Part shown: positions 1-64,000 of the stretch, in pieces
Layout of the letters: each line of letters starts with the position of its first letter
Position numbering within the stretch: position 1 is the stretch's first letter
DNA from: a virus
Virus record (IMG/VR): IMGVR_UViG_3300010354_000070
Location: 1-64,000 of that record
DNA: 64,000 nucleotides
Strand: one strand, 5' to 3'
Made by a program: the position numbers and the translations under genes
Notes under the pieces: model-generated
What the model was told of the DNA's origin: nothing
What the model saw: the letters and a program-made list of their open reading frames with translations, nothing else
Databases searched by the model: none

Positions 1-1
1 T

Positions 2-580
2 ATTGTTCCTAAACATATGGGAGGAACAGATGAAGATTGTAACCTCACATACTTAAATGTTAGAGAACATATCATAGCACATTATTTGCTATGGAAGATT
101 TATAAAAATCCAAATGATTTAAGATCTATGAAAATGTTAGGAGCAAATTTATCTCCATATCAAAGAAAAATAACAGGAGAATTTTGTAGGGATAATCAGA
201 TTGGCATTTTTTCAATTCCAATAGAAGAAAGAAGAGAATGGAATATAAAAGGAATAGAAACTCAAAAAAGAGATTATCTAAATAACAAAACTAAAAATTT
301 CTATTATTGGAGTACAGAAGAAGGAAGAAAAGAAAGAGCATCTCTTGGAGGTAAAAAAAGAGCATCCAAAGAATTTAGTTATTGGGCATCAAACGAAGGT
401 AGAAAAAAGAGAGCATCTCTTGGGGGGAAATCCCACAAAGGAAAAAGAGTTATGCATTTACCAGGAACAAAGGGATGGAAAAGAATACCACCAGAAGAAG
501 TCAATATAAAAATAAATGAAGGTTGGAAGTTTGGAACTGGAGAACAAACAACAAACTCTAAAATTAAGAAATCTTCCTAA
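2..580 (+). CDS. HNH homing endonuclease, 5' end beyond window
   Basis: Probable free-standing homing endonuclease, a DNA nuclease that spreads its own gene. The frame is open to the left edge, where it reads IVPKHMGGTDEDCN, the middle of an HNH motif; the catalytic first His would lie just outside, so the Met at 17 is not the true start. A downstream EHIIAH stretch matches the family pattern seen in the second HNH gene of this window (HHIIPRSMGGSDE... EHYICH). The C-terminal half carries two copies of a Trp/Arg/Lys-rich unit ending ASLGGK, resembling NUMOD-type DNA-binding repeats, and a tail containing KGWKRIPPEE. It is the only plus-strand gene, and its 3' end overlaps the end of the fractured gp41 gene by 17 bases tail-to-tail. 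Its position between the halves of a split helicase gene fits a homing role; the target site is inferred. Confidence 0.8.
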   Translation: MVPKHMGGTDEDCNLTYLNVREHIIAHYLLWKIYKNPNDLRSMKMLGANLSPYQRKITGEFCRDNQIGIFSIPIEERREWNIKGIETQKRDYLNNKTKNFYYWSTEEGRKERASLGGKKRASKEFSYWASNEGRKKRASLGGKSHKGKRVMHLPGTKGWKRIPPEEVNIKINEGWKFGTGEQTTNSKIKKSS

Positions 581-1196
581 ATCTAATTCTAACTTTGGTT
601 TCTGGATGAACACACCCGGCAAGACAGATATTAAGAGTTTTATTTGGAAGACCACCTTTTGTAATTTTATTAAAATATTCTAAATCAAACTCTATTTTAT
701 CTTCTTGCCTATGATAAAACTCATACCTTTCTATGTAATTATTCAGGTAATCATGACCTATATTATTATCAAAAGAAACTGCTAATGCATCAGAAAGAAT
801 ACTTGGAATTGCGTCTCTGTTCTTTTTATCATCTTTTCCATCGGCAATATGAATGGATTGCATAAGTGCCAAATAAATAGCACGATCACGACACCACTTT
901 TCTGTAGTATCCAATAACCATTTCAAATCTATAGGTGAATTATTTAATTGGGATATTAATTCACGAATTTCTTTGATTTCATTTTCATTTATATCTGTTC
1001 TATTTTCAATTTCAATTACCAATGATTCAATAGTAATTGCCGACCCATATTCTACAATGAACTTAACAATTTCTTCAAAAATAATTTTTTCTGCTCTTTT
1101 TTCATAATATTCTGGTTGTATAAACGGTATAACCTTTCTGGAATATTCTTCAATGAAGATTAAATTCCTTAAAATTGTTAGTTCTATTCTTTCCAT
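564..1196 (-). CDS. 41: Replicative helicase gp41, N-terminal half with split-intein tail
   Basis: N-terminal part of the T4 gp41 (DnaB-like) 5'-3' replicative helicase, which unwinds DNA at the phage fork with primase gp61. Residues 1-194 cover the N-terminal domain and linker and end GGLPNKTLNICLAG, the strand leading into the Walker A P-loop (T4 gp41 has a similar stretch ending LLAG before VNVGKS). The helicase sequence stops there. A Cys at 195 begins a 16-residue tail, CVHPETKVRIRFRKIS, then a stop. The ATPase domain is absent and must lie to the left of the window. The tail has the block-A pattern of an intein (Cys1, then Thr-Lys-Val), so this is read as N-extein plus a very short N-intein. 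The start overlaps the stop of the 2OG oxygenase gene (TAATG). It cannot be an active helicase alone. Confidence 0.85.
   Translation of the reverse strand: MERIELTILRNLIFIEEYSRKVIPFIQPEYYEKRAEKIIFEEIVKFIVEYGSAITIESLVIEIENRTDINENEIKEIRELISQLNNSPIDLKWLLDTTEKWCRDRAIYLALMQSIHIADGKDDKKNRDAIPSILSDALAVSFDNNIGHDYLNNYIERYEFYHRQEDKIEFDLEYFNKITKGGLPNKTLNICLAGCVHPETKVRIRFRKIS
567..614 (-). other. Candidate atypical N-intein (16 residues)
   Basis: Codes for the 16 residues CVHPETKVRIRFRKIS at the end of the gp41 fragment. The Cys follows directly on the conserved LAG of the helicase, at the P-loop, a favoured intein insertion point in DnaB-type helicases. The Cys-x-x-x-x-Thr-Lys-Val pattern fits intein block A. 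Ordinary split inteins have N-halves of about 100 residues; known atypically split phage inteins have N-halves of about 16-25. The matching C-half would be fused to the remaining gp41 outside the window. Identification is by pattern only. Confidence 0.7.
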
Positions 1197-1753
1197 TACT
1201 TATAATGTAAATATGATGTCAAAATATACTTTGTGTCACTTATTGGTGATTCACCAAGATGAGGGAATAACCAGAGAGGAGGAAATATAACCAATGTTCC
1301 CTTCTTAGGTTGAATTTCCAAATCTTTAAATATGGTCTTTCCACCTTCAGTTACATCATTAAGATACCACATAAATGACAAAAATCTACGAGAAGAAGCA
1401 TAATCAACAACATCAACATGAGTATCAAATCTATCCTCTCCACCCACATTATACTTTTTAATGCGAAATTGTTCTAATGCGTGTTCTTGTGGAAATACAT
1501 CTTTACAAACATACTCATAATATTTTTCTTTATATTCAAAGATTTTTTTAATAATATGATTATGAACTTGATTTACTTCAGCAGATAATTCACGATTTTC
1601 GGTCAAGTTAAATTGAGTAAAATTTGGTTTACCGTCATTATCAAATCTTTCATGATGCTCTGGAACTTGATCAAAAAGTGAAATTAAAAACTCACATATA
1701 TTTGGTTCTAAAGAGTTTTCATAAATTTGTATAAAATCATTTAATTCATCCAT
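1196..1753 (-). CDS. 2OG-Fe(II) oxygenase, prolyl 4-hydroxylase-like
   Basis: Likely iron- and 2-oxoglutarate-dependent hydroxylase of 185 residues with the double-stranded beta-helix core of the prolyl 4-hydroxylase family. Visible motifs: HVDVVD (the His-x-Asp metal pair), a following RFLSFMWYLNDV strand with EGGKTIF, and FPHLGESP supplying the distal His, followed by a Lys/Tyr-rich strand that would bind 2-oxoglutarate. This HxD...H order is diagnostic of the family; the substrate cannot be told. Such enzymes are common in T4-like cyanophages. It lies between uvsX (8-base overlap) and gp41 (1-base TAATG overlap), so it is co-transcribed and probably translationally coupled with replication genes. 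Confidence 0.8.
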   Translation of the reverse strand: MDELNDFIQIYENSLEPNICEFLISLFDQVPEHHERFDNDGKPNFTQFNLTENRELSAEVNQVHNHIIKKIFEYKEKYYEYVCKDVFPQEHALEQFRIKKYNVGGEDRFDTHVDVVDYASSRRFLSFMWYLNDVTEGGKTIFKDLEIQPKKGTLVIFPPLWLFPHLGESPISDTKYILTSYLHYK

Positions 1754-2747
1754 AACTAAATTCTTTCTTAGAAATTTCGTCCAATTTTTGCATCACTTCT
1801 TCAGTAAAATATTTTTCTGGATTTTTTAAAATTTCTTTTGCATAAAGTTTTTTACCATCAATTTCATAACGACCTGCTACATTTTTCCAAAGTTCACCAA
1901 GTTCTCCAAGTTCAAGTAATCCATAATATCTGTCAAGTCCTCTTTCATCATAATACAAACGAATTTGAACTTCTTGATTTTCTTTACTTAATCGTGACTT
2001 TTGAGTTTTTGCTCTGATGATATTTCCAATGACTTCTGTTCCATCCTTCTCTTTTGATTTTGAAAGATAAATGATTGTTGATGAAGCATATTGTAATCCA
2101 GATCCACCGCTCATTTGTTTGCCACCATAAAGAGACATTGAATCATAAGTATGATTAGTCACTATCATAGGAATGTTTGCTTGTCCCAATTTAAGCGTCA
2201 GCATACGAAAAGCACCTTTAATTAATTGGGCTTTTGTCATATCTCTTGAATCTTTTTCAGCAAGAGCATCCCCAATTTCTTTATTTGTTGAAAGCATACC
2301 CAAAGAGTCTAACACAAACATACATGGTTTGCGTTCATCCTCTTTTTTCTTTTGGTAAATATCAACTGCCTTAAGTGCCTTATTGCGAAACTCTTCAACA
2401 GTGACTACATTAATTACAACTGTTCTTTCAGTATCAATACCTCTACTTTCTAAAAGAGATTTAGTGATAGCAGCCTCAGTATCAAAGTAGAGACAGTAAC
2501 CATCGGGATGAGTATCAAGAAAGTTCTTAACCACTGCGATAGAGAAAAAAGTCTTTCCAGTAGAAGACTCTCCAGCAATAGCAGTAATCTTATTCCCAGA
2601 CACACCACCAAAAATGCTACCTGAAACCAATGCATTAAAAATATATGAACCCGTATCAACATAAGTTTCAGTTTCATCAATATTGGAAGCAAGTTGTATA
2701 TACTCTCCCCCAATCTCTTTAATAATATCATTTAAAAAAGTAGTCAT
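1746..2747 (-). CDS. uvsX: UvsX RecA-like recombinase
   Basis: Strand-exchange protein of the T4 RecA/UvsX family, 333 residues, which coats single-stranded DNA and drives recombination-dependent replication together with UvsY (23771-24202) and UvsW (split, 21131-23445). Walker A is GESSTGKT; the Walker B strand is CMFVLDSLGML; a MSGGSGLQYASS segment matches the DNA-binding L2 region. The gene is intact, with no intein, which is notable because uvsX is a known intein target in related phages. A strong ribosome site (AAGGAGG) lies in the end of the upstream 44-codon gene, and the two genes overlap as ATGA. Confidence 0.96.
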   Translation of the reverse strand: MTTFLNDIIKEIGGEYIQLASNIDETETYVDTGSYIFNALVSGSIFGGVSGNKITAIAGESSTGKTFFSIAVVKNFLDTHPDGYCLYFDTEAAITKSLLESRGIDTERTVVINVVTVEEFRNKALKAVDIYQKKKEDERKPCMFVLDSLGMLSTNKEIGDALAEKDSRDMTKAQLIKGAFRMLTLKLGQANIPMIVTNHTYDSMSLYGGKQMSGGSGLQYASSTIIYLSKSKEKDGTEVIGNIIRAKTQKSRLSKENQEVQIRLYYDERGLDRYYGLLELGELGELWKNVAGRYEIDGKKLYAKEILKNPEKYFTEEVMQKLDEISKKEFSYG

Positions 2748-2878
2748 TTTTCCTCCTTTTGTTTATGCGATAAATCTACTTTATAGTTCCAAAGTTTAAA
2801 ATATAAAGCACTATCTCCACCAAGTCTTAATGCACTTATAATTGTATCTAATTCTTTTTCGTTAATTGGCAATTCCAT
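2744..2878 (-). CDS. Small conserved-position protein between gp43 and uvsX
   Basis: A 44-residue open frame beginning MELPINEKELDTII. It is tightly packed: its ATG overlaps the polymerase stop (TAATG), its TGA overlaps the uvsX start (ATGA), and its last codons contain the AAGGAGG ribosome site of uvsX. This packing makes it very likely to be translated, and it may couple uvsX translation to gp43. The protein is mixed charged and hydrophobic, with a probable N-terminal helix and a LYFKLWNYKV strand, no signal peptide and no recognised domain. Function unknown. Confidence 0.75.
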   Translation of the reverse strand: MELPINEKELDTIISALRLGGDSALYFKLWNYKVDLSHKQKEEK

Positions 2879-5382
2879 TAATTAAAAAATAGGTCTAAAT
2901 TTACTGTTTTTTCTACACTCCACCCAAAAGTATCCAGAATTGATTTTAATGGTTCCAGAAAACCTTTATCAAATTGAGTATCATAATCTATGTATTTCTC
3001 CAGTCCAAGTTCTTTTGGAAAATCTTGAATAAAAGAAATTACATTTTCTTGTATAATGTTTGGTTTTTTTAAATAAAGATATTTAATCTTTTCTCCATTT
3101 TGTATAAGAGAATATTTTTTAGTGAGTTTTTTTTGCTTTATATAATAATTGAAAAGTAAAGACCCACGAATATGAATTGGAGTTCCTTTAGAATAAATTT
3201 GCTCGGAAGAATACTTCTTAACATCGGATGCTGTTCTTGGAAATGCTATCTGCTCTGGAGGTAATGTTTTAAACTCTTTTCTGCAATTAGATACGAAATC
3301 TATTATATCATCTTCAGTCCCTTTCATCAATAACTTCAGACCATCCTTAATCATTTTACGGCAAGGTGCTGGAGTAGAAGATTTAATTGCTTCAATACCC
3401 ATAATTTTGAGTTTTGGTTCTTCATAACGAACACCTTCACTATCCCATACATTCATAATATAACGCTTTTTGGCAGTCCATATCGCACGTTCTGCGATAT
3501 TTTCACGCTTCATATGCATCTTTTGTTCGTATGCATTTAAATATTCTGCTAATTCTTGATAGGAACTTTCAATATACTTTTCAAGTTCCATTGTGCATAC
3601 TTTGTCAAGAAAATTTACAATACTTTCAATATTTTTTTCTTTTCCTTTATATACAGTTTCAACCAAGGAACCCATATTAAGATAAACAGAATCTGTATCA
3701 GAAGCAATGACGTAATCTACTTCTTTTGTTTTAAGAATTTTATTCAGATATTGATTTAGTTTATTTTCAATCCATCGAATAGCAACTTGCCCTGAAAGAG
3801 TAATTGCTTCTGCGTTTGCCAATTTATAATAACGGAAGTATTGATTCCCAATCGCACCATAAGCAGAATTCAATTGAATTTTTCTTGCCATTTGGATATT
3901 ATTGCACCTGGCAATCTCTTTTTCTAATTCTTTAGTTTTTTTCTTTTCATATTCTTGCTTTGCTGCAAGCATCTTCTTTTTATAAATGGTGCGATCATTA
4001 TAAATCTTTTCCATCAATTCTGGTAAGAAACCACGAACATCCTTACGATACATAGCACCATTTGCACATATCGCATAATTTTTATACAGTTCAAATGAAA
4101 GATTTTGATTTAAAACTTTATCTACAGTAATTGTAGGATGTCTCTCATCCAAAAGAGTTTCTGGACTTATATTAAATTCCATAATCAAATGTGGATATAG
4201 AGAATTTAAGTCAAAATTAACCACCCAATCATACATTCCAGGAACTGGTTCCTTCACATAAGCACCAGCATACTTATCACTCTTTTCGGATTTTTCTTTT
4301 GGTGGAATTACAATATTTCTTTTTTTTAAATAATTGTAAATAATAGTATCCCACATACGAACTTGATAAAATACATCTTCATAATTCACTTTGGCGTCAT
4401 ATGCCATTGTAATAGCAAGTTCAATAAGTTTCATCTTGTCTTCTAATCGGTCAACAAGTTCTACGTCTTTTATGTTATAAGAAACGAACTTTTCCCATCC
4501 TTTTGTATAAAAATCTTTAAAGGTATCAAATTCAGAGTGATCTAATTTTTTTTGATTCAGTTCAACTTCGGCAATATAATCCAAACGATATGATTCTTGT
4601 GCTTTATAAGTAAATTTCTTATAAAGATCCAAGTAATCAAGTTGAGAAATACCCTTTATATCATATGAAATATGCTTACGCCCATTGATATAAACCTCAT
4701 TTTCTCGGATTAAACCCCATGGCGAAAGTTCTTTAGTTGCTTTTTCACCCAAAACTCTATAAAGACGACGGGCAAGGTAAGGAATATCATATAACTGAGA
4801 ATTCCATCCACTCACAACTTCTGGAGTATTTTCATCAGTCATCCACCAATGTATGAAACTATTCAGTAAGTCCCTCTCATTTGTAAATGCTTTATATGTT
4901 ACATTATTTTGTTTTGGTTTATATTCACCAAGTCCCCAAGTAATAATGTTTTTTGTAGTATAATCTTGAATTGTGATAAGTAAAATTTCTTCAGCAGCAG
5001 ATTCTACATCTGGAAATCCATTCTCAGATGCCACCTCAATATCTATTGTTATAAGTTTAATTTTACTAATATCAAATTTTATTTCATCTTCTGAGTATTT
5101 TTCAGAAATATACTGACAAACAAACCTTTCATTACCATAAATTTTAAAATTCTCTACACCATCATATTTTTTAATAAATTCTCTACAGTCACGAACAGAT
5201 CCTGGTTGAATTGCTTTTACATATTCTCCATTTAAAGTTTTATATTCAGTTTCAATATTTGATGGGACAAAAAAAGTTGGAGAAAACTTTTCTCGGGTCA
5301 TAAAATGTTTTCCATTTTCATAACCACGAACTAAAAAATAATCCCCAACAGATTGAACGTTTGTGTAGAAATTAAGTGGCAT
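2878..5382 (-). CDS. 43: DNA polymerase gp43, family B
   Basis: Replicative DNA polymerase with 3'-5' proofreading, 834 residues, near the usual size for T4-like cyanophages (T4: 898). Exonuclease motif I is DIEVAS at residues 114-119; polymerase motif A is DLNSLYPHL at 391-399; motif B is KIQLNSAYGAIGN at 501-513; motif C is SDTDS at 561-565, with the two catalytic Asp. All catalytic residues are present and the frame is uninterrupted, without an intein. The last residues, LDLFFN, fit the hydrophobic C-terminal tail that tethers gp43 to the gp45 clamp. The start overlaps the stop of the 88-codon gene upstream by one base; the promoter at 5968-5996 probably serves it. Confidence 0.97.
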   Translation of the reverse strand: MPLNFYTNVQSVGDYFLVRGYENGKHFMTREKFSPTFFVPSNIETEYKTLNGEYVKAIQPGSVRDCREFIKKYDGVENFKIYGNERFVCQYISEKYSEDEIKFDISKIKLITIDIEVASENGFPDVESAAEEILLITIQDYTTKNIITWGLGEYKPKQNNVTYKAFTNERDLLNSFIHWWMTDENTPEVVSGWNSQLYDIPYLARRLYRVLGEKATKELSPWGLIRENEVYINGRKHISYDIKGISQLDYLDLYKKFTYKAQESYRLDYIAEVELNQKKLDHSEFDTFKDFYTKGWEKFVSYNIKDVELVDRLEDKMKLIELAITMAYDAKVNYEDVFYQVRMWDTIIYNYLKKRNIVIPPKEKSEKSDKYAGAYVKEPVPGMYDWVVNFDLNSLYPHLIMEFNISPETLLDERHPTITVDKVLNQNLSFELYKNYAICANGAMYRKDVRGFLPELMEKIYNDRTIYKKKMLAAKQEYEKKKTKELEKEIARCNNIQMARKIQLNSAYGAIGNQYFRYYKLANAEAITLSGQVAIRWIENKLNQYLNKILKTKEVDYVIASDTDSVYLNMGSLVETVYKGKEKNIESIVNFLDKVCTMELEKYIESSYQELAEYLNAYEQKMHMKRENIAERAIWTAKKRYIMNVWDSEGVRYEEPKLKIMGIEAIKSSTPAPCRKMIKDGLKLLMKGTEDDIIDFVSNCRKEFKTLPPEQIAFPRTASDVKKYSSEQIYSKGTPIHIRGSLLFNYYIKQKKLTKKYSLIQNGEKIKYLYLKKPNIIQENVISFIQDFPKELGLEKYIDYDTQFDKGFLEPLKSILDTFGWSVEKTVNLDLFFN

Positions 5383-5648
5383 TACAGAGTCATTTCAATG
5401 TATTTTTTTAGAATTTCTGATTTTGGATCAACAATAGTAAGAATACTATCAGAATGCATCATTAACTCATTCTGATCGGTAAAATCTAACCACCATTCAA
5501 GATAATATTCATTTGTAATAGACTTTTTGAGAACATAAGGATTTACAAGTTTACAATCTGGTTCTCCAAGTTCAGAAACAACTTCAATAATTTCTGTAAT
5601 CAAAAGTGTATTATTCTTCAGTAAAAGACACTTGATCGTTTTCTCCAT
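5382..5648 (-). CDS. Small beta-rich protein, paralogue of its neighbour
   Basis: An 88-residue protein of unknown function. It begins with alternating hydrophobic strands (TIKCLLLKNNTLLITEIIEV), contains an NPYVLK segment and a WWLDFT segment, then a short predicted helix. The layout (strand with gain/turn, NP motif, aromatic strand, acidic turn, strand) parallels the 111-residue product next door and the product at 20665-21138, so the three look like a small paralogous family, perhaps Sm-like beta barrels; this is inference from pattern. The start lies within the previous gene (38-base overlap) and the stop touches the gp43 start, so all three are one transcription unit. Confidence 0.65.
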   Translation of the reverse strand: MEKTIKCLLLKNNTLLITEIIEVVSELGEPDCKLVNPYVLKKSITNEYYLEWWLDFTDQNELMMHSDSILTIVDPKSEILKKYIEMTL

Positions 5649-5946
5649 TTACTTTTTCCTCGTATAATTCTGTTATAGTATCAATTGGTTCAACTAAAGT
5701 TACAACCCAATCCAGTGGAACTAAAATATTTTTGTCTTTGGTAAGTATAATCCATGGAGTTAATGATACTTCTATTTTAGCATCAGCATCAGACTTTTCA
5801 TTTTCTGTTAAGAAAATTGTTCTTTCTGTAATAACTTTATGTGGATTTTCGAATACATATCCACAAGGTTTTTCATCCGAAATCAATTCTTTAGCATCGG
5901 AGATTATTGTTTCTCCAGATTTTAATATTGCAAGTTTAATTGACAT
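5611..5946 (-). CDS. Small beta-rich protein upstream of gp43
   Basis: A 111-residue protein beginning MSIKLAILKSGETIIS, with an ENPHKVI segment and a LTPWIILTKDKNILVPLDWVVTL strand pair and an acidic C-terminal tail. The pattern of a strand ending in SGE, an NP-type loop and paired aromatic strands resembles two other proteins in this window (5382-5648 and 20665-21138). Function unknown; widespread in T4-like cyanophages as a small protein near gp43. It is the first gene after a near-consensus sigma-70 promoter, with a GAAGGA ribosome site about ten bases before the ATG. Confidence 0.65.
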   Translation of the reverse strand: MSIKLAILKSGETIISDAKELISDEKPCGYVFENPHKVITERTIFLTENEKSDADAKIEVSLTPWIILTKDKNILVPLDWVVTLVEPIDTITELYEEKVNGENDQVSFTEE

Positions 5947-5967
5947 TTTTTTCTTTATCCTTCAGTA

Positions 5968-5996
5968 ATCATAACATTAAAAAAGGGAGGTGTCAA
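5968..5996 (-). promoter_or_regulatory. Sigma-70-type promoter for the gp43 operon
   Basis: On the minus strand this reads TTGACA, exactly 17 bases, then TATGAT, with TG-T before the -10 box (extended -10). The -35 box lies in the loop of the preceding terminator hairpin and the spacer holds its U-tract, so terminator and promoter are fused. Transcription should begin near 5961, just before the 111-codon gene. Confidence 0.8.
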
Positions 5997-6008
5997 GAAG
6001 ATCCTCCC
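5979..6008 (-). terminator. Intrinsic terminator after hsp20
   Basis: Minus-strand hairpin GGGAGG - 12-base loop - CCTCCC followed by six T. It ends the hsp20 transcript and overlaps the -35 box of the next promoter. Confidence 0.85.
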
Positions 6009-6020
6009 TCTTTTATTATA

Positions 6021-6039
6021 CTAGATATTTATTATCTAG
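6021..6039. repeat. Perfect inverted repeat at the hsp20 stop
   Basis: CTAGATA-TTTAT-TATCTAG, seven-base perfect arms around a five-base loop, covering the hsp20 stop codon. It may fold in the mRNA just before the true terminator, protecting the 3' end. It also contains an AATAAATA-like box on the minus strand. Role unknown. Confidence 0.5.
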
Positions 6040-6470
6040 AGATAATCTTTCCTCGTATGATGTTCTGGAACAATTTTACCAAGTCTAATGGTTAATAGTC
6101 CATTATCAAAGAAGACTTCTCTGACTTCTGTGTCATCTGAGAGCGTCCATGCCCTCTTGAATGACCTTTGTGCTAATCCCTTGTAAACATAATGGGAATC
6201 AGATTCTTTATCTTCTTTTTGACCTTCGACAAAAAGTTTTCCGTATTCAGTGTAAACATTTACTTCCTCCTTTTTAAATCCAGCAAGTGCAATTTCTAAA
6301 CGAGATTCAACGTTACTAACTTGTACCAAGTTATATGGGGGATAATTAGAAGTTGTTTCATGGAGATTAAAAAGACGATCAAAATATTCGTCCATTCCAA
6401 TACTGTTTCTAGTAATCCTTTCCATCAGAGAAGGAAGGTCGCTAGCAGTATATTTCATAAGATTAGTCAT
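6036..6470 (-). CDS. hsp20: Small heat-shock protein Hsp20
   Basis: ATP-independent chaperone of the alpha-crystallin family, 144 residues, which holds unfolding proteins; a characteristic gene of T4-like cyanophages. The N-terminal region (to about residue 45) ends NYPPYNLVQ, followed by the alpha-crystallin domain: RLEIALAGFKKEEVNVYTEYGKL, KGLAQRSFKRAWTL and FFDNGLLTIRLGKI, the last two being the conserved arginine-bearing strand and the G-x-L strand. The C-terminal I-x-I anchor is represented only loosely. It stands alone between two intrinsic terminators, so it is a single-gene unit with a candidate -10 box upstream, implying regulation separate from its neighbours. Confidence 0.93.
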   Translation of the reverse strand: MTNLMKYTASDLPSLMERITRNSIGMDEYFDRLFNLHETTSNYPPYNLVQVSNVESRLEIALAGFKKEEVNVYTEYGKLFVEGQKEDKESDSHYVYKGLAQRSFKRAWTLSDDTEVREVFFDNGLLTIRLGKIVPEHHTRKDYL

Positions 6471-6528
6471 TTTAGTAACTCCTTTTTAAGCGAGGTTTGA
6501 TTGTGTGGACCCTTTCGGCGTCCTTAAC

Positions 6529-6534
6529 ATTATA
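6529..6534 (-). promoter_or_regulatory. Candidate -10 box for hsp20
   Basis: Minus strand TATAAT about 58 bases before the hsp20 ATG, directly after the regA terminator. No convincing -35 box or TG extension is visible, so the call rests on the hexamer and on position between a terminator and a single-gene unit. Confidence 0.35.
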
Positions 6535-6547
6535 TATCAAACCACAT

Positions 6548-6571
6548 AAAAAAAGGGAGTGTGGAACTCCC
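6548..6571 (-). terminator. Intrinsic terminator after regA
   Basis: Minus-strand stem GGGAGT - five-base loop - ACTCCC followed by seven T, eight bases past the regA stop. It closes the long operon that starts at cobS. Confidence 0.88.
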
Positions 6572-6578
6572 GACTTTA

Positions 6579-7016
6579 TTATTCGGTTTCCTGAACCTTC
6601 TTTTTAGATCCAATATTATACTTAGAACAAAGTTCCCAATCACCCTTATCCTTATATGCTAATACTTTAATTTGATTTAGTGGTGCAATATCCTGAATTT
6701 TTACTGGATCCAAAATAGTTACAAGACCCCAATCAGCAATCAAGTGAGCAATTCTATTACGTCTTTGAATATCATTTACCGTTAAATTTGCGTGTTTGCC
6801 ATCAAGAGCAAACAATTCTTTAAAATGTGTAATAAAATAACGTCCTTGCTTATGAAGAATGTGGCAAGATTGATAGATTTTTTTCTCTTTTCGTGAAGCA
6901 ACTCCAATACGAGTTAGTGTTTCACGAACTTTTAGAAAATCATCAGGTTCATTTAACGTAACTTCAATCATCATATCAGGCGACCAGTTAATCTGTGGTT
7001 CACTTACCGTGCTCAT
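6579..7016 (-). CDS. regA: RegA translational repressor
   Basis: RNA-binding protein that represses translation of early mRNAs, including clamp and clamp-loader genes in T4. It contains MMIEVTLNEPDDFLKVRETLTRIG, closely matching the start of T4 RegA, then FKELFALDGKHANLT and a region of RRNRIAHLIADWG. The frame could open at 7034, but the ATG at 7016 is chosen because it has GGAGG seven bases upstream; even this adds 14 residues before the T4-like start. It overlaps gp62 by 17 bases and is last in the operon. T4 also groups regA with 45-44-62, so this neighbourhood is conserved. 145 residues. Confidence 0.93.
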   Translation of the reverse strand: MSTVSEPQINWSPDMMIEVTLNEPDDFLKVRETLTRIGVASRKEKKIYQSCHILHKQGRYFITHFKELFALDGKHANLTVNDIQRRNRIAHLIADWGLVTILDPVKIQDIAPLNQIKVLAYKDKGDWELCSKYNIGSKKKVQETE

Positions 7017-7392
7017 TTGTTCCTCCAACATCAAATTTAGATTTTATAAAATTAAGTTGTTCCTTTGTCAGAATTTTAAGAGCTTGTTTTGCCTTTTCAT
7101 TACTATATCCATAATATTTTTTGACATAATCAAGGTCTTTAATTTCATTCTTTTTAAGCCAAGGAGAATATCTTCTTTGCTTCCTCAAGGTATTTATAAA
7201 AAAATCATACTGCATTTTCTTTGGCAAAAAATGACACTGGTTCATTTCATTTGCAAACAAAATACAATCAATAAAAGATGATAAACAACGATTTATGATG
7301 TATGGAGAATATTCTTTTTCTAATAATGGATCTTCATCAATTAGGTTATTTTTTGTAAAATTAATTGATTTTAACCAGTCCTTCAATTCCAT
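7000..7392 (-). CDS. 62: Clamp-loader small subunit gp62
   Basis: Small subunit of the gp44/62 clamp loader, which opens the gp45 ring and places it on primed DNA. 130 residues, shorter than T4 gp62 (187) but normal for cyanophages. It begins MELKDWLKSINFTKN, a conserved start, with an all-helical composition and no ATPase motifs, as expected for this subunit. It overlaps dam by 32 bases and regA by 17 bases, so the three are translationally coupled. Identification is from the N-terminal pattern plus the T4-like order 45-44-62-regA. Confidence 0.88.
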   Translation of the reverse strand: MELKDWLKSINFTKNNLIDEDPLLEKEYSPYIINRCLSSFIDCILFANEMNQCHFLPKKMQYDFFINTLRKQRRYSPWLKKNEIKDLDYVKKYYGYSNEKAKQALKILTKEQLNFIKSKFDVGGTNEHGK

Positions 7393-8215
7393 AATTAAAT
7401 AATAAAAGTTCTTTACGTTTTTTCTGTTCTCTCATATATTCACCAACTGAACGCATTGTATATGTCAAATCAAACTCAGCAGCATTCCATTTAACAAATC
7501 TATCCTTTACGAGTTGATCTGAATTGTAACTAATCAATTGATCCATATTGTTTGCATCACAATCAGCAGCAAACTTATCGTGATCAAATCCTTTATGCAT
7601 TGATCCCTTACGCCCATAGAGATTGTCCTTAATATCATAAGGAGGATCGAGATACATAAAAGCACCCATGTTTCCATTCATCAAATAATCATAAGAGTAA
7701 TTAGTAATACGCCATTTTTCAATGATTTTAGAATATACTGGAAGTTTTTCAATTCCACGCATACTAAAATTGGCATTTGATGCCTGAGGTGAAAAAGAAG
7801 AACTTTCAGTCAAACCAGAAAAAGAGCACTTATTTACAATGTAAAAAGCTACAGCACGATCAATACTTGTTTGGTGAAGATCATTAATGGAAATTTTAGC
7901 ATCATTAAAAAGAATTTTTGCTTTGTCTGGTGTATTGTGTTGGGATTTGAGAGTGGCAAGAATATTTGCCATATCTTCACCAAACATTTGAAGTTGTTGC
8001 CAAAAATTCACCAAAGGTTCATAAAGGTCATTCACCCAAATATCTAAATTTGGATATTTTTTAGTAATATGAATTGATACAGAACCACCACCCAGAAATG
8101 GTTCTCTAAATTCATCATAGTTACGGAGGTCTGGGAAGTAAGAATCCATCTTGGTGCAAGCACGGGACTTACCGCCGGGGTAACGTAATGGACTTTTAAA
8201 AGATTTAAAATTCAT
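7361..8215 (-). CDS. dam: DNA adenine-N6 methyltransferase, Dam-like
   Basis: Class D12 adenine methyltransferase, 284 residues, which would methylate adenine in a short site, probably GATC. Motif I is FREPFLGGGSVSIHI (binds S-adenosylmethionine); motif IV is LDPPYDIKD, the catalytic DPPY; the N-terminal SPLRYPGGKSR is the conserved D12 motif. Both motifs are intact, so it is predicted active. It lies inside the clamp-loader operon between a 68-codon gene and gp62, overlapping both. Likely use: protection from host restriction or marking phage DNA; the exact site specificity is inferred from the family. Confidence 0.94.
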   Translation of the reverse strand: MNFKSFKSPLRYPGGKSRACTKMDSYFPDLRNYDEFREPFLGGGSVSIHITKKYPNLDIWVNDLYEPLVNFWQQLQMFGEDMANILATLKSQHNTPDKAKILFNDAKISINDLHQTSIDRAVAFYIVNKCSFSGLTESSSFSPQASNANFSMRGIEKLPVYSKIIEKWRITNYSYDYLMNGNMGAFMYLDPPYDIKDNLYGRKGSMHKGFDHDKFAADCDANNMDQLISYNSDQLVKDRFVKWNAAEFDLTYTMRSVGEYMREQKKRKELLLFNYGIEGLVKIN

Positions 8216-8411
8216 AATCAGGATGATGATACTTCAAATATTCCCTAAAGGTAAGTTTCATTTCTTTATGCGTCATACCACAATGAGCGGCAGCAGTTGG
8301 CAAGTTCATAGTAGCATGAAACAATCCTTCATTTGCCTCTTTTACATTCTCGGGAGTAGTTTTAACTGGAATTTCTTTGAGAGACTTAAAATCAATTGCC
8401 AATAAACCCAT
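8205..8411 (-). CDS. Small conserved-type protein upstream of dam
   Basis: A 68-residue protein of unknown function. The open frame reaches 8495, but the upstream part overlaps the 84-codon gene in another frame and looks non-coding; the Met at 8411 gives a 20-base overlap and starts the protein-like part. The C-terminal half, NLPTAAAHCGMTHKEMKLTF, has the look of a helix-turn-helix and ends KYHHPDYEF. A similar ending (EKYPDYELK) occurs in the 49-residue product at 12988-13137, with REYLKYHHPDYE matching VREKYPDYE, so they may share a short C-terminal helix. Confidence 0.65.
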   Translation of the reverse strand: MGLLAIDFKSLKEIPVKTTPENVKEANEGLFHATMNLPTAAAHCGMTHKEMKLTFREYLKYHHPDYEF

Positions 8412-8646
8412 TTGCACACCTAACAATAATTTCAGTATCCTTAGTTGCTTCTGCCATTTGACGATATCCAGTTCCAACGTAAATCTGACCACCAACTACG
8501 GCAACAGCACAAGCACCCCAAAAAATGTAATACCACTTGGACTTAACTTGATGTTGCTTTTTAAGTTCATCAAGTTCTTCATGAATATCTTGATGATGAA
8601 ATCTCAAAGGTTTTTGTATGAGATCTTTCAATTTTTTGTTTTTCAT
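8392..8646 (-). CDS. Small membrane-anchored protein
   Basis: An 84-residue protein with a charged, helical N-terminus rich in Lys, Glu and His (about residues 1-38, possible coiled coil) followed by one clear membrane-spanning stretch, WYYIFWGACAVAVVGGQIYV (about 38-57). The short C-terminal part would lie across the membrane. No cleavable signal peptide is evident because the hydrophobic segment is internal. Function unknown. It sits in the clamp-loader operon and overlaps the next gene by 20 bases. Confidence 0.65.
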   Translation of the reverse strand: MKNKKLKDLIQKPLRFHHQDIHEELDELKKQHQVKSKWYYIFWGACAVAVVGGQIYVGTGYRQMAEATKDTEIIVRCANGFIGN

Positions 8647-8652
8647 TTGAAT

Positions 8653-9027
8653 TTACATTCCTCCATCACGACGACCAGTTTTTGGATTAATCGGTGGTTT
8701 TCCTTTATTGAGTTTATCATAAGGATTATATTTTTTGTCTGTTTTTCTTAAACGTGCATTCATACCAGTTGCTTTCCAATTATATCCATTAGCATATTTA
8801 TTATCAGTAGGAAGTTTAATCACACCCTCTTTTATTTCAACTTCTTCGGATTTAAGAAAATTAAACCAAGAAACTTCATTTCCAACAAATTCATATGTAT
8901 AAAACCTATTACCATCGCTGTGAAGTTTTACATTAGTAAGTTCATAAAATTCTTTAATTTCAGAACTAGTTACATATGATGCATCTGATGAATACTTGTG
9001 TTCGTAATAGTATTTTTTCTTTTTCAT
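8653..9027 (-). CDS. Hypothetical protein downstream of gp44
   Basis: A 124-residue basic protein of unknown function. It begins with a run of Lys and Tyr (MKKKKYYYEHKY), has a predicted beta-rich middle (NRFYTYEFVGNEVSWFNFL) and a positively charged C-terminal third with NARLRKTDKKYNPYDKLNKG, ending GRRDGGM. The basic tail suggests nucleic-acid contact, but no known domain is recognised. The start overlaps the gp44 stop as ATGA, so it is co-translated with the clamp loader. Confidence 0.65.
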   Translation of the reverse strand: MKKKKYYYEHKYSSDASYVTSSEIKEFYELTNVKLHSDGNRFYTYEFVGNEVSWFNFLKSEEVEIKEGVIKLPTDNKYANGYNWKATGMNARLRKTDKKYNPYDKLNKGKPPINPKTGRRDGGM

Positions 9028-9968
9028 TTGAATTTACAGTCACACATTATTTCAGTTAAACAAGCGAGAAGATTAATCTCTTGATCCACACAAAATGCCG
9101 ATTGATATTGATACTTAGCAATTATCAAAACAGCAGAAGCAATGCTAGGACCATCAAGACAATCATAAAGTGAGTCATAAATTTTTCGCATAACAATATT
9201 TACATCATTATCCAAACTTGTAATAACCCATTTACGAACTTCTGGAAAGTTTTTTTCTTTCAGATTTTCGATTAAATTATTTATTTCTACATCTGTAAAT
9301 GTCGCAAGAATACCAGAATCAATTTTCCCACTTGTTGAATACCTCTGGCATTCATTCAAAATTCTCCTCCAATCGGGAAAAAATTTTGTTATTAATTCGA
9401 TGATTACTTTTTGATCGTATTCAATTCTCTCTTGATTTAGGATTTCTTGTAGTCGTTTAAAAAACAACCCTGCCAATTTGGTTTTTTCTTGTTTTTTAAT
9501 TGCAAAATCGACCACAGCACACCTGGAGTGAAGTGGTTCAATAATTTTGTTTTTATAATTACAAGTAAAGATAAATCTACAGTTATTATAGAAGGTTTCA
9601 ATGTTTGCCCTCAATAAGAGTTGAACATCGTTACCGGTGTTATCTGCCTCATCTATAATAATTACTTTATGTTTATCGTTTCCTTGTAAAGAAACAGTAG
9701 AGGCAAAGTTTTTTGCTTGATTCCGTACAGTGTCCAGAAAACGCCCTTCGTCGGACCCATTAATCACATAATAATCAACTCCCAGTTCCTCGCACAATGC
9801 CTTCGCAACCGTCGTCTTTCCCACTCCAGGGGGACCAGCAAGAAGAAGATTTGGAATTTCACCTTTTTCCAAAAACTCCAAGAATGTTTTCTTGATATTT
9901 TCTGGCAAAATGCAATCTTCAATTTTTTTTGGTCGCCACTTTTCAACGAACAAGAAATTATCACTCAT
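9024..9968 (-). CDS. 44: Clamp-loader large subunit gp44
   Basis: AAA+ ATPase of the gp44/62 clamp loader, 314 residues (T4: 319). N-terminal FVEKWRPKKIEDCILP is the conserved opening; Walker A is GPPGVGKTT; Walker B with the DEAD-like box is VIIIDEADN; sensor 1 is FIFTCNYKNKI; the arginine finger lies in PLHSRCAVVDF (the SRC motif of clamp loaders). All ATPase motifs are intact. It is encoded in the same operon as its partners gp45 and gp62, six bases downstream of the HExxH gene. Confidence 0.96.
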   Translation of the reverse strand: MSDNFLFVEKWRPKKIEDCILPENIKKTFLEFLEKGEIPNLLLAGPPGVGKTTVAKALCEELGVDYYVINGSDEGRFLDTVRNQAKNFASTVSLQGNDKHKVIIIDEADNTGNDVQLLLRANIETFYNNCRFIFTCNYKNKIIEPLHSRCAVVDFAIKKQEKTKLAGLFFKRLQEILNQERIEYDQKVIIELITKFFPDWRRILNECQRYSTSGKIDSGILATFTDVEINNLIENLKEKNFPEVRKWVITSLDNDVNIVMRKIYDSLYDCLDGPSIASAVLIIAKYQYQSAFCVDQEINLLACLTEIMCDCKFK

Positions 9969-9974
9969 AATAAA

Positions 9975-10406
9975 TCAAAAACAAAATTTCCTAAGAACAT
10001 ATTCAACTTTTTCTGGTTTATCCTCCATCCAAAATGCTTCATGTTCAACTTGATGAACCGAATTTCCGACTATTTTTTTTGCTGCTTCTATATCATCTTT
10101 CCTTCTTTGAGTTATTGGCATTTTACTTGGATGAATCCAAAAAGGTTCCGATCCTCGCATATTATATTTACAAGACTGGGCAATATGAGTTGCCTCATGA
10201 AATAAAGTTTCATTTATATAATAGTTGGGATCGGAACCTTTTTTAATCGTATCCGTACAAATTGTGATTGTTCTTTCATCATTATTATACCATCCGTAAA
10301 TTTCATGTTTTCTACAGATTGGTGCATTTTCAACAACACGCACTTTTTGAGATACCAAAGAGTAAATATCTTTGCCCGCTGGAGAAAGATAAAGAAGAAA
10401 TTCCAT
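9975..10406 (-). CDS. Putative zinc metallopeptidase-like protein
   Basis: A 143-residue protein containing ETLFHEATHIAQSCKY, an HExxH-type zinc motif (His-Glu-Ala-Thr-His) in a helix, with EHEAFWMED further on offering a possible third ligand (Glu or His). The preceding stretch, RTITICTDTIKK, resembles the edge strand before the zinc helix in small gluzincin-like peptidases. No signal peptide is present, so it would act in the cytoplasm. Its substrate is unknown. It lies between the clamp (start overlapping the gp45 stop as TAATG) and the clamp loader, a position shared in related phages by small hypothetical genes. Confidence 0.7.
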   Translation of the reverse strand: MEFLLYLSPAGKDIYSLVSQKVRVVENAPICRKHEIYGWYNNDERTITICTDTIKKGSDPNYYINETLFHEATHIAQSCKYNMRGSEPFWIHPSKMPITQRRKDDIEAAKKIVGNSVHQVEHEAFWMEDKPEKVEYVLRKFCF

Positions 10407-11071
10407 TATTTAAAAGTAGAGTCAGGTTCAAGTGCAATCCAATAAGACAAATTATACTTCGTGTTCGTAAAGTGCGACAGAAGTTTTTTTGAAATTACAA
10501 CATCATAATTACCTGGAATAATTCTAATATTTTCAACCTTGAAATTAAGAATAAACTCCTCATCAGTTTCACCAACTACAATAGAGTATTCATTTGATGT
10601 ATCATTCTTTTTGTCTCTTACTACAAGACGAACAACACCAGATCCACCAATCGCTGACATATCTGGTAGTTGATAAACAGATGCTGCCTTTACCAATTTT
10701 TCCAAAGAAGAACCTTCCAATTGAAAACAAATATCCTCAGATGGAAAAGTAATTTCTTTGTCTGGAGGAGAAACAATAACATTTGGATCCGCAAAGAAAT
10801 ACTTAACTCTGCGTTTTCCTTCACGAATAGAAAGATAAGTTTCTTCAGCAAAATCAAGATCAGGGTCTTGGTGAAGACTTATGCCGTTTAGAAACTGATT
10901 TAAATCATAAATCGCAAAGTCTCTTGGAAAGATTTCGGAAATTTGTGCTTCAGCAAGAATGTTCTTGGCAACTGAAATAGTCCTAAGTTTATTGCCTTTT
11001 TTGACAAGAATAGAATTATTAATTCCAGCAAAATTCTTGAGAATTGTAAGTGTATTGTCAGATAGTTTCAT
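10406..11071 (-). CDS. 45: Sliding clamp gp45
   Basis: Trimeric DNA sliding clamp, 221 residues (T4: 228), which tethers gp43 and, with gp55, activates late transcription. The N-terminus MKLSDNTLTILKNFAGIN is the typical clamp opening. The central FPSEDICFQLEGSSLEKLVKAA and the C-terminal beta strands fit the family. A TTG codon at 11077 would add two residues, but the ATG at 11071 matches the family start. It follows the DUF3310 gene by two bases. A sigma-70 promoter at 11572-11600 inside the end of cobS could boost its expression. Confidence 0.93.
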   Translation of the reverse strand: MKLSDNTLTILKNFAGINNSILVKKGNKLRTISVAKNILAEAQISEIFPRDFAIYDLNQFLNGISLHQDPDLDFAEETYLSIREGKRRVKYFFADPNVIVSPPDKEITFPSEDICFQLEGSSLEKLVKAASVYQLPDMSAIGGSGVVRLVVRDKKNDTSNEYSIVVGETDEEFILNFKVENIRIIPGNYDVVISKKLLSHFTNTKYNLSYWIALEPDSTFK

Positions 11072-11073
11072 AA

Positions 11074-11538
11074 TCAACGAAATTCGGAAAGACCATTGTT
11101 TTGACGACTGTAATGCTTATCAAAGTGTAGAAGAAGCATCGCATAATGAATAACCTTTAGAAGGTCCCGTTTGTTGCGTCCATCCTTATCACCATAACGA
11201 GAACCGTATTTGAGAATATTTGCCTGACAGAAGGAAGGAGCAAGACCCTTTGCTGCCATCAAATCAATTGTTTGAATGTCTTTATAGTCCTGCTCGTTTC
11301 CGCAATAGTGACTGCCATAAGTGCTGGTTACATAATTTTCAATATCTTTCAAGATTTTATCTTCGTTGTATTTCCAAAGATGATTTTTAGTTTCGTTCAT
11401 TTTAGGATTATTAATTAAAAATTCAAGGTCACTATGTCCCCATGGAGGCATACTTTCTTCGGGTATCTTTGTTAAGTCAATCATTCCACTATGTTTATTG
11501 GTAGACATGATATATTCAGTTGGTTTTTCATCATTCAT
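11074..11538 (-). CDS. DUF3310 (SaV-like) protein
   Basis: A 154-residue protein whose C-terminal half, IDLMAAKGLAPSFCQANILKYGSRYG with NKRDLLKVIHYAMLLL, is the DUF3310/SaV-like domain of phages, a small helical domain found alone or beside nucleotide kinases. Function unknown, possibly nucleotide-related. The open frame extends to a TTG at 11631 inside cobS. The ATG at 11538 is preferred because a near-consensus promoter (11572-11600) would start transcription near 11565, within the longer frame; no strong ribosome site is visible for either start. Two bases separate its stop from the gp45 start. Confidence 0.75.
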   Translation of the reverse strand: MNDEKPTEYIMSTNKHSGMIDLTKIPEESMPPWGHSDLEFLINNPKMNETKNHLWKYNEDKILKDIENYVTSTYGSHYCGNEQDYKDIQTIDLMAAKGLAPSFCQANILKYGSRYGDKDGRNKRDLLKVIHYAMLLLHFDKHYSRQNNGLSEFR

Positions 11539-11571
11539 AATTAAGAGAGGAAAGTAGTCATACCTTTCCTC

Positions 11572-11600
11572 ATTATAGCAACTCAGTGAAAATTCGTCAA
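11572..11600 (-). promoter_or_regulatory. Sigma-70-type promoter inside the cobS 3' end
   Basis: Minus strand TTGACG - 17 bases - TATAAT with TGC before the -10 box (extended -10), overlapping the last bases of the cobS gene. Start expected near 11565. It would give the DUF3310-gp45-gp44-gp62-regA genes their own promoter in addition to that upstream of cobS. Confidence 0.75.
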
Positions 11601-12733
11601 TTGGTTGGATAAAGTTCGTGTCCTCCCTCAATAGTCAGTTCTGGTTTTTCGTTACCAGGCATTTGAAAGTTGGCATCAATCTTATCGTAAAGTTCCAGAA
11701 AAGCAGTTTTAGTTTCGTCATCAAACCTGTTAATACAAACTTGAATTGCCTTTGCCTTATCCCCGAAGATACTATAAGCACGGATAACATGAACCAGACG
11801 GCGGGTGCTGATAATTTCATCAATACCACCATCATAGAATGTCTTGCGGATCACGTCACCCCAATCAACCAACCGCTTACAGAAATCACGATCCTCTACA
11901 CCAAGATCCAAAGCAATACCCTCAAGAATACGCTGCTCCACAGAAGGAGCAGGGTATGATTGCTCAAATGTCACTGGAAAACGCTCAAGAAATGCCTCAT
12001 TCAAAATATTGGTTCCAATAAAGCGACCATCATCAGAACCCTTACCTTTAGTGTTAGCAGTGGCAATCACATTAAAACCAGAAGTAGGTTTAACATAACG
12101 TCCAATTTTTTTGAGAAATACCCCCTTACCTTCCAAGACCGATTGAAGACACAAAATCTTATTTGAAGCAAGGTCAATCTCATCCAGAAGAAGAATAGCA
12201 CCACGCTCCAATGCTTCCACTACTGGACCATTATGCCATGCGGTTTCTCCATTTACAAGACGGAAACCACCGATCAAATCATCCTCATCAGTTTCAATTG
12301 TAATATTGACACGAATTAGTTCCCTGCCAAGTTGAGCACATGCTTGCTCCACCGAGAACGTTTTACCATTACCCGAAAGACCCGTGATAAACGTAGGATA
12401 AAAAAGACGGGACTGAATAATCTTTTTAATATCAGCAAAGTTACCAAACTTGACGAAGGTATCATCTTTATCAGGAATGAAATTTTGTTGAACTTCAGGA
12501 AGAATAGATACGGACTGATAATTTCGTTCAATCTCTTGAACTTTTTCTTGCGTCACTTCAAGGTTCCACTTGCCACGATTAGTTTTATAATTTTCAAGAC
12601 GACGAGTTACTGTTTGATAATTAAGGTCCTTTGAAACACAAAATCCACGAATGTCAGCGGCAGTAATTTCTGTTCCAAAATTTTCTTTCAGACCATTAAC
12701 AATCTGTTCGTCGGTCATTTTCACACGAGGCAT
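11597..12733 (-). CDS. cobS: CobS-like AAA+ ATPase (MoxR type)
   Basis: AAA+ ATPase of 378 residues, annotated in cyanophages as CobS, the ATPase subunit of aerobic cobaltochelatase. Residues to about 95 form an N-terminal domain rich in charged residues. Walker A is GLSGNGKT; Walker B is ILLLDEIDLAS; sensor 1 is FNVIATANTKGKG; the arginine-finger helix includes LERFPVTF. These belong to the MoxR/CobS/NorQ clade, whose members work with VWA-domain partners. Such a partner is encoded nearby at 13207-15381. Whether the phage pair acts in cobalamin synthesis or remodels another complex cannot be told. It is the first gene after the promoter at 12760-12788. Confidence 0.88.
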   Translation of the reverse strand: MPRVKMTDEQIVNGLKENFGTEITAADIRGFCVSKDLNYQTVTRRLENYKTNRGKWNLEVTQEKVQEIERNYQSVSILPEVQQNFIPDKDDTFVKFGNFADIKKIIQSRLFYPTFITGLSGNGKTFSVEQACAQLGRELIRVNITIETDEDDLIGGFRLVNGETAWHNGPVVEALERGAILLLDEIDLASNKILCLQSVLEGKGVFLKKIGRYVKPTSGFNVIATANTKGKGSDDGRFIGTNILNEAFLERFPVTFEQSYPAPSVEQRILEGIALDLGVEDRDFCKRLVDWGDVIRKTFYDGGIDEIISTRRLVHVIRAYSIFGDKAKAIQVCINRFDDETKTAFLELYDKIDANFQMPGNEKPELTIEGGHELYPTN

Positions 12734-12759
12734 GATGTCATTTGTTTTGAACTGAAGTA

Positions 12760-12788
12760 ATTATAACAGCAAAAAGGGGCGGTTGAAT
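12760..12788 (-). promoter_or_regulatory. Promoter for the cobS-regA operon
   Basis: Minus strand TATAAT with TGT before it (extended -10), 17 bases downstream of a weak -35, ATTCAA. The -35 lies in the loop of the preceding terminator. Start expected near 12753, about 20 bases before the cobS ATG. Confidence 0.6.
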
Positions 12789-12796
12789 GCCCCCTT
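12771..12796 (-). terminator. Intrinsic terminator upstream of cobS
   Basis: Minus-strand stem AAGGGGGC - loop ATTCAACC - GCCCCTT (one unpaired G) followed by a TTTTTG tract. It ends the transcript carrying the VWA protein and two small genes. Confidence 0.85.
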
Positions 12797-12799
12797 GTG

Positions 12800-12991
12800 T
12801 CACTTTGCCAACTGGCTTTTTCTTGTTTCTAATTTTTGTTTTGAAACTATTTTCAAGTTATAACTGGGATAAAAAAAGTTCATTAAATCGTAAAGTCCTA
12901 TGGAAGTAATCCCATTACTATATTTTACCCATACTTCATTAGTATCATAATTGACAATATGTTCGTATGGAAATTTATCAGGTAGTTTCAT
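12800..12991 (-). CDS. Small hypothetical protein
   Basis: A 63-residue protein, MKLPDKFPYEHIVNYDTNEV onward, with the strand EVWVKYSNGI and an aromatic stretch LMNFFYPSYNLKI, then a basic tail. No domain recognised and function unknown. The start overlaps the stop of the 49-codon gene as ATGA and a terminator begins four bases after its stop, so it is the last gene of this unit. The tight packing supports translation. Confidence 0.6.
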   Translation of the reverse strand: MKLPDKFPYEHIVNYDTNEVWVKYSNGITSIGLYDLMNFFYPSYNLKIVSKQKLETRKSQLAK

Positions 12992-13137
12992 TTTAATTCA
13001 TAATCTGGATACTTTTCCCTAACCTTATCTCTAAAACGTGCGTTAAATGTAGGTGGATTTAGTTCTCGTTTTTGAGTAATAACTTTATTAATATGGTCTA
13101 TATTTAAAAGTTTATCAATTCTATCAGTTTTTTTCAT
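12988..13137 (-). CDS. 49-residue basic small protein
   Basis: A short frame beginning MKKTDRIDKLLNIDHINKVI and ending VREKYPDYELK. It is basic and predicted to be helical throughout. Its TGA overlaps the ATG of the next gene (ATGA), a coupling seen repeatedly in this genome and the main reason to call it. The ending resembles that of the product at 8205-8411. Function unknown. No strong ribosome site is visible; the 69 bases upstream, to the VWA gene stop, hold AT-rich sequence only. Confidence 0.6.
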   Translation of the reverse strand: MKKTDRIDKLLNIDHINKVITQKRELNPPTFNARFRDKVREKYPDYELK

Positions 13138-13206
13138 TTGATTTTAACTTAAATTGTAATTTTTTTATTTCCAACTACATTTGTATAAACTTTTTTAGGT
13201 ATTTAG

Positions 13207-15381
13207 TTAGGCAACAAGTTCAATAAACTCTCCCAAGATTTTCTTATTCATTTTTTTAGAACTCAAACTCCTCGCAAAAGCAGATTTAATCTGAGTTTTG
13301 GATGCGTCTTCGGCAACAGAAAATACTGTGCTTGCGTTAAGAGCATTAGAAGAAAGACCAAAGTAACTATGATAACCAGAGGTTTTGATTGAAAAACTCT
13401 TTTGTTTTTTCCAAGTTTCCATAATCTTCCTGTGCTCCTCTGCATTACTAACCTGAGAGCGAAGAAAATTACTCACATCTCCTGACTTAAGAATACGCAT
13501 ACCAATAAAATTTACATCTGAGAAATTATCACGAAGATTGCGAATAAGAAGATTAGTAAAATCACAGTATTCGTAATCTTGTAGCCTATAAACATTTCCA
13601 GTTTTTCTATCCCTCAAAAATGTATTGCTTGGATTGACAGTATTCAGACCAGTATAAGGTTTATCTGGATTACGATAAGGTTTAATCAAAACGTGTCTTT
13701 TTAGTGGTGCTGCTTCACCATCTGTCAGAATTACACACTGAACTTTTTGTAATTTATTTTCGCTTTTGAATTGTGGAATAATTTGATGAAGAGTTACCAA
13801 AGTTTCATTCAGTGGAGTTCCAGAAAGTGTCATCTTACGAGGAACATAATATTCTGTTCCATAAGAATTTCGGTGTGTTTTAGCAATCCTATAAATGTTA
13901 ATCATTTGCTTCTCAAGTTCTTTTGAACTTACTTTACTCGTGAAAATATTCATCAAAGAAAAAGTACAATCAACCTCAAGAAGACCCTCTTTTGCTTCAT
14001 AATATGAAATTGGAGTAAAAGTTCCTGGCAGATACTGACAACCCCAATCATTAGTAAAAGCATAAACTTCAAATGGAATTGAAACTTTCTTACAGAACCA
14101 AATCAGATTATAAAGTTGCTTGATAGTATCAAGAAAAACTTCACCCATTGAACCAGACCAATCAAGAATAAAAATTAGTCCGTGATTTTTTCCATCCGCA
14201 AGAGTGGTTACTTTCTTAAAGATATCATCATTATACTTATAAGTATGAAGAATAGACGTATTTAAAATTCCTGTTTTTGAAATTGATGCCCGAGCATAAC
14301 TGTCTGCTGCTTTGCGGCATTCAAATTCTTTTACAAGATAATTGACTTCTTTTTGAGAAGAACGCTTGAACTTTTGATAATCTTTATCTACTTCATCAAA
14401 TAATTCTGGATATTGACGATACTCAATTTGGTCCTGCCAACTCTGATTACAGTGGTCGTGAATTTCTTTATTTGATACGATTACCTTTTCCAAATCAACT
14501 TTAGGAAGTTCAACATAAGTATTCTCAACTCCAGATGAATTCTTAGCCAAATCACGAATAGAGTTTTCTAAACTCTCCATAGTTTTGGCAATTGGTTCTC
14601 CACCTTTTGTTCCCGCATTTGAAGTGTCGGCATCATTGATTTGATTATTTTCACTTTCAGAAGGACTTTGTTTCAGTGAAGGTTTGCTATTACCTTCAGT
14701 CTCACTGGTCTCACTGTCTTCATTTACATCATTATCACCTTCTTCCGATGATGTGTCGGAATCAGAATCATCAGATGAACCACCACCATTTTCCTCATGA
14801 GAATTAATGGAAGAAATCTTGGTTTGTTCGTCCTGTTTTTGCTTACAATACTTATAAAGTTCTTCTGCGGCAACTAAAACATCATCAAACGTTTCGGTTT
14901 CGGCAATCATATCAACAATATGCTGCTCTTCAGCATTAAAATTCAATCTCAGAAAATTACCAATCTTGAAAAAAAGATTTACCCTATCAGCAAGATTATA
15001 AGTATCAAGATTGTCATCTTTAATAGAAAAGAAATCCTGGTCGTTGAGTTCTTTATATCCATTATAAAAAGTTTTTGCGAGACCAGCATACCGACGCTTC
15101 ATTAGTTTTTCTACACGAGCATCTTCACAGATATTTACAAAACTCGGTGGAATGTTGTAGTCTTTGGACCAGTCAATATTGGGCGTTTCACGAGAATGTC
15201 CCACTTCATGTGCTACAAGAAGTGAATAGATATTATCACTTGCTTTTTCCCAAAGTGGCAGCGTCAGACAGCGGGTATGAACGTTGAAGCAGGCGGTTTC
15301 GACTTTACGATGTTCCACAATAATGTCTTCTGTTGCCAAAAGACGGGCAAGCATACCCTTAATTTCAAGATTGACGGTCAT
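13207..15381 (-). CDS. CobT-like protein with metallopeptidase and VWA domains
   Basis: A 724-residue protein. Residues 1-180 form a helical domain with VAHEVGHSRETP at 57-68, an HExxH zinc-peptidase motif, and NICEDARVE at 83-91, which could supply the third ligand. Residues about 190-265 are a disordered Ser/Asp/Glu-rich linker. The C-terminal half carries a von Willebrand A domain: ILDWSGSMGE has the MIDAS residues D407, S409 and S411, and VQCVILTDGEAAPL is the later conserved strand. This peptidase-like/acidic/VWA layout is that of CobT, the chelatase subunit partnering CobS, whose homologue lies 0.5 kb downstream. Probable role: VWA partner of the AAA+ ATPase; the target is unknown. The two genes are in separate transcription units. 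Confidence 0.85.
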   Translation of the reverse strand: MTVNLEIKGMLARLLATEDIIVEHRKVETACFNVHTRCLTLPLWEKASDNIYSLLVAHEVGHSRETPNIDWSKDYNIPPSFVNICEDARVEKLMKRRYAGLAKTFYNGYKELNDQDFFSIKDDNLDTYNLADRVNLFFKIGNFLRLNFNAEEQHIVDMIAETETFDDVLVAAEELYKYCKQKQDEQTKISSINSHEENGGGSSDDSDSDTSSEEGDNDVNEDSETSETEGNSKPSLKQSPSESENNQINDADTSNAGTKGGEPIAKTMESLENSIRDLAKNSSGVENTYVELPKVDLEKVIVSNKEIHDHCNQSWQDQIEYRQYPELFDEVDKDYQKFKRSSQKEVNYLVKEFECRKAADSYARASISKTGILNTSILHTYKYNDDIFKKVTTLADGKNHGLIFILDWSGSMGEVFLDTIKQLYNLIWFCKKVSIPFEVYAFTNDWGCQYLPGTFTPISYYEAKEGLLEVDCTFSLMNIFTSKVSSKELEKQMINIYRIAKTHRNSYGTEYYVPRKMTLSGTPLNETLVTLHQIIPQFKSENKLQKVQCVILTDGEAAPLKRHVLIKPYRNPDKPYTGLNTVNPSNTFLRDRKTGNVYRLQDYEYCDFTNLLIRNLRDNFSDVNFIGMRILKSGDVSNFLRSQVSNAEEHRKIMETWKKQKSFSIKTSGYHSYFGLSSNALNASTVFSVAEDASKTQIKSAFARSLSSKKMNKKILGEFIELVA

Positions 15382-15407
15382 CTGGCGATTTGGTTGCGAA
15401 TGACGTT

Positions 15408-15413
15408 ATTATA
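15408..15413 (-). promoter_or_regulatory. Candidate -10 box for the VWA gene
   Basis: Minus strand TTTGTATAAT directly after the T-tract of a terminator and about 27 bases before the ATG. No -35 box is visible, and TG touches the hexamer rather than being one base away, so the call is tentative. Confidence 0.45.
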
Positions 15414-15414
15414 C

Positions 15415-15441
15415 AAAAAAAGAGGGTGGTGAGACCCTCTT
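15415..15441 (-). terminator. Intrinsic terminator after the 268-codon gene
   Basis: Minus-strand stem AGAGGGT - six-base loop - ACCCTCT followed by a run of seven T, 25 bases past the stop at 15466. Confidence 0.9.
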
Positions 15442-15465
15442 GTGTGCCAGTTTGATAAGTGGTTT

Positions 15466-16272
15466 TCAATCTTTTTTAGGCATTCTAGCACCACTCTTGT
15501 GACGTTCCTGTCCTCCCTCATCAGTATAAGTTTCTTTTTCTCTTCTTGGAGAAACATAACCTACACCAGGAACGTTTCCAGTCTGACCCCTATCTCTAGC
15601 AGCATTTCTCTCAGCTGCTCTTTGTGCCGCTCTCTTACGATTTCTATCGTATGAACTCATTGCTTCAACAATATCTTGCTTCCACTCCTCACTCATATGA
15701 GACATAATATTAATTGCTGCTTTATTTGTATCAGCGTAACCTTCGGCAACTAGGTATTCTAATAGGTAGTTAAAGAGGTTTGTTTCTTTAATAACTTTCT
15801 TTACTTTTTTAGGTTTTGTAGTCTTAGGATTATGAACTCTGGCGGGTCCAGCATGTGGCATCAATCTTGGACTTGGTTCAAGTTGAATTCTTTGTGGTGC
15901 TTCCTCATCAAGGTTCATATACATTTCATACATATCATCCCAAGTATAATCACTTAAATCATAACCTTCTTCCACAAGAGAATTCACCCAAGTTTCAACT
16001 TCTTCTTTTAGTCCTTTTCTTTTTCTTCTTCTAGCAACAGCGGACCTCATTCTTGCTTCTTCATCAGCAGCCTTCTCTGCTGCTCTCATTGCTTCAGGAT
16101 TACGATGCTTATATGCTCTATCTGCAGCAGCACCAGTAGCATCAATACGTGCGTTTAAAGCATTACTTACAGTTCTATCAGAAAGTTCATCAAGTTGCTC
16201 TACTTCTTCATTCACATTAGAGTAAATGGACTGATAGGCTTCATAAAGACCTACAATTTCTTGATCTCTCAT
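15466..16272 (-). CDS. Putative head-internal or structural protein
   Basis: A 268-residue basic protein not assignable to a T4 gene. It begins MRDQEIVGLYEAYQSIY, has an Ala/Arg-rich helical region (about 38-90), a TWVNSLVEEGYDLSDYTWDD segment, a NYLLEYLVAEGYADTNKAAI segment and a low-complexity basic end. The 'EEGYDLSDYTW' and 'EGYADT' modules are recalled as recurrent in cyanophage virion proteins. A GLYE at residues 8-11 fits the gp21 protease (L/I)-x-E rule, so N-terminal processing in the prohead is possible. A TATAAATA late box 24 bases before the start supports a virion role even though the gene sits among early genes. A terminator follows. Confidence 0.6.
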   Translation of the reverse strand: MRDQEIVGLYEAYQSIYSNVNEEVEQLDELSDRTVSNALNARIDATGAAADRAYKHRNPEAMRAAEKAADEEARMRSAVARRRKRKGLKEEVETWVNSLVEEGYDLSDYTWDDMYEMYMNLDEEAPQRIQLEPSPRLMPHAGPARVHNPKTTKPKKVKKVIKETNLFNYLLEYLVAEGYADTNKAAINIMSHMSEEWKQDIVEAMSSYDRNRKRAAQRAAERNAARDRGQTGNVPGVGYVSPRREKETYTDEGGQERHKSGARMPKKD

Positions 16273-16295
16273 TTTTTCTAAAAATACTTTTTAAG

Positions 16296-16303
16296 TATTT
16301 ATA
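16296..16303 (-). promoter_or_regulatory. T4-type late promoter box
   Basis: Minus strand TATAAATA, the T4 late -10 element recognised by gp55, 24 bases before the ATG of the putative head protein. It overlaps the end of the deformylase gene. Confidence 0.65.
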
Positions 16304-16739
16304 AATTATTTTCCTTTTCTATCATTAGTTTTCCCCAAAGATGGTCTATTTCGTGTTGAAGTATTCTTGCTTCTAAATTTTGATAGGTATCAATTCTTGG
16401 TTTTCCACTCAAATCACGATATTTAATTGTAATACTCTTATATCTTTTTACTGGAACAAAAGTTTCTGGTATGGATAAACATCCCTCATCACAAACTTCA
16501 GTAGTTTCCGAGTGTTTGATAATTTCTGGATTTATAAAACATTTTGGACTTTGATTTATAATGGCAACTACAATTTGCTTATTCACTCCAACTTGTGGTG
16601 CGGACAATCCAACACCTTGATTAGAAATCATTGTATCGACCATAGACGAACAAAAAGTCCGAATTGTATCATCAATCTTAGCAATTCTTTTTGATTTTTT
16701 TTCAAGAACTTTATCACCGATTTTTCTGATAGTAAGCAT
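16299..16739 (-). CDS. def: Peptide deformylase
   Basis: Metalloenzyme removing the formyl group from new proteins, 146 residues. All three catalytic motifs are intact: GVGLSAPQVG (motif I), EGCLSIPE (motif II, with the metal-binding Cys) and LQHEIDHL (motif III, HExxH). It lacks the long C-terminal extension of many bacterial enzymes, as phage versions do. An upstream Met at 16760 is possible, but the ATG at 16739 has a GGGGAAG ribosome site about ten bases before it. Cyanophage deformylases are thought to act on short-lived photosystem proteins such as D1; this is family knowledge. Gene order: after a terminator, before the putative head protein. Confidence 0.95.
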   Translation of the reverse strand: MLTIRKIGDKVLEKKSKRIAKIDDTIRTFCSSMVDTMISNQGVGLSAPQVGVNKQIVVAIINQSPKCFINPEIIKHSETTEVCDEGCLSIPETFVPVKRYKSITIKYRDLSGKPRIDTYQNLEARILQHEIDHLWGKLMIEKENNL

Positions 16740-16779
16740 AATTATTTCTTCCCCTATCATTTATTATTATTTAACAAAA

Positions 16780-16914
16780 CTAAAAAGCGTCTCGGTTGAG
16801 ACGCTTTAGAAGTGCTTTTTTTCGAGCATTTGCTTGTCGCAATGCTTGAGGTTTAAGTTTTCGTTTTTGTTCTTTTTTGGAGTGATGAACCCAATTTGGG
16901 ACTTGAGATGCCAC
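16780..16914 (-). CDS. 44-residue very basic protein, GTG start
   Basis: A small frame beginning at GTG 16914: (M)ASQVPNWVHHSKKEQKRKL, ending KALLKRLNRDAF. A GGAG ribosome site seven bases upstream and an extended -10 promoter at 16937-16942 fix this start rather than the longer in-frame reading that runs into gp46. About one third of residues are Lys or Arg, so it probably binds nucleic acid or ribosomes. Its last codons form the stem of a transcription terminator, so coding and termination share the same bases. Function unknown. Confidence 0.65.
   Translation of the reverse strand: MASQVPNWVHHSKKEQKRKLKPQALRQANARKKALLKRLNRDAF
16781..16807 (-). terminator. Intrinsic terminator within the 3' end of the 44-codon gene
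   Basis: Minus-strand perfect ten-base stem AAAGCGTCTC - AACC - GAGACGCTTT followed by TTAGTTTTG. The stop codon TAG lies in the U-rich tail. It ends the gp47-gp46 direction transcript or the short GTG-gene transcript. Confidence 0.85.
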
Positions 16915-16936
16915 GAGATTTCTCCGTTTGTGTTTT

Positions 16937-16942
16937 ATTATA
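16937..16942 (-). promoter_or_regulatory. Extended -10 promoter for the 44-codon gene
   Basis: Minus strand TGCTATAAT, a TG-N-TATAAT extended -10, 23 bases before the GTG start. The -35 region (TTCAGT at 16 bases) matches poorly, as is common with extended -10 promoters. Confidence 0.6.
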
Positions 16943-16993
16943 GCAGAAGAAAAATAAAACTGAAGAATGAGTGTGCCACTTTTAATACTGTCC

Positions 16994-18709
16994 TCAAACT
17001 TCAGCTTTATAAGAAAATCCGTTTTTCTTTTCAAATTTGATGGTGCAATCAAACTTATCTTGTAAATCAGGTTTATGAGAAATTACAAAAACATTCGCAT
17101 CTTTAATTATATAACGAATAATTTTCAGAAAATTATCAGTTCCAAATTCGTCAAGAGACCCATCAAAAACTTCATCAAATAAAATAATATTAGTATTTAC
17201 TGAATTTTTAATTCTTGCTATCTCACGCCAAGCAAAAATAAGAGCAAGATTAATTTTTGCTTTCTCACCTTCACTAAAAGAACTATATGAAAAATCTTCA
17301 TGTATTGGAGATTTTATAGTTTCATTAAATTCTTCATCCAGATGGAAATTGATATAAAAATCCATCATTTGTAGATAACGATTAACTTGTTGATTAATGA
17401 ACGGAAGATATTTTTTAATAATTTTTGTTTTTACTCCGTCATCCTTAAGTAAGGAATGAGTGAAATCGTAATAAACGATTTGTTCTTTTATTTTTGATAG
17501 TTCTTCAAATGTTTTTTGGAGATTTTCCTGAAATTCTTTTAATTTGTCATTTTCAGTATTTCTGTTTTTAAGTTGCTTGGTAATAGTTTGAATTTCTTGT
17601 TCCAGGTCTCGTATTTGTCTTTGGTTGGATGAAACCTGAGTATTGTTTTTAGAAATTTCATTATTGAGTTTAGTTATCTCCTTTGATAGAACATTAAATT
17701 GACGCTCTCGTTCTTGTTCTGACTTTATAGTTTCTTCAAGTTCTTTAAATCCTTGTTGAAGTTCTCTTGCTTTATTTTGAGCGTCATTAATTCTATTTAA
17801 TCTAAACTCTTCTTCTATCGTTTGAGTGCAAGTAGGGCATACCGTATTTTTACTGAAAAATTGATGCTCTTTGGTGATTACAGATACTTTTTGAGAGATT
17901 TTACCCTTTAAATTGTTAAGCTTTACTAACTTATCACTAGCACCAATAACTTCTTCTTGTTCTTTCGTATATCCAAAAATTTGTTCCTCAATTTTAGAAT
18001 TCTCAAGCATATAAATGCCAACTTCTTTGTCTAAGTTATCAATCTTTTTTTGATTAGCATTAATATTGGCATTACCACGATTTTCTAATTCTTCAATGAA
18101 ACTTTTTTGCATCTCAATTTTTTCTTTTAGATTTACTTTAGAAATTTCTAAAGTTTTAATCTGTTCTTTTTGAGTTCTTATTTTATCTTTAATCAAAGAA
18201 TTCATTACAGAAAAAATACGAATATCTAAAAGGTCTTCAATGACTTCACGACGATGTGCCGCAGGCAATTGCATAAAGGGAACAAAAGTGCTTGAACCCA
18301 TAATTACGATTTGAGTAAAACTCCGAAAGTTTACCTTAAGAATATTCTCTTCTAATACTTTTTGATTTACACGGTCATCTGCTTCTTTGTGTAAAGGAGA
18401 ACCATTTACTTCAATATCAAAAACATTAGGTTTAATGCCACGCCGCACAAGATAATTGCGACTATTAACTGAAAACTCAATTTCAACCAAGCACTCTTTT
18501 TCATTTACACTATTGATTAATTGGTTTTTATTAATTTTGCGAAATGCCTTATTAAAAAGAACAAAACATAAAGCATCTAAAATTGTACTTTTTCCAGCTC
18601 CATTTGTACCAATTATAAGATTTGTATTATGTTTGCAAAAGTCAATTTCAATAAATTGGTTGCCACTACTCAAAAAGTTCTTATAACGAATTTTTTTAAA
18701 GATAATCAT
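16994..18709 (-). CDS. 46: Recombination nuclease subunit gp46 (SbcC/Rad50-like)
   Basis: ATPase subunit of the gp46/gp47 nuclease, which trims DNA ends for recombination-dependent replication and degrades host DNA. 571 residues (T4: 560). Walker A is GTNGAGKST near residue 35; long coiled-coil arms span about 170-420; a CPTC zinc hook sits near residue 298; the ABC signature is SFSEGEKAKINLAL; Walker B is IILFDEVFDGSLD. All motifs are intact. A DUF3110-like gene separates it from gp47, with start and stop overlapping by a few bases. Downstream are the small GTG gene and a terminator. Confidence 0.96.
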   Translation of the reverse strand: MIIFKKIRYKNFLSSGNQFIEIDFCKHNTNLIIGTNGAGKSTILDALCFVLFNKAFRKINKNQLINSVNEKECLVEIEFSVNSRNYLVRRGIKPNVFDIEVNGSPLHKEADDRVNQKVLEENILKVNFRSFTQIVIMGSSTFVPFMQLPAAHRREVIEDLLDIRIFSVMNSLIKDKIRTQKEQIKTLEISKVNLKEKIEMQKSFIEELENRGNANINANQKKIDNLDKEVGIYMLENSKIEEQIFGYTKEQEEVIGASDKLVKLNNLKGKISQKVSVITKEHQFFSKNTVCPTCTQTIEEEFRLNRINDAQNKARELQQGFKELEETIKSEQERERQFNVLSKEITKLNNEISKNNTQVSSNQRQIRDLEQEIQTITKQLKNRNTENDKLKEFQENLQKTFEELSKIKEQIVYYDFTHSLLKDDGVKTKIIKKYLPFINQQVNRYLQMMDFYINFHLDEEFNETIKSPIHEDFSYSSFSEGEKAKINLALIFAWREIARIKNSVNTNIILFDEVFDGSLDEFGTDNFLKIIRYIIKDANVFVISHKPDLQDKFDCTIKFEKKNGFSYKAEV

Positions 18710-18963
18710 TTTTTAGGAGGAATTACAATATCGTCAGGAGTAATCACAGCATAGTGATAATTATACATCTTACATGTGTTTATTGCAACATCATCATCAA
18801 CTTCAACAACATCCATTTCAGTTTCTTCTTGGTCCTCTAACATTAAAGCATAACGAACTGCATCGTCCTTATCTTCAAATAAAAACAAGACCTTACGCCC
18901 ATATTGGTCTTGAACTGCATATGCACCATCGTCTTTTTTATCTTTAAGTGTGAGAAGAAACAT
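18706..18963 (-). CDS. DUF3110-like small protein
   Basis: An 85-residue acidic protein, MFLLTLKDKKDDGAYAVQDQ onward. The segment VLFLFEDKDDAVRYALMLEDQ closely recalls DUF3110, a small domain widespread in cyanobacteria and cyanophages. Function unknown. An upstream in-frame start at 18978 exists, but the ATG at 18963 overlaps the gp47 stop (TGATG) and begins the protein where the family does. The stop overlaps the gp46 start, so it is translated within the gp47-gp46 unit. A host-like domain supports a cyanobacterial host. Confidence 0.75.
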   Translation of the reverse strand: MFLLTLKDKKDDGAYAVQDQYGRKVLFLFEDKDDAVRYALMLEDQEETEMDVVEVDDDVAINTCKMYNYHYAVITPDDIVIPPKK

Positions 18964-20000
18964 CACTCTACTTCGCAAGCTTGTGAATAAAGGTCTTGAA
19001 ATATATTTTTAATCTTCTGCTTATCAAATTGAAAATCAGATTCATCAATATACCGATAAAGAATTGAAATTGTATTCTCTTCTTCATCAATCACGAATTC
19101 TTCATTTTCTTGTATATCAAAGTTTTCAACAATTTTTAATTCTTGAACTCCAGCACTATAAAGTTTATCAACAAATTTTTCAAAATCTTTTGGTTTTGAT
19201 TTTTTACGAACAATCACTTTTACAATCTTATTTTGATACTCTGTTGTGTCAAATAACTGATAAGGAGTGTCTTCATAATAAACATTATGAAATAATTTAT
19301 AAGGATTATTTACTGGAGTATGTTCTAATGTTTCTGTATCAAAAATATGAAAACCACGAGTATCATTTACATCAGTCCAAAACATTTCATAAGGATTTCC
19401 CAAATAAAATACTTTTCCATTATTGGAACGAGTATGATAATGACCTGAAAATACTTTAGTAAATTTATCAAAAATCTTTGGATCCATTCCATGGTCTTCC
19501 ATCAAAAGATTTTTATTCACACGAAATCCATTAAGTTCCAAATGCCCAAAAGCAACTTTCGCTTTTGACTTTTTAATTACTTTCAGTGTCTCATCATAAT
19601 TTTCAGTGCAAATCCAAGGAACAAGAGTTATATCAATATCTCCAATTCTTGTGTTTGTAGGGGACCTATAAGTTTTGATATTTGGATAATCATTTAAGAG
19701 AAGAGACGGTGAATTGATTTCAGTTGAATTGCGAAGGAAAATGTCATGATTTCCCACAATCATATGAACTTCATATTTTGATAGTGGGTCAAGAACTACT
19801 CTTCTCGTCCAATCAAGTCCCCCAAAATCAATACTTTTACGATTGTCAAATGCATCCCCCATATGAATGACTGTAGTAACTCCTTCTTTTTCTAAAGTTG
19901 GAAAAAATACATTATTATAAAATAATTCAAAATAGTCGTGCATATGCCGAGAGGCTCTTTTAAACGACCAGTGTGTATCTGTTAAAATAGCTACACGCAT
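18963..20000 (-). CDS. 47: Recombination nuclease subunit gp47 (SbcD/Mre11-like)
   Basis: Mn2+-dependent nuclease partner of gp46, 345 residues (T4: 339). Metallophosphoesterase motifs are in order: AILTDTHWSF (motif I, D-x-H), VIHMGDAFDNR (GD), IVGNHDIF (GNHD), FGHLELNGF and FSGHYHTR (GHxH). All catalytic residues are intact. It starts at the stop of gp55 (TAATG-type overlap) and ends overlapping the DUF3110-like gene, so gp55-47-46 form one unit driven by the promoter at 20555-20584. Confidence 0.96.
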   Translation of the reverse strand: MRVAILTDTHWSFKRASRHMHDYFELFYNNVFFPTLEKEGVTTVIHMGDAFDNRKSIDFGGLDWTRRVVLDPLSKYEVHMIVGNHDIFLRNSTEINSPSLLLNDYPNIKTYRSPTNTRIGDIDITLVPWICTENYDETLKVIKKSKAKVAFGHLELNGFRVNKNLLMEDHGMDPKIFDKFTKVFSGHYHTRSNNGKVFYLGNPYEMFWTDVNDTRGFHIFDTETLEHTPVNNPYKLFHNVYYEDTPYQLFDTTEYQNKIVKVIVRKKSKPKDFEKFVDKLYSAGVQELKIVENFDIQENEEFVIDEEENTISILYRYIDESDFQFDKQKIKNIFQDLYSQACEVE

Positions 20001-20521
20001 TACCTACTTCCGCTCCTATAAGAAATGTTGTCTTTGATTGAGTTGTAATCGCTATTATGCCCTGAAAGAAGCGTATCGTCAACCACCATGACTTCATCAA
20101 AACCAGTTCTTTCAATGATTTTAGTTTTAATTTCTAACTGTTTTTTTTCTCTTTGTATTCTTCGGAGAAAAGCATAATGAATAATTTGAGTAAAATAGGC
20201 AAATGGATTGCTTGATTTTTCTGGGTCAAAATTATGAATATATTGAATTGAATTTTCTATTCCATCTGAAATCATATCTTCACGAAACATATAATTCACA
20301 AAGTTTGGTTTATATGATAAGTGAGTAGCAATTTTAAGAAAACATTCTCCTAAGTAATCAGGTATTCGTGGTTTTCCATCCCAATTACCACCCTTTGGAG
20401 GGTTTTTCCCATACTTTTCAAAATATTTTTTCTCAGCAACAGAAATTCTAGCACGATAATTAATAAGTGCTTCAAGTAATTCTTTGTTATTTACATAATG
20501 CTCTGCTTTTTTCTTTGGCAT
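20000..20521 (-). CDS. 55: Late-transcription sigma factor gp55
   Basis: Phage sigma factor that directs host RNA polymerase to TATAAATA late promoters with help from the gp45 clamp. 173 residues (T4: 185). The core SNPFAYFTQIIHYAFLRRIQ matches the region-2 helices that bind the polymerase and melt the -10 box; FREDMISDGIENSIQYIHNF precedes it. A region 4 is absent, as in T4 gp55. It is preceded by a host-type promoter, as expected for an early/middle gene that switches on late genes. Confidence 0.93.
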   Translation of the reverse strand: MPKKKAEHYVNNKELLEALINYRARISVAEKKYFEKYGKNPPKGGNWDGKPRIPDYLGECFLKIATHLSYKPNFVNYMFREDMISDGIENSIQYIHNFDPEKSSNPFAYFTQIIHYAFLRRIQREKKQLEIKTKIIERTGFDEVMVVDDTLLSGHNSDYNSIKDNISYRSGSR

Positions 20522-20554
20522 CTTACATTGTTATTTTTTCTATCAGATATACTT

Positions 20555-20584
20555 ATTATAACACATTAAAGAAAGTATTGACAA
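20555..20584 (-). promoter_or_regulatory. 55: Sigma-70-type promoter for gp55-47-46
   Basis: Minus strand TTGTCA - 18 bases - TATAAT, with TGT before the -10 (extended). Start expected near 20548, about 27 bases before the gp55 ATG. The -35 region also reads TTGACA on the plus strand. Confidence 0.7.
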
Positions 20585-20664
20585 TATTTGAATATATGAG
20601 TAGGATACCTTTGTTGGGTTTGGAGATAGGGTATAGCTAAGCTTTAAATAATACTTAAAGTAAC

Positions 20665-21138
20665 CTATTGAGACTTATAAAGGTCCTCAAGTTTTTTACG
20701 AGCATCTTTAACAGAAGAAATATAACCCATCTTAGAAGAAGGTTTTACTTTACCAGAGACAGAAGAACTAATAGCATCTATAATATCTTCATCATTACCA
20801 CAAATATAATTTTCATATATTGCTATAAGTTTATCATCTTTAGTTTCTGTCATTGTTATAATTTTATCCATACGAATAATAAAAATATCATCATTTGAAG
20901 TTTCAATCCAAGATTTTGCTTTTACAAACATACCTCTTTGATTGGTAATTATTTTCATTACTATTGGATTTTGGAGAATAACAATTGGGTCTCCATCATT
21001 TTCATCTGTCATAGATACAGCAAATATTTCTTCACCAGATACTAGTTTAATGACAGCATAGAACTCTTCACTAACAGGACTTTGTTTTTTAATTTCTTTT
21101 CGTTTTCTTTTAAAAATATTCTTAAGTAGTTTAATCAT
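20665..21138 (-). CDS. Beta-rich protein, third member of a small paralogous set
   Basis: A 157-residue protein of unknown function. A basic N-terminus (KRKRKEIKKQ) is followed by AVIKLVSGEEIFAVSMTD, VILQNPIVMKII, FVKAKSWIETSNDDIFII and IITMTE: the same strand-SGE, NP, aromatic-W, acidic turn, strand layout seen in the products at 5382-5648 and 5611-5946. The fold resembles a small Sm-like barrel, by inference only. The C-terminus has a Ser-rich linker and a helix. It overlaps the C-terminal uvsW fragment by eight bases, so it is co-transcribed with it. Confidence 0.65.
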   Translation of the reverse strand: MIKLLKNIFKRKRKEIKKQSPVSEEFYAVIKLVSGEEIFAVSMTDENDGDPIVILQNPIVMKIITNQRGMFVKAKSWIETSNDDIFIIRMDKIITMTETKDDKLIAIYENYICGNDEDIIDAISSSVSGKVKPSSKMGYISSVKDARKKLEDLYKSQ

Positions 21139-22027
21139 TTTTGATTGGTATATTTACTATATCGTAGTTAAAGTTTTCTTCATTATAAATTTTAATTCTT
21201 TCAATTAAGTGATTTAAGGTATAATTTTTTCTTGACTTGTAACTAATATCATCAGCAATGTCATATAATGTTGCTTTTGTTTTCTGATTACTTTTTCTTA
21301 GAACTCTTCCTATTGATTGTAAATTACGAACTCTAGATTTTGAAGGTGAAGCAAAAATAACATTATGTAAATTTTTAATATTAATGCCAGTGCTAAAAGT
21401 TCCATAAGACGCAACAATAATTGCGTCATTTTCTTTTTCTGTAATTTCTCTTACTTTTTCTCTATCATCAACATCCACTCCACCATGAATAAAGAATATT
21501 TTACGGTTCATAATATTATTACTTTTATTTATTAACTCATATAAAGGCTCTCCGTGTGTTTCTACACGATTAAAAAGAACTAGAGTGTTTCCTTTTAAAT
21601 CTAAACAAAGATTTTTTATGAAATTATTTCTTTTAGAATGATTAATCAAATATTGAATTTCATCCTCATATGTTTCAAATCTATTTGGTTGATGTTTGAG
21701 TAATAAAACTTTAATATCAAGAGTAGCAAGATGACCTTTTTTCATAAGTTCATCTGTGTTAATAATTTTATATGATGGTCCAAATAATCCTTCTAAAACC
21801 CATTTATGAGTTTGGGACCCATCAAGAGTTCCAGTAAATCCAAATCTATATTTTGCATTATCACATTTAGTCATTATAGATACTAAGGATTTACTTTTAA
21901 AAATGTGACATTCATCACCAACTATCACATTAAATCTGGAAAAGTATTGCTTGGGGAGTTTGTAAATGGACTGCCAAGTGCTGCAAATTACATTTGGTAT
22001 TTGGTGTTGTATTTTTCTAATTTTCAT
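21131..22027 (-). CDS. uvsW: UvsW helicase, C-terminal fragment
   Basis: Second part of the T4 UvsW superfamily-2 helicase, which remodels R-loops and recombination intermediates. It begins MKIRKIQHQIPNVICSTWQS, where the helicase sequence resumes, then shows motif II (VGDECHIF), motif III (GFTGTLDG), motif V (ASYGTFSTGINIKN) and motif VI (QSIGRVLRKS). Motifs I and Ia are missing because they are encoded in the separate fragment at 22693-23445. Together the two pieces cover the full protein with only a linker at the break. The start lies inside the HNH gene end (11-base overlap), so it is probably translated by coupling. No C-intein ending (His-Asn) is visible before the helicase residues. 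Confidence 0.9.
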   Translation of the reverse strand: MKIRKIQHQIPNVICSTWQSIYKLPKQYFSRFNVIVGDECHIFKSKSLVSIMTKCDNAKYRFGFTGTLDGSQTHKWVLEGLFGPSYKIINTDELMKKGHLATLDIKVLLLKHQPNRFETYEDEIQYLINHSKRNNFIKNLCLDLKGNTLVLFNRVETHGEPLYELINKSNNIMNRKIFFIHGGVDVDDREKVREITEKENDAIIVASYGTFSTGINIKNLHNVIFASPSKSRVRNLQSIGRVLRKSNQKTKATLYDIADDISYKSRKNYTLNHLIERIKIYNEENFNYDIVNIPIKND

Positions 22028-22736
22028 TTTTAATTTTTTTAATAATTGTATTTGATAATGGTCCTCTTTTTGGAATTTTCCCAGAAAGAATGTAATTGAA
22101 TGTAGATAAAGAACAATTAAGTACTTGGTCGCAAATTTGTTTTGTAGTCAAATCATTATCAATTGAAATCCAAGTATTACCAAAATCTAAACTATATTCG
22201 TACCTATACTTTTTACACAAATAATGATTTTTCCCACTTGTTTTTTCAACTTTTTTCTTAACAATGTTTTTATCTAGCATTGGATTATTTGTTACAAAAA
22301 TATTTGTTCCATTTTTTTCTCTATTTGATATGGTTTTTTCATGAATTGATTTATTTTTAAATGGGGAGTTTATTTTTGACCATTCTTTCAGTTCTTTAAT
22401 TCTTTTTTCTTGTAAAATTTGATATAATCTACTATTATAGTTAAAATTTGTTTTTATTGTTTTCATACTCATAGCATTAATAGCACAAAGCATTTTATAA
22501 TAATCTTGATTTTTGGTGAATTTTGTTAAACATAAATGACATATATAATGTTCTTTTGGCGTTAATTTTATAATATTTTCTTTTTCGTCACTTCCACCCA
22601 TTGATCTTGGTATTATATGGTGATTTTCTCCTTCAGAAATTGGCGAATTAATTCTATTGATTATTATATTTTTATACCAATTTAAATATTTGTTATTTTT
22701 TAATGGTTGATAACCATCTATCGTCAATTTCATCAT
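22017..22736 (-). CDS. HNH homing endonuclease inside split uvsW
   Basis: Homing endonuclease of 239 residues. The HNH nuclease signature is HHIIPRSMGGSDEKEN followed by LTPKEHYICHLCLTKF, giving the double His, central Asn and final His of the beta-beta-alpha metal site. An N-terminal NKYLNWYKNIIINRI helix precedes it, as usual in this phage family. The C-terminal TKQICDQVLNCSLSTFNYIL resembles a helix-turn-helix DNA-binding unit (NUMOD type), followed by a basic end. It is in the same direction as uvsW and overlaps both halves (44 and 11 bases). It is of the same family as the left-edge endonuclease. Likely cause of the uvsW fracture. Confidence 0.92.
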   Translation of the reverse strand: MMKLTIDGYQPLKNNKYLNWYKNIIINRINSPISEGENHHIIPRSMGGSDEKENIIKLTPKEHYICHLCLTKFTKNQDYYKMLCAINAMSMKTIKTNFNYNSRLYQILQEKRIKELKEWSKINSPFKNKSIHEKTISNREKNGTNIFVTNNPMLDKNIVKKKVEKTSGKNHYLCKKYRYEYSLDFGNTWISIDNDLTTKQICDQVLNCSLSTFNYILSGKIPKRGPLSNTIIKKIKNEN

Positions 22737-22848
22737 CTTCGTTCAATTCTCTTGCTAATTTTTTCTTGTTATTTATGAGATTTATAGTTTGATTGCCATC
22801 AAACTTATATTGATTGCCATCAACAGTAGTTACATAAACCGATATCGG
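22693..22848 (-). other. Hint-like extension of the uvsW N-fragment
   Basis: Residues 200-250 of the fragment: PISVYVTTVDGNQYKFDGNQ, then INLINNKKKLARELNEDDEI and a short end. The strand - D/G turn - strand - KKLARELNEDDEI layout resembles the block-B region of Hint (intein) domains, where a DD/DG hairpin is followed by a lysine-rich turn and 'ARDVKVGDYL'-like strand. But there is no Cys at the junction and no block A; a Ser at 202 is the only candidate nucleophile. It could be an intein remnant, part of a split intein, or unrelated sequence carried in with the endonuclease gene. Confidence 0.45.
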
Positions 22849-23445
22849 TTCTCTTTCCTTTCCACCATAAATTTTGTGGCAATATGAACCAACATCCCAA
22901 CCATAATCTAGAAAATCTTTATAAATTTGCTCTACGAGGGATGTCGTTGGCACAATTACGAGAATATTTTGTGACTTCTCAACGTAATACCTCACAATTC
23001 CATAAATCATCAGAGATTTACCCGAAGCAGTTGGAGATATTAATAATTTTCTATTATGTCTTAGAGCGTCGTATACTCCCTCAACTTGATATTCACGGGG
23101 AGTATGAGAACAAATAGAATTTAAATAATCCCTTACACCTTCTTTTGAGATATGTTCGTTAACTTCAAAAGGAAGACCATAATACTTATTATCACGAAAC
23201 TCATAAGTATAATCGTGATTTTTGCAAAAACTTATAACTTTATCTAAAAGACCGATATAAATTTCTTTTGTATTTACATTAAATAAGTAAATTACTCCAT
23301 CCCACCATTTGTTCTTATAGGCAGGAGAGAATTTAGCGTTTGGAACTTCAAATTGAAAAGCATCTCTTAACTCATAATAGATATGAGGTTCTGTTTCAAT
23401 TTGCAAATATACTTCATTCTTTTTTGATATAATCAAATGGGACAT
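22693..23445 (-). CDS. uvsW: UvsW helicase, N-terminal fragment with extension
   Basis: First part of UvsW, residues 1-199, matching the T4 protein from its small N-terminal domain through PREYQVEGV (Q motif-like), Walker A LISPTASGKS at 136-144 and motif Ia VIVPTTSLVEQ, up to KIYGGKERE. Residues 200-250 do not match UvsW and form an extension ending DDRWLSTIKK. The DECH motif and the rest are on a separate gene 666 bases further. No strong ribosome site precedes the ATG; a hairpin lies directly before it. The fragment binds neither DNA nor ATP productively on its own, so activity would need association or splicing with the second half. Confidence 0.9.
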   Translation of the reverse strand: MSHLIISKKNEVYLQIETEPHIYYELRDAFQFEVPNAKFSPAYKNKWWDGVIYLFNVNTKEIYIGLLDKVISFCKNHDYTYEFRDNKYYGLPFEVNEHISKEGVRDYLNSICSHTPREYQVEGVYDALRHNRKLLISPTASGKSLMIYGIVRYYVEKSQNILVIVPTTSLVEQIYKDFLDYGWDVGSYCHKIYGGKEREPISVYVTTVDGNQYKFDGNQTINLINNKKKLARELNEDDEIDDRWLSTIKK

Positions 23446-23466
23446 TCATAAAATATCAGTTATGAA
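23445..23466 (-). promoter_or_regulatory. Hairpin at the uvsW start
   Basis: Inverted repeat TTCATAA - eight-base loop - TTATGAA whose 3' arm runs directly into the uvsW ATG on the minus strand. No purine-rich ribosome site is visible. The structure could modulate uvsW initiation; no experimental basis. Confidence 0.4.
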
Positions 23467-23501
23467 TATTTATTTGTAATAAAAAAACTTGTTTTTAATA
23501 A

Positions 23502-23741
23502 TTAAACACCAGGAATAACTCGATTAAGACGTGAATTTGGATGATCATGCAATCTTTGTGCAATTATAGCGGGAATACCCGAATTCGATCCTAATGGGAC
23601 TATAGGTTTAATAGGTCCAGCAGAACCACCCGCTCCTGGTTTTAAAGAGCGATTAAAAAATGGTAATGGATTATTTTTGTTTTTTGTAGGTGGATTAGTT
23701 TGCTCCATACAACTATCTAAAAACTGATTAAAGGTCTTCAT
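23502..23741 (-). CDS. Small protein with capsid-targeting-like N-terminus
   Basis: A 79-residue protein beginning MKTFNQFLDSCMEQ, then a Pro/Asn/Lys-rich and Gly-rich low-complexity middle and a basic C-terminus. The opening closely resembles the T4 capsid targeting sequence (MKTYQEFIAEA) of internal head proteins, but the (L/I)-x-E cleavage triplet is LDS here, so cleavage at that position is doubtful; E13 is possible. Expected role: a small protein packed in the head. It lies between uvsY and the uvsW N-fragment. No domain recognised. Confidence 0.6.
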   Translation of the reverse strand: MKTFNQFLDSCMEQTNPPTKNKNNPLPFFNRSLKPGAGGSAGPIKPIVPLGSNSGIPAIIAQRLHDHPNSRLNRVIPGV

Positions 23742-23770
23742 TTCTACTTAAAAAACTTTAATATTAATAT

Positions 23771-24202
23771 TTAGTTATACCCAGCCGTGAATTTCATAAA
23801 CTCAATGCTATTTTTAATTTGATACGATCTATTTGATATGACTTTAATTATGTCTTCTAAAAACTTAAGCATCACATCATAATATTTGATTTTCATCTCC
23901 ATTCTAGAAATCCTCTCATCAGCGTCCATATGCCTCTGTAATGCCTCTTTGTCTCTTACTTTATAAGGGAATGGTTCTTCAGCATAAACCTCTACAGGTG
24001 CCTTTCCAGTGTAGTAATTGTAGCGTTCTAATCTGACCTTATTGTAAGTATCTAATGCTTTTTCTTTTAGTAAAGTGATGGTATTATAAATCGTATAATA
24101 CTTAGAATGAAGTTGTGAAATTTTTAAAGATTCCTCATGCAAATTGTCTGGATCAATAATGCAATCTTTTTCCCACATTTCTTGTATTTTTTCCAAATCC
24201 AT
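23771..24202 (-). CDS. uvsY: UvsY recombination mediator
   Basis: Loads UvsX on gp32-coated single-stranded DNA. 143 residues (T4: 137). It begins MDLEKIQEMWEKDCIID, the typical UvsY opening, is all-helical and charged, and contains RMEMKIKYYDVMLKFLEDI, the C-terminal oligomerisation helix. Order gp23 - gp3 position - uvsY - uvsW is that of T4-like cyanophages. Genes on both sides are intact. Confidence 0.92.
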   Translation of the reverse strand: MDLEKIQEMWEKDCIIDPDNLHEESLKISQLHSKYYTIYNTITLLKEKALDTYNKVRLERYNYYTGKAPVEVYAEEPFPYKVRDKEALQRHMDADERISRMEMKIKYYDVMLKFLEDIIKVISNRSYQIKNSIEFMKFTAGYN

Positions 24203-24226
24203 AATAAATTAATTCAACTACTTTAA

Positions 24227-24772
24227 TTATAACCTTTTTCCTTCGTTATTTGAAATGTTGTATATTGTGTATTTAAAAGTTACCTCCGCTGTAAAATATT
24301 GAATATCAGTTTGAGTTGCATCAAATTCTAAAGAACTTAATGAAACTGGAAATAAATCTTTAAAATTAATTTTACGAAAAGGATTAAAATTGCTATTTAA
24401 AATATGAAGAGTTCCATCACTATATGCAGATTTAGGATCTTGCTCTCCATTTTCTGTAGTAATTAAATCTTTATATTGTTTTGTTGTTTCTGGAAATCCA
24501 AGACCAGTAATCCAATTATGAATTATCATATAATTTTCCATATTTTCATCTACAAGAAATCTTAAAGTAAAATCGCCATAACTTGGTTTTGTTCCAGGAA
24601 TATCTAAATCCTTTAAATAATTATCCTGAATGACTGTGGTTAAAGTGATTTCCGGTATTCTTGCTGAATTACAAAAAAATCCCACCTTAGGTTCTTTTGC
24701 TAAAGTAAATTTAAAACCAACTGGTGATAAAAAATTTCTATTTTGTATTTGATTTGCAAATGGGGATGCCAT
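24227..24772 (-). CDS. Tail-tube-family protein, gp3 position
   Basis: A 181-residue protein that looks like a T4 gp19-type tail-tube fold: FLSPVGFKFTLAKEPKVGFF, IPEITLTTV, PSYGDFTLRFLVDENMENYM and a final strand AEVTFKYTIYNI. Its position between gp23 and uvsY is where T4-like cyanophages carry gp3, the tail terminator/sheath stabiliser. It may be gp3 or another member of the tube family; the true tube protein gp19 is separately present at 30661-31251. A candidate late box lies just upstream, after the gp23 terminator. Confidence 0.65.
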   Translation of the reverse strand: MASPFANQIQNRNFLSPVGFKFTLAKEPKVGFFCNSARIPEITLTTVIQDNYLKDLDIPGTKPSYGDFTLRFLVDENMENYMIIHNWITGLGFPETTKQYKDLITTENGEQDPKSAYSDGTLHILNSNFNPFRKINFKDLFPVSLSSLEFDATQTDIQYFTAEVTFKYTIYNISNNEGKRL

Positions 24773-24785
24773 TAATTTTTATTTT

Positions 24786-24793
24786 TATTTAGA
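24786..24793 (-). promoter_or_regulatory. Candidate late promoter box
   Basis: Minus strand TCTAAATA, one base from TATAAATA, following the gp23 terminator and 14 bases before the next start. Confidence 0.35.
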
Positions 24794-24794
24794 T

Positions 24795-24820
24795 AAAAAA
24801 AGAGGGGATTTCTCCCCTCT
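24795..24820 (-). terminator. Intrinsic terminator after gp23
   Basis: Minus-strand stem AGAGGGGA - four-base loop - TCCCCTCT with a run of six or seven T. It ends the highly expressed major capsid transcript. Confidence 0.92.
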
Positions 24821-24849
24821 CTATTTGAATTATAATTAACTTATAATCA

Positions 24850-26265
24850 TCACATTAGGTTTTGTACTCTAACTCTTCTATAGTACACGTTAGCGTTAGT
24901 AGTAAGAGCACCTTGACCCTGTTCTAGACCCTGAGCGAATGGATTGGCAACCATTCCATAACGGGTCTTAAATCCAATTTTGGGTTGGAAAGTATTCTCA
25001 CCAACGGCACGTACCATCTGGAGAGGTACATAAGGGCAATAGAAAATACCAGCGTCATAAGGACTTGAACCCTTATAACCAACAACATAGAACTGATTAG
25101 CAGCTACGTTTGCGGAATATGGGTCAATATAGACACGATACTTACCCTGAAGAACACCAGCAAAAGTATTGCCAGTATCATCAACGTTGAGATTTGCATT
25201 TAGAGCAGGAGTATAATCGAGAACTCCAGCCATTGTAAGTGCAGAAGCAACGTCAGCAGAGCAAAGGATCATATTACCCTTCCCTCTACGAGTTTGCTGG
25301 GCGATTGCGTTGGCATCTCGCTCGATTTGGAAGATTAAACCTTTGAACTTTTCTACAGACCAACGACCGTTGGAGTCAACATCAAGGTCAAAAGTACCAG
25401 CAGTAGCAGTGTTTGCTTGGGCACCAGGCTTAGCAACCTTATAGATGGTACGGATGACTTCACGGTTGATTTCAGCAAGAATTTCAGTGCTGAGGATATT
25501 TGCTAACTCAGCTTCTGCATTTAGACCGTGAATTGCCTTGAGGTCCTGAGCGAGTTCTAATGAATACTCAGCCTTGAGGGCACGTGACTTAGCAGTTACA
25601 GTTACTTTCTCGATTGAGAATGCCATCTGGTTGAAGTGATCACTTTCACCTAAACCTTCGGCATATTCAGTTCCCATTCCCTGACCAACGTTATAGGCAT
25701 TTTCGCCAGAAACGTTGTTTGATTGACCCCAAGGAACTGTTGGATCGAGAACTCCGGGATTGCTGCCTTTTTGGGCAGTTGTTCCCATACCTACGGTTCC
25801 ACCAGCACCTACTCTTGATGCATCAAAAGTGCTACTCTGACCAGAGAATGCTGAATCAACTTCGTTATAGAAGGTTTCAGCACCAGTCATGTTCTTATAG
25901 CGAGAACGCATTGCGAAGATCAGTCCAGTAGGACCATTCATTGGTTGAACGCCGCAAAGATCATAAGCGATCAAATTGGGCATTGAACGGCGGATAAGGC
26001 TGATAAGAACTGGATCAAAACCAGCGGTAGGACCACCAGCAAGTGATGCAGCACCAGAAAATCCGGCGACACCACCAGAAGAATTGGTGCTAACAGTAGG
26101 AGCTTCAAAAAGGAACTCACGCTCTTCACGGAGAGTTCTTTCTTGGTTTTCTAGCAGGATTGCGGTTACAGCTCTGCGATGTGAATCTTTGATAGGATCA
26201 AGACCTTCGTAATCCAGGAGCGGGGACCACTTCTCCTGCAATTGTTCTGTATTGAACATTTGCAT
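24850..26265 (-). CDS. 23: Major capsid protein gp23
   Basis: Main shell protein, HK97 fold, 471 residues. The N-terminal delta region MQMFNTEQLQEKW... would be removed by the gp21 protease; FLFE at residues 51-54 fits the (L/I)-x-E rule, giving a mature start at APTVST and about 417 residues. The body contains GPTGLIFAMRSRY, LKAEYSLELAQDLKAIHGL and GVLQGKYRVYIDPYS, all conserved in T4-like capsids. A GAGGT ribosome site precedes the ATG. It is followed by a strong terminator. Confidence 0.96.
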   Translation of the reverse strand: MQMFNTEQLQEKWSPLLDYEGLDPIKDSHRRAVTAILLENQERTLREEREFLFEAPTVSTNSSGGVAGFSGAASLAGGPTAGFDPVLISLIRRSMPNLIAYDLCGVQPMNGPTGLIFAMRSRYKNMTGAETFYNEVDSAFSGQSSTFDASRVGAGGTVGMGTTAQKGSNPGVLDPTVPWGQSNNVSGENAYNVGQGMGTEYAEGLGESDHFNQMAFSIEKVTVTAKSRALKAEYSLELAQDLKAIHGLNAEAELANILSTEILAEINREVIRTIYKVAKPGAQANTATAGTFDLDVDSNGRWSVEKFKGLIFQIERDANAIAQQTRRGKGNMILCSADVASALTMAGVLDYTPALNANLNVDDTGNTFAGVLQGKYRVYIDPYSANVAANQFYVVGYKGSSPYDAGIFYCPYVPLQMVRAVGENTFQPKIGFKTRYGMVANPFAQGLEQGQGALTTNANVYYRRVRVQNLM

Positions 26266-26312
26266 TTTTTTTACCTCTTTAAGAAATTTAAGTTTGATTT
26301 ATGATTTTGAAA

Positions 26313-27494
26313 TCACTTTTTAGAAACTCTTGAAAGTGTCTGAAGATAAGCATTCATAGTATCACTAACTGGTTGTGACATATAAACATCAGTTTCTTCT
26401 GACAAATTTTCAACAGTATTTCTATGAGTTACAACGTCTCTTTGGGGAAAATATGATTCCTTTAGAGTTAGAAGTTTCTCACGATAGTTGTCTTCACTAT
26501 CAAACTCAACATTTTCAGCAAGAGAAGCGAGTTTATCCTTCTGAGAAAGTGCGAGACCCTCAGCGACATCGGCAAAGATTACATCAGCAACCGACTCTGC
26601 TAATCTTTTGTTAAGAGCAACGTTTCTATGAATTTGCTCGTTGAGTTTTTCTTCCATTTCATCAAGTTTATCTACCATACTCTCGATAACATCATATCTA
26701 TCTTCAGGGATTGTTACATAATGATCTTCAAAAAGTTGCTTCATTCCAGTAAGGAATGATTCGGTCATTTCAGTTTTAAGACCGTGCTCAACTGCAAGTG
26801 CATTCTCTTGAATCCACTCGTCAGCAACATACTCAAGATATGCATCAACACGATCTACAAGGCTTTCTTTGATTGCTTCGATTTCTTCTAATAATGCTTG
26901 CTCGTAAGAAGACTCAAGTTCTTCTTTAATTTCAGAAACTTTAGAACGAATAGCGGATTCAAAAATTGTGCGTGCTTTTTCTTGGAACTCTTCAGAGAGT
27001 TCTTCACCAGCAAGAAGAGCATTGACATCTTCTTCAATGTCAAATTCTTCTTCCATTTCTTTCTTTTTCTTAGAGTGCTTTTTACCACCCTCTTCCTCTT
27101 CTTCTTCCTCTTCTTCTTCCTCTTCTTCTTCCTTTTCTTCAGCGGCTTCTAAAAGTTCATCTTCATCTTCATCATGTTCTGCATCTTCTTTTACTCCTTG
27201 ACCCGGAGTAGCAACAGGAGTTGCCGAAGTATGTGGAGTTTCGGCAGCAGCTGCCTTTGCATTTACAACATCTCTTACTTGAGCAAGAGTTGCTCCTGGA
27301 GTTTTAAGTGCTGCAGAATCGTCATCGGGACGATAATTTTCGGGTGTTGGACCTCCGAGATCTTCCCAAGCACCAGTTTGCCCTGGAATCATAACCCCAG
27401 AAGCATTTTGAGTGATGTTGTGCATTGGTTCGGCAGGTGCAGCCCCTTTGGTTACTACGTTTTCCATTTCTTGTAAATTTCTACCAACGGACAT
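26313..27494 (-). CDS. 22: Prohead core scaffold gp22
   Basis: Internal scaffold protein that shapes the prohead and is degraded by gp21 on maturation. 393 residues. The middle is an extreme acidic stretch, with an unbroken run of Glu about residues 123-136, followed by Lys and Glu rich coiled-coil helices (about 150-330) and the C-terminal MNAYLQTLSRVSKK. Acidic, helical and scaffold-like, between gp21 and gp23 as in T4. Longer than T4 gp22 (269), as usual in cyanophages. Confidence 0.9.
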   Translation of the reverse strand: MSVGRNLQEMENVVTKGAAPAEPMHNITQNASGVMIPGQTGAWEDLGGPTPENYRPDDDSAALKTPGATLAQVRDVVNAKAAAAETPHTSATPVATPGQGVKEDAEHDEDEDELLEAAEEKEEEEEEEEEEEEEEGGKKHSKKKKEMEEEFDIEEDVNALLAGEELSEEFQEKARTIFESAIRSKVSEIKEELESSYEQALLEEIEAIKESLVDRVDAYLEYVADEWIQENALAVEHGLKTEMTESFLTGMKQLFEDHYVTIPEDRYDVIESMVDKLDEMEEKLNEQIHRNVALNKRLAESVADVIFADVAEGLALSQKDKLASLAENVEFDSEDNYREKLLTLKESYFPQRDVVTHRNTVENLSEETDVYMSQPVSDTMNAYLQTLSRVSKK

Positions 27495-27519
27495 TTTAGA
27501 ATTATTGTGTTATAATCTA

Positions 27520-27531
27520 TATTTATTTATA
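27520..27531 (-). promoter_or_regulatory. Late promoter for gp22-gp23
   Basis: Minus strand TATAAATA at 27524-27531, followed by an overlapping AATAAATA, about 30 bases before the gp22 ATG. Confidence 0.65.
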
Positions 27532-27533
27532 AT

Positions 27534-28184
27534 TTATAAATTTGAAAGAAATTCTTGAAACAATTGAACTTTATGTTCTTCAAGAATTTTTTGATCTACT
27601 AATGTATTAATTTTACGCTTTGTAGATTCAACAAGTTTTTCACGAAGAATTCCACCATCCCAGCACCATTCTTTTCCTTCAAATATTCCTTGAACAAAAG
27701 CATCGGGAGCAGAAGGATCGGCAACAATATCAGCAGCAGTAGCAAGCATAAAATCTTCACCAACAATTTTATGACCTTCATTAGTCATTTTAAGAGAACC
27801 AACACCACGAGAAGAAACTCCCAAGCAAACTCCTTCATTGATAAGTGCTTTCGCAATTTTACCCATAGGAGTTTCTAAAAGCTGTGCTTTTCCAATAAAA
27901 TTAGATCCTTCACATCTTAAGGATATAATTTTATGAGAAACACGATCTAAATTTACAGTTGGTCCATCTGGATGTCCCAATTCACCAAGAGCACGACCTT
28001 TATTAATAAAAGATTCAGTATATCTCTTTACCTCACGAGAAAGTGTTGGTAAAGGATACATTCTTCCATTACGATTACAAATATCACCTTGAAGAAAAAT
28101 TCCTTCAATAAACGTTTTTTTCTCAGGTCCTTTACCTTCAGTAATAAACTTTACTTTTTGAGCTTCTTCTGTGATGAGTTTCAT
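27534..28184 (-). CDS. 21: Prohead protease gp21
   Basis: Serine protease of the herpes-assemblin type that cleaves scaffold, capsid and internal proteins after (L/I)-x-E during head maturation. 216 residues (T4: 212). GELGHPDGPTVNLDRVSHKI carries the catalytic His, and GVCLGVSSRGVGSL the catalytic Ser; the strand GRMYPLPTLSREV precedes them. It lies in the T4 order 20-67-21-22-23, with one small extra gene before it. Confidence 0.94.
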   Translation of the reverse strand: MKLITEEAQKVKFITEGKGPEKKTFIEGIFLQGDICNRNGRMYPLPTLSREVKRYTESFINKGRALGELGHPDGPTVNLDRVSHKIISLRCEGSNFIGKAQLLETPMGKIAKALINEGVCLGVSSRGVGSLKMTNEGHKIVGEDFMLATAADIVADPSAPDAFVQGIFEGKEWCWDGGILREKLVESTKRKINTLVDQKILEEHKVQLFQEFLSNL

Positions 28185-28186
28185 TT

Positions 28187-28729
28187 TTATTCGGATACTA
28201 GAGTAACTACTTCTGAAATATTAAAAAATGTACTTGGATTATAAGTTAAACAAGAAACTTTTACACTTTTATAAGCACTTGCACCTGAAACATTCGGTGA
28301 AATTGCCGAAGAACTATCAAAATCAACTGTAATTGATGTATCATCATATGCGACAATTGATTTATGTGTAGTATTAATTCCTGCTGTTGCTGCACCTTCA
28401 ATTGTTATATAATCTGTTACTACAAATGGATTTCCCGCATTTTTATCAAAAATTAATTTTGTAGTAGTTCCAGTGACAATTCCAGCAATCACTTGTCTCT
28501 TCATAATTTCTTTAATAATATCTTCATTATAAGATTGAATATGAAAATTGTCTTGAGTGGCAACTGGATTTGTTCCAATTGCAATATGTCCATCAGATGA
28601 ACCTAAAGTAGATCCAATAGTGATTCTCAAATAACCACTTTTAAGTGCAATAGGAACACTGGTTGCAGCAATACCAACTGACGGAGAAATTCTAGGAATA
28701 CTTGTGTCTTGAACTATTTTTATTGCCAT
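28187..28729 (-). CDS. Hypothetical virion protein in the head cluster
   Basis: A 180-residue beta-rich protein, MAIKIVQDTSIPRISPSVGI onward, with repeated Gly/Thr/Ser segments such as AGIVTGTTTKLIFDKNAGNP and TITVDF-like strands. No domain recognised. Its place between gp67 and gp21 and its composition suggest a head decoration or structural role. T4 has the gp68 core protein here, but this product does not resemble a helical core protein. The start overlaps the gp67 stop (TAATG). Confidence 0.65.
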   Translation of the reverse strand: MAIKIVQDTSIPRISPSVGIAATSVPIALKSGYLRITIGSTLGSSDGHIAIGTNPVATQDNFHIQSYNEDIIKEIMKRQVIAGIVTGTTTKLIFDKNAGNPFVVTDYITIEGAATAGINTTHKSIVAYDDTSITVDFDSSSAISPNVSGASAYKSVKVSCLTYNPSTFFNISEVVTLVSE

Positions 28730-28881
28730 TATTCTGCATCTCCATCAAACATCAGGGAAGCGACTTCGGGACGAACATAATCTACTTTTTCAAGAGCTTT
28801 GGTATAAAGTAATTGTTTAATACTATCGGAAATATCAGAAGCTGAACCATCAGTTGCAATTAAATCAATAAGTTCTTCCAT
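28729..28881 (-). CDS. 67: Prohead core protein gp67
   Basis: A 50-residue acidic helical protein, MEELIDLIATDGSASDISDS onward, ending LMFDGDAE. The opening and the D/G/S-A-S-D-I-S-D pattern match short gp67-like core proteins of T4-like cyanophages. It lies directly downstream of the portal gene gp20 as in T4, and overlaps the next gene by one base. Likely degraded or processed by gp21 during maturation. Confidence 0.8.
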   Translation of the reverse strand: MEELIDLIATDGSASDISDSIKQLLYTKALEKVDYVRPEVASLMFDGDAE

Positions 28882-28894
28882 AAAGATTAATCTA

Positions 28895-28914
28895 TATTTA
28901 TAAGATTATTTATA
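28895..28914 (-). promoter_or_regulatory. Pair of late promoter boxes upstream of gp67
   Basis: Two TATAAATA boxes on the minus strand at 28895-28902 and 28907-28914, 14 and 26 bases before the gp67 ATG, in the gap after gp20. They would drive the gp67-gp21 segment. Confidence 0.7.
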
Positions 28915-28925
28915 GTATTTGAAAA

Positions 28926-30629
28926 TTAAATTTTTCCACCTTTAGGTTCAATCGACACTTCTGGTGCTTCTGGTGCTAATTGATCTTCAGGAATTTCTCC
29001 AAGAGCTGGTTGTTCTCCGACTGCACCTTCTGGTGGTGAAGATTGATCTTGTGGAATGGGATTTCCCATTTCATCAGTTGGTGCGTTTGGATCTGGTAAA
29101 ATACCTTTTTGAATCTCATCCTCAATTTGATTATCAATTTCAATAATTTCCGAATCAGTTTGACGAAGAATTTTTTTGCGAACATATTCTGTAGAATAAT
29201 ATTTGCCAATATATGGTTCTATTGTTGTGGCAAGAGTAAGACGATTGGTGAGGAGTTCTCCTTCCTTCAACTCCGCAAAATGATTATCATAAAGAAAATC
29301 ATATTGAATATGATCTTCCATTACTTCCCAATCTTCTGGAGTTACTACATTCTTCAACAAAAGTTGAGTGCGAAGCATATCATTAAACAATTGAGAAAAT
29401 CTTTTTCTCAATCTTCCTACAAACTTAGAAAACTTAAGTTCATCTCTCAATATTTCTGATGATCTTCCGAGATTAAATCCATCTCCCCCACCAGCAATTC
29501 TTGATTCTGGAACACCTAAAGCTCTATATAATTTCTTTTGAAAATATTCAATGTCTGAAAGTTCTCCAAGATTTTGTCCTCCAGGTAATGTTGTGATTTC
29601 TGTTCCTCTACCACCTTCACGACGAGGAAGCCAAAAATCTTCAAGCATTGACATAAATTTGCGGTCATCACGAACTTCACCTGTATTTGCGTCATAAACA
29701 AGTTTGTTTCTATAACGAGACATAACTTCTTTAAGATATTGCTCGGCTTTTACTTTAGGTAAATTGCCAACGTCAATATAGAAAATACGACGTTCTGGGG
29801 CTCTTGATAATCTATAAATTACAAGGGAATCTTCAATCATTCTCAATTGATTGAGTGCTTTAATTGCTTTATGAAGATATGATAAGACGGTTCCTTTATT
29901 TCTATCTACAAGTCCGGAAGTACAATAAGTGATTGAATCTTTCGCAATTTTTATAGACCCCTTTGCTGCTCCAGTAAGAGCACCTGACATTGGATAATTT
30001 GGCATTGGAGAATATATGAAATATTCTTCAATGTCACTATAACTCAGTTCTGTATTTGTAAGATTTGCATTGGCAGTGAGTCTGCTTACTATCGGTTCGC
30101 CATTTTTTCCATTTGTTTTCACTTCCTGTCTCACATGTTTCATCTTCATTGGATCAATATATCTTAATTCTTTGATCCCCTCATGAGGTTTTTTAATATC
30201 AATTACTTTTAAGTAATAAAGTCTTCCATCAACATACCAATTTCTAAAAATTTCATGGCATTTGCGATCAAAATCCATCATTTCTTTGATGGATTTGAAT
30301 TCATCACGGATAATTTGCTTTAACTTATCACTTGCATTCAAATTTGACAATTCAATTTCTACTGGAGAATCATATAAATCACTTACAAGTGCTTCATTGA
30401 CAACATCTTCTATTGCAGAATCACACTCTGGATGCAGTGCCATTTCCCTATAACGACGCATCAAGTCAAATTCAGTTCTATAGACACCTTCAATATCTAC
30501 ATATTGACCGTAAAATCCTGACTGAATAAAATAATCAACCCCGTCCTCATTAGTTTGAGGCACGGGGGAAATTATTGACTTAGATTTTTTTTCCTTATCC
30601 TCAATTGAAAAACCAAAAAGTTTTGCCAT
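28926..30629 (-). CDS. 20: Portal protein gp20
   Basis: Dodecameric head portal through which DNA enters and leaves, 567 residues (T4: 524). Conserved segments include ALHPECDSAIEDVVNEA, FRNWYVDGRLYYLKVID, LRYIDPMKMKHVRQEV, RIFYIDVGNLPKVKAEQYL and GRGTEITTLPGGQNLGELSDIEYF, a hallmark of the family. The C-terminus is Pro/Glu rich and disordered. This gene is a common marker for cyanomyoviruses. Confidence 0.97.
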   Translation of the reverse strand: MAKLFGFSIEDKEKKSKSIISPVPQTNEDGVDYFIQSGFYGQYVDIEGVYRTEFDLMRRYREMALHPECDSAIEDVVNEALVSDLYDSPVEIELSNLNASDKLKQIIRDEFKSIKEMMDFDRKCHEIFRNWYVDGRLYYLKVIDIKKPHEGIKELRYIDPMKMKHVRQEVKTNGKNGEPIVSRLTANANLTNTELSYSDIEEYFIYSPMPNYPMSGALTGAAKGSIKIAKDSITYCTSGLVDRNKGTVLSYLHKAIKALNQLRMIEDSLVIYRLSRAPERRIFYIDVGNLPKVKAEQYLKEVMSRYRNKLVYDANTGEVRDDRKFMSMLEDFWLPRREGGRGTEITTLPGGQNLGELSDIEYFQKKLYRALGVPESRIAGGGDGFNLGRSSEILRDELKFSKFVGRLRKRFSQLFNDMLRTQLLLKNVVTPEDWEVMEDHIQYDFLYDNHFAELKEGELLTNRLTLATTIEPYIGKYYSTEYVRKKILRQTDSEIIEIDNQIEDEIQKGILPDPNAPTDEMGNPIPQDQSSPPEGAVGEQPALGEIPEDQLAPEAPEVSIEPKGGKI

Positions 30630-30660
30630 ATTATAAAATTTAAACTTGCTGTTAATTTAT

Positions 30661-31251
30661 TTAGTTAATATCAATACCACCAGCAACAGCAGCATTGCCT
30701 TTAACTGCTTCCCACCAAAGAACTTGCATTTCTACAGTAAATTCTTCAATTCCTTCAGTATCATATGAAAGATTAATTGGACTAATTTGAGTTGGGAATA
30801 TATCATAAAAATGATAAGCTCTTAAAGTTTCACCACTACGATCTAATTGATATGCAAAAGCATCTGCATGATAAAGAGCTGGATTTGTGACACCAGTATT
30901 ATCCGATACACGGTTAATTTTATTCATCCAGTTTTCAAAAGCAGAACGAAGAGCAAAATCGGTATCGTTAATAACTGTAATAGTCCAACTATCAAAAGTT
31001 CTATCTCCAGCTACTTGCAGAGTTCTTCCTCTAAAAGCAACGGGAAGTGCAGCTACATTTGAAGCAGGAAGATTCGCAGTTTTAATCAAAAATCTCAATT
31101 TATCTAAAATTGTAGCATCAACTTTTGCCACATCTGGGAATGATAAAACAATTTCAAAAAGATTACTTCTTGTGCCACCACCTGTTAGCCTACTTTTGAA
31201 ATCAGTAATCTTCCTCAAAGGAGGTGGATTAAATTGTGTTCTAGTTGCCAT
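30661..31251 (-). CDS. 19: Tail tube protein gp19
   Basis: Inner tail tube subunit, 196 residues (T4: 163). ARTQFNPPPLRKITDFKS-type opening, LPASNVAALPVAFRGRTLQVAGDR and the final strand MQVLWWEAV are typical of the gp19 family. It lies between gp18 and gp20 as in T4. No late box is obvious in the 20-base gap to gp18, so it is probably co-transcribed with it. Confidence 0.93.
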   Translation of the reverse strand: MATRTQFNPPPLRKITDFKSRLTGGGTRSNLFEIVLSFPDVAKVDATILDKLRFLIKTANLPASNVAALPVAFRGRTLQVAGDRTFDSWTITVINDTDFALRSAFENWMNKINRVSDNTGVTNPALYHADAFAYQLDRSGETLRAYHFYDIFPTQISPINLSYDTEGIEEFTVEMQVLWWEAVKGNAAVAGGIDIN

Positions 31252-31270
31252 AATTTTTTAAACCTCTAAA

Positions 31271-33433
31271 TTAAAAGTTACCGATTACTTCTTGGAAATC
31301 AACGCCAGTCTTAGTAGCGATGAAGGTCAGTCCAATGAAGTTAATTGACCTTGCTGGTTTGATGTAGATATCAGCAACAAATTCATTACTGTCAATTACA
31401 GCAGCTGTGTTATTTGTTTCATCACAAACAACAACATAATCAAAAATTCCTCTCTTTGCTTGAACATCCCTTAGGAAAGGCTCAATAGTATTTACAAAAT
31501 TTGTTCTTGTAATTTCATCATTAAATTCAAATAAGATATCCTTAGCAGCTGCAGAAATTGCTTCTTCAAGATATAGGAATAGGCGACGAACATTAATTCT
31601 ATCAAATGCTGATGCTTTTCCGTATCCGGTTTTGTCACCAAATAGGATAATGCCAGCTCCTGGTGAAAATACAACAGGATTAATTCTGTTGCTGTAAAGA
31701 CGATCTCTTTGTGTCTTAGTTGGATTGTAAGGAAGTTTAACTGCGTTTAAAATTGCACCTCTACTTGTTCCTGCTGGGGAATACCATGGGAAACTATTAA
31801 TATCTGTACGAGCACAAAGACCAGCAATATCACCATTTAATGGAACATATCTAAATGTATTACTAAATCTATCATACATGTACTTATATCCAGAATCAAA
31901 TACGGCATAAGTTGTTGAAGCAATAGATGAGAAGTAACTGATTATATTTGTTGTAATTTCCTCAGCGGAATTTACGCTCACCGCAGTTTGAGATGAGGTA
32001 TTAGTAAGTATAGAACCTCTATATGGAGAAATAAATGCAATAGCATCTTTTCTTAATTCAGCAACTGAAATCAATCTATTTGCAAGTTCTTGTGCGGTTT
32101 CTTTTGTATAGTTTGCCGATCCCATTAATAGAAAATCAATTTGGAAATTTTCCGTGCTTTCAAACAAATCATAACCAGCTGCCAAAGCACCAACAGTAGC
32201 AGTTAATGCACCAGATGTTGCAATGTTAGTTTGACCATTATAATTTACTCCCCCACTTAAAGTATAAGTATTAGATCCAGCAGCACCAAATATAATATTT
32301 TCAATTGGCTGATCCCAACCAATATCTGATACTAAATCGAATTCACCAGAATCAAATCCTGTAGTAACTACTCCTACTGGCTCACTTCCCCCAAAAATAT
32401 ATCTCGAATTTTCGGCAAGATATTTTCTCCAATAAGAAACAGAACCAACAGAGTATAAAGCATCACTACCCTTAGAAAGACTTAAATGCTTTTCTAAAAT
32501 TGTTCCTGCATTACCAGTTATTGTTCCTGCATCATCAAATACAACAACATGAAGTTCATCAAATCTAGATCCTCTTGCTGCAGCATATTCGGAAGTTCCG
32601 GGTCTCGGAGCAACATTATCCCAAGAAATAGTTGTTCCTGAAAGAGAAATGGTTTGCTCGTTAAACCAATCCAGTTCAGTTGAATATGACCTTGTTGTAA
32701 AAGCAGTTCCTACTGCGTTGGTGTGAATGCCAAGAGATCCAGTTTCAACAAATGAATAATTACCATTTTGTTGATAATCTACTGTTACTTCTGTTCCTGC
32801 GGATGAAACTCTACTAAGAACTTTAACTTCAATACTACTTACACCAATTCCAGTTACAATACCCTTTAAATAATGTGAATTAAGTGAAAGTGCAGCACCA
32901 CTCGTAGAATCTGTTTTTCCACTTAAAGATTGTGTTACCCCATATCCAACAGAAATTACAGAAGTGTCAATTCCGCTCAAAATTTGATCTGCCTTTCCAT
33001 CAATTATTGCAACTTTTACCCCATTTCCCCAAGATCCTGGATTTCTAGTTGCAAAAGTAACACCAGTAATAGTGTTTTCATCATAACCAAGTTGAAGATA
33101 ATGGTCAAAACTTTTAATTTTTACACTTGAAGCGGCACCTACAAAAGCATTTCTTAAATCTGCATCATCTGCTCTTACAACCATTAAATTTCCACCATAC
33201 GCTAAGTATGATGATGCTGTCAACCAAGTCTCATATTGACTATCTATGGTGTATGACTGACCAAAAGTTTGTAGTAAATCATTTTCATTTTCAACTAAAG
33301 TTGGTTCTTCTATGGGTCCCTGAGCAAAAGGTCCTACAATTGCACCGGTAATATTAAAAGAAGGACCAACTCTTCCCAATGTTAAATCAATTTCCCTTAC
33401 TACAATTCCAGGAGATGCTAAATTTAGCGGCAT
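31271..33433 (-). CDS. 18: Tail sheath protein gp18
   Basis: Contractile sheath subunit, 720 residues (T4: 659). The N-terminus NLASPGIVVREIDLTLGR and the C-terminal domain (FNDEITRTNFVNTIEPFLRD, RGIFDYVVVCDETNN) are the conserved sheath core that holds the subunits; the middle is a variable outer domain. A GGAG ribosome site and a late box lie upstream. Order 17-18-19-20 as in T4. Confidence 0.96.
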   Translation of the reverse strand: MPLNLASPGIVVREIDLTLGRVGPSFNITGAIVGPFAQGPIEEPTLVENENDLLQTFGQSYTIDSQYETWLTASSYLAYGGNLMVVRADDADLRNAFVGAASSVKIKSFDHYLQLGYDENTITGVTFATRNPGSWGNGVKVAIIDGKADQILSGIDTSVISVGYGVTQSLSGKTDSTSGAALSLNSHYLKGIVTGIGVSSIEVKVLSRVSSAGTEVTVDYQQNGNYSFVETGSLGIHTNAVGTAFTTRSYSTELDWFNEQTISLSGTTISWDNVAPRPGTSEYAAARGSRFDELHVVVFDDAGTITGNAGTILEKHLSLSKGSDALYSVGSVSYWRKYLAENSRYIFGGSEPVGVVTTGFDSGEFDLVSDIGWDQPIENIIFGAAGSNTYTLSGGVNYNGQTNIATSGALTATVGALAAGYDLFESTENFQIDFLLMGSANYTKETAQELANRLISVAELRKDAIAFISPYRGSILTNTSSQTAVSVNSAEEITTNIISYFSSIASTTYAVFDSGYKYMYDRFSNTFRYVPLNGDIAGLCARTDINSFPWYSPAGTSRGAILNAVKLPYNPTKTQRDRLYSNRINPVVFSPGAGIILFGDKTGYGKASAFDRINVRRLFLYLEEAISAAAKDILFEFNDEITRTNFVNTIEPFLRDVQAKRGIFDYVVVCDETNNTAAVIDSNEFVADIYIKPARSINFIGLTFIATKTGVDFQEVIGNF

Positions 33434-33469
33434 CTTTATTCTCCTACAAATCCAGAATTATCTAAAAGT

Positions 33470-33477
33470 ATTTATAA
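33470..33477 (-). promoter_or_regulatory. Late promoter for gp18-gp19-gp20
   Basis: Minus strand TATAAATA 37 bases before the gp18 ATG, in the gap after gp17. Confidence 0.65.
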
Positions 33478-33509
33478 ATTCTACTTTTTTATCAATTACT
33501 TATATTTAA

Positions 33510-35231
33510 TTATCTATATTCCCACATATAAGAACGATCACCATATTCGTCTAAATTCCATATATCTGTAGTTTGTAATTTGTTTTCTTCGGTGGCAAAT
33601 ACCCATTTCTCACCTGTTTTTTCCTCAACAACAACTTCCATATCATCCAAACCATCAGAAATAAATCCAAATGGTGACATGTCTTGTTCTATTTGATTTT
33701 TTTGTTCTTCATAAATTCTCTTACGAACATCATTATCCGTCATTTCTTTAAAATAATCCTGAGCAACTAACCAAGAAAAAATTACAAGACACATTGCCAA
33801 ATCATCATTACATCCCTCTTCTGCTTCGAAAGAATTATGTCTTTGCGAAAACGTTGTTAATTCTGAAATAATATCATAATCACTAATCAACAATTTATTA
33901 TCTTCTATAAGTAGTTTTAAATTTGAACAACCCAATTTTTTAACTGAAGCTGTCATACGAACGCCTAACTGAGATTTTTTTCCACTAAATCCAGATCCAA
34001 CGATTTGCCCCGCTCTTCCCCTCATAGAACACATTAAAATATTGTCATACTCAAGATCAAAATGCAAAATATTTGCTACTTGATCTCCAATATCATTTAC
34101 TTCAATTAATACCCAAGCATTATTATATCCTCTAGCAACTTCATTAATAATACTTGGAAACAACATTGGTTTAATTTCATTATTGTGGTACTTACCTACT
34201 ACTCTGTATGGAAACATTGTTATATCAAAAATAACAAATGCCGAAAAATCATTTCCAAGACCACGAGCAACATCAACTGTAATTAAATAATTGTTTTCTT
34301 CATTTGGGTCTTCATAAATGTCTAAACCAGCATTTCTTGTTATTGGATCATCATAAACAAGAGTTTTAAGTTTTGAGGCATTTATAAGTGTATTAACAGA
34401 CCCAAGAAACTCAGTTTCAAATTCTACACGAAATTGTTGTTCTGAAGTATTTGCAATTGTCTGCTCCTTCCATTTATCGTCTCTACCAGGCACTTCCGAC
34501 CAATGAACGTCTGTAGTCACATATTCGTTTCTACCCCTCTCAGCGTCATGCCACATACGGTAGAAGTGGTTCATACCACGAGGTGTGGATACGATAATTA
34601 CTTTTGTGCTTTTTCCAGACGATATAGTAGGATAAACAGAGGCAAAGAAGTCATCAGCAATGTGATTCGGGATAAATGCGAACTCATCCAAAAAGATGAT
34701 ATTATACGATCCGCCACGGACAGCAGATGCAGACGTAGATGCGGCGATAATTTTTGATCCATTTTCTAACTCCAAACTACCTCTATTCCATTGAAGAACT
34801 CCTTGTTGCATCCATTTTGGTAAATTTTCATAAGCAAGTTGTAATCTTTGAAGCAAATCTCTTGCTGTGGATGCTTTGTTCGCAAGAATTGCAATATTTA
34901 CATTATCATTAAAAACGGCATAATGCAATAAGTAAGCAACTGCAGTCGATGACTTTCCGGTTTGACGTGGCATCTTGCAGATATTAAATCTATGCTTATG
35001 AAAATTTTGAATCAATCTTTCCTGAAACGGATATAAATTAAAAGGAACTAATCCATAATCAAGAGAAACAATTTTTAAATAAGTTTTCGCAAAATATACT
35101 GGATCGTCTTTACACTTCAAAAATTCAATGATCTGCTCTTGAGACCATTGTATAGTAGTATTTGCTCTCTTTAGATTTGGATTAGAAAGATAAGCATCTT
35201 TCTGGTTTAGTTGGATATCTTGAATTGTCAT
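33510..35231 (-). CDS. 17: Terminase large subunit gp17
   Basis: DNA-packaging motor and headful nuclease, 573 residues (T4: 610). Walker A is PRQTGKSST; Walker B is NIIFLDEFAF; the coupling C-motif is IVSTPRG; nuclease acidic residues are in TVDVARG, IEVNDIGD and GCNDDLAM. All intact, and no intein although terminase is a known intein target in related phages. A TTG two codons upstream is possible, but the ATG at 35231 is taken. Starts two bases after the stop of the 528-codon gene. Confidence 0.96.
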   Translation of the reverse strand: MTIQDIQLNQKDAYLSNPNLKRANTTIQWSQEQIIEFLKCKDDPVYFAKTYLKIVSLDYGLVPFNLYPFQERLIQNFHKHRFNICKMPRQTGKSSTAVAYLLHYAVFNDNVNIAILANKASTARDLLQRLQLAYENLPKWMQQGVLQWNRGSLELENGSKIIAASTSASAVRGGSYNIIFLDEFAFIPNHIADDFFASVYPTISSGKSTKVIIVSTPRGMNHFYRMWHDAERGRNEYVTTDVHWSEVPGRDDKWKEQTIANTSEQQFRVEFETEFLGSVNTLINASKLKTLVYDDPITRNAGLDIYEDPNEENNYLITVDVARGLGNDFSAFVIFDITMFPYRVVGKYHNNEIKPMLFPSIINEVARGYNNAWVLIEVNDIGDQVANILHFDLEYDNILMCSMRGRAGQIVGSGFSGKKSQLGVRMTASVKKLGCSNLKLLIEDNKLLISDYDIISELTTFSQRHNSFEAEEGCNDDLAMCLVIFSWLVAQDYFKEMTDNDVRKRIYEEQKNQIEQDMSPFGFISDGLDDMEVVVEEKTGEKWVFATEENKLQTTDIWNLDEYGDRSYMWEYR

Positions 35232-35233
35232 AC

Positions 35234-36820
35234 TCAATCTTCCACATAAATGAACGTAGCACTAGCAGCAGTCATATTACTTGAAGATGAAACGACTGCT
35301 GTTAAAAAACTATTGGGCGGAATGTCAATACCAATTTGAGACAAATCAACGTCAATAGTAGAATTATCCGTCATATGATATGCAGCAATTGGAGGTGCCG
35401 ATTGTGCTGGTAAAATAAACAATCCAGTACTATCTTGAGTTGCATAAAGAGATGCATTAAAATCTGCTTGAGTTGTCCATCTCAAATAATTTGTTACTGT
35501 TGGATTAAAGTATATGTATATGATTGCCGGGTCACCTGCGGTATTTACTGAAGCAGTAAGTCTTTTGGGAATTAAATCTCTAGTGTTAATTTTATTTTGA
35601 TAAATGAGTTTATTTTTAATAGAAATGAGATGATAAAGAGAACCAGGAGAGTTCATTGAGTCAGTCCTGGTTGCAGTCGCAGAATATGGAAGTCTTGTTT
35701 GTTGAACAATTCCTTCAATAGCACCAAGAAATGAAGATCCAGTACAAGTTACAACACCACTTGTAGGAGATCCCAAGTTTGCTGCGACATATCCAACCTT
35801 CATTGATGGATTGTCTAAATGTGGAAACTCATTTCTATTTGTATAATGTTCGTGATGGAAGAAGAACATATCCCCATTACTAGGGTTCTCAATCGCATAA
35901 CGGATTTCTCCAGCACCTAACCAACGGAAGTTGATTTGATATACATTCAGTTTTGATGGATCTAAAGTAACACCAGAATATCCAGTTCCATCAAGTTTAT
36001 CTAAATTAAAGTCTTCTTGAAATGTCCAGTATTCTGTTTGCGCTACGCCAGTTTGATTTGTTGTATTTGTAAATGTTATTGTTGTGGTACTAGTTGCATT
36101 AAATGTACCATTTTGTGGACCAAGAGATGTTGCTAAAAACTTTATTCTGGTTTGATCATATTCAACTACATAACGAGCAGTAAATGCTGGTTGAGATACT
36201 AATCCTTGTACGAGAAGAGCAATATTTCCAGCAATAGTTCCCGCATTTAAAGTTACAGCAGTAAAAACAGTTCCATTGAGAGTAACCGTTACATTTCCGT
36301 CTGCCAACGCACTGAAAGTAAAACCTTGAATATGTGCCTTACCACCATTGGCACGAAGAACACCAAACTGCCCGTTGGTATGAGCATATCCAATTTGAAC
36401 TGCTTGCTCCTGATTGAATAATCCTGCCCTTTGAGTAAATCCTACTGGATTGGAAGAATATGCTGCAGTAAATCTACATACCGCACCTTGTCCAGGACGA
36501 TATCTAAGGAAGTTAGTACTTCTAAGAACACCATAAGAATTAGCATCTGTTCCAGCACCAACTCTAAATCTGGAATTGCCATTTGTAGCAATTCCACTAG
36601 AACTAAAAGTGAATGTTTCAAACTCTCTTGGATCTAATCCATAGACAGCATCACCCTGAACTTTTGGTGTAATGGGAATTGCAATGTTCTCACCAAAAGC
36701 AGATTTAGAGCAAGCACTTTCATTTAGAATATTTCCATACTCATCAGCACGAAGATAAACCTCATGAAGTGTTCTTTCTTGATTTAAATAATCTTGTTCA
36801 TTTTTATTCCACTGGGCCAT
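35234..36820 (-). CDS. Putative virion structural protein
   Basis: A 528-residue beta-rich protein not assignable to a T4 gene. It begins MAQWNKNEQDYLNQERTLHE, has many Thr/Asn/Ser-rich strands (NGTVFTAVTLNAGTIAGN, TSTTTITFTNTTNQTGV), an FHHEHYTNRNEFPHLDNP segment and ends in TAASATFIYVED. The composition and position between packaging genes gp16 and gp17 suggest a virion protein, perhaps decorating the head or tail. In T4 the two terminase genes are adjacent, so this gene, the next small one and the 561-codon gene form a cyanophage-specific insertion. Confidence 0.7.
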   Translation of the reverse strand: MAQWNKNEQDYLNQERTLHEVYLRADEYGNILNESACSKSAFGENIAIPITPKVQGDAVYGLDPREFETFTFSSSGIATNGNSRFRVGAGTDANSYGVLRSTNFLRYRPGQGAVCRFTAAYSSNPVGFTQRAGLFNQEQAVQIGYAHTNGQFGVLRANGGKAHIQGFTFSALADGNVTVTLNGTVFTAVTLNAGTIAGNIALLVQGLVSQPAFTARYVVEYDQTRIKFLATSLGPQNGTFNATSTTTITFTNTTNQTGVAQTEYWTFQEDFNLDKLDGTGYSGVTLDPSKLNVYQINFRWLGAGEIRYAIENPSNGDMFFFHHEHYTNRNEFPHLDNPSMKVGYVAANLGSPTSGVVTCTGSSFLGAIEGIVQQTRLPYSATATRTDSMNSPGSLYHLISIKNKLIYQNKINTRDLIPKRLTASVNTAGDPAIIYIYFNPTVTNYLRWTTQADFNASLYATQDSTGLFILPAQSAPPIAAYHMTDNSTIDVDLSQIGIDIPPNSFLTAVVSSSSNMTAASATFIYVED

Positions 36821-36835
36821 ACTTTAGTCTCCTAC

Positions 36836-37147
36836 TTAATCTGTCCAAGAATATCTTTCTGGTTGGTATCTTTTAGCACTCTTTATATTTAATGAACTTT
36901 GTGAGTGTGGGTAAATATTGTGAACAACAGCACCTGGATATTCGTTTTGGAGTTGTTCCGTTAATTCATTTTTAGATGTAATTCTACCCTCAATTACCAT
37001 TCTATATAATCTACCTTTCCAAACTACATCAGCAGTAAAAGATTCTTCTACAGATTGATGAGTTTCTGGAGAATTTAAATAAAGATTTCCATTAAAATCT
37101 CCTGCAATATTAACACTTTCTGATAGGAATTGATTAAAAGATTTCAT
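36836..37147 (-). CDS. Candidate internal head protein with capsid targeting sequence
   Basis: A 103-residue protein beginning MKSFNQFLSESVNIAG. This is close to the T4 capsid targeting sequence (MKTYQEFIAEA), with L8-S9-E10 fitting the gp21 cleavage rule at the same position as the T4 cut after E10. The ATG at 37147 is chosen over an upstream one because it overlaps the stop of the previous gene (TAATG) and places the motif at the N-terminus. The remainder is a small mixed alpha/beta domain with a basic C-terminus. Likely injected or retained in the head with the DNA; function unknown. Confidence 0.7.
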   Translation of the reverse strand: MKSFNQFLSESVNIAGDFNGNLYLNSPETHQSVEESFTADVVWKGRLYRMVIEGRITSKNELTEQLQNEYPGAVVHNIYPHSQSSLNIKSAKRYQPERYSWTD

Positions 37148-38832
37148 TATCCGCACCTCCAACGACGAAGTGCTTTATTAATTTTTGAATCGAGATCTCT
37201 TGCTGTTTTTGTTGAAGTGAGTTTTGATTTCATTCCGGTCATACGTCGGCAAAATGATGCACGCCGTTTTGCTCTTTTGCCTTTTGGGCTTTTTTCTGTT
37301 ACTGCTGTTTGTAATTTTGATCCTGGATTTTCACTACGATATGCTTTTACGGCAGCAGGACTTAATCCATCAGTTTTATCTTGACGATTAACTTTTTGCC
37401 AATCTTCATTTAAATTTAATTCTTCTCTCCAATTAGAGTATTCTTCTGCTTTTACACAGCGATTATAAGTTTTTCCAAATAATTTCTGGGTTCCTTTTTT
37501 CTCATATCCAGGCCAACATTTTTTTGCTTCATCAATATCATGCTCACCACTATCAATATAATCCGCAGCAGCATCTATATAATCTGCTGCTTTTGTAATT
37601 TTTGATTGAACCCAAGCTTCAATATTTCCTTCGCCTTTCATTTTTTTACGAAGTCTTTTGGCAGCAGAAATTATAGTTGAAAGTTCTGAACGAGCCATCG
37701 AATGTTCATGATCACGCTCCTCTGGAATATTTCCGGGGTGAGGACTATTTGCGTGATAATGTGGATTTGACATTACTACATCAGATAATTTTGATGGCAA
37801 TGAAAACATATCCCAATATTTTGGTCCATATCTACATTCACTTCTTGTTTCATCTTTTTTACATTTCGGGCAGTACCTAATCATTTGTGTTTCCTCGCTT
37901 TTAGTTCCCCAATTTGAAGCACCAACTTTACGACATTTGACTAATGCTCCTGAAGCATAAGCACTAGGCCAAACATCATATCTTGATTTTACTTTATGAT
38001 AACAAGCATCTTTTTTTCCACTACCTTTTCCAGGTTTATCTTTTCTTGCTTCGTTAAGTTCCATTGCTTCTTTAATTCCTGGTTCTGCTTTTACATAGTT
38101 GGGATCTTTTTTACCTTTTGCAAATGTGGAAACCATTGTTGGTTTTGCTCCACCAGATTTTGCTTGTTGTCCTCTATCTTTTTGTCTTTTTCTACTAACT
38201 GCAGATCTTATAAGTGATTCTCCCCTTTTACCTTTTCTTTTAAGTGCCCTTAATCTTGCACTACTAAAACATTTAGGAGTTTTAGTTTCACCAGGTTCAT
38301 TAGCACAAGGAGAACCATCTGCTTGAACCCATCCAGGTTTTCCTCCCTTTGATTTGGAACCTTTAAACCAATGATGAAGTGTTCCTTCTTCCAAATCTTC
38401 AACCCAATCATCTGGCGTTTTGCCATTTTTACTCACAAAAGCATTATGTAAATCTTTTGCCGTCACATCATATTCTTTCATAATACGACGCATTAGTTTA
38501 TCAATTGAAGAATAAGAAGTATTTTTTAATTTTTTTAATTCACTTTCAAGTTTTTCAACTGCACCATCTTCTTCACATCCACAATGTTCTTTAACATCTT
38601 TGAACTTTTTATGTTCTTTTTTTGCAGATGCCTCCATTTTTTTTAAACGAGTATAATAATCTGGTATTTCATCGAGATGTTGAAGAGCAATGTCAGTAGC
38701 TAGGTCTTTATCTTTAGTATGTTCATGTTCAATTGGAACTCCCATTTTAAGTTGATTCTGTACAAAAGAAACATCTAGACGGTGTTTCTTTGCAATTTCC
38801 TCTACACTTTTATGAGACTTTAACTTATGCAC
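37147..38832 (-). CDS. Multi-module basic protein, virion-associated type
   Basis: A 561-residue very basic protein built of modules. Residues 1-60: HKSVEEIAKKHRLDV then GVPIEHEHTKDKDLATDIAL, resembling DUF5661. About 155-215: HHWFKGSKSKGGKPGWVQAD with PCANEPGETKTPKCF. About 275-315: ACYHKVKSRYDVWPSAYASG with LVKCRKVGASNW. About 320-340: a CPKC...C cluster that may bind zinc. About 435-470: AKKCWPGYEKKGTQKLFGKTYNRC. End: WQKVNRQDKTDGLSPAAVKA to RRWRCG, a DUF5872-like lysine/arginine module. Similar modules recur in cyanophage and giant-virus proteins. No enzymatic motif recognised; DNA-associated or packaged function is inferred from charge. Confidence 0.65.
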   Translation of the reverse strand: MHKLKSHKSVEEIAKKHRLDVSFVQNQLKMGVPIEHEHTKDKDLATDIALQHLDEIPDYYTRLKKMEASAKKEHKKFKDVKEHCGCEEDGAVEKLESELKKLKNTSYSSIDKLMRRIMKEYDVTAKDLHNAFVSKNGKTPDDWVEDLEEGTLHHWFKGSKSKGGKPGWVQADGSPCANEPGETKTPKCFSSARLRALKRKGKRGESLIRSAVSRKRQKDRGQQAKSGGAKPTMVSTFAKGKKDPNYVKAEPGIKEAMELNEARKDKPGKGSGKKDACYHKVKSRYDVWPSAYASGALVKCRKVGASNWGTKSEETQMIRYCPKCKKDETRSECRYGPKYWDMFSLPSKLSDVVMSNPHYHANSPHPGNIPEERDHEHSMARSELSTIISAAKRLRKKMKGEGNIEAWVQSKITKAADYIDAAADYIDSGEHDIDEAKKCWPGYEKKGTQKLFGKTYNRCVKAEEYSNWREELNLNEDWQKVNRQDKTDGLSPAAVKAYRSENPGSKLQTAVTEKSPKGKRAKRRASFCRRMTGMKSKLTSTKTARDLDSKINKALRRWRCG

Positions 38833-38847
38833 TATTACTAAAAATAA

Positions 38848-39276
38848 TTACTCTTTATTATTTAGAAATTGTTGTTTGAGTAATTTTGATAATTCTGATG
38901 TAGATCCAATAAAAACAGCATTATTGGTTACATTTGTTGGAGATTTAACATTTTGATCTTCTACATCTTTAAGTTTTTTCTGTAAATCAATAAGTTTATC
39001 TGTTACATCACTTACAGATTTAATTAATTGACCTGCAACTTCATACGCTCTCGGACTTCCACCTTCTTCTGCTATTTCCATTATTCCGTTAATTGCATCT
39101 TGACCCTTTTCAATTAATGAATAAAGATTTGCTCTAGTATATTCATAATCTTTTTTTAGATCTTGAGTATTTTCTCTAGGTTCTTCAATTTTTTGGGGTA
39201 ACACTTGTTTTTCAACCTCTACAATTTCACTCTTGATGTTCAACGCATCCTCTAATTTCTCATAATTTTTTTTCAT
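38848..39276 (-). CDS. 16: Terminase small subunit gp16
   Basis: DNA-recognition partner of gp17 in packaging, 142 residues (T4: 164). Central helices DYEYTRANLYSLIEKGQDAI and SPRAYEVAGQLIKSVSDVTD are the conserved coiled-coil core. The ATG at 39276 is chosen over a TTG three codons upstream. It starts six bases after gp15, in T4 order, but is separated from gp17 by three extra genes. Confidence 0.92.
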   Translation of the reverse strand: MKKNYEKLEDALNIKSEIVEVEKQVLPQKIEEPRENTQDLKKDYEYTRANLYSLIEKGQDAINGIMEIAEEGGSPRAYEVAGQLIKSVSDVTDKLIDLQKKLKDVEDQNVKSPTNVTNNAVFIGSTSELSKLLKQQFLNNKE

Positions 39277-39281
39277 AAAAA

Positions 39282-40079
39282 TCAAATATCAGATTGGCGA
39301 GTTGGACTATAGGTTTTTGCATCTCCCAAATATTCCCAATTTTCATTGAATCCAAAATCATCACCTGGTTCGGCATCAATTGGATCTGGTGTAACTGTAT
39401 ATCTCATTTCTCTCTTTGCAATATTTGTATCTGTTCCAGCATACAAATCAACCTGAGCCTTGCGAATAAGACCATCTGTACTTTCCGCAATTGGACCAAA
39501 TAAATATACTTTAGCAGTAAAGTTTAAAGTATAAATTAACGCTCTACGAGAAGAAAAGTCGCCTTCATAATCATCAGTAAATGAAACACTATCCAAAACA
39601 ATAGGTATATCTCTTTTCTCACCAATAGAATTAATTAAATCAATAGTCATATTGAAAGAAGGTTGAAAAAATGGTAAAATTTGCTCTACAATTTGTAAAG
39701 CATCATCATTTAGTTTAGCAAGAATGCTCAATTGAAATCCAATATTATATGGAACTGGCATATAAACTTTCTTTAAATTTTCTCCGTCTAATGCCTTAAA
39801 TGACTGGGTAATACCAGATTTTCTAGTTGAATCGTAAGAAATTGAAACCATTTCAAATGACATTCTTGGTAATGTAATTGCAATTGGTTTTGTCAGTTGC
39901 TCTTGTTGTTGAATTTTTGCTACAAATTTTTGTATAGGACCATATCCAAGAGGAACTTTTGTGTCATCAATAATTTCATCATTTCTATCTTTATGGCGAA
40001 TGTAAATATTATTGAAAAGAGTTCCAAATCCAATAATAGTTTTTCTTATAATTTCATGATAATAGTAAGTTCCTAGCAT
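39282..40079 (-). CDS. 15: Tail completion/sheath stabiliser gp15
   Basis: Caps the tail and joins it to the neck, 265 residues (T4: 272). The opening LGTYYYHEIIRKTIIGFGTL and VPLGYGPIQKFVAKIQQQEQ are highly conserved in this family, as is IPIVLDSVSFTDDYEGDFSS. Start overlaps the gp14 stop (TAATG). Order 13-14-15-16 as in T4. Confidence 0.94.
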   Translation of the reverse strand: MLGTYYYHEIIRKTIIGFGTLFNNIYIRHKDRNDEIIDDTKVPLGYGPIQKFVAKIQQQEQLTKPIAITLPRMSFEMVSISYDSTRKSGITQSFKALDGENLKKVYMPVPYNIGFQLSILAKLNDDALQIVEQILPFFQPSFNMTIDLINSIGEKRDIPIVLDSVSFTDDYEGDFSSRRALIYTLNFTAKVYLFGPIAESTDGLIRKAQVDLYAGTDTNIAKREMRYTVTPDPIDAEPGDDFGFNENWEYLGDAKTYSPTRQSDI

Positions 40080-41539
40080 TAATATTCTCCAAATGGATTT
40101 CTTTCTGAAAAATCTATAATTGAATCTGCTTCAATTTCAATTTGTTTATTCTGTTCATATGTAGTATCATTACTATATGTATCGTAAGATTGAACTATAT
40201 ATCTAGCTGAAGAAATTGTACCTACCACAATTTCTCCAGGGAAAAACTTACCAGTATTTATAGATACTTCTAATTCTACTGGAGGATTTGTCAAATTTTT
40301 ATCAAATCTTTTTGTAAAGTTTCTCACTACAGCTACTGTTCCGGAATCATTTCCAATAATTGTTTCATTGTAAAAATAAGTCCCAATTCCAGTTGAAGGG
40401 AGAGAAGAGAAATCAATAGATGGAGGAGACGAATAACCCGACCCAGAATTAATTATTCTAATAGAAGAAACTCCACTATTAGAATCTATAAAAGATTGCA
40501 AAATTGCAGTATTTCCTATTCCAGATGGAGCGGAAACTGTAATTGATGGTGGAGAAGTATATCCATTCCCTTGATCATTTATTACAACTCTAGACACTCC
40601 AATATCACCAACTAATCCAATAGAACAAGTTGCTGCTGCTCCAGTTCCCCCGCCCCCACTAATAATAATTTTTGGTGGAGTTATGTAACCACTTCCAGAA
40701 TTTGTCAATAAAATTTTATCAATAGATCTAATTCCACCTACATTTTTTGTAGTTGCTACGGCAGTTGCAGTTACACCACCAGCTGGTGGTGGTCCTATTG
40801 TTACTGTTGGTGTTCTACTATAACCTTTTCCATCATTATTTAAAAATATTTCTTTAATATATCCAGAAGATAAAATTGCAGAAGCTTCCGCAGGTTTTGC
40901 AATTCCAACTAAATTTAAAGTAGTAATATAACCTTCACTATCTACCGTATTATCGACTTCTTCAACCGAAGTGTCAATTAATTCATTTTCAAATTCATAC
41001 AATTCGCAACTTAATTCATAAACATAATTTTTTCCTAATTGATAAAAAGGTCTTTCCGATTCAACTCTTTTTATTTCAAAAAGTCTTTCCCCCAAAGGAA
41101 AATATATTAAATCTCCTTCTTTTGGACGATTACTAAATTCTAATGATACATTTATATCTACATTTTTACTATATTCATTTTTACTAATTTTACCATCTTC
41201 TATACCTGAAATTATTGCCTCCAAAAAAGGAGATATAAATTCTTCAAATCTTTCTTTGGATATGATTAGAGAAATTTCATTTTTTAATGTTAAACCAAAT
41301 TTTGACATTACATCATAACCTGGGTTATATCCTTCATAGTTTCCAAGATATGCTTCTAATATAAAACTATCATCAAATTTTGATGATTGAGCTTCCCTAA
41401 TTATATTATCAGTTTTAAATATTTTTCTAGGAAGATAATAAACTTCAATACCATACATTCTTAATTGCTCATTAATTAAATCTTGAATTAAAAATTGTTC
41501 GTTAGGACTTCCCTGAAGAAAAAAAGGATTTAATGCCAT
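40079..41539 (-). CDS. 14: Neck protein gp14 with inserted repeat domain
   Basis: Head-completion/neck protein. The N-terminal part NPFFLQGSPNEQFLIQDLIN and VYYLPRKIF match gp14, as does the FERLFEIKRVESERPFYQLG-like region (about 145-175). At 486 residues it is nearly twice T4 gp14 (256). The extra length is a Gly/Pro-rich repeat region (about 225-400) with at least four copies of an N-x-G-x-GY-xx-PP-x-I unit (for example NSGSGYITPPKIIISGGGG). Such repeats also occur in gp8, the DUF4815 protein and the giant protein. The C-terminus again matches gp14. Confidence 0.88.
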   Translation of the reverse strand: MALNPFFLQGSPNEQFLIQDLINEQLRMYGIEVYYLPRKIFKTDNIIREAQSSKFDDSFILEAYLGNYEGYNPGYDVMSKFGLTLKNEISLIISKERFEEFISPFLEAIISGIEDGKISKNEYSKNVDINVSLEFSNRPKEGDLIYFPLGERLFEIKRVESERPFYQLGKNYVYELSCELYEFENELIDTSVEEVDNTVDSEGYITTLNLVGIAKPAEASAILSSGYIKEIFLNNDGKGYSRTPTVTIGPPPAGGVTATAVATTKNVGGIRSIDKILLTNSGSGYITPPKIIISGGGGTGAAATCSIGLVGDIGVSRVVINDQGNGYTSPPSITVSAPSGIGNTAILQSFIDSNSGVSSIRIINSGSGYSSPPSIDFSSLPSTGIGTYFYNETIIGNDSGTVAVVRNFTKRFDKNLTNPPVELEVSINTGKFFPGEIVVGTISSARYIVQSYDTYSNDTTYEQNKQIEIEADSIIDFSERNPFGEY

Positions 41540-42381
41540 TATCCTATAAAATCGTATGGAGGTAGTTCGTAAGATCTTGCCATATCATTTTTAATTTCAT
41601 CTAACTCTCTTACAGCATCATCATATAATTGGCGGCCATTTAATTCAATTCCACCAGGAAGTTTAACTCCTTGAAATTTAATTAAATTTTGCCCCCATTG
41701 CTTTTTGATTAATGATGTCAAATATTTTTTTAAAAATGAATCATTATAAACTTTAGTAAAACTATTTGGATCTAATGCTCTATAACAATCAATAACTAAA
41801 AACGTGTCTTTTGCCTTTGAACCCCAATCAATATCTAAATATAATCTATTTTGCCTTTTATTAAATCTGATTTGCTTATCTGTCGATAATAAAAAATCTA
41901 TATCTTCTAGATAGGTTTTTACCATTGCATATTGTAATAATTCAACAGAATTAAAATAATATAAATCATTAAGAAATAATTGATATTTTATACTCCACAT
42001 TCCACCAGATATTGAACTGGTATCAAATTTAAATACTTTTTCTATACCAATAATTGAATCTGGAACTTGAATAAAATTGGAATTTTCGTAAAAATTGGAA
42101 GTAATTGTTCCGAGACCACTTATTGTAGAACTTCCCGAAGTTGTTACAATTCCAACGCCATTAGTTCCTGTTGCTTTTCCTCTATTGACATCTTCTTCTG
42201 TAATTTTGTATTTTAAATACATTCTTTCAACACCATCAAAATGCCTTTCATTAAAGTATTGAATGGCATCATCTACTAAATCATCAATTTGATCTTCGTC
42301 AACGTTAATTTCCAATACTGGATAACCCAATTTTCTTAGGCAATAATCGATCAATTCTTGTCTAGTGGATGGTTTTGCCAT
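41539..42381 (-). CDS. 13: Neck protein gp13
   Basis: Head-completion protein binding the portal vertex, 280 residues (T4: 309). STRQELIDYCLRKLGYPVLE, the DDLVDDAIQYFNERHFDG helix and LYLDIDWGSKAKD are conserved family segments; DFIG at the end is typical. A short Gly/Ser/Thr insertion (about 72-95) is variable. One-base overlaps with both neighbours. Confidence 0.94.
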   Translation of the reverse strand: MAKPSTRQELIDYCLRKLGYPVLEINVDEDQIDDLVDDAIQYFNERHFDGVERMYLKYKITEEDVNRGKATGTNGVGIVTTSGSSTISGLGTITSNFYENSNFIQVPDSIIGIEKVFKFDTSSISGGMWSIKYQLFLNDLYYFNSVELLQYAMVKTYLEDIDFLLSTDKQIRFNKRQNRLYLDIDWGSKAKDTFLVIDCYRALDPNSFTKVYNDSFLKKYLTSLIKKQWGQNLIKFQGVKLPGGIELNGRQLYDDAVRELDEIKNDMARSYELPPYDFIG

Positions 42382-43220
42382 TAATATTCTCCTCCGTCAA
42401 TTAGACCTGCGGTTAAAGTTCCAGTCACAAAAACGTTGTCATTAAAAGTAGAAATTCCAGTAAAAGTGGATAATCCAGAAACAATTAATGTATTGAGTGA
42501 TGTTATTCCAGTAACATTTGCATTACGAGAAGTAAATTCGTCGAACGCCAAATCATCTTTTATATATAAATCCCCACCAACATATAAATCCCCACCGGTT
42601 GTTGTAATTCCACCATCAGAAGCTAATGTAGTAATCCCAATAGATCTGAAATTACCTTGAACATTAAGTTGATTTAAAATATCTACAGCAGCATTAATAT
42701 CTAAATCTGAAGAAAATGTAGATAATCCAGAAACTAATAAAGATTTACCTACATACAAATCCCCTCCAGTTGTAGTTATTCCACCATTTGAGGATAATGT
42801 TGTAAATCCAATAGATTTTAAATTGCTTTGAATAACAAGATCATTCAAAATATCAACTGAAGCATTGATATCTAGATCTGATGAAAAAGTTGTTATACCA
42901 ACAATTGATACTGAACCACCTACATTCAAATTTTTCCCAATTCCAACACCACCAACAACAACCAAAGCACCATTAGTTGGTAAAGTTGATTGTGATGAAT
43001 TTTCAAATTGTATAGATCCTAGTATTGATAGATTTTTATCAATAACACTTGTCATTATAAATGTTTGAGATGGAAGATCCCAAACAAGAATCATTCCATC
43101 TTGTGTTTTTAAAGTATCATTTACATCAACTAAATTAATTAATTTTGGATTTATTGAAGAAGAATTTGATAAAACTCTTATGGTATTTTGAGAACCAATT
43201 CTGTCGTTTATATTTGCCAT
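42381..43220 (-). CDS. Fibre/whisker-like repeat protein
   Basis: A 279-residue beta-rich protein with a tandem duplication of about 48 residues: residues 111-158 and 168-215 both read TFSSDLDINA-VDIL... to GGITTTGGDLYVG. The pattern G-I/L-T/S-T-F/L repeated through the second half is typical of trimeric beta-helix fibres. The N-terminal 80 residues differ and contain VWDLPSQTFIMTS. Its position directly before gp13 is that of T4 wac (whisker fibritin) or short fibre genes, so a neck-whisker or tail-fibre role is likely; not assignable to one. Confidence 0.7.
   Translation of the reverse strand: MANINDRIGSQNTIRVLSNSSSINPKLINLVDVNDTLKTQDGMILVWDLPSQTFIMTSVIDKNLSILGSIQFENSSQSTLPTNGALVVVGGVGIGKNLNVGGSVSIVGITTFSSDLDINASVDILNDLVIQSNLKSIGFTTLSSNGGITTTGGDLYVGKSLLVSGLSTFSSDLDINAAVDILNQLNVQGNFRSIGITTLASDGGITTTGGDLYVGGDLYIKDDLAFDEFTSRNANVTGITSLNTLIVSGLSTFTGISTFNDNVFVTGTLTAGLIDGGEY
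42576..42890 (-). repeat. Tandem duplication within the fibre gene
   Basis: Two 144-base units, 42747-42890 and 42576-42719, offset 171 bases (57 codons), encoding near-identical 48-residue segments. The protein copies differ at about a dozen positions, so the duplication is not very recent. Confidence 0.85.
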
Positions 43221-43555
43221 TATTGAGTTACTCCTGCTCTTACTAGTGCTGATCCCTCAACAGCTTTATATTCACCCATGTTAGAAATTATTTTTACGTC
43301 ATAAACATATCTTCCCGGTTTTAATAACAAAGTTTGTTCAGGTTCTAAACCAATAGTAATAGTTCCTGATTTTGGTTTTGTAATACTAGATGCAAAGGAA
43401 ACAAAATTTGAACTGCCATAAGTTTTTCTAATTTTAGACTCTATTTGGCAATTAGTTAAATCTAAAAATGAATTTGTTCTAGTATCCCCTAATTGAAAAG
43501 TTGCACCAAAAGTGAATCCCTGATCAATTACTATGTTGGATACATATACTGCCAT
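43220..43555 (-). CDS. Small beta-sandwich virion protein
   Basis: A 111-residue beta-rich protein, MAVYVSNIVIDQGFTFGATF onward, with NCQIESKIRKTYGSS, PKSGTITIGLEPEQTLLLKPG and RYVYDVKIIS. The strand layout (immunoglobulin-like or BppU-like N-domain) is common in phage baseplate and fibre-attachment proteins. Widespread next to gp13 in cyanomyoviruses; exact role unknown. One-base overlap with the fibre gene suggests a shared structure. Confidence 0.65.
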   Translation of the reverse strand: MAVYVSNIVIDQGFTFGATFQLGDTRTNSFLDLTNCQIESKIRKTYGSSNFVSFASSITKPKSGTITIGLEPEQTLLLKPGRYVYDVKIISNMGEYKAVEGSALVRAGVTQ

Positions 43556-43575
43556 TACTTAAAACAAAACTACCT

Positions 43576-43746
43576 TTAGATATTTATTAAATTTTTAATT
43601 GTTTCCTGCTGCTTCAAATATAATTTACAATATAATTTAGCAAAATTCTTTAATTCTTCCTCATTTAGTTGATCTATAAATCTTGAGTGTTTTTCATATT
43701 CAAATAATCTATTAATAGATTCAAGGATGATTTCATTTGGATCCAT
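43576..43746 (-). CDS. 56-residue helical small protein
   Basis: A short frame, MDPNEIILESINRLFEYEKH onward, ending TIKNLINI. It is entirely helical and charged. Its ATG lies 14 bases inside the end of the 67-codon gene and it fills most of the gap to the 111-codon gene, which supports translation. The 67-codon neighbour is also a short helical protein. An AATAAATA-like late box (43581-43588) overlaps its end. Function unknown. Confidence 0.6.
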   Translation of the reverse strand: MDPNEIILESINRLFEYEKHSRFIDQLNEEELKNFAKLYCKLYLKQQETIKNLINI

Positions 43747-43936
43747 TTAACAACTCCTTCAATAAATCTTTTATTTCATTTATATCTTCTTTCATTTTAT
43801 CTAATTCTTTTTTTTGATTATACCTATTATTTACGCTATTAATATATTGATTATATGAAGTATTATCAAAATTGATAATTGCTCCTGTATTTTCATCTCT
43901 ATATAAATTTGGGTGCCCTTCTACTGGTATCATCAT
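43733..43936 (-). CDS. 67-residue coiled-coil small protein
   Basis: MMIPVEGHPNLYRDENTGAI, followed by NFDNTSYNQYINSVNNRYNQ and a C-terminal coiled coil KMKEDINEIKDLLKEL. The start overlaps the stop of the giant DUF4815 gene (ATGATG/TGA). The 'VEGHPNLYRDENTGAI' opening is recalled in other T4-like cyanophages as a small hypothetical near the baseplate genes. Probable virion or assembly factor; function unknown. Confidence 0.65.
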   Translation of the reverse strand: MMIPVEGHPNLYRDENTGAIINFDNTSYNQYINSVNNRYNQKKELDKMKEDINEIKDLLKELLNGSK

Positions 43937-46900
43937 ACTGTTGCGATGCTTCTTAAATCTTTAAATCTTGGGGGATATGCTTGATTTGTAGATGACATAA
44001 CAATTTTAATTGTATATCCAGTAAATTGCCCTAGATTATTTGCACTAAACTCATAATCCAAAAATTGGTCCTCTAAACTTGATGGCACAAATGTATCCGG
44101 CAAACCACTGTTTTTAGATGCGTCTATAACATCCAAGAAACCATCATTATTATTATCTACAGTTAAATTATCATATCCTGGGAATAGTTCAAATGACTGC
44201 TCCACTTCACTTGAATCTGGTCGAATTAAACTATACAAAACTCTAAAATCTGCAGAAGAGTGTTTATATGCAGATACAATAACTTTCAAAGATGTGGCTG
44301 GTTGAGCAAGAAAAACTGTATTTGATATATATATTGCCATATGTGGATCATCTAATATGGAATTGACTCTACCATCATCAGAATAATTTAAAATTGGAGA
44401 ATTAATTCTATTACTATGATAATCTGTAAATGAATTATTAATGAAAATTTGGGGGGAAAGATATTTATTTGTTGTTCTTAAAGTTAAAGCCGTGATAAAA
44501 GATTTTTTTCTATCTAAATTAGAATAAGTTTCTTCATTTATTCTAGAACAAATAAGTCTAGTTGATGAGAGTTTATTCAAAGAATTTAACTGAATATTTT
44601 CATAACCTTGATCTATAAAAGAACTTTCGGATCCACTTACACTTGTTCCACTTAATGTTCTTATTTTTGCATCTACAGATGTAAATGATCCTGGAGATAA
44701 TATATTATAATATGGAAAAATTGCATCATACTGAATATTTTCAGTTGCATAAACGTTTGGTCCTCCACATGAACTTTCATTTTCGAATGAAAGTTCAGGA
44801 GAACTTGCTAAAGATCCATTAGTAGTTCTGTTAGTTCCTTTATTATTTGACCTGTCAATTTCAATATAATAACTATCAACTCCAAGTCCAGTATCACTAA
44901 TATCATGTTGAGTATTAATTCTTCTCAAAGAAACTCCATTTAATTCATATTTGAATACTAAAGATCCCGTTGTATGATCTAAAATTTGAGTATTATCAAT
45001 CCCCCTAGGTCCAAGATTTGTTAACGCAGTTGCCGACACATCTCTATATTCGATAATTTCATTATCAATTAAAATGTATCCCGGATTTGTTGGACCTACT
45101 GGCACACCTTCAAATACACCAAAATTAGAAGTATTGGCTATTGATATTGAAGTTGAAGTTGAAATTAAATCTTGAGACAATGTTGTTGGTGGAATATTTG
45201 ATAAAATATTGGATAATTCAACTTTGTTATTTTTTGCGTACATTCCATGATTAAAATGATTAACTTTCATATAATTACCACTTGAAAATACGCCATATGG
45301 AGAAAAATTTCTAATAATAGTAGAAGCAAGAGAAACTCTTTGTCCCAAATTATCATAATAAACTAATGAAGAAGTTCCATTATCAGTAAAACTACTACTT
45401 TGAACATTTGAAAGATATAATGTGTCTATAGCATTATTATTTCCTGTAATTGAAATTCTTGCTCCGTTTCCACTTTTCGATGTAACAGAAGAAGTTACAA
45501 TTCCAACCACATCGCCAATTGAATAACCATTTCCAGGATTGACTATAGATATTCCTGTTATTGATGAAGTTCCAATAGAAACTGAAGATATATTTAAAGT
45601 TAAACCGGATCCATTTCCAATAATATTAAAAGTAGAAACTGGTGTGCTTACTACATAACCACTACCGCCAGTTGTAATATTTACACTAGATGCCGAACAA
45701 CCAGTTCCAACAATATAACCATAATTATAGTTTGTTGCGGATTCTCCTATTTTTCTGCCAGTTGTAAGTATTCCTATAACACTAGGACTCGTAACAGTAG
45801 TTATACCTAATTTAACTTTTTTTGGAAAAACTGTGATTGGATTTGTTGGAAGATTTTTAACAAATCCATTACTTTGATCTAAAGTTGGATTATAAAAATA
45901 TGCAACTCCAGGTGTAGTTATAAATTCAGCTCTATATAATCTGAATTTCATATCCTGATATTGATTTGCAGTCCATATAGATCCATTTTGAGATTTAAAT
46001 AAACCACCTATAGCAAATTGTTGTGCATAGAAGACACTTGAAGTATCTGGTAAATTTTTAGTTTGTATAGTTTTTTCTCCCATCTGGGCAATAAAAACTT
46101 GATATTCATTACTTTCTGGTGCCAATAAAACAATAGCATATTCGTTATTTGGTTCAAGATAAATTGGATAATCAAAAGTTACCTTTGTTGCAACGCTTCC
46201 GTCATCAGAAGTTTTTATTTGATCTGGCCTTAAAACTACAGAATTTCCCAAAGCAATGCGAGTGGGAGTTCCAAGTTCCATAGTTCTTACTTGAACAGTA
46301 AGAGGAGCATTTCCCGAATCTTTAGTATAGAAAAATAAATCTACTGCAGTTATAAAAGCACCATTTTCGTCATTATTTGGGGTAGTGCTTCCACCAACAC
46401 TAAAAGATTGTGCTAAAGGATCGTAATATTCGATTCTTTCTCTAGTAATAGTTGTAGTTGTTGTTTTAGTTGAAGTAATTGTAGATGTATTGGTAATTAA
46501 AGTTTCGTAAAGTTCAGCAGTTCCTTCTGATTTATAATTAGTTTCAGCTGAAGAAATGGTAGTGTCACCTAAAATTCCAATTCTATTTGTTGAGCTAGAA
46601 CTAACCTTATAAGTTTTTGTTCCAGTATTTATTCTAACTGATGGTGCAGGATTTGTATTGGGATCTCTTAAGAAAAATGCTCCTATTAAATCACCATAAT
46701 CATCTGATATTAATCTCAAATCTTTAACATAAGCTTTAGCACCACTAGTTTTTCCAACTAATAACATCCCTTTAAGTAAATAACCGGAATAAAGACCTTG
46801 AGCTTCTTCAGATAAAGAATAAGTATCAACATTTAAAACTTTAGATGAATTGCTATAAGAATTTGGAATTTGTTCTGTTTTTATGTAAGGATTTGAAATA

Positions 46901-49900
46901 TATTTTGTAGATGGATTATCAAAGTCACCAAATTTATGATTTGGAGATGCAACTCTAAATTGAATTATTGGTATTGAAGAATTATTTCCTTCATAATGAT
47001 AACCAGATACAGTTTCCCCAATTTGAAAAGATCCCAATGATCCATATGTTTGTAATGTCGAATCTGTTGATATTTCTACTAGTTTTGGAATAAAGTCTAC
47101 TTGTGAATTTCCATCTAAAAATTGATAAAATCTTGTAAATGGTTTCAAATTACTAATAGAAAATTGTGTGTTACGAGATCTCATAAATTCTTCAGGTGTA
47201 GATCCAATAAAAGATGTTGCACTATTTGAAGATGATGTACTTGAAACTAAAGTTGTAGAAGTAGATTGGGTACTAATTGTTCTATAATCAACTCGACGAC
47301 CTGTTCTGAATATTTCCCAGTTTGCAACTCTTACAGTTCTTTCATTCATAATTGTTTGATTTTTTTCCAAATAGATATAATTTGTAATACTAATTGTTCT
47401 ATTTGGAAGTTGAACTGTTCTAACCCAACTATCTTTAGATGGGAAAAGTTTGATAAATCCATTATAAGAAATCACATGAAATGGATTTACATTTTCAACT
47501 CTAGTTGCTAATAATTGAGAAATCCATGCAATTTCTGTATATTTTAATGTAACTGATTCTCCAGTTTTTTTAACATTTTCATCAATTAATTGATAGTTTC
47601 CCGATAAATCAATTAGTTCATTTGGTAACTGAGTTTTAGGTGCCAAATAATTTTTTAAACTATTTCTAGAAATAATAGGAATTAATTCTTCTGATTGAGT
47701 GTCAATTTCAATAGATGATAAATTTTTATTAATTCTGGAATAGTCTTTAAAATCATCTACAAAAAATCCAGTTTTGAATCTATTAAATCCTTGAGCATCT
47801 TGTATTTCTAAAGTTTTTGTATTTAATTCTAATAAAGATAATGATGTAACTCTTTCTAAATTTTTAACCCTACTATCAATAAAACCTATATCTCTCATTG
47901 TATATCTTCTATTATCAGCAAGGACTATTATCGCTTCTTTTGGTGAATACAAATATGGTGGTAAAGAAATTGTGGCTAATTCCATACTATCATCAATTCT
48001 TAGTGGCGATGATGGTAAACTGGAACTAACTCCCTTCAAATATACAAAATTTCCTAATCTATCGAGATAAATCTTATCAGTTCTTCCAATGTAATATCTG
48101 TATCCTATTATTGCGTTTTCATCTGGCGATAAATTTAAAATGTTATTTGAAATAAAATTTCTTGAGGAAAAATCAAAAGGAGAGGAAGAATTTCCGGTAA
48201 ATACGTTGACCCTTGGCCTAAAGTCTAAAACATCAGTAGATCTAATATTGTTTATTCCCAAATTTGGAATATCCGATGTAAATCGTTCTTCATCATAACT
48301 CAAAACAGTAAAAACATCTCCAGAATCATTTGTTGGTACTGAATAGTGATCAAAAATAACTAAAAGTTGCTTTGATGGACTAGCAACACCTTCATTTCTA
48401 ACAATACTAGAATAGTCATAATACTGATCTTTTTGCCCCTTATCTAAAATAAAATTATTCGTTATATCAGTATATTTACCTGCAGTGATGCTATTAATAG
48501 TGGTGTTAACATTAGATTCTTTAAAAATTACTGTTTCATTTTCTACAAATCTATGTGAATTTAAATATACAATACCAACGGAATTTACAGACTTCGTAAC
48601 AACTCTTGCAATTGCGTTACCATCCGAACCAATCACATTTTCCCCAATTATAACATTATTTTGCACATTTACCAAAACACTAAAATTCAACAAATCAAGA
48701 GTTGGATTAGAGGTATCTAAAGACTCATATATTGCTATTATTTTTGCAACATCGGGATAGTTGAGTGAGATCCTTTCATCCTGGACTCTTAATCCATAAA
48801 ATTTATTGTAAATCAAACCATCATTTAATGTACTATTGATACCAACTCCAGATCTTGGATTATTTGAATATACTATATTAATAACTTGACTCTTATTAAA
48901 TTGTTTTATTTTACTCTTTATTCCTGGTTTCGCAAAAGATGCATTTATTGTAGATGTAGTTTTTCCTGGAGTTAAATTTGATAAAGTGACTAAATTATTT
49001 GATAATGAAAATTTATCAGATGTTAATTTTTCTATTGATCCATCACTATAATGAACTGAATATCTTTCAACATCGAATGGTAAAAATAATGCTGTCGTCA
49101 ATCCTGTAGGAAAAGAAAAATCAGATACCGATAGTACTATCTGATTTTCTATTCCCGATGGAGATTTGGATACAGTTGATTGTGCAGTAAAGTTTAACTC
49201 GGAATTTTCTAAATTTACTGAAGAAATATTTGAATTTGGCAATTGAGCATACAAAAATGATCTTTCCGTATTTCTAATTTTAGTAATTCCTAGTGAAAAT
49301 GTAGTTGAAGTAACCACTCCAACAGATCCATCACAAATACCAGAAACATTCTCGACACTTCCAACAGTTATACTAGTCCCATTAGAATTTATTGATAAAA
49401 CTCTATTAAAAGTTTCTAAATTAAATCCAGGTTTTTGATATCTAATAATTGTATCTGTTTTAATGCCAACGAAAAATTTTCCGGGGGAAGTTACTGTCCC
49501 GCTACTGGATATAGTTATAGTATCAGTGGGACTAAATCCAGGTGCTAAAACTTTTTCTAATATACAGTCACTTAAAAATGCAGTTGCAAAACCAACAGAA
49601 GTTGGTTGATAAATTTGTTTTATATCATCAATACTATATGAACGAATCTCTGATATTGTTCTTGAAATATCTTCCAATCCATTAATAAGAATTTGTTCTC
49701 CTTGAATAAAAGTTCCAGAAGTCTGATTTAAACTTATTAAATTTGATCCATCACCGGAAATAGAGGCATATCCACTTGCTCCACTACTTTTTCCTTTTAC
49801 AAAAGAAGATTTTGGTAACTGCAAAGAACTTAATGATTGATTTAAAACTAATATCGTATAAGTTTGAATATCAAATAAATATAAGTCCCAACTTGATGTT

Positions 49901-51252
49901 TGATCTTTGTATGCAGAATCCGTTAATCTGTAATTATAAACCCTAGCTTCACCCATTTTTGTTAATGTAGAAGGATTTCCACTTGAATTTCTTCTTAATG
50001 AGTGTAGCTCTACTAATTCATTTTGTTTAGGAACTCCAGATACATTATTAACTCTGAATAAATTCCCCATTTCAAAAGGAACACTTACGTCAGAAACACC
50101 TACAGTATCTCTAGGTTTTTCTACATCTAAAATTGTAGTTATTGTTTTTTCAATATCATAACCCTTCACATAGGCTTTTCCTGGGGATAATTTAACGCAC
50201 ATTAAATTATCAGAAGGTGTATTTCCTTGCTCTGTTTTTTCATTATTAAAAAATAATCCATCATTTCCAAGTCTATCATTTAAAGAATTATGCAATGAAA
50301 TTTTAAATGATTCTACAGAATAATTCCCAGATTCATCAAATGTTCTCTGGGCAAAATAATCTTTAATTATGGAATAATCTGTTTTTGTTTGTACTTTTTT
50401 TATTTCTCCTTCTTCTATTCTAACTAATTCTATAAAATCAGTGTCACTATCTACATTATCTATTGTTTTTTTAGATAGCTCAAGAAATATTTTAAATCTA
50501 TCAGCTCCTGGAGCAGAATAATTTGTAAAACCTTTTGCATTATCATTTAATGAATCATCTTCTTTTGACGTTATAATTTCTTCACTTACCTTTAAACCAA
50601 CTCTATATGATGGTTTATTATCATAATAATCTAAAATAATAGTTTGTTTAGATATGCTGACAAAAGATCCTCTTACAAAATAAACTCCTTCTAAAATAGA
50701 AGCAGATGATCCAATAGCACATGCATCTGAAGATATCAGTGAAGCAAAAGGAGTCCCAGAAAATATTGTAGTATTTCCATAAACAATATTTTCATCCGAA
50801 ATAATAAATTCTCCATCCTGAAATTGACTTATAGTGAAATTAGAGTCTGAATCTATGTATTTTACATATGCAGTAATGTACTCAATATCATTTATATTAT
50901 TCGGAATTTCTATTCTTTGTATAATGGCAGTGATACCAGATGTTTGCCCTATAATTTTTTTACCAACATACTTATTAATATAAAGAGATATATCAATACC
51001 AAAGTTAGTTTGTTTTAATTTTACAGCATAATATTGAGGGTCATAAGTAATGTTTCCTGGAATTACTACAGAACCTTCTTTAAATATATGACTTCCAAAT
51101 GATTCTATTTGATTTTGTAAAATTGATTGAAAATTATTAAGTTCTCTCGCTTGTATTGGTCTTCCTGGATTAAAAAGAACCTTATAAAAATTTTTTTCTT
51201 TATTGAAGTCGTCAAAATATGGACTTACATTTAAATTTGTTTTTTGTGCCAT
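43933..51252 (-). CDS. Very large tail/baseplate protein, DUF4815 type
   Basis: A 2,439-residue structural protein. The opening, TNLNVSPYFDDFNKEKNFYK then VLFNPGRPIQARELNNFQSI and LQNQIESFGSHIFKEGSVV, is the hallmark of the DUF4815 domain of phage tail/baseplate proteins. The rest is beta-rich with many Ser/Thr/Asn strands and a few G-x-GY repeat units (about residues 1840-1920, TTGGSGYVV and NPGNGYSIGD). It is encoded directly after gp8, the position of T4 gp9/gp10, and may replace those baseplate/fibre-attachment proteins. No transmembrane segment or protease motif recognised. Confidence 0.8.
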   Translation of the reverse strand: MAQKTNLNVSPYFDDFNKEKNFYKVLFNPGRPIQARELNNFQSILQNQIESFGSHIFKEGSVVIPGNITYDPQYYAVKLKQTNFGIDISLYINKYVGKKIIGQTSGITAIIQRIEIPNNINDIEYITAYVKYIDSDSNFTISQFQDGEFIISDENIVYGNTTIFSGTPFASLISSDACAIGSSASILEGVYFVRGSFVSISKQTIILDYYDNKPSYRVGLKVSEEIITSKEDDSLNDNAKGFTNYSAPGADRFKIFLELSKKTIDNVDSDTDFIELVRIEEGEIKKVQTKTDYSIIKDYFAQRTFDESGNYSVESFKISLHNSLNDRLGNDGLFFNNEKTEQGNTPSDNLMCVKLSPGKAYVKGYDIEKTITTILDVEKPRDTVGVSDVSVPFEMGNLFRVNNVSGVPKQNELVELHSLRRNSSGNPSTLTKMGEARVYNYRLTDSAYKDQTSSWDLYLFDIQTYTILVLNQSLSSLQLPKSSFVKGKSSGASGYASISGDGSNLISLNQTSGTFIQGEQILINGLEDISRTISEIRSYSIDDIKQIYQPTSVGFATAFLSDCILEKVLAPGFSPTDTITISSSGTVTSPGKFFVGIKTDTIIRYQKPGFNLETFNRVLSINSNGTSITVGSVENVSGICDGSVGVVTSTTFSLGITKIRNTERSFLYAQLPNSNISSVNLENSELNFTAQSTVSKSPSGIENQIVLSVSDFSFPTGLTTALFLPFDVERYSVHYSDGSIEKLTSDKFSLSNNLVTLSNLTPGKTTSTINASFAKPGIKSKIKQFNKSQVINIVYSNNPRSGVGINSTLNDGLIYNKFYGLRVQDERISLNYPDVAKIIAIYESLDTSNPTLDLLNFSVLVNVQNNVIIGENVIGSDGNAIARVVTKSVNSVGIVYLNSHRFVENETVIFKESNVNTTINSITAGKYTDITNNFILDKGQKDQYYDYSSIVRNEGVASPSKQLLVIFDHYSVPTNDSGDVFTVLSYDEERFTSDIPNLGINNIRSTDVLDFRPRVNVFTGNSSSPFDFSSRNFISNNILNLSPDENAIIGYRYYIGRTDKIYLDRLGNFVYLKGVSSSLPSSPLRIDDSMELATISLPPYLYSPKEAIIVLADNRRYTMRDIGFIDSRVKNLERVTSLSLLELNTKTLEIQDAQGFNRFKTGFFVDDFKDYSRINKNLSSIEIDTQSEELIPIISRNSLKNYLAPKTQLPNELIDLSGNYQLIDENVKKTGESVTLKYTEIAWISQLLATRVENVNPFHVISYNGFIKLFPSKDSWVRTVQLPNRTISITNYIYLEKNQTIMNERTVRVANWEIFRTGRRVDYRTISTQSTSTTLVSSTSSSNSATSFIGSTPEEFMRSRNTQFSISNLKPFTRFYQFLDGNSQVDFIPKLVEISTDSTLQTYGSLGSFQIGETVSGYHYEGNNSSIPIIQFRVASPNHKFGDFDNPSTKYISNPYIKTEQIPNSYSNSSKVLNVDTYSLSEEAQGLYSGYLLKGMLLVGKTSGAKAYVKDLRLISDDYGDLIGAFFLRDPNTNPAPSVRINTGTKTYKVSSSSTNRIGILGDTTISSAETNYKSEGTAELYETLITNTSTITSTKTTTTTITRERIEYYDPLAQSFSVGGSTTPNNDENGAFITAVDLFFYTKDSGNAPLTVQVRTMELGTPTRIALGNSVVLRPDQIKTSDDGSVATKVTFDYPIYLEPNNEYAIVLLAPESNEYQVFIAQMGEKTIQTKNLPDTSSVFYAQQFAIGGLFKSQNGSIWTANQYQDMKFRLYRAEFITTPGVAYFYNPTLDQSNGFVKNLPTNPITVFPKKVKLGITTVTSPSVIGILTTGRKIGESATNYNYGYIVGTGCSASSVNITTGGSGYVVSTPVSTFNIIGNGSGLTLNISSVSIGTSSITGISIVNPGNGYSIGDVVGIVTSSVTSKSGNGARISITGNNNAIDTLYLSNVQSSSFTDNGTSSLVYYDNLGQRVSLASTIIRNFSPYGVFSSGNYMKVNHFNHGMYAKNNKVELSNILSNIPPTTLSQDLISTSTSISIANTSNFGVFEGVPVGPTNPGYILIDNEIIEYRDVSATALTNLGPRGIDNTQILDHTTGSLVFKYELNGVSLRRINTQHDISDTGLGVDSYYIEIDRSNNKGTNRTTNGSLASSPELSFENESSCGGPNVYATENIQYDAIFPYYNILSPGSFTSVDAKIRTLSGTSVSGSESSFIDQGYENIQLNSLNKLSSTRLICSRINEETYSNLDRKKSFITALTLRTTNKYLSPQIFINNSFTDYHSNRINSPILNYSDDGRVNSILDDPHMAIYISNTVFLAQPATSLKVIVSAYKHSSADFRVLYSLIRPDSSEVEQSFELFPGYDNLTVDNNNDGFLDVIDASKNSGLPDTFVPSSLEDQFLDYEFSANNLGQFTGYTIKIVMSSTNQAYPPRFKDLRSIATV

Positions 51253-51255
51253 TTT

Positions 51256-52833
51256 TTAAAATTCCAGGATAATTTTAATATCTTCTTTTTGTCGAATATT
51301 TCTAGTTATTAAGGGACGATTATCAACATAAATTATATCCCCTGTTTTTTTATTTATCTCTGGATTTGCAAACCCATTTTCAAAAGATACACCAAGGTTA
51401 ATAATATTATTATTAACAATGGTTGTAATTCCACTAAGAGTGGTGTCTACATTACAATTAAATCCACCTTCTATTGTTAAAGTACCTATAGGTGAAAAAG
51501 TGACATTTGCATTTTTTCCTGTAGAAACTCCAACATAATCTGTTTGATCAAAACTAGTTTTATTATAATATAGTGATCTATCTTTAAAATATTTTAAAAC
51601 ATTAGTAGTTGTATCGTAAGAAGCGACATATCCAAATGCACCTGATGATGATTGAGAAATTTTTTTACCTATTTCTGGAATAGTTGTACTTCCAGTTTGT
51701 GGTGTAACTTTGATTGCATATAAATTCGAAAATTGAGATCCAGTGTAAATTCCAGAAGAAGTAAAAGAAGATGGATTTTTTATTATTCCAACTTGACAAA
51801 ATTTAGTATCTATAGGAAAATCTCTAGTAGAATCATCAAATCTAGAATAAATTAAAACTTTGTCAGCACCAAGTTCTTTATATAAATCATACCCATGTCC
51901 ATATGAAGGTGGAATAATTGGAATTAATTTTGCCGGATATTGCAAATTATCGCTCTGATTTGTTCTTAAAGATCCCAAATCAACAATTCCATAGGTATAT
52001 CCATATCCACCTGAAGTGACAATAGTGTCTACAATTTCACCAACTGAATTAACTTCAACATATACTTTTCCACCAGAACCATCCCCCAAAATATCTACTT
52101 CACCGCTACTATAATTTTTTCCTTGATTTTCAATATATACTGTTTTTATTTGATTGTTATTAATTCTAGAATCTCCATTTTCTCTTACAGAAACAATTTG
52201 AGGATCTGTTGATGTTTGCCAATTATTCGGTAAAGTAATGTATTCTGTAGAATCAAACTTTATAATATCGCTTGGGGGGACAGTGAAAAGATATTTCCAT
52301 AAGTAATTATCTTCTCCCGTTCCAGCAATAGAAGGCTCTAAATCTGTAAATAGTGGTTCAAATTGTGATTGATTTCCTGTTGAATTTATTCCACTTGAAC
52401 CATTTTCTATACATATATAGACTTTATATTCACTATTCATTACATAATAATTTGAATCATATAATCTATATCTTTTTGATATTGGAGTTGAATTTTCTAT
52501 ACTATAATCATGCCTATACATATCATATTTTGTTCCTCTAGCCCAATCAACTCTTCTTATAACTCTTCTAACATTAGACGATGTTATTTTTTTGCCATAA
52601 AGAAGAGTATCTTTATAATGATTTAAATGATTAAAAGAATCCATTGGATTGGGAACAACTTTGATTGAAGATGATTCGGTGCCTTCCCAATTTTCATTTC
52701 TCCCCAATCCATTATCTATTTCTGGATTTGGCAATCCAACCCACACATAATATGAGTTTGTAGGATTATCTATAGATTCTAAAAAATTTGAGGCATTTAA
52801 TATACGAAACTGATCTGTTACAAGTGCTGACAT
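51256..52833 (-). CDS. 8: Baseplate wedge gp8
   Basis: Baseplate wedge subunit, 525 residues, larger than T4 gp8 (334) as in other cyanophages. TDQFRILNASNFLESIDNPT then SYYVWVGLPNPEID and VRRVIRRVDWARGTKYDMYRHD are conserved in the family; the C-terminal half is beta-rich with NQGKNYSSGEVDILGDGSGG repeat units. Next to the giant gp7-position gene upstream and DUF4815 downstream, in T4 order 7-8-(9/10). A TATAAATA late box lies 20 bases before its start. Confidence 0.85.
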   Translation of the reverse strand: MSALVTDQFRILNASNFLESIDNPTNSYYVWVGLPNPEIDNGLGRNENWEGTESSSIKVVPNPMDSFNHLNHYKDTLLYGKKITSSNVRRVIRRVDWARGTKYDMYRHDYSIENSTPISKRYRLYDSNYYVMNSEYKVYICIENGSSGINSTGNQSQFEPLFTDLEPSIAGTGEDNYLWKYLFTVPPSDIIKFDSTEYITLPNNWQTSTDPQIVSVRENGDSRINNNQIKTVYIENQGKNYSSGEVDILGDGSGGKVYVEVNSVGEIVDTIVTSGGYGYTYGIVDLGSLRTNQSDNLQYPAKLIPIIPPSYGHGYDLYKELGADKVLIYSRFDDSTRDFPIDTKFCQVGIIKNPSSFTSSGIYTGSQFSNLYAIKVTPQTGSTTIPEIGKKISQSSSGAFGYVASYDTTTNVLKYFKDRSLYYNKTSFDQTDYVGVSTGKNANVTFSPIGTLTIEGGFNCNVDTTLSGITTIVNNNIINLGVSFENGFANPEINKKTGDIIYVDNRPLITRNIRQKEDIKIILEF

Positions 52834-52852
52834 TTATAATAAACTTTTTATG

Positions 52853-52860
52853 TATTTATA
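52853..52860 (-). promoter_or_regulatory. Late promoter for gp8
   Basis: Minus strand TATAAATA 20 bases before the gp8 ATG, in the gap after the giant gene. Confidence 0.65.
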
Positions 52861-52869
52861 TTAATTTTA

Positions 52870-55800
52870 TCATAAAATTTGATTTATTCTTAAATTTAAA
52901 GCTCCAATATTTCTTAAACCATATCCTCTTCTTTGAATTATTGGATAAGTTGATAATCCAGAATTATAAGAAAAAGTTGTGATACCAATACTAGATGTGT
53001 ACCCACTAACTCCTATAGATATAGGAGAAGGTGAGCGACTAAACCCAGAAAGTTTTCCCCAAGAAAGTTTTCCTACTGGATAATTTATTATTCCTGTAGT
53101 AGCAATTCCTATAGTAGAAGTAGTAGATAATATATTACATGTTAATATTCCAAGAGATGGAGTATATGCATTTACATGATAAATATTATTTAAAAATGAA
53201 GTACTAATAGAAACTATATCATTATCTCCAGTATTTATTGAAGTAACACCATTACCAACATTTGTATTTAAAACATAAATTGGATATCCAACTAACAATG
53301 ATGCCGGAGAAGGTGAAATAGTAAATTTAATTGCTAAAGGAACTCCTATTCCTACAGTTGTAGCAATTCCAACAATAGAAGATTCAAATCCCTGTATCGT
53401 TGTTATATTTTTTATAATTTCATATTTAGTATTATTTGTAGATACCAATACTTGAGGAGGAGATGAATTTGTGTATCCAAATCCAGGATTTGTAATAATT
53501 ATTGGAGAAGTTACTGTTCCTGAAGTAGACACTGTTGCATATGCAGATGCTCTCTCTGAAATATTTTCTCCATTTTGATTTTTTATTAATCTTGGTGAAG
53601 AAATTATTAAGGGAATAGTAGAACCAGTATATCCACTACCACCATCAATTATTTCCAATGAACTTATAGTTCCTGACAAAGATACAACTGCATTTACTTT
53701 TGCTGAAATTGGGTCTGCAATCTGATTTGCAATAAATGCGTCGAATTTAATTGGATTTTGATTTTCATAATTAAATAACTCGATACTATCTACAAAAATT
53801 TCGGGAGAAGAAGAGTTGAAGTCTTTTATAATGTTTGCTGTTGGGTAAATTTGTGGTTCTATGGAATTTCTAGATTTCGATACAAATTGCTCTTTTATTA
53901 TTAAATCGGACTTTTGTTTTGTCCAATAAACTGGTTTTTCAATATTTGTATCAATTCCTTGATCTATATATAGATTTGTTTCTATACGATCAGATCCTAC
54001 AATTTCATATACAATTCTAGAATTTTGAGTAATAGTATTCTCAATAAAATTATTATTACTAAAAACTTGTAAATCATCACCAATTTTTATAGTTTCATCT
54101 GTTTCTATTAATTGACTATCTTCATCTCTTGTTCCTCGATAGAAAAATATATCAACTTTGTCATTTGGTTTTGGTGGAACTGAAAAAGTAAAACTAGTTC
54201 CACCAGTAAATTGATATGCATCTCCAGATTTTTGAAGAACACCATTTATAAAAATTATAAGTAGTGAAGAAAAATTAATTAATTGAGAATCAGCATCACT
54301 TTGATCTAATTCAAAACTTAATAATTCATTGTTATAATAAAGTGGAAATCTAGTTCTAACTCCATCTTGATATAATTTAATTGAATCAATATAATCTATT
54401 TCACCAAACTGCCAAGCACAAAAAGAATCATTAAAAGTTTCTAATACTGTAAGTCTAAATTGTTCTGGTGGGGAAGAAAATCCTCTAGCAGTTACTAATC
54501 CTACTGGAGTAAATACATCTCCTATTTGAAATCCATATCCGGGTCTAGTAATTTTAAAAGATGTAACTTGAAACAAGGTAGACCCAATACCTACTGACGT
54601 TGAACTGGCTCCAACTTCAACATTTAGTAATAAACCTTGTCCGGTATCAGTTGTTGTACCGATACCGAGTCTAGATACACCAATAACAGGTAAATTTTCA
54701 TAACTAGGTGGAGATACATTAATTGTTGGATTTATATAACCAGTCCCACCTCCTATTATTGTAAAAGATAAAGTTCCTCCAGCTCCGACAATTGCTTTAA
54801 CAGTAGCTGCCATTCCGACATGATTACTTTCAGTAACAGCAACAGAAACAGGATCTCTATAACCAGATCCAAATGAACCAGAAGTTGTTCCTATTCCAAT
54901 TGATACTATAGATCCACCAACACCAATAACTGCAGTTACAGATGCCCCAACTAATGGTGCGTATCCTAATCCAGATGAAGAACCTAAAGATACAATTATT
55001 CCACCTCTAGGTAATTGATTTTGATTGACATCAAAGGGTGATGTATAAACACTACCATCACTACTAGTAATACCAGTAAAAGTAATACTTGTAAGACCAA
55101 CTGGTTCTGTTATAAAATAATTATTAGAAGAATTGTTCAATGTCGTTGGAGTTTGGAAAATATTGTTAATAAAAACAATACCATTTCCCCCACTAGTTCC
55201 TATACCAGTAGTGTTTATTCCGCGAGTTGTAAGAGTAAATGTTTGTTTTTTCCCAGTAAATTCTGTAGAAATATCATCATATAATCTATTAGTTTCATAA
55301 TTTTTTCTTAAAAATACTCTTCCATTAAAACTAGATCTAATTCTGGGTAAATTACTTGGTTCTGGTTCAATAAAGTCTAATGAATTTCCTCTAGGTGCCT
55401 CGGTAAAGAAAATTTCATTTCCCACTATATTATATGACCCACGATATATTCTTACCAAAGATGTATCAGTGTGAATACCAGAAATTGATCCCAAAAATCC
55501 TCTTTTAACTTTTACTAATGGAATATCCCCAATAAACGAAATGGGACCAACATTTGTAGTTCCAACACCCACATTTTCCACTTTCATATACTCATTATCA
55601 ATTTCTAATATATCATTAAGAGAAATAGAACTAATTCCACTTAATGCAAAAATAGTTTTATCTTCATTAATTTGACCTCCATTTTGAGATAAAGTATGTT
55701 TTATTGAAGTATATGTTATTGGATATTGAGCTATATTATCTATAGTAATTAAAGTCTTTTCATTTTTTTTATACATTTCTATTTCGTGAGCATTTCCAAC

Positions 55801-58800
55801 CCCAACTGATGTAAAAGTAACTCCTATCCCCTGGAAAGCATATTCGGGTTTAGTTGATAATCTAAAAACATCATTGCTATCCTTTATAGCCCATAATTTA
55901 TTAGGCAAAATGTCAGTTACAATTCCAAGATAATTCGAAGTCTCACCGATTCCCATTGGAGAAGATCCAATGCCCGTAAAAGTTGATTTTGGTGTGTAAA
56001 TTAATTCTTCTCCTGTACTAAAAAAGTGATTTGGTATTGTAAATTTGCCAGTAGATAGATCAAGAATAGATGCATCAGAAGGATTAAAAGTTTTTGAAAA
56101 AATAGAAACATTATTATAATTCAATTGAAAATCTAATTTTTCATTAAATATGCTATTTAATCCATAAAAATATGAATTTTTAAGAGAATCGACAACTGTT
56201 CCGTAACTCAAAGATGGTGGTTCGTTAATTAAATCTTGTTCTCTATAAAAACTTTCATTAAATGAAGAAATTTCTAACTTTTCACTAACATATTGATTTG
56301 GATAAAATTTGAGTATAAATTTTTCGCCTGAAATTTCAGATCCAAAAGTACCTATACCGTTAGTACTTCCTATAGATAAAAATGGATACTGCAAGGAATA
56401 TGTATCAATTTTATCGTAAACTGTCATTACTTGATGTATTGCACTTGTATTTCCTGTAGAAATTCTAACAAGTGATTTTACCGATGAAAATGTATTTTTA
56501 TCTAAAGAAATAACTGAAGTTGAACCAGATCCAATAAAATTAGTATAATTGGATGTATAAATCGCTGTTTTTTCATTTCCTGCAATTTGTCCGGAAATAA
56601 TAAATCTATGAATGCCTTCACCCAAAGAAGTTGACCCAAAACCAACAGTTTTAGATCTAATTTTTATGTTTTGTATTGAAGTATTGGTATAATTTAAAGA
56701 TAAAATTCCATTTGGTGAAATAGATGCTCCAAATGATCCAATAAATCCAAAACTAGATTCATTAATACCACCATCAAAATAATTTTCGGCAATATAAGTA
56801 TTTGATCCATCATGAGATACATATATTTCAACATAATTCATATCAGAATTATCTGAAGTAGCAATATGAATATTCGAATATAGAGATGAATATTGTAATG
56901 AATTTACACTAACTATTGTGGTTGTTATTCCACTTGCAACAATTTTATTGTCATTTATTAGATCAATAAATCCAATTTTTTTAACTGTGGATATTCCTAC
57001 ATTAAAGTTGTTAAAAGTACTTTGTAATATTTTAATATCATAATTAGAATTTAAAGCATCGTAAGGATCAAAACTCAAATAAAAATTTAAATCTTCATTT
57101 ACATAACCTTCTATTTCAGCCAGTGAAGATTTTTTATTATCAAAGGAAAAATAATCAGTTTTTGCTGTTGAAACTCTTCCTTTTTTTAAGGTATAAATGT
57201 CATTATCATTGTTCATTATAACAATTTCATCAAATTGAATTTGATCTGTAACAATATCCCTTGTTTGTATTAAAAATCTATTATATCCATTAACAGTATT
57301 TAAATTTAAAATATTTGATGTGGAACTTCTTTCATCTTCAATACTAGAAAATGATGAGCTAATATCATCAATTTCTAAAACTCTATTGGTTTTGCAAAGA
57401 ATATAATCAGTTAGTTTTACGTTTTTAAACTTAAGAAATTTTGATTTATCTGCAAAAGTATCAATATCTAAAACTAAATCAAAATTATTAATTGAATCTA
57501 CTCTATTTTCGCTAATATAATCATTAATAAGAGAAATGCTTGAACTTCCAGTTTCTATTCCAGATAGAAATGAATTTTCTATTTGAGAATCCGAAAAATT
57601 TTTCAATCCGCTTGGATGAAGTATATTGTTTACTGGAGTTACGATTTCATCCCATGTTTTAGTACTTTTTATACTATAAGAAAGATTTTGATAATAATCA
57701 TTATTTGGGATTACTTGAAAATCATCGTTTAATTTTCCAAAATTATTTTTCCACCCTATATTTTGTATATTAGAATAACTTATATTATATCTACCTTTCG
57801 TTGATTGTTGATCGTTAATTGTTGCTTCTACTAAAGATTGAACTCCTCTAATTTTTTCATTTTCTGACAAATTATAAGAACCAACAACCCTAACAAAATT
57901 AGTATTAGAATCGGTAACTGTTAAATCTCTCAAAATAAATCCATTCCCATTATTTGATAATAATTTTTCACCTATAAAAAATGGAGAAAATATTTGTTTT
58001 ACTTCAAATTGTGGATAGTTATTGAATTTAATTATATTTGCATATGATTCCTGTAATGTTTTTGCAATTCCTGGATTTTTGGTATATTTGGATATATCAT
58101 ACTCTAAAATTGCAGGATTTAAGTTAAAGTAATTTTTTACTGTAAAAAATTGATATCCATGATCTGAAGAATTAAATCCTTCACCGTTATTATCATTTTT
58201 TTGAATTCCCTCAACAAATATTTTTTCTCCAACAAAAAATGGAGAAGTTGTGAATCCAAGTATAGGGGTAGTAAGAATACAAGTTACAATTCCCAAAGAA
58301 GAATATTCAACTTTATTAATAGAAATCCCGTTAGAATTATTAATTGCTCTGATGGTAACTGGTTTTGTTGGCAATCCTTTCGGTGGTGTCTCAATAGTTA
58401 CTGATTGTATAGATGAACCAACTAATTTTGGTTTGATAAATCCAGAATCTATAACATTTCCGGTATCGCTATCTATACAAATTAAATCTGGAGGAGATGT
58501 ATAATCTTTTCCACCACCAACTACTAAAATACTCTCTATAGAATTTGCTGAAAAAATTGATATTGATTTTGGAATAGATGCGGATGGTCTTAAAGTTTTG
58601 TCAACTAAGTATTCAAATCCCTCATTTATAATTCTTTCTTTTTTTATTTTACCTATTGTTTTTGATATTGGAATAGCGAATAATCCCAACCCAGTTGTTG
58701 ATCCTGTTCCAATAAATATTGGAAGTTTTTTATATCCACTTCCACCGGAAGAAAGTTTTAATTTAGCAACTCCCCCAAATTCTGTATTTGATTTAGTTGT

Positions 58801-61800
58801 GTATTCTAAATTATCACACTCACTTTGTGTATATGAAAATTTTTCAGGTATAGATTTTAAAGAAACTGTAAAATTTGTGGATCCAATTCCATTTACAAAA
58901 TAAGTACCATTATAATTACTATTAAATGAAATTATTTCGGAATTATTGATAACCTCAGTATCAGAAGTGCATATAAATCCAGATTTTTCTATATTATAAT
59001 AAAGTTTTTCTGGCGTTTTTTCTGAAAAATTTAATGTTAATGATGCTTCTGAAGTAACTCCTACTGTACCAAACCCAATAATAGAAAAATTATTTTCAAA
59101 TCCATCGGATATAAATTCTTTTGTAAAATTTTTATCATAATAAATTTTAAATTTGTATCCTGTTAAAGATGGATCAGATAAATTAAATACTAAATTATTA
59201 TTTTTAATTATTGGAATTTGTGGATTTATTAAACTTAAAGTTTGTGTTGAAGATCCTGTTCCCCGAATATCAACAACAGTTGGTGGATCTTCAAAACAAT
59301 CAGAATAAGTTTCGCAAAGACTTATTTTATTTTTGTCTATTTTATAAACAAAATAAAATCCAGTATTTAATCCAACTGCAATAGAACCATATGATTGATA
59401 TAATACTTTATCTCCGGTTTTAAAATTATGTGATAATATTGAAATAGAATTTAGAGAAGTATTTATTCCGGAGGGTGAAATAGATATTGGATCTATTAAC
59501 AAACTTTGAGTATCAGGATCAAACTTTACAAAAATTGAAGTTGACGTTCCTATACCAACAGATATATTTGGATTTAAACTTATAGAAACTAAATCTCCAT
59601 TTCTTAAATTGTGAGAAGTTGAAACAGATACTAAAGCATTAACTCTTGTGCTATCTGCATAAATTTGTTTGTAGTTTGTTTCTATGGAATAAAAATAATT
59701 ATTTGGACCAGAAAAAGGAAAAAATAAACCACTCGACACTGTTGTAAGACCAACATTTGTAACTATACCAATAAAATCTTTTGATTTTTTTATTACATAT
59801 ACTTTTTCTGTATTTTCATTTAAAATAGTAAAGTTTGAATTTGTATATTCATCATATACCGTTATCCCAACTCCAGATATTTTTTTCAAAATCGCTTCTT
59901 CACCATTAATAAATGAATGATTCGGAAGAAAAATACTTTGAGACGGAATAAAAATTTTATAAGTAGTTATTCCAATGCTGTAATTTTCGTATGAACCAAG
60001 TCCTGCTGTAGTTCCTATTCCTATTGATTGCGATGGATTAAAATAAATTTTATTATTTTTTTTGGATTCAAAATAGTTTGTTTTTTTATTGACTGTAAAA
60101 TAATCTGGCAAATAATAAACAGGTGATGATTGGGAATGAGAAGTGCCATTAGGTGATCTAGATACTCTCACAACTCCATAATTTGGATATAAATTTAATA
60201 TTGAAAATATTTCATCATTTATTTTAATACTACTTCCAATAGAAATATTTTGAGGAATTGTAGTCAAATACATATCAAATACACTTCCAGTAACAGAATA
60301 ACTTGGAATAGTATTGGCAACCCCTGCAATATGTGAATCAACTTCAATTTGATATGTTCCATTTAGATCAGTAGACTCTGTTGTTAAACCAGATATTATT
60401 ACATTATCTTTATTTAAAAATTCATGATAAGGGGATACATATATCTTTATTTTTTCTCCATTTTCCCAAATAATTAAAGAATTTGAATATGCATTTAACG
60501 ATGATTTTATGTCAACTATATTTTTACCTTTCAATTCAGATACACTTGCAGAAATTCCCCCTCCACCGGTTTCACTATCATCAAATATTAAATTATCTCC
60601 TATTGAATAATCATTACCAAAATTAATAATTTTAATATCATCGACATAACCAGAAGTTACGGATTCAATAATCGTTTTTTGATCTATTATTTCGTTAGAC
60701 TCAACCAAGAAATCATAGTCCGAAAATAAATCATCAACTTTATATGGAAGAGTATTTCTAATCAATGAAGAATTATTAAAATCAAAATTTTGATTTAATA
60801 ATAAATTTTCATCTAATATAGATGACCTATACTTATTTCCAATAAAATATGGAAATTTGCCAATTATACTTCCGGATGCGTTAGTATCGACTGTTGCAAA
60901 ATATGCATAAACTCCATTTGGAAACTCTGGTGTTTTAGTAAATCTCCCATTGAATTCGTCCAAATCACCACTCTCAGAATATTCGTAATCTTCTATAAAA
61001 GAACCATATGGGAATAAGCTAACATCAGGTCTATTTGTAATGTTTTTTTGTGTATAACTTGAATTTATTTTTTTAATTGGAGAATTATTATTGTTTGGAT
61101 CGGAATATCCATAAGGTCCGTAAATTGGATTGCCATCATATGACCACCCAATAATTGGTGAGTGTTTAGAATTTATAACAACTTCATTATCATCTAATTG
61201 TATAAATCCATCATCTCCAATATTATTTTTTATGTTTTCCGAATAACCAGCAATAAAATATCCTAAATTATTATTTGTTTCTACAAGAATCTCACTTGCC
61301 GGATCTCTATAAAATGGTCCTTGCGTTCCATATTTGTATGAAATATTGAGATTAAGAGATCTAACATTAGACTGAAATACTGCATTTTTTCCTGAATTTT
61401 CTACTATAATTGATGTACCATTTTCCGAATACCCCGATCCGGAATTTATTATTATAACACTAACAATTTTATTGTCATTTAAAACAGGTCTCAATAAAGC
61501 ACCAGATCCATTTCCTTTTACAATTAAATCTGGAGTAGAAAAGTAATTTTCTCCACCATATTGAATTTTTACATTTATAATTTTTCCGTTAGATATTATT
61601 GGAAAAAGTTGAGCATTAGTCCCATTTTTAACTAAAATCGATGGTCTTTGATGAACGTTTATTATATTTGATCCATAATTATTTCCATTTTCATAAACAT
61701 ATACTTGGGATATTTTTCCTCTAATAATTGGAATTGCTGAAATATTGTTACTTATTCCTGTACTTCCAACTCCAACTAAACTGTATTTTACGTCCAAAGT

Positions 61801-64000
61801 AATTTTAGGATAACTAAAAACTTGATATCCAGATCCAGATCCTTTTGTTCCAAATTTTACATAATTTTTTCTTTCATAATTTGATCTATTAGTCCCACCA
61901 ATACCAGCATCGCAAAGCCTAAACGAATTTGAATCAACTTTTAAAACATAATATTGATTTGATCTACTTAAATTAGAAATTACTGATTCTGGTTCGTATT
62001 CTAGAGTCCAAGCAATTCCTGCAGGATTACCATTCCAATCTATTTCACTATTAGGAGTATTATAAACAACACCAGATATTTGATGATAACCTTTATTTAA
62101 GGTTACAATTACGTTCGTTTCTCCACCGGGAGCATAGTTAGAAGAACTTGCCACTTGAATTCCATCAATAAACAATGTTGATGAATTATCTGCCTGAAGT
62201 TTAAGAGTATAATTACCTTCATTTACAACTTCAATATCCCAATAAACTGTATGATTTACACCTGATAATGGCAAAGTATCACTAGGATAAATTGCATATT
62301 CGTTCATTAAATCACTCCAAGTTACCCAATTAACAGCAACCCAACCACTAGGAATTGGATTTCTTGAAGAGAAAAAGTTATCAGGAGAATACACTATCAA
62401 TTCCCCATCATTAAATCCATGATTATTAAAACTAATTGTATGATTATAAGTAGAAATTCCCGAAGATTTTACTCTTAGTAATCTATTTGCATAACCATTA
62501 CCACCATTAATTACCTCAATACCGGTTAATGTATTTTTTATTTCAGTTGCAAATTTTTGTATTCCGGAATTTCCAAAGGTTGTAAATCCAACTGTATTAA
62601 TTCCGGATGAATAATCGGATAAAGTTGGGTATAACTGTATTGTCTTATTATTAATTGTTTTGATGTAATAAGACGCTCCATTTTTTAATGTTTTTGATTG
62701 ATTTTCATTTGATTGTTTGAATGTTCCTATTCCAATTTCTGGAAAATTATTACTATCATATTGTATTTTTTGTCCGTCTATCAAATTATGTGCAGTAAAA
62801 AAAGTTATGGTTTCGTCGGTATAATCCAATCCACCACCATTCGTTAAAGATCTTGCATCAAATTCTATTTCTCTTTTATTTTTTTGAATTATTGGTAAAA
62901 ATTTAGCTCCCTGACCATTTCCACCAGTCAAGTTAATAGAAATAATTTTATCCAAGTCAAAATCTTGTGGATCAACATAAACTTTTTCAACAGATCCAAC
63001 AACAACTGGTTGAAGTAATGCATTTCCGAAACTTGGTTCCAAAAGAGGGGGACTTATAACATCATAATTAGATCCACCATTTAATACCAATACACTTTCT
63101 AACGGACCATAATATACTTTATCTGTGGTCTTATAATTATAAATTTCAACACCATTTTTTAAAATTCCTACAGGACCAGGAACTGTATGATTACTATTAC
63201 TATCTCCAATATTTGGATATATTTTAATTTTTTTTAGAATATTCTGAGGGGATATTTTATTATTTTTTTGTGAATATAAAGTTATAGTATGTGTACCAAG
63301 AGGAATTGTTTCAGAAAATTTACCAAAGGATGTAAAAGAATTTGTTCCAATAGATGATGAAGATGAGTATAGTTTAATTTTTTTATTACCACTTAAAACT
63401 TCCACAAAGTAAGGACCTCTTTCCAATCCAACTATCGGTAAATTCGAAAAATCATAATAAACTTTATCACCAGTTATAAAAGAAACCTCGGAAGAAAATT
63501 CTAAAATAGAATAATTTTCAGTTTCTTGTTGATAACTATCCAGATCTATTTTAAATACATTATACTTAAATATGTTAGAATTTATAGTATATGACGGAAA
63601 AGAATTTGATGCAATGTATAAATATTCAGAATTTTCATCATAAACGTTTAATACATCTGAAATAACTGAATTATTTCCAAATTCAATTGGAACAATTGAA
63701 CTATTTGCTTTTTTTATTTTTCTTCTAATATCATAGTTATTTGACGAAAAAGATAATTGAACGTCTGTTTGTAATATTCTATTTCTTAATGATTCATTAA
63801 TGTCTTGATTATTAACTGATAAAACTGACACATTTTCATATCCAACTAAAGGTTGATCAGTGCCTCTAATTAAAATCTCAATACTATCTCCGACTTTTAT
63901 ATTAGATTTATCAATTGAACTTTTGAGAATTAATTCATTTCCAGAAAAAGACTCAATTTGATGCCTAGTGCTAGTATTATAGATCCAAGAATTTGCAAAA
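52870..64000 (-). CDS. Giant baseplate protein, gp7 position, 5' end beyond window
   Basis: A structural protein of more than 3,700 residues. A GTG at 63831 could open it, but the same frame runs on without a stop to the right edge (FANSWIYNTSTRHQIESFSG ... GTDQPLVGYENV), so the true start lies outside. Features on the way: a PA14-like sugar-binding domain (about 62000-62350, with TLKLQADNSSTLFIDG), a YHYH domain (about 60900-61150, GWSYDGNPIYGPYGYSD and EFPNGVYAYF), and many G-x-GY-x-x-P-x-I repeat units. Its place before gp8 is that of T4 gp7, the baseplate wedge initiator, greatly enlarged. The PA14 and repeat modules suggest surface binding. Identity with gp7 is positional. Confidence 0.7.
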   Translation of the reverse strand, partial: FANSWIYNTSTRHQIESFSGNELILKSSIDKSNIKVGDSIEILIRGTDQPLVGYENVSVLSVNNQDINESLRNRILQTDVQLSFSSNNYDIRRKIKKANSSIVPIEFGNNSVISDVLNVYDENSEYLYIASNSFPSYTINSNIFKYNVFKIDLDSYQQETENYSILEFSSEVSFITGDKVYYDFSNLPIVGLERGPYFVEVLSGNKKIKLYSSSSSIGTNSFTSFGKFSETIPLGTHTITLYSQKNNKISPQNILKKIKIYPNIGDSNSNHTVPGPVGILKNGVEIYNYKTTDKVYYGPLESVLVLNGGSNYDVISPPLLEPSFGNALLQPVVVGSVEKVYVDPQDFDLDKIISINLTGGNGQGAKFLPIIQKNKREIEFDARSLTNGGGLDYTDETITFFTAHNLIDGQKIQYDSNNFPEIGIGTFKQSNENQSKTLKNGASYYIKTINNKTIQLYPTLSDYSSGINTVGFTTFGNSGIQKFATEIKNTLTGIEVINGGNGYANRLLRVKSSGISTYNHTISFNNHGFNDGELIVYSPDNFFSSRNPIPSGWVAVNWVTWSDLMNEYAIYPSDTLPLSGVNHTVYWDIEVVNEGNYTLKLQADNSSTLFIDGIQVASSSNYAPGGETNVIVTLNKGYHQISGVVYNTPNSEIDWNGNPAGIAWTLEYEPESVISNLSRSNQYYVLKVDSNSFRLCDAGIGGTNRSNYERKNYVKFGTKGSGSGYQVFSYPKITLDVKYSLVGVGSTGISNNISAIPIIRGKISQVYVYENGNNYGSNIINVHQRPSILVKNGTNAQLFPIISNGKIINVKIQYGGENYFSTPDLIVKGNGSGALLRPVLNDNKIVSVIIINSGSGYSENGTSIIVENSGKNAVFQSNVRSLNLNISYKYGTQGPFYRDPASEILVETNNNLGYFIAGYSENIKNNIGDDGFIQLDDNEVVINSKHSPIIGWSYDGNPIYGPYGYSDPNNNNSPIKKINSSYTQKNITNRPDVSLFPYGSFIEDYEYSESGDLDEFNGRFTKTPEFPNGVYAYFATVDTNASGSIIGKFPYFIGNKYRSSILDENLLLNQNFDFNNSSLIRNTLPYKVDDLFSDYDFLVESNEIIDQKTIIESVTSGYVDDIKIINFGNDYSIGDNLIFDDSETGGGGISASVSELKGKNIVDIKSSLNAYSNSLIIWENGEKIKIYVSPYHEFLNKDNVIISGLTTESTDLNGTYQIEVDSHIAGVANTIPSYSVTGSVFDMYLTTIPQNISIGSSIKINDEIFSILNLYPNYGVVRVSRSPNGTSHSQSSPVYYLPDYFTVNKKTNYFESKKNNKIYFNPSQSIGIGTTAGLGSYENYSIGITTYKIFIPSQSIFLPNHSFINGEEAILKKISGVGITVYDEYTNSNFTILNENTEKVYVIKKSKDFIGIVTNVGLTTVSSGLFFPFSGPNNYFYSIETNYKQIYADSTRVNALVSVSTSHNLRNGDLVSISLNPNISVGIGTSTSIFVKFDPDTQSLLIDPISISPSGINTSLNSISILSHNFKTGDKVLYQSYGSIAVGLNTGFYFVYKIDKNKISLCETYSDCFEDPPTVVDIRGTGSSTQTLSLINPQIPIIKNNNLVFNLSDPSLTGYKFKIYYDKNFTKEFISDGFENNFSIIGFGTVGVTSEASLTLNFSEKTPEKLYYNIEKSGFICTSDTEVINNSEIISFNSNYNGTYFVNGIGSTNFTVSLKSIPEKFSYTQSECDNLEYTTKSNTEFGGVAKLKLSSGGSGYKKLPIFIGTGSTTGLGLFAIPISKTIGKIKKERIINEGFEYLVDKTLRPSASIPKSISIFSANSIESILVVGGGKDYTSPPDLICIDSDTGNVIDSGFIKPKLVGSSIQSVTIETPPKGLPTKPVTIRAINNSNGISINKVEYSSLGIVTCILTTPILGFTTSPFFVGEKIFVEGIQKNDNNGEGFNSSDHGYQFFTVKNYFNLNPAILEYDISKYTKNPGIAKTLQESYANIIKFNNYPQFEVKQIFSPFFIGEKLLSNNGNGFILRDLTVTDSNTNFVRVVGSYNLSENEKIRGVQSLVEATINDQQSTKGRYNISYSNIQNIGWKNNFGKLNDDFQVIPNNDYYQNLSYSIKSTKTWDEIVTPVNNILHPSGLKNFSDSQIENSFLSGIETGSSSISLINDYISENRVDSINNFDLVLDIDTFADKSKFLKFKNVKLTDYILCKTNRVLEIDDISSSFSSIEDERSSTSNILNLNTVNGYNRFLIQTRDIVTDQIQFDEIVIMNNDNDIYTLKKGRVSTAKTDYFSFDNKKSSLAEIEGYVNEDLNFYLSFDPYDALNSNYDIKILQSTFNNFNVGISTVKKIGFIDLINDNKIVASGITTTIVSVNSLQYSSLYSNIHIATSDNSDMNYVEIYVSHDGSNTYIAENYFDGGINESSFGFIGSFGASISPNGILSLNYTNTSIQNIKIRSKTVGFGSTSLGEGIHRFIISGQIAGNEKTAIYTSNYTNFIGSGSTSVISLDKNTFSSVKSLVRISTGNTSAIHQVMTVYDKIDTYSLQYPFLSIGSTNGIGTFGSEISGEKFILKFYPNQYVSEKLEISSFNESFYREQDLINEPPSLSYGTVVDSLKNSYFYGLNSIFNEKLDFQLNYNNVSIFSKTFNPSDASILDLSTGKFTIPNHFFSTGEELIYTPKSTFTGIGSSPMGIGETSNYLGIVTDILPNKLWAIKDSNDVFRLSTKPEYAFQGIGVTFTSVGVGNAHEIEMYKKNEKTLITIDNIAQYPITYTSIKHTLSQNGGQINEDKTIFALSGISSISLNDILEIDNEYMKVENVGVGTTNVGPISFIGDIPLVKVKRGFLGSISGIHTDTSLVRIYRGSYNIVGNEIFFTEAPRGNSLDFIEPEPSNLPRIRSSFNGRVFLRKNYETNRLYDDISTEFTGKKQTFTLTTRGINTTGIGTSGGNGIVFINNIFQTPTTLNNSSNNYFITEPVGLTSITFTGITSSDGSVYTSPFDVNQNQLPRGGIIVSLGSSSGLGYAPLVGASVTAVIGVGGSIVSIGIGTTSGSFGSGYRDPVSVAVTESNHVGMAATVKAIVGAGGTLSFTIIGGGTGYINPTINVSPPSYENLPVIGVSRLGIGTTTDTGQGLLLNVEVGASSTSVGIGSTLFQVTSFKITRPGYGFQIGDVFTPVGLVTARGFSSPPEQFRLTVLETFNDSFCAWQFGEIDYIDSIKLYQDGVRTRFPLYYNNELLSFELDQSDADSQLINFSSLLIIFINGVLQKSGDAYQFTGGTSFTFSVPPKPNDKVDIFFYRGTRDEDSQLIETDETIKIGDDLQVFSNNNFIENTITQNSRIVYEIVGSDRIETNLYIDQGIDTNIEKPVYWTKQKSDLIIKEQFVSKSRNSIEPQIYPTANIIKDFNSSSPEIFVDSIELFNYENQNPIKFDAFIANQIADPISAKVNAVVSLSGTISSLEIIDGGSGYTGSTIPLIISSPRLIKNQNGENISERASAYATVSTSGTVTSPIIITNPGFGYTNSSPPQVLVSTNNTKYEIIKNITTIQGFESSIVGIATTVGIGVPLAIKFTISPSPASLLVGYPIYVLNTNVGNGVTSINTGDNDIVSISTSFLNNIYHVNAYTPSLGILTCNILSTTSTIGIATTGIINYPVGKLSWGKLSGFSRSPSPISIGVSGYTSSIGITTFSYNSGLSTYPIIQRRGYGLRNIGALNLRINQIL

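What the first reader, a model, noticed from the sequence alone, without database searches (positions are those of the whole stretch)
564..1196. gp41 helicase broken at its P-loop with a 16-residue Cys-initiated tail, a probable atypical split intein
Seen directly: the gp41 fragment ends LAG, then CVHPETKVRIRFRKIS and a stop. The helicase ATPase domain is absent downstream within the window and an HNH gene occupies that side. Known: phage 'fractured genes' carry split inteins with a homing endonuclease between the halves, and a rare class has N-inteins of only about 16-25 residues, one described from a T4-like helicase. Inference: this is that class, inserted before the Walker A loop where +1 is usually Thr/Ser. 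Such very short N-inteins are rare and valuable for comparing split-intein evolution. The C-intein and C-extein should lie left of position 1.
Basis: partly seen in the sequence, partly recalled or inferred. Interest (0 to 1): 0.9.

Follow-up and report, generated by a model that had tools for sequence, protein, structure and literature searches.

The report
Helicase gene broken by split intein
A cyanophage-type replicative helicase gene is cut in two just before its ATP-binding loop by a mobile self-splicing protein element whose front piece is only 16 amino acids long; hundreds of relatives in public virus data carry the missing back piece, and some split the same helicase into three proteins.

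Summary
Window 564-1196(-) encodes gp41 residues 1-194, ending LAG, then CVHPETKVRIRFRKIS and a stop. A convergent HNH endonuclease ORF (2-580,+) fills the rest. The contig begins at window base 1, so the other half cannot be read here.

In IMG/VR the same tail, at the same gp41 site, lies upstream of a ~125-residue C-intein ending HN, followed by T-GVGKS and the rest of gp41: 98 distinct cases, +1 = Thr and last residues HN in all. Fifteen of these carry the same intein uninterrupted. Its predicted fold matches the VidaL intein crystal structure best (TM 0.88), and the break falls at VidaL's published split site. So this is the N-half of a VidaL-like, atypically split intein in a "fractured gene": a new member of a known kind. 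It is not rare here.

Two things go further. The same intein occurs contiguous, split with endonuclease, and split without it, sometimes in near-identical genes. In some relatives gp41 is in three pieces, held by this intein plus a gp41-1-type split intein. Splicing itself is untested.

The parts
615..1196 (-). N-extein: gp41 helicase residues 1-194 (DnaB-like N-terminal domain, up to the residue before the Walker A loop)
   Evidence: 79.5% identical to S-SRM01 gp41 over residues 1-195; dN well below dS against relatives
567..614 (-). N-intein, 16 aa: CVHPETKVRIRFRKIS, Cys1 as predicted nucleophile
   Evidence: same tail at the same site in about 110 IMG/VR stretches; pS 0.43 against pN 0.084 over codons 1-14
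564..566 (-). stop codon of the gp41-N/N-intein precursor
2..580 (+). HNH-like homing endonuclease ORF between the intein halves, convergent with gp41; 5' part (about 30 codons) lies off the contig; 3' end overlaps the N-intein gene antisense at 564-580
   Evidence: homologous ORFs of 80-88% identity over the full 192 aa, antisense, in the same position in many relatives; complete homologue in L009. Pfam gave no significant domain on the truncated ORF; the HNH reading rests on the HHIVPKHxGG motif in complete relatives

Best explanation
Window 564-1196(-) encodes the N-terminal precursor of a naturally split, VidaL-like intein inserted in the T4-type replicative helicase gp41 immediately before its Walker A loop (LAG | TGVGKS). 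The 16-residue N-intein should bind a C-intein of about 125 residues made from a second gene, whose start I predict about 120 bases left of the contig edge. The pair would form one Hint fold and splice in trans: Cys1 attack, transfer to Thr+1, Asn cyclisation, giving an intact gp41 of about 459 residues. The HNH gene between the halves is the likely homing endonuclease that spreads the cassette. Shown: N-half, tail, endonuclease ORF, conservation, C-half and fold in relatives. Inferred: the C-half in this genome, splicing activity and the endonuclease's cleavage site.
For: Where enough DNA is available on the right, relatives carry the C-intein ending HN followed by TGVGKS and the rest of gp41; +1 = Thr and terminal HN in 98 of 98. 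Contiguous alleles of the same intein exist, e.g. L069 CVHPETKVKIRFRKIS-WWIEKETT... against split L112 CVHPETKVKIRFRKIS* ... M-WIEKETT.... AlphaFold model of L069 pLDDT 96.7, with strand 7-13, the break at about 16-18, then strand 19-24; best PDB match VidaL 6vgv, TM 0.88, E 1.5e-12; sequence match to VidaL E 3e-12. Predicted spliced products align end to end with intact S-SRM01 gp41: L009 86% over 459 columns with 1 gap. No intact gp41 in six long related records. Purifying selection on tail and gp41-N. Nearest gp41-N relatives of the window (94 of the last 100 residues, e.g. L009, L179) are all split.
Against: The C-half of this particular genome is not held; an exact scan for the window's left 50 bases found no overlapping contig. 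No splicing or cleavage was measured. Some relatives differ in state (contiguous, or no endonuclease), so the layout left of the window is inferred by similarity.
Confidence: 0.95

Rival explanations
1. Gene in pieces without splicing: the endonuclease broke gp41 and the two halves work as a non-covalent pair; the tail is just a new C-terminus.
For: Free-standing endonucleases can break phage genes that stay functional (own knowledge: Aeh1 nrdA). The window alone shows only one half.
Against: Cys1, the C-terminal HN and Thr+1 are kept in every representative; contiguous alleles carry a complete Hint domain at the same point. A non-covalent pair would not need these.
Confidence: 0.03
2. Pseudogene: gp41 has been wrecked by endonuclease insertion and another intact helicase does the work.
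For: Endonuclease insertion can inactivate genes; C-half not visible here.
Against: dN well below dS on gp41-N and pN 0.084 against pS 0.43 on the tail; six long related records hold the two halves and no intact copy.
Confidence: 0.01
3. The intein is degenerate and no longer splices; the cassette persists by homing alone.
For: Splicing was not measured, and inteins can decay.
Against: gp41 is a core T4-type replication gene, so failure to splice should be lethal; catalytic positions are invariant.
Confidence: 0.01

Closest known systems
VidaL split intein (PDB 6vgv/6vgw)
   Same: Best structural match (TM 0.88) and best solved sequence match; about 16-residue IntN; split after strand beta2 (S1 position, PMC13014065); Cys1-dependent. 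Host described from memory as a T4-like helicase.
   Different: Only 30% identity. VidaL's genomic neighbourhood was not available to me, so a shared insertion site was not tested.
Fractured genes with split inteins and free-standing homing endonucleases (Dassa et al. 2009, cited in the held papers; text not held)
   Same: Conserved phage enzyme gene broken inside an intein, with an endonuclease gene between the halves.
   Different: Here the break and the endonuclease sit at S1, near the N-terminus, not at the usual S0/endonuclease position; the endonuclease is antisense to gp41 in all but one scored case; contiguous and endonuclease-free alleles of the same intein coexist.
gp41-1 split intein (PDB 6qaz, 6riz)
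   Same: Also in a T4-type gp41 helicase; split in nature.
   Different: Different intein, canonical 88 + 37 split, and a different site (RSG[YF] | S-x-SDV, 160 residues downstream). In some relatives both occur in the same gp41.
AceL/GOS TerL and PolB16 OarG atypical split inteins
   Same: Short natural IntN (15-25 residues).
   Different: TerL inteins split at S2 (PMC13014065); PolB16 is cysteine-less (Ser1/Ser+1, PMC10189870); other host genes.

Membership tests
VidaL-like atypically split intein | Cys at intein position 1 directly after a conserved extein residue | tested here: met
   LAG|C in the window; [LIMA]AG|C in all 93 representatives with a readable N-half
VidaL-like atypically split intein | IntN of about 16 residues, split after beta2 (S1) | tested here: met
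   16 aa in the window; 14-21 aa, mode 16, in split relatives; model of the contiguous allele puts the break between strands 7-13 and 19-24
VidaL-like atypically split intein | C-intein ending HN with a nucleophilic +1 residue | tested here: met
   98 of 98 relatives HN|T; not readable in the window's own genome because the contig ends
VidaL-like atypically split intein | Hint fold closest to VidaL | tested here: met
   AlphaFold of L069 intein pLDDT 96.7; Foldseek top hit 6vgv TM 0.88, E 1.5e-12; phmmer E 3e-12
VidaL-like atypically split intein | Trans-splicing activity | not testable with these tools
   needs expression of both precursors
Fractured gene (split intein plus free-standing endonuclease) | Endonuclease gene between the two halves | tested here: met
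   HNH ORF on the correct side in the window; between both halves in 67 of 98 representatives
Fractured gene (split intein plus free-standing endonuclease) | Halves restore an uninterrupted host protein | tested here: met
   concatenated exteins of L009, L028, L074, L116 and three-piece L024 align end to end to intact S-SRM01 gp41 with 0-2 gaps
gp41-1 split intein | Insertion at RSGY|S-x-S with an 88-aa IntN | tested here: not met
   the window's tail is 16 aa at LAG|T; the gp41-1 type is a separate second intein in some relatives

The most novel reading that the evidence does not exclude
At one gp41 site the same intein interconverts in nature between contiguous, split with endonuclease, and split without endonuclease, with near-identical alleles in different states. 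In a subset of sister phages the helicase is made as three polypeptides joined by two unrelated split inteins (VidaL-like plus gp41-1-like). The window's allele would be one state of this system, and the system would let the origin of split inteins be followed directly.
Probability: 0.8. Interest if true: 0.72.

Novelty: new member of a known kind. Interest (0 to 1): 0.58.

Why it matters
How split inteins arise, and whether the split is reversible, has mostly been argued from single examples. This family offers near-identical pairs in different states. Contiguous L126/L094 and split-plus-endonuclease L028 share 95-99% DNA in N-extein, C-intein and C-extein. Endonuclease-free split L110 reads TTGATTATGGAATTT at the break, where endonuclease-bearing alleles read TTGATTGTGGAATTT, as a deletion scar would. 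The three-piece gp41 is a natural case of what synthetic biology builds by hand: ordered joining of three fragments by two orthogonal split inteins, one of them the gp41-1 type. About 78 distinct natural short-IntN split inteins are also a large resource for protein labelling tools.

Tried and rejected
Exact scan for the window's left 50 bases found no overlapping contig. A C-intein DNA pattern in 84,980 prokaryote genomes found nothing (strict pattern, weak negative). The own record has no gp41 C-half at E <= 10. Pfam does not recognise this intein or the truncated endonuclease. Isolate phages carry no gp41 intein of this kind; only 30-36% relatives in UvsX, TerL and other genes. VidaL and Dassa primary papers are not held. 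The first tree mixed in the second intein's sequence at the C-extein end; I replaced it with an intein-only tree and a tree of the first 150 C-extein residues. These cannot fix direction of change, because VidaL as outgroup sits on a very long branch. I considered that the broken UvsW gene in the same window is another split intein; rejected, since it has no Cys1 block and no HN C-intein, and profile comparison gave no Hint similarity.

Full report
The observation. On the minus strand, 1196..564 reads a 210-residue protein: 194 residues of a T4-type gp41 helicase ending LAG, then CVHPETKVRIRFRKIS and a stop. Database alignments to gp41 end at residue 194/195, exactly where the tail starts. The region to the left is filled by a plus-strand ORF (2..580) that is open at the contig edge and overlaps the gp41 fragment by 17 bases. 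The window starts at base 1 of a 70,806-base linear virus record, so what lies left of it is not held. A probe with C-intein and gp41 ATPase sequence found nothing in the record, as expected whatever the truth is.

Relatives supply the missing half. About 110 of them are gp41 with an AG|C junction at the same place. Where enough DNA follows, the C-intein appears, ends in HN and continues into T-G-V-G-K-S and the rest of gp41. A profile search then found 300 encoding stretches, with the best 80 kept. After removing duplicates I have 98 distinct loci: 67 split with an HNH endonuclease between the halves, 3 with part of one, 11 split without a match to it, 15 contiguous and 2 undetermined. The +1 residue is Thr and the intein ends HN in all 98; IntN length is 14-21, most often 16. 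The endonuclease is antisense to gp41 in 69 of 70 scored cases; L169 is the exception. In six long relatives (106-234 kb) gp41 exists only as the two halves (the probe was a composite gp41 sequence).

What it is. The contiguous allele in L069 was modelled from 46 relatives with pLDDT 96.7. Its best solved match is the VidaL intein, TM 0.88, E 1.5e-12, 30% identity, well ahead of the next intein at E 9e-8; sequence search agrees (E 3e-12). Published work places VidaL's split after strand beta2, the S1 position, with a 16-residue IntN (PMC13014065). The model puts this family's break in the loop after strand 7-13. So the window holds the N-precursor of a VidaL-like atypically split intein. Joined exteins of relatives align end to end with intact S-SRM01 gp41, e.g. 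L009 86% over 459 columns with one gap. The tail is under purifying selection as protein.

How it most likely works. Two precursors are made: gp41-N with IntN, and IntC with the gp41 ATPase part. The halves fold together; Cys1, Thr+1 and the final Asn carry out trans-splicing and leave intact gp41. The HNH gene between them most likely drives homing. Mobility is supported by inteins 98.7% identical in DNA sitting in gp41 genes whose N-exteins are 76% identical (L069 and L116). Splicing and cleavage themselves are inferred. From L009 (684 bases between the N-stop and the C-gene start) against 563 bases available here, the C-gene should start about 120 bases left of the window. The window's nearest gp41-N relatives (94 of the last 100 residues) are split, and those whose second site is fully readable have it uninterrupted, so a two-piece helicase is expected.

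Beyond the window. First, states interconvert. A tree of the inteins needs about 11 changes between contiguous and split, of which well-supported branches force at least 4, and at least 7 changes of the endonuclease-free split label. Direction is not fixed by these counts. Contiguous L126/L094 and split L028 are 95-99% identical in N-extein, C-intein and the C-extein available. Contiguous L069 (ATTTCTTG-GTGGATTGAA) is the exact join of flanks seen in split L112; L110, split but without endonuclease, reads TTGATTATGGAATTT at the break where L112 reads TTGATTGTGGAATTT, as expected of a scar left by endonuclease loss; L025 and L189 have overlapping stop and start codons. Second, in nine representatives the ATPase fragment itself ends in a second N-intein at RSG[YF]| or a neighbouring position; the L024 copy matches gp41-1 (PDB 6riz) at E 7e-52. 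L024 holds the whole set: gp41-N+IntN1 (595-1266), antisense HNH (1253-1930), IntC1+ATPase+IntN2 (1965-3083), a GIY-YIG-like ORF (from 3143), and IntC2+gp41-C (3901-4320). The predicted product aligns over all 459 residues of S-SRM01 gp41 at 78%. At site 1 the HNH is present in 2 of 8 loci with the second intein and 56 of 72 without (Fisher p 0.005). This is not corrected for relatedness and the sample is small, but it fits a report that neighbouring inteins interfere in homing (PMC10643990). I did not find a natural two-split-intein, three-piece phage helicase described in the open papers searched; the key subscription papers were not held, so novelty of that point is unproven.

Verdict. As a single case it is a new member of a known kind. 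Its value lies in the population it belongs to.

Noticed in passing
window 21131-23445 (-): UvsW is also fractured: the N-half (22693-23445) carries a ~51-residue tail (PISVYVTTVDGNQYKFDGNQTINLINNKKKLARELNEDDEIDDRWLSTIKK), an HNH ORF (22017-22736) overlaps it, and the C-half starts at 22027. The tail is 71-75% identical in four other phages (L198-L201) but has no Cys1 and no HN partner, no Rfam intron match and no supported Hint similarity; function unknown.
   Followed up: partly
L024:595-4320; also L155, L163, L057, L055; L069/L122 and L007 with site 1 contiguous: gp41 carries a second split intein of gp41-1 type (or a relative) at RSG[YF]|S, giving a three-piece helicase when site 1 is also split.
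   Followed up: yes
L006, L036, L033, L063, L013, L100, L155 (between IntN and the endonuclease or C-gene): Same-strand cargo ORFs (e.g. MNSQEIRALQEAYMEVVEG...) sit inside the fractured locus, so the gap acts as an insertion hotspot.
   Followed up: partly
L163, about 0.7-1.6 kb right of IntN2: A DNA methyltransferase-like ORF (MILCDLPYRTTACSWDT...) rides in the second gap together with a GIY-YIG-like ORF.
   Followed up: no
L052:4612-6449: The split site holds a different same-strand 456-residue ORF with no match to the HNH family, possibly another endonuclease type, which would suggest independent invasions of the same split point.
   Followed up: no
L002 (S-SRM01) 3433-4014: An intein-free gp41 has a free-standing HNH endonuclease immediately upstream, 42-49% identical to the cassette endonucleases over the HNH part.
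   Followed up: partly
window 52870-63999 (-): Single open frame of over 3,700 residues running off the window's right end, a very large repetitive virion-type protein.
   Followed up: no

What the first reader, a model, noticed from the sequence alone, without database searches (positions are those of the whole stretch)
21131..23445. uvsW helicase fractured by a nested HNH gene, with no helicase core residues lost
The N-fragment carries motifs I and Ia, the C-fragment motifs II to VI; the break falls in a linker between them. The HNH gene overlaps both halves (44 and 11 bases), forming an N-half/HNH/C-half train on one transcript. No group I intron folding or stop soon after the break is apparent, because the N-half frame stays open for 51 more codons. 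This could be a two-subunit helicase, a trans-splicing pair, or a broken gene on the way to loss.
Basis: partly seen in the sequence, partly recalled or inferred. Interest (0 to 1): 0.8.

Follow-up and report, generated by a model that had tools for sequence, protein, structure and literature searches.

The report
Helicase split by intein-derived half-domain
In a group of viruses related to cyanobacterial phages, a mobile DNA-cutting gene has cut a helicase gene in two, and each half carries one piece of a shortened, non-splicing intein that probably clips the two protein halves together instead of rejoining them by splicing.

Summary
uvsW of a T4-like cyanophage contig is split into N-half (23445-22693), HNH endonuclease gene (22736-22017) and C-half (22027-21131), overlapping by 44 and 11 bases, with all helicase motifs kept. 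It is neither an intron nor a decaying gene. The same break occurs in 16 other IMG/VR contigs. Both halves carry conserved, element-derived extensions: a 51-residue tail on the N-half (under purifying selection) and an 11-residue head (MKIRKIQHQIP) on the C-half. Predicted alone (pLDDT 89), the tail has the fold of the block-B half of an intein (Hint) domain, ending where inteins carry their endonuclease; the head matches the start of IntC. Block A, the B-block Thr/His and block G are absent, so canonical splicing is excluded. One contig lost its HNH gene but keeps both halves, tail and head. Another has a related tail and head at a different uvsW site around a different endonuclease. Best explanation: a mobile gene-fracturing element that staples the two helicase subunits non-covalently through a complementing half-Hint. 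Closest precedents: Aeh1 nrdA/mobE and split-intein fractured genes. New variant of a known kind; complex formation is untested.

The parts
22849..23445 (-). UvsW N-half, helicase part (residues 1-199, motifs I and Ia)
   Evidence: Homology to uncut UvsW
22696..22848 (-). 51-residue tail of the N-half: block-B half of a Hint (intein) domain, no splice junction
   Evidence: Same tail in 14 other contigs at this site; pN/pS 0.15-0.41 outside the HNH overlap; predicted fold matches inteins
22017..22736 (-). HNH homing endonuclease gene, MobE-like (phrog_655); probable start 22733
   Evidence: PHROG 655 at 3.6e-34, Pfam HNH at 9.9e-4 (below the family's cut-off); conserved in relatives
21995..22027 (-). 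11-residue head of the C-half (MKIRKIQHQIP), resembles the first strand of IntC
   Evidence: Conserved in relatives; aligns with IntC start
21134..21994 (-). UvsW C-half, helicase part (motifs Ib to VI)
   Evidence: Homology to uncut UvsW

Best explanation
A mobile element has fractured uvsW at a surface loop between helicase motifs Ia and Ib. It has three parts: a 51-residue segment fused to the end of the N-half, an HNH homing endonuclease gene, and an 11-residue segment fused to the start of the C-half. The two segments correspond to the pieces of an intein that flank its endonuclease insertion point: the block-B half of IntN and the first strand of IntC (predicted fold for the tail, profile comparison for tail plus head). 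Block A, the B-block Thr/His and block F/G are gone, so the halves are not spliced by any known intein chemistry (read directly from the sequences). Inferred: the acidic end of the tail and the basic head pair as in split inteins, forming a half-Hint staple on the helicase surface that holds the two polypeptides together as a lasting two-subunit UvsW. Also inferred: the endonuclease cuts uncut uvsW alleles of co-infecting phages and the whole cassette is copied in by recombination.
For: Same break in 16 other contigs, with tail, HNH gene and head wherever the contig reaches. Tail under purifying selection outside the HNH overlap, pN/pS 0.15-0.41; synonymous divergence lower in tail and HNH gene than in the helicase flanks, so the element moves between diverged genes. 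Tail folds alone at pLDDT 89; 30 of 31 listed PDB entries with Z>=2 are inteins, Hedgehog or BIL domains, aligned to the half of IntN next to the split site, for example Npu DnaE IntN 53-99. Tail plus head aligns collinearly with five inteins, score above all 400 column permutations. Cys1 of block A absent, no B-block His, no His-Asn at the end in any member. Tail end acidic, head basic in all 11 pairs, as in split-intein capture (PMC11766414). L150: HNH gene disrupted, both halves, tail and head kept. L066: related tail and head at another uvsW site with another endonuclease family.
Against: No experiment shows that the halves bind or that the pair is active. The pairing of tail and head was not modelled (only single chains could be predicted). 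Fold match is modest (Z at most 5.2, Foldseek E above 1), as the domain is small; sequence-only searches did not find inteins. L066 is a single contig. A full uvsW elsewhere in the incomplete genome is not excluded.
Confidence: 0.7

Rival explanations
1. Two-subunit helicase whose halves hold together through the native helicase interface alone; the tail and head are tolerated by-products of the insertion or serve only translation and homing of the HNH gene.
For: Split enzymes can assemble through their native interface; the tail's last codons and the head's first codons overlap the HNH gene, which by itself conserves part of them.
Against: The first 37 codons of the tail lie outside the overlap and are still under purifying selection; L150 keeps tail and head without a working HNH gene; L066 has tail and head with an unrelated downstream gene that does not overlap the tail.
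Confidence: 0.17
2. A divergent split intein that still joins the halves by protein trans-splicing.
For: Half-Hint fold and endonuclease at the intein position; canonical split inteins fracture helicase genes in other phages, e.g. JA11.
Against: No block A, no B-block His, no C-terminal Asn, no conserved +1 Cys/Ser/Thr in the members. The cysteine near the break is helicase sequence and is missing in L065 and L148.
Confidence: 0.04
3. A group I or other self-splicing intron removes the insert from the RNA.
For: HNH genes often sit in phage introns; the junctions are clean in protein alignment.
Against: No intron model in Rfam matches the window or ten relatives; the 5' part of the insert is a conserved reading frame continuing the N-half, and the C-half has its own conserved start codon.
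Confidence: 0.04
4. A broken gene on the way to loss.
For: The gene is interrupted.
Against: 16 other contigs share the break, all motifs are intact, pN/pS is 0.2-0.4 in both halves despite near-saturated synonymous sites, and synteny is kept.
Confidence: 0.03

Closest known systems
Aeromonas phage Aeh1 nrdA-A / mobE / nrdA-B (genes-in-pieces ribonucleotide reductase; Friedrich 2007, Crona 2011, read only through PMC2988022 and PMC3267527)
   Same: An HNH endonuclease gene splits a conserved phage enzyme gene into two chains; the title of Crona 2011 says that interaction domains derived from the mobile element assemble the halves; the endonuclease gene overlaps the second half.
   Different: Different host gene; the Aeh1 extensions have no evident sequence likeness to this tail and head (by eye). 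Aeh1 is one phage with shown activity; this is a conserved, untested module seen in many contigs and at two sites.
Fractured genes with split inteins (Dassa 2009, via PMC7090010), e.g. Dickeya phage JA11 helicase, Campylobacter phage CP21 phoH
   Same: Gene broken in two, Hint pieces at the break, endonuclease gene between them at the intein's endonuclease position.
   Different: Those have block A and a longer IntC; here only the block-B half and the first strand of IntC remain, so no splicing. The endonucleases are of other families.
Caged split inteins (engineered; PMC11766414)
   Same: Npu DnaE IntN 51-102, almost the same segment as this tail's match (53-99), is used locked onto IntC in a non-splicing binding state.
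   Different: Laboratory construct with nearly full-length IntC; the natural head here is 11 residues.
T4 gene 60/39 (mobA) and Aeromonas phage 25 gene 43 (PMC2988022)
   Same: T4-type core genes split into two functional chains next to homing endonuclease genes.
   Different: No intein-derived docking pair is described there.

Membership tests
UvsW helicase | UvsW_N domain and superfamily 2 motifs I to VI, here across two chains | tested here: met
HNH homing endonuclease (MobE-like) | HNH residues and homing endonuclease family profile | tested here: met
   phrog_655 at 3.6e-34; HHIIPRSMGG...EN...H conserved in relatives; Pfam HNH is below its cut-off
HNH homing endonuclease (MobE-like) | Cuts the uncut uvsW allele and is copied in | not testable with these tools
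   Indirect only: element has lower synonymous divergence than its flanks
Gene-in-pieces split by a homing endonuclease gene (Aeh1 nrdA type) | Endonuclease gene nested between two open halves that keep all core motifs | tested here: met
Gene-in-pieces split by a homing endonuclease gene (Aeh1 nrdA type) | Element-derived extensions on both halves | tested here: met
   Tail and head absent from uncut UvsW, conserved in fractured ones
Gene-in-pieces split by a homing endonuclease gene (Aeh1 nrdA type) | The two chains form an active enzyme | not testable with these tools
   Needs co-expression and assay
Hint/intein superfamily | Hint fold | tested here: inconclusive
   Half of the fold only, predicted model; 30 of 31 listed matches are Hint proteins but Z is at most 5.2; tail plus head against five inteins, 0 of 400 permutations as good
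Canonical split intein (class 1-3) | Block A with N-terminal Cys/Ser/Ala, or class 3 nucleophile in block F | tested here: not met
   Tail begins at block B with Pro (site 1); head has no block F
Canonical split intein (class 1-3) | Block B Thr-x-x-His | tested here: not met
   No His at the aligned position in 13 members
Canonical split intein (class 1-3) | Block G His-Asn followed by Cys/Ser/Thr | tested here: not met
   Head ends KEP or alike with variable next residue
Canonical split intein (class 1-3) | Split at the endonuclease insertion site | tested here: met
   Tail match ends at residue 97-99 of the 101-residue Npu DnaE IntN chain
Group I intron | Catalytic core found by covariance model | tested here: not met
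   No hit in the window at E<=1 nor in ten relatives at gathering score

The most novel reading that the evidence does not exclude
A class of gene-fracturing mobile element that does not splice: a portable half-Hint (tail plus head) that staples the two protein halves together for good, works at more than one site and with more than one endonuclease family, and stays after the endonuclease is lost, fixing a split gene as a two-subunit enzyme.
Probability: 0.55. Interest if true: 0.85.

Novelty: new variant of a known kind. Interest (0 to 1): 0.75.

Why it matters
Mobile endonuclease genes survive in conserved genes by splicing out or by inserting beside them; Aeh1 nrdA showed that a gene can also survive in pieces. 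This case suggests a reusable form of that third route: a reduced intein that keeps its recognition half and has lost its splicing half. It would show one way in which one-chain enzymes become two-subunit enzymes, offers a compact (about 60-residue) natural heterodimerisation pair to test, and shows how far the Hint fold can be cut down while still being conserved.

Tried and rejected
Group I/II intron: no Rfam support in the window or ten relatives. Trans-splicing: splice-junction residues absent in all members. Tail as chance read-through: rejected by conservation and pN/pS. Tail in isolated phages: tblastn with several versions against 50,697 records gave no convincing match, and none in genome contigs. 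Pfam, NCBIfam, PHROGs and PDB sequence searches with the tail gave nothing significant. AlphaFold of the whole N-half with six sequences was poor (pLDDT 56) and recovered only T4 UvsW clearly; the tail alone worked. JA11 helicase and CP21 phoH, reached through structure hits, have fuller intein parts, so they are comparators, not members. No TATAAATA late-promoter box lies within the locus. No paper found describes this arrangement; Dassa 2009, Friedrich 2007 and Crona 2011 are not held and are cited only through other papers.

Full report
Observation. The window is bases 1-64000 of a 70.8-kb IMG/VR virus record with the T4-like cyanophage gene order gp23 - tail tube - uvsY - uvsW - 'methylamine utilization' - gp55 - gp47. 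The uvsW gene is in two pieces with an HNH gene between, at exactly the coordinates given, all on the minus strand, overlapping by 44 and 11 bases. Against uncut UvsW (S-SRM01: 79% identity for the N-half, 85% for the C-half) the N-half ends its homology at ...HKIYGGKERE and the C-half starts at about VICSTWQS. Four residues of a variable loop (TDSQ in S-SRM01; roughly residues 195-205 of T4 UvsW, PDB 2OCA, by my count on the alignment) have no counterpart, and no motif is touched.

The arrangement is conserved. Searches of IMG/VR with the HNH protein and with the 51-residue extension found 16 further contigs with the same break: L007-L013, L060, L062, L064, L065, L146-L149 and L150 (several cut by contig ends; L012 and L013 show only the HNH and C side). 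Identity of the helicase halves to the window falls to about 43% (N) and 51.5% (C). Wherever the contig covers the region, the N-half runs on into a tail and the C-half begins with a head of the type MKI(K/R)KIE(H)K.P (LKILKIKENKP in L146-L149).

Selection and mobility. By a Nei-Gojobori count the tail outside the HNH overlap has pN/pS 0.15-0.41, like the helicase and HNH genes. Synonymous differences in pairs are 0.67-0.81 per site in the N-half, near saturation, but 0.35-0.62 in the tail and 0.44-0.57 in the HNH gene. In 20-codon bins pooled over pairs, pS drops from 0.73 to 0.53 just before the break, to 0.44-0.49 in the tail and 0.17 in the overlap; it is 0.57 in the bin with the head and 0.73 in the next. 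So tail, HNH gene and probably head form one element that has moved between diverged uvsW genes, as expected for homing. The very low value in the overlap also reflects double coding.

What the extensions are. By eye the tail resembled the block-B half of an intein. Sequence-only searches of Pfam, NCBIfam, PHROGs and the PDB were not significant. The tail alone, with 13 sequences, is predicted at mean pLDDT 89. Of the 31 PDB entries listed at VIA-align Z>=2, 30 are inteins, Hedgehog or BIL domains, best Z 5.2, mostly 2-3 A rmsd over 44-49 of 51 residues; in the Npu DnaE IntN chain the matched residues are 53-99 of 101, that is, the second half up to the natural split, which is also the endonuclease position. 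In the viral library many matches are annotated Hint or intein proteins or phage enzymes that often carry inteins. Z is modest, as it must be for so small a domain, but the list and the aligned position are consistent. Independently, a profile of tail plus head aligns to five inteins collinearly, from the strand before block B through the first strand of IntC, with a score that 0 of 400 column permutations reach. The IntC of the phoH intein of phage CP21 likewise begins MKVTKIEPIEY.

Why it cannot splice by known chemistry. Inteins need block A or a class 3 nucleophile, the block-B Thr/His, and a C-terminal Asn before Cys/Ser/Thr (established knowledge of inteins). The tail starts at block B with Pro, no member has His at the aligned position, and the head stops after one strand with variable residues at the junction. 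The fractured helicase of JA11 shows what a complete IntN of this kind looks like.

Two natural tests. In L150 the HNH gene is disrupted by stops and an internal deletion, but the N-half with tail and the C-half with head MKIIKIEHKIP are open: the split and its extensions outlive the endonuclease. In L066 a uvsW-like gene is broken at another place, between motifs IV and V; its N-part carries a tail that the profile built without it finds at E 1.6e-8 among 19,291 ORFs, its C-part starts MKIKKIEERN, and the gene between is another homing endonuclease (phrog_314 at 7.5e-11). So tail and head travel as a pair, not tied to one site or one endonuclease. L066 is a single contig and this point rests on it.

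Mechanism. Split inteins find each other through an acidic segment of IntN and a basic IntC (capture and collapse; PMC11766414). Here the last 16 residues of the tail core are net negative and the head net positive in all 11 pairs compared. In engineered caged inteins, Npu IntN 51-102, nearly the same segment, is used locked onto IntC without splicing (PMC11766414). I therefore infer that tail and head pair to form a half-Hint that bridges the broken surface loop and holds the two chains together. Shown: anatomy, conservation, selection, missing splice sites. Supported by prediction: the fold of the tail. Inferred: pairing, complex, helicase activity, homing.

Known relatives. It works like Aeh1 NrdA, which is split by mobE and active as two chains (PMC2988022; PMC3267527), and it is built from the pieces of fractured genes with split inteins (Dassa 2009, cited through PMC7090010). 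It is not a canonical split intein, since the splice junctions were tested and are absent. It is a gene-in-pieces with a new type of docking pair. I found no report of it, but three key papers are not in the library, so novelty is judged with that gap.

Noticed in passing
L066 (IMGVR_UViG_3300045135_001660) 2789-5209: A uvsW-like helicase broken between motifs IV and V, with a related tail and an MKIKKIE head around a different homing endonuclease gene (phrog_314).
   Followed up: yes
L150 (IMGVR_UViG_3300013131_000090) 4119-4433: Decayed HNH gene (stops, internal deletion) between two open uvsW halves that keep tail and head.
   Followed up: yes
L154 (Dickeya phage JA11, MH389777 128551-131657): DNA repair helicase gene in two parts with a complete-looking IntN (block A and B) on the N-part and an endonuclease-like ORF on the opposite strand between them; annotated only as two helicase genes.
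   Followed up: partly
L167 (Campylobacter phage CP21, HE815464 33878-36740): phoH in pieces around TnsA-like ORFs; block A, block B and IntC parts of an intein lie in separate ORFs, with IntC starting MKVTKIEPIEY.
   Followed up: partly
L144 (Aeromonas phage Aeh1, NC_005260 41489-42460): The start of NrdA-B (MIEHERIYEVYEDEEYTTVEIEV) looks somewhat like an IntC strand pair by eye; worth testing whether the Aeh1 interaction domains are Hint-derived too.
   Followed up: no
window 21131-22027: Helicase motif II reads DECH in the window, L007 and L009, while the uncut cyanophage UvsW aligned here read DEAH; T4 UvsW also has DECH.
   Followed up: no
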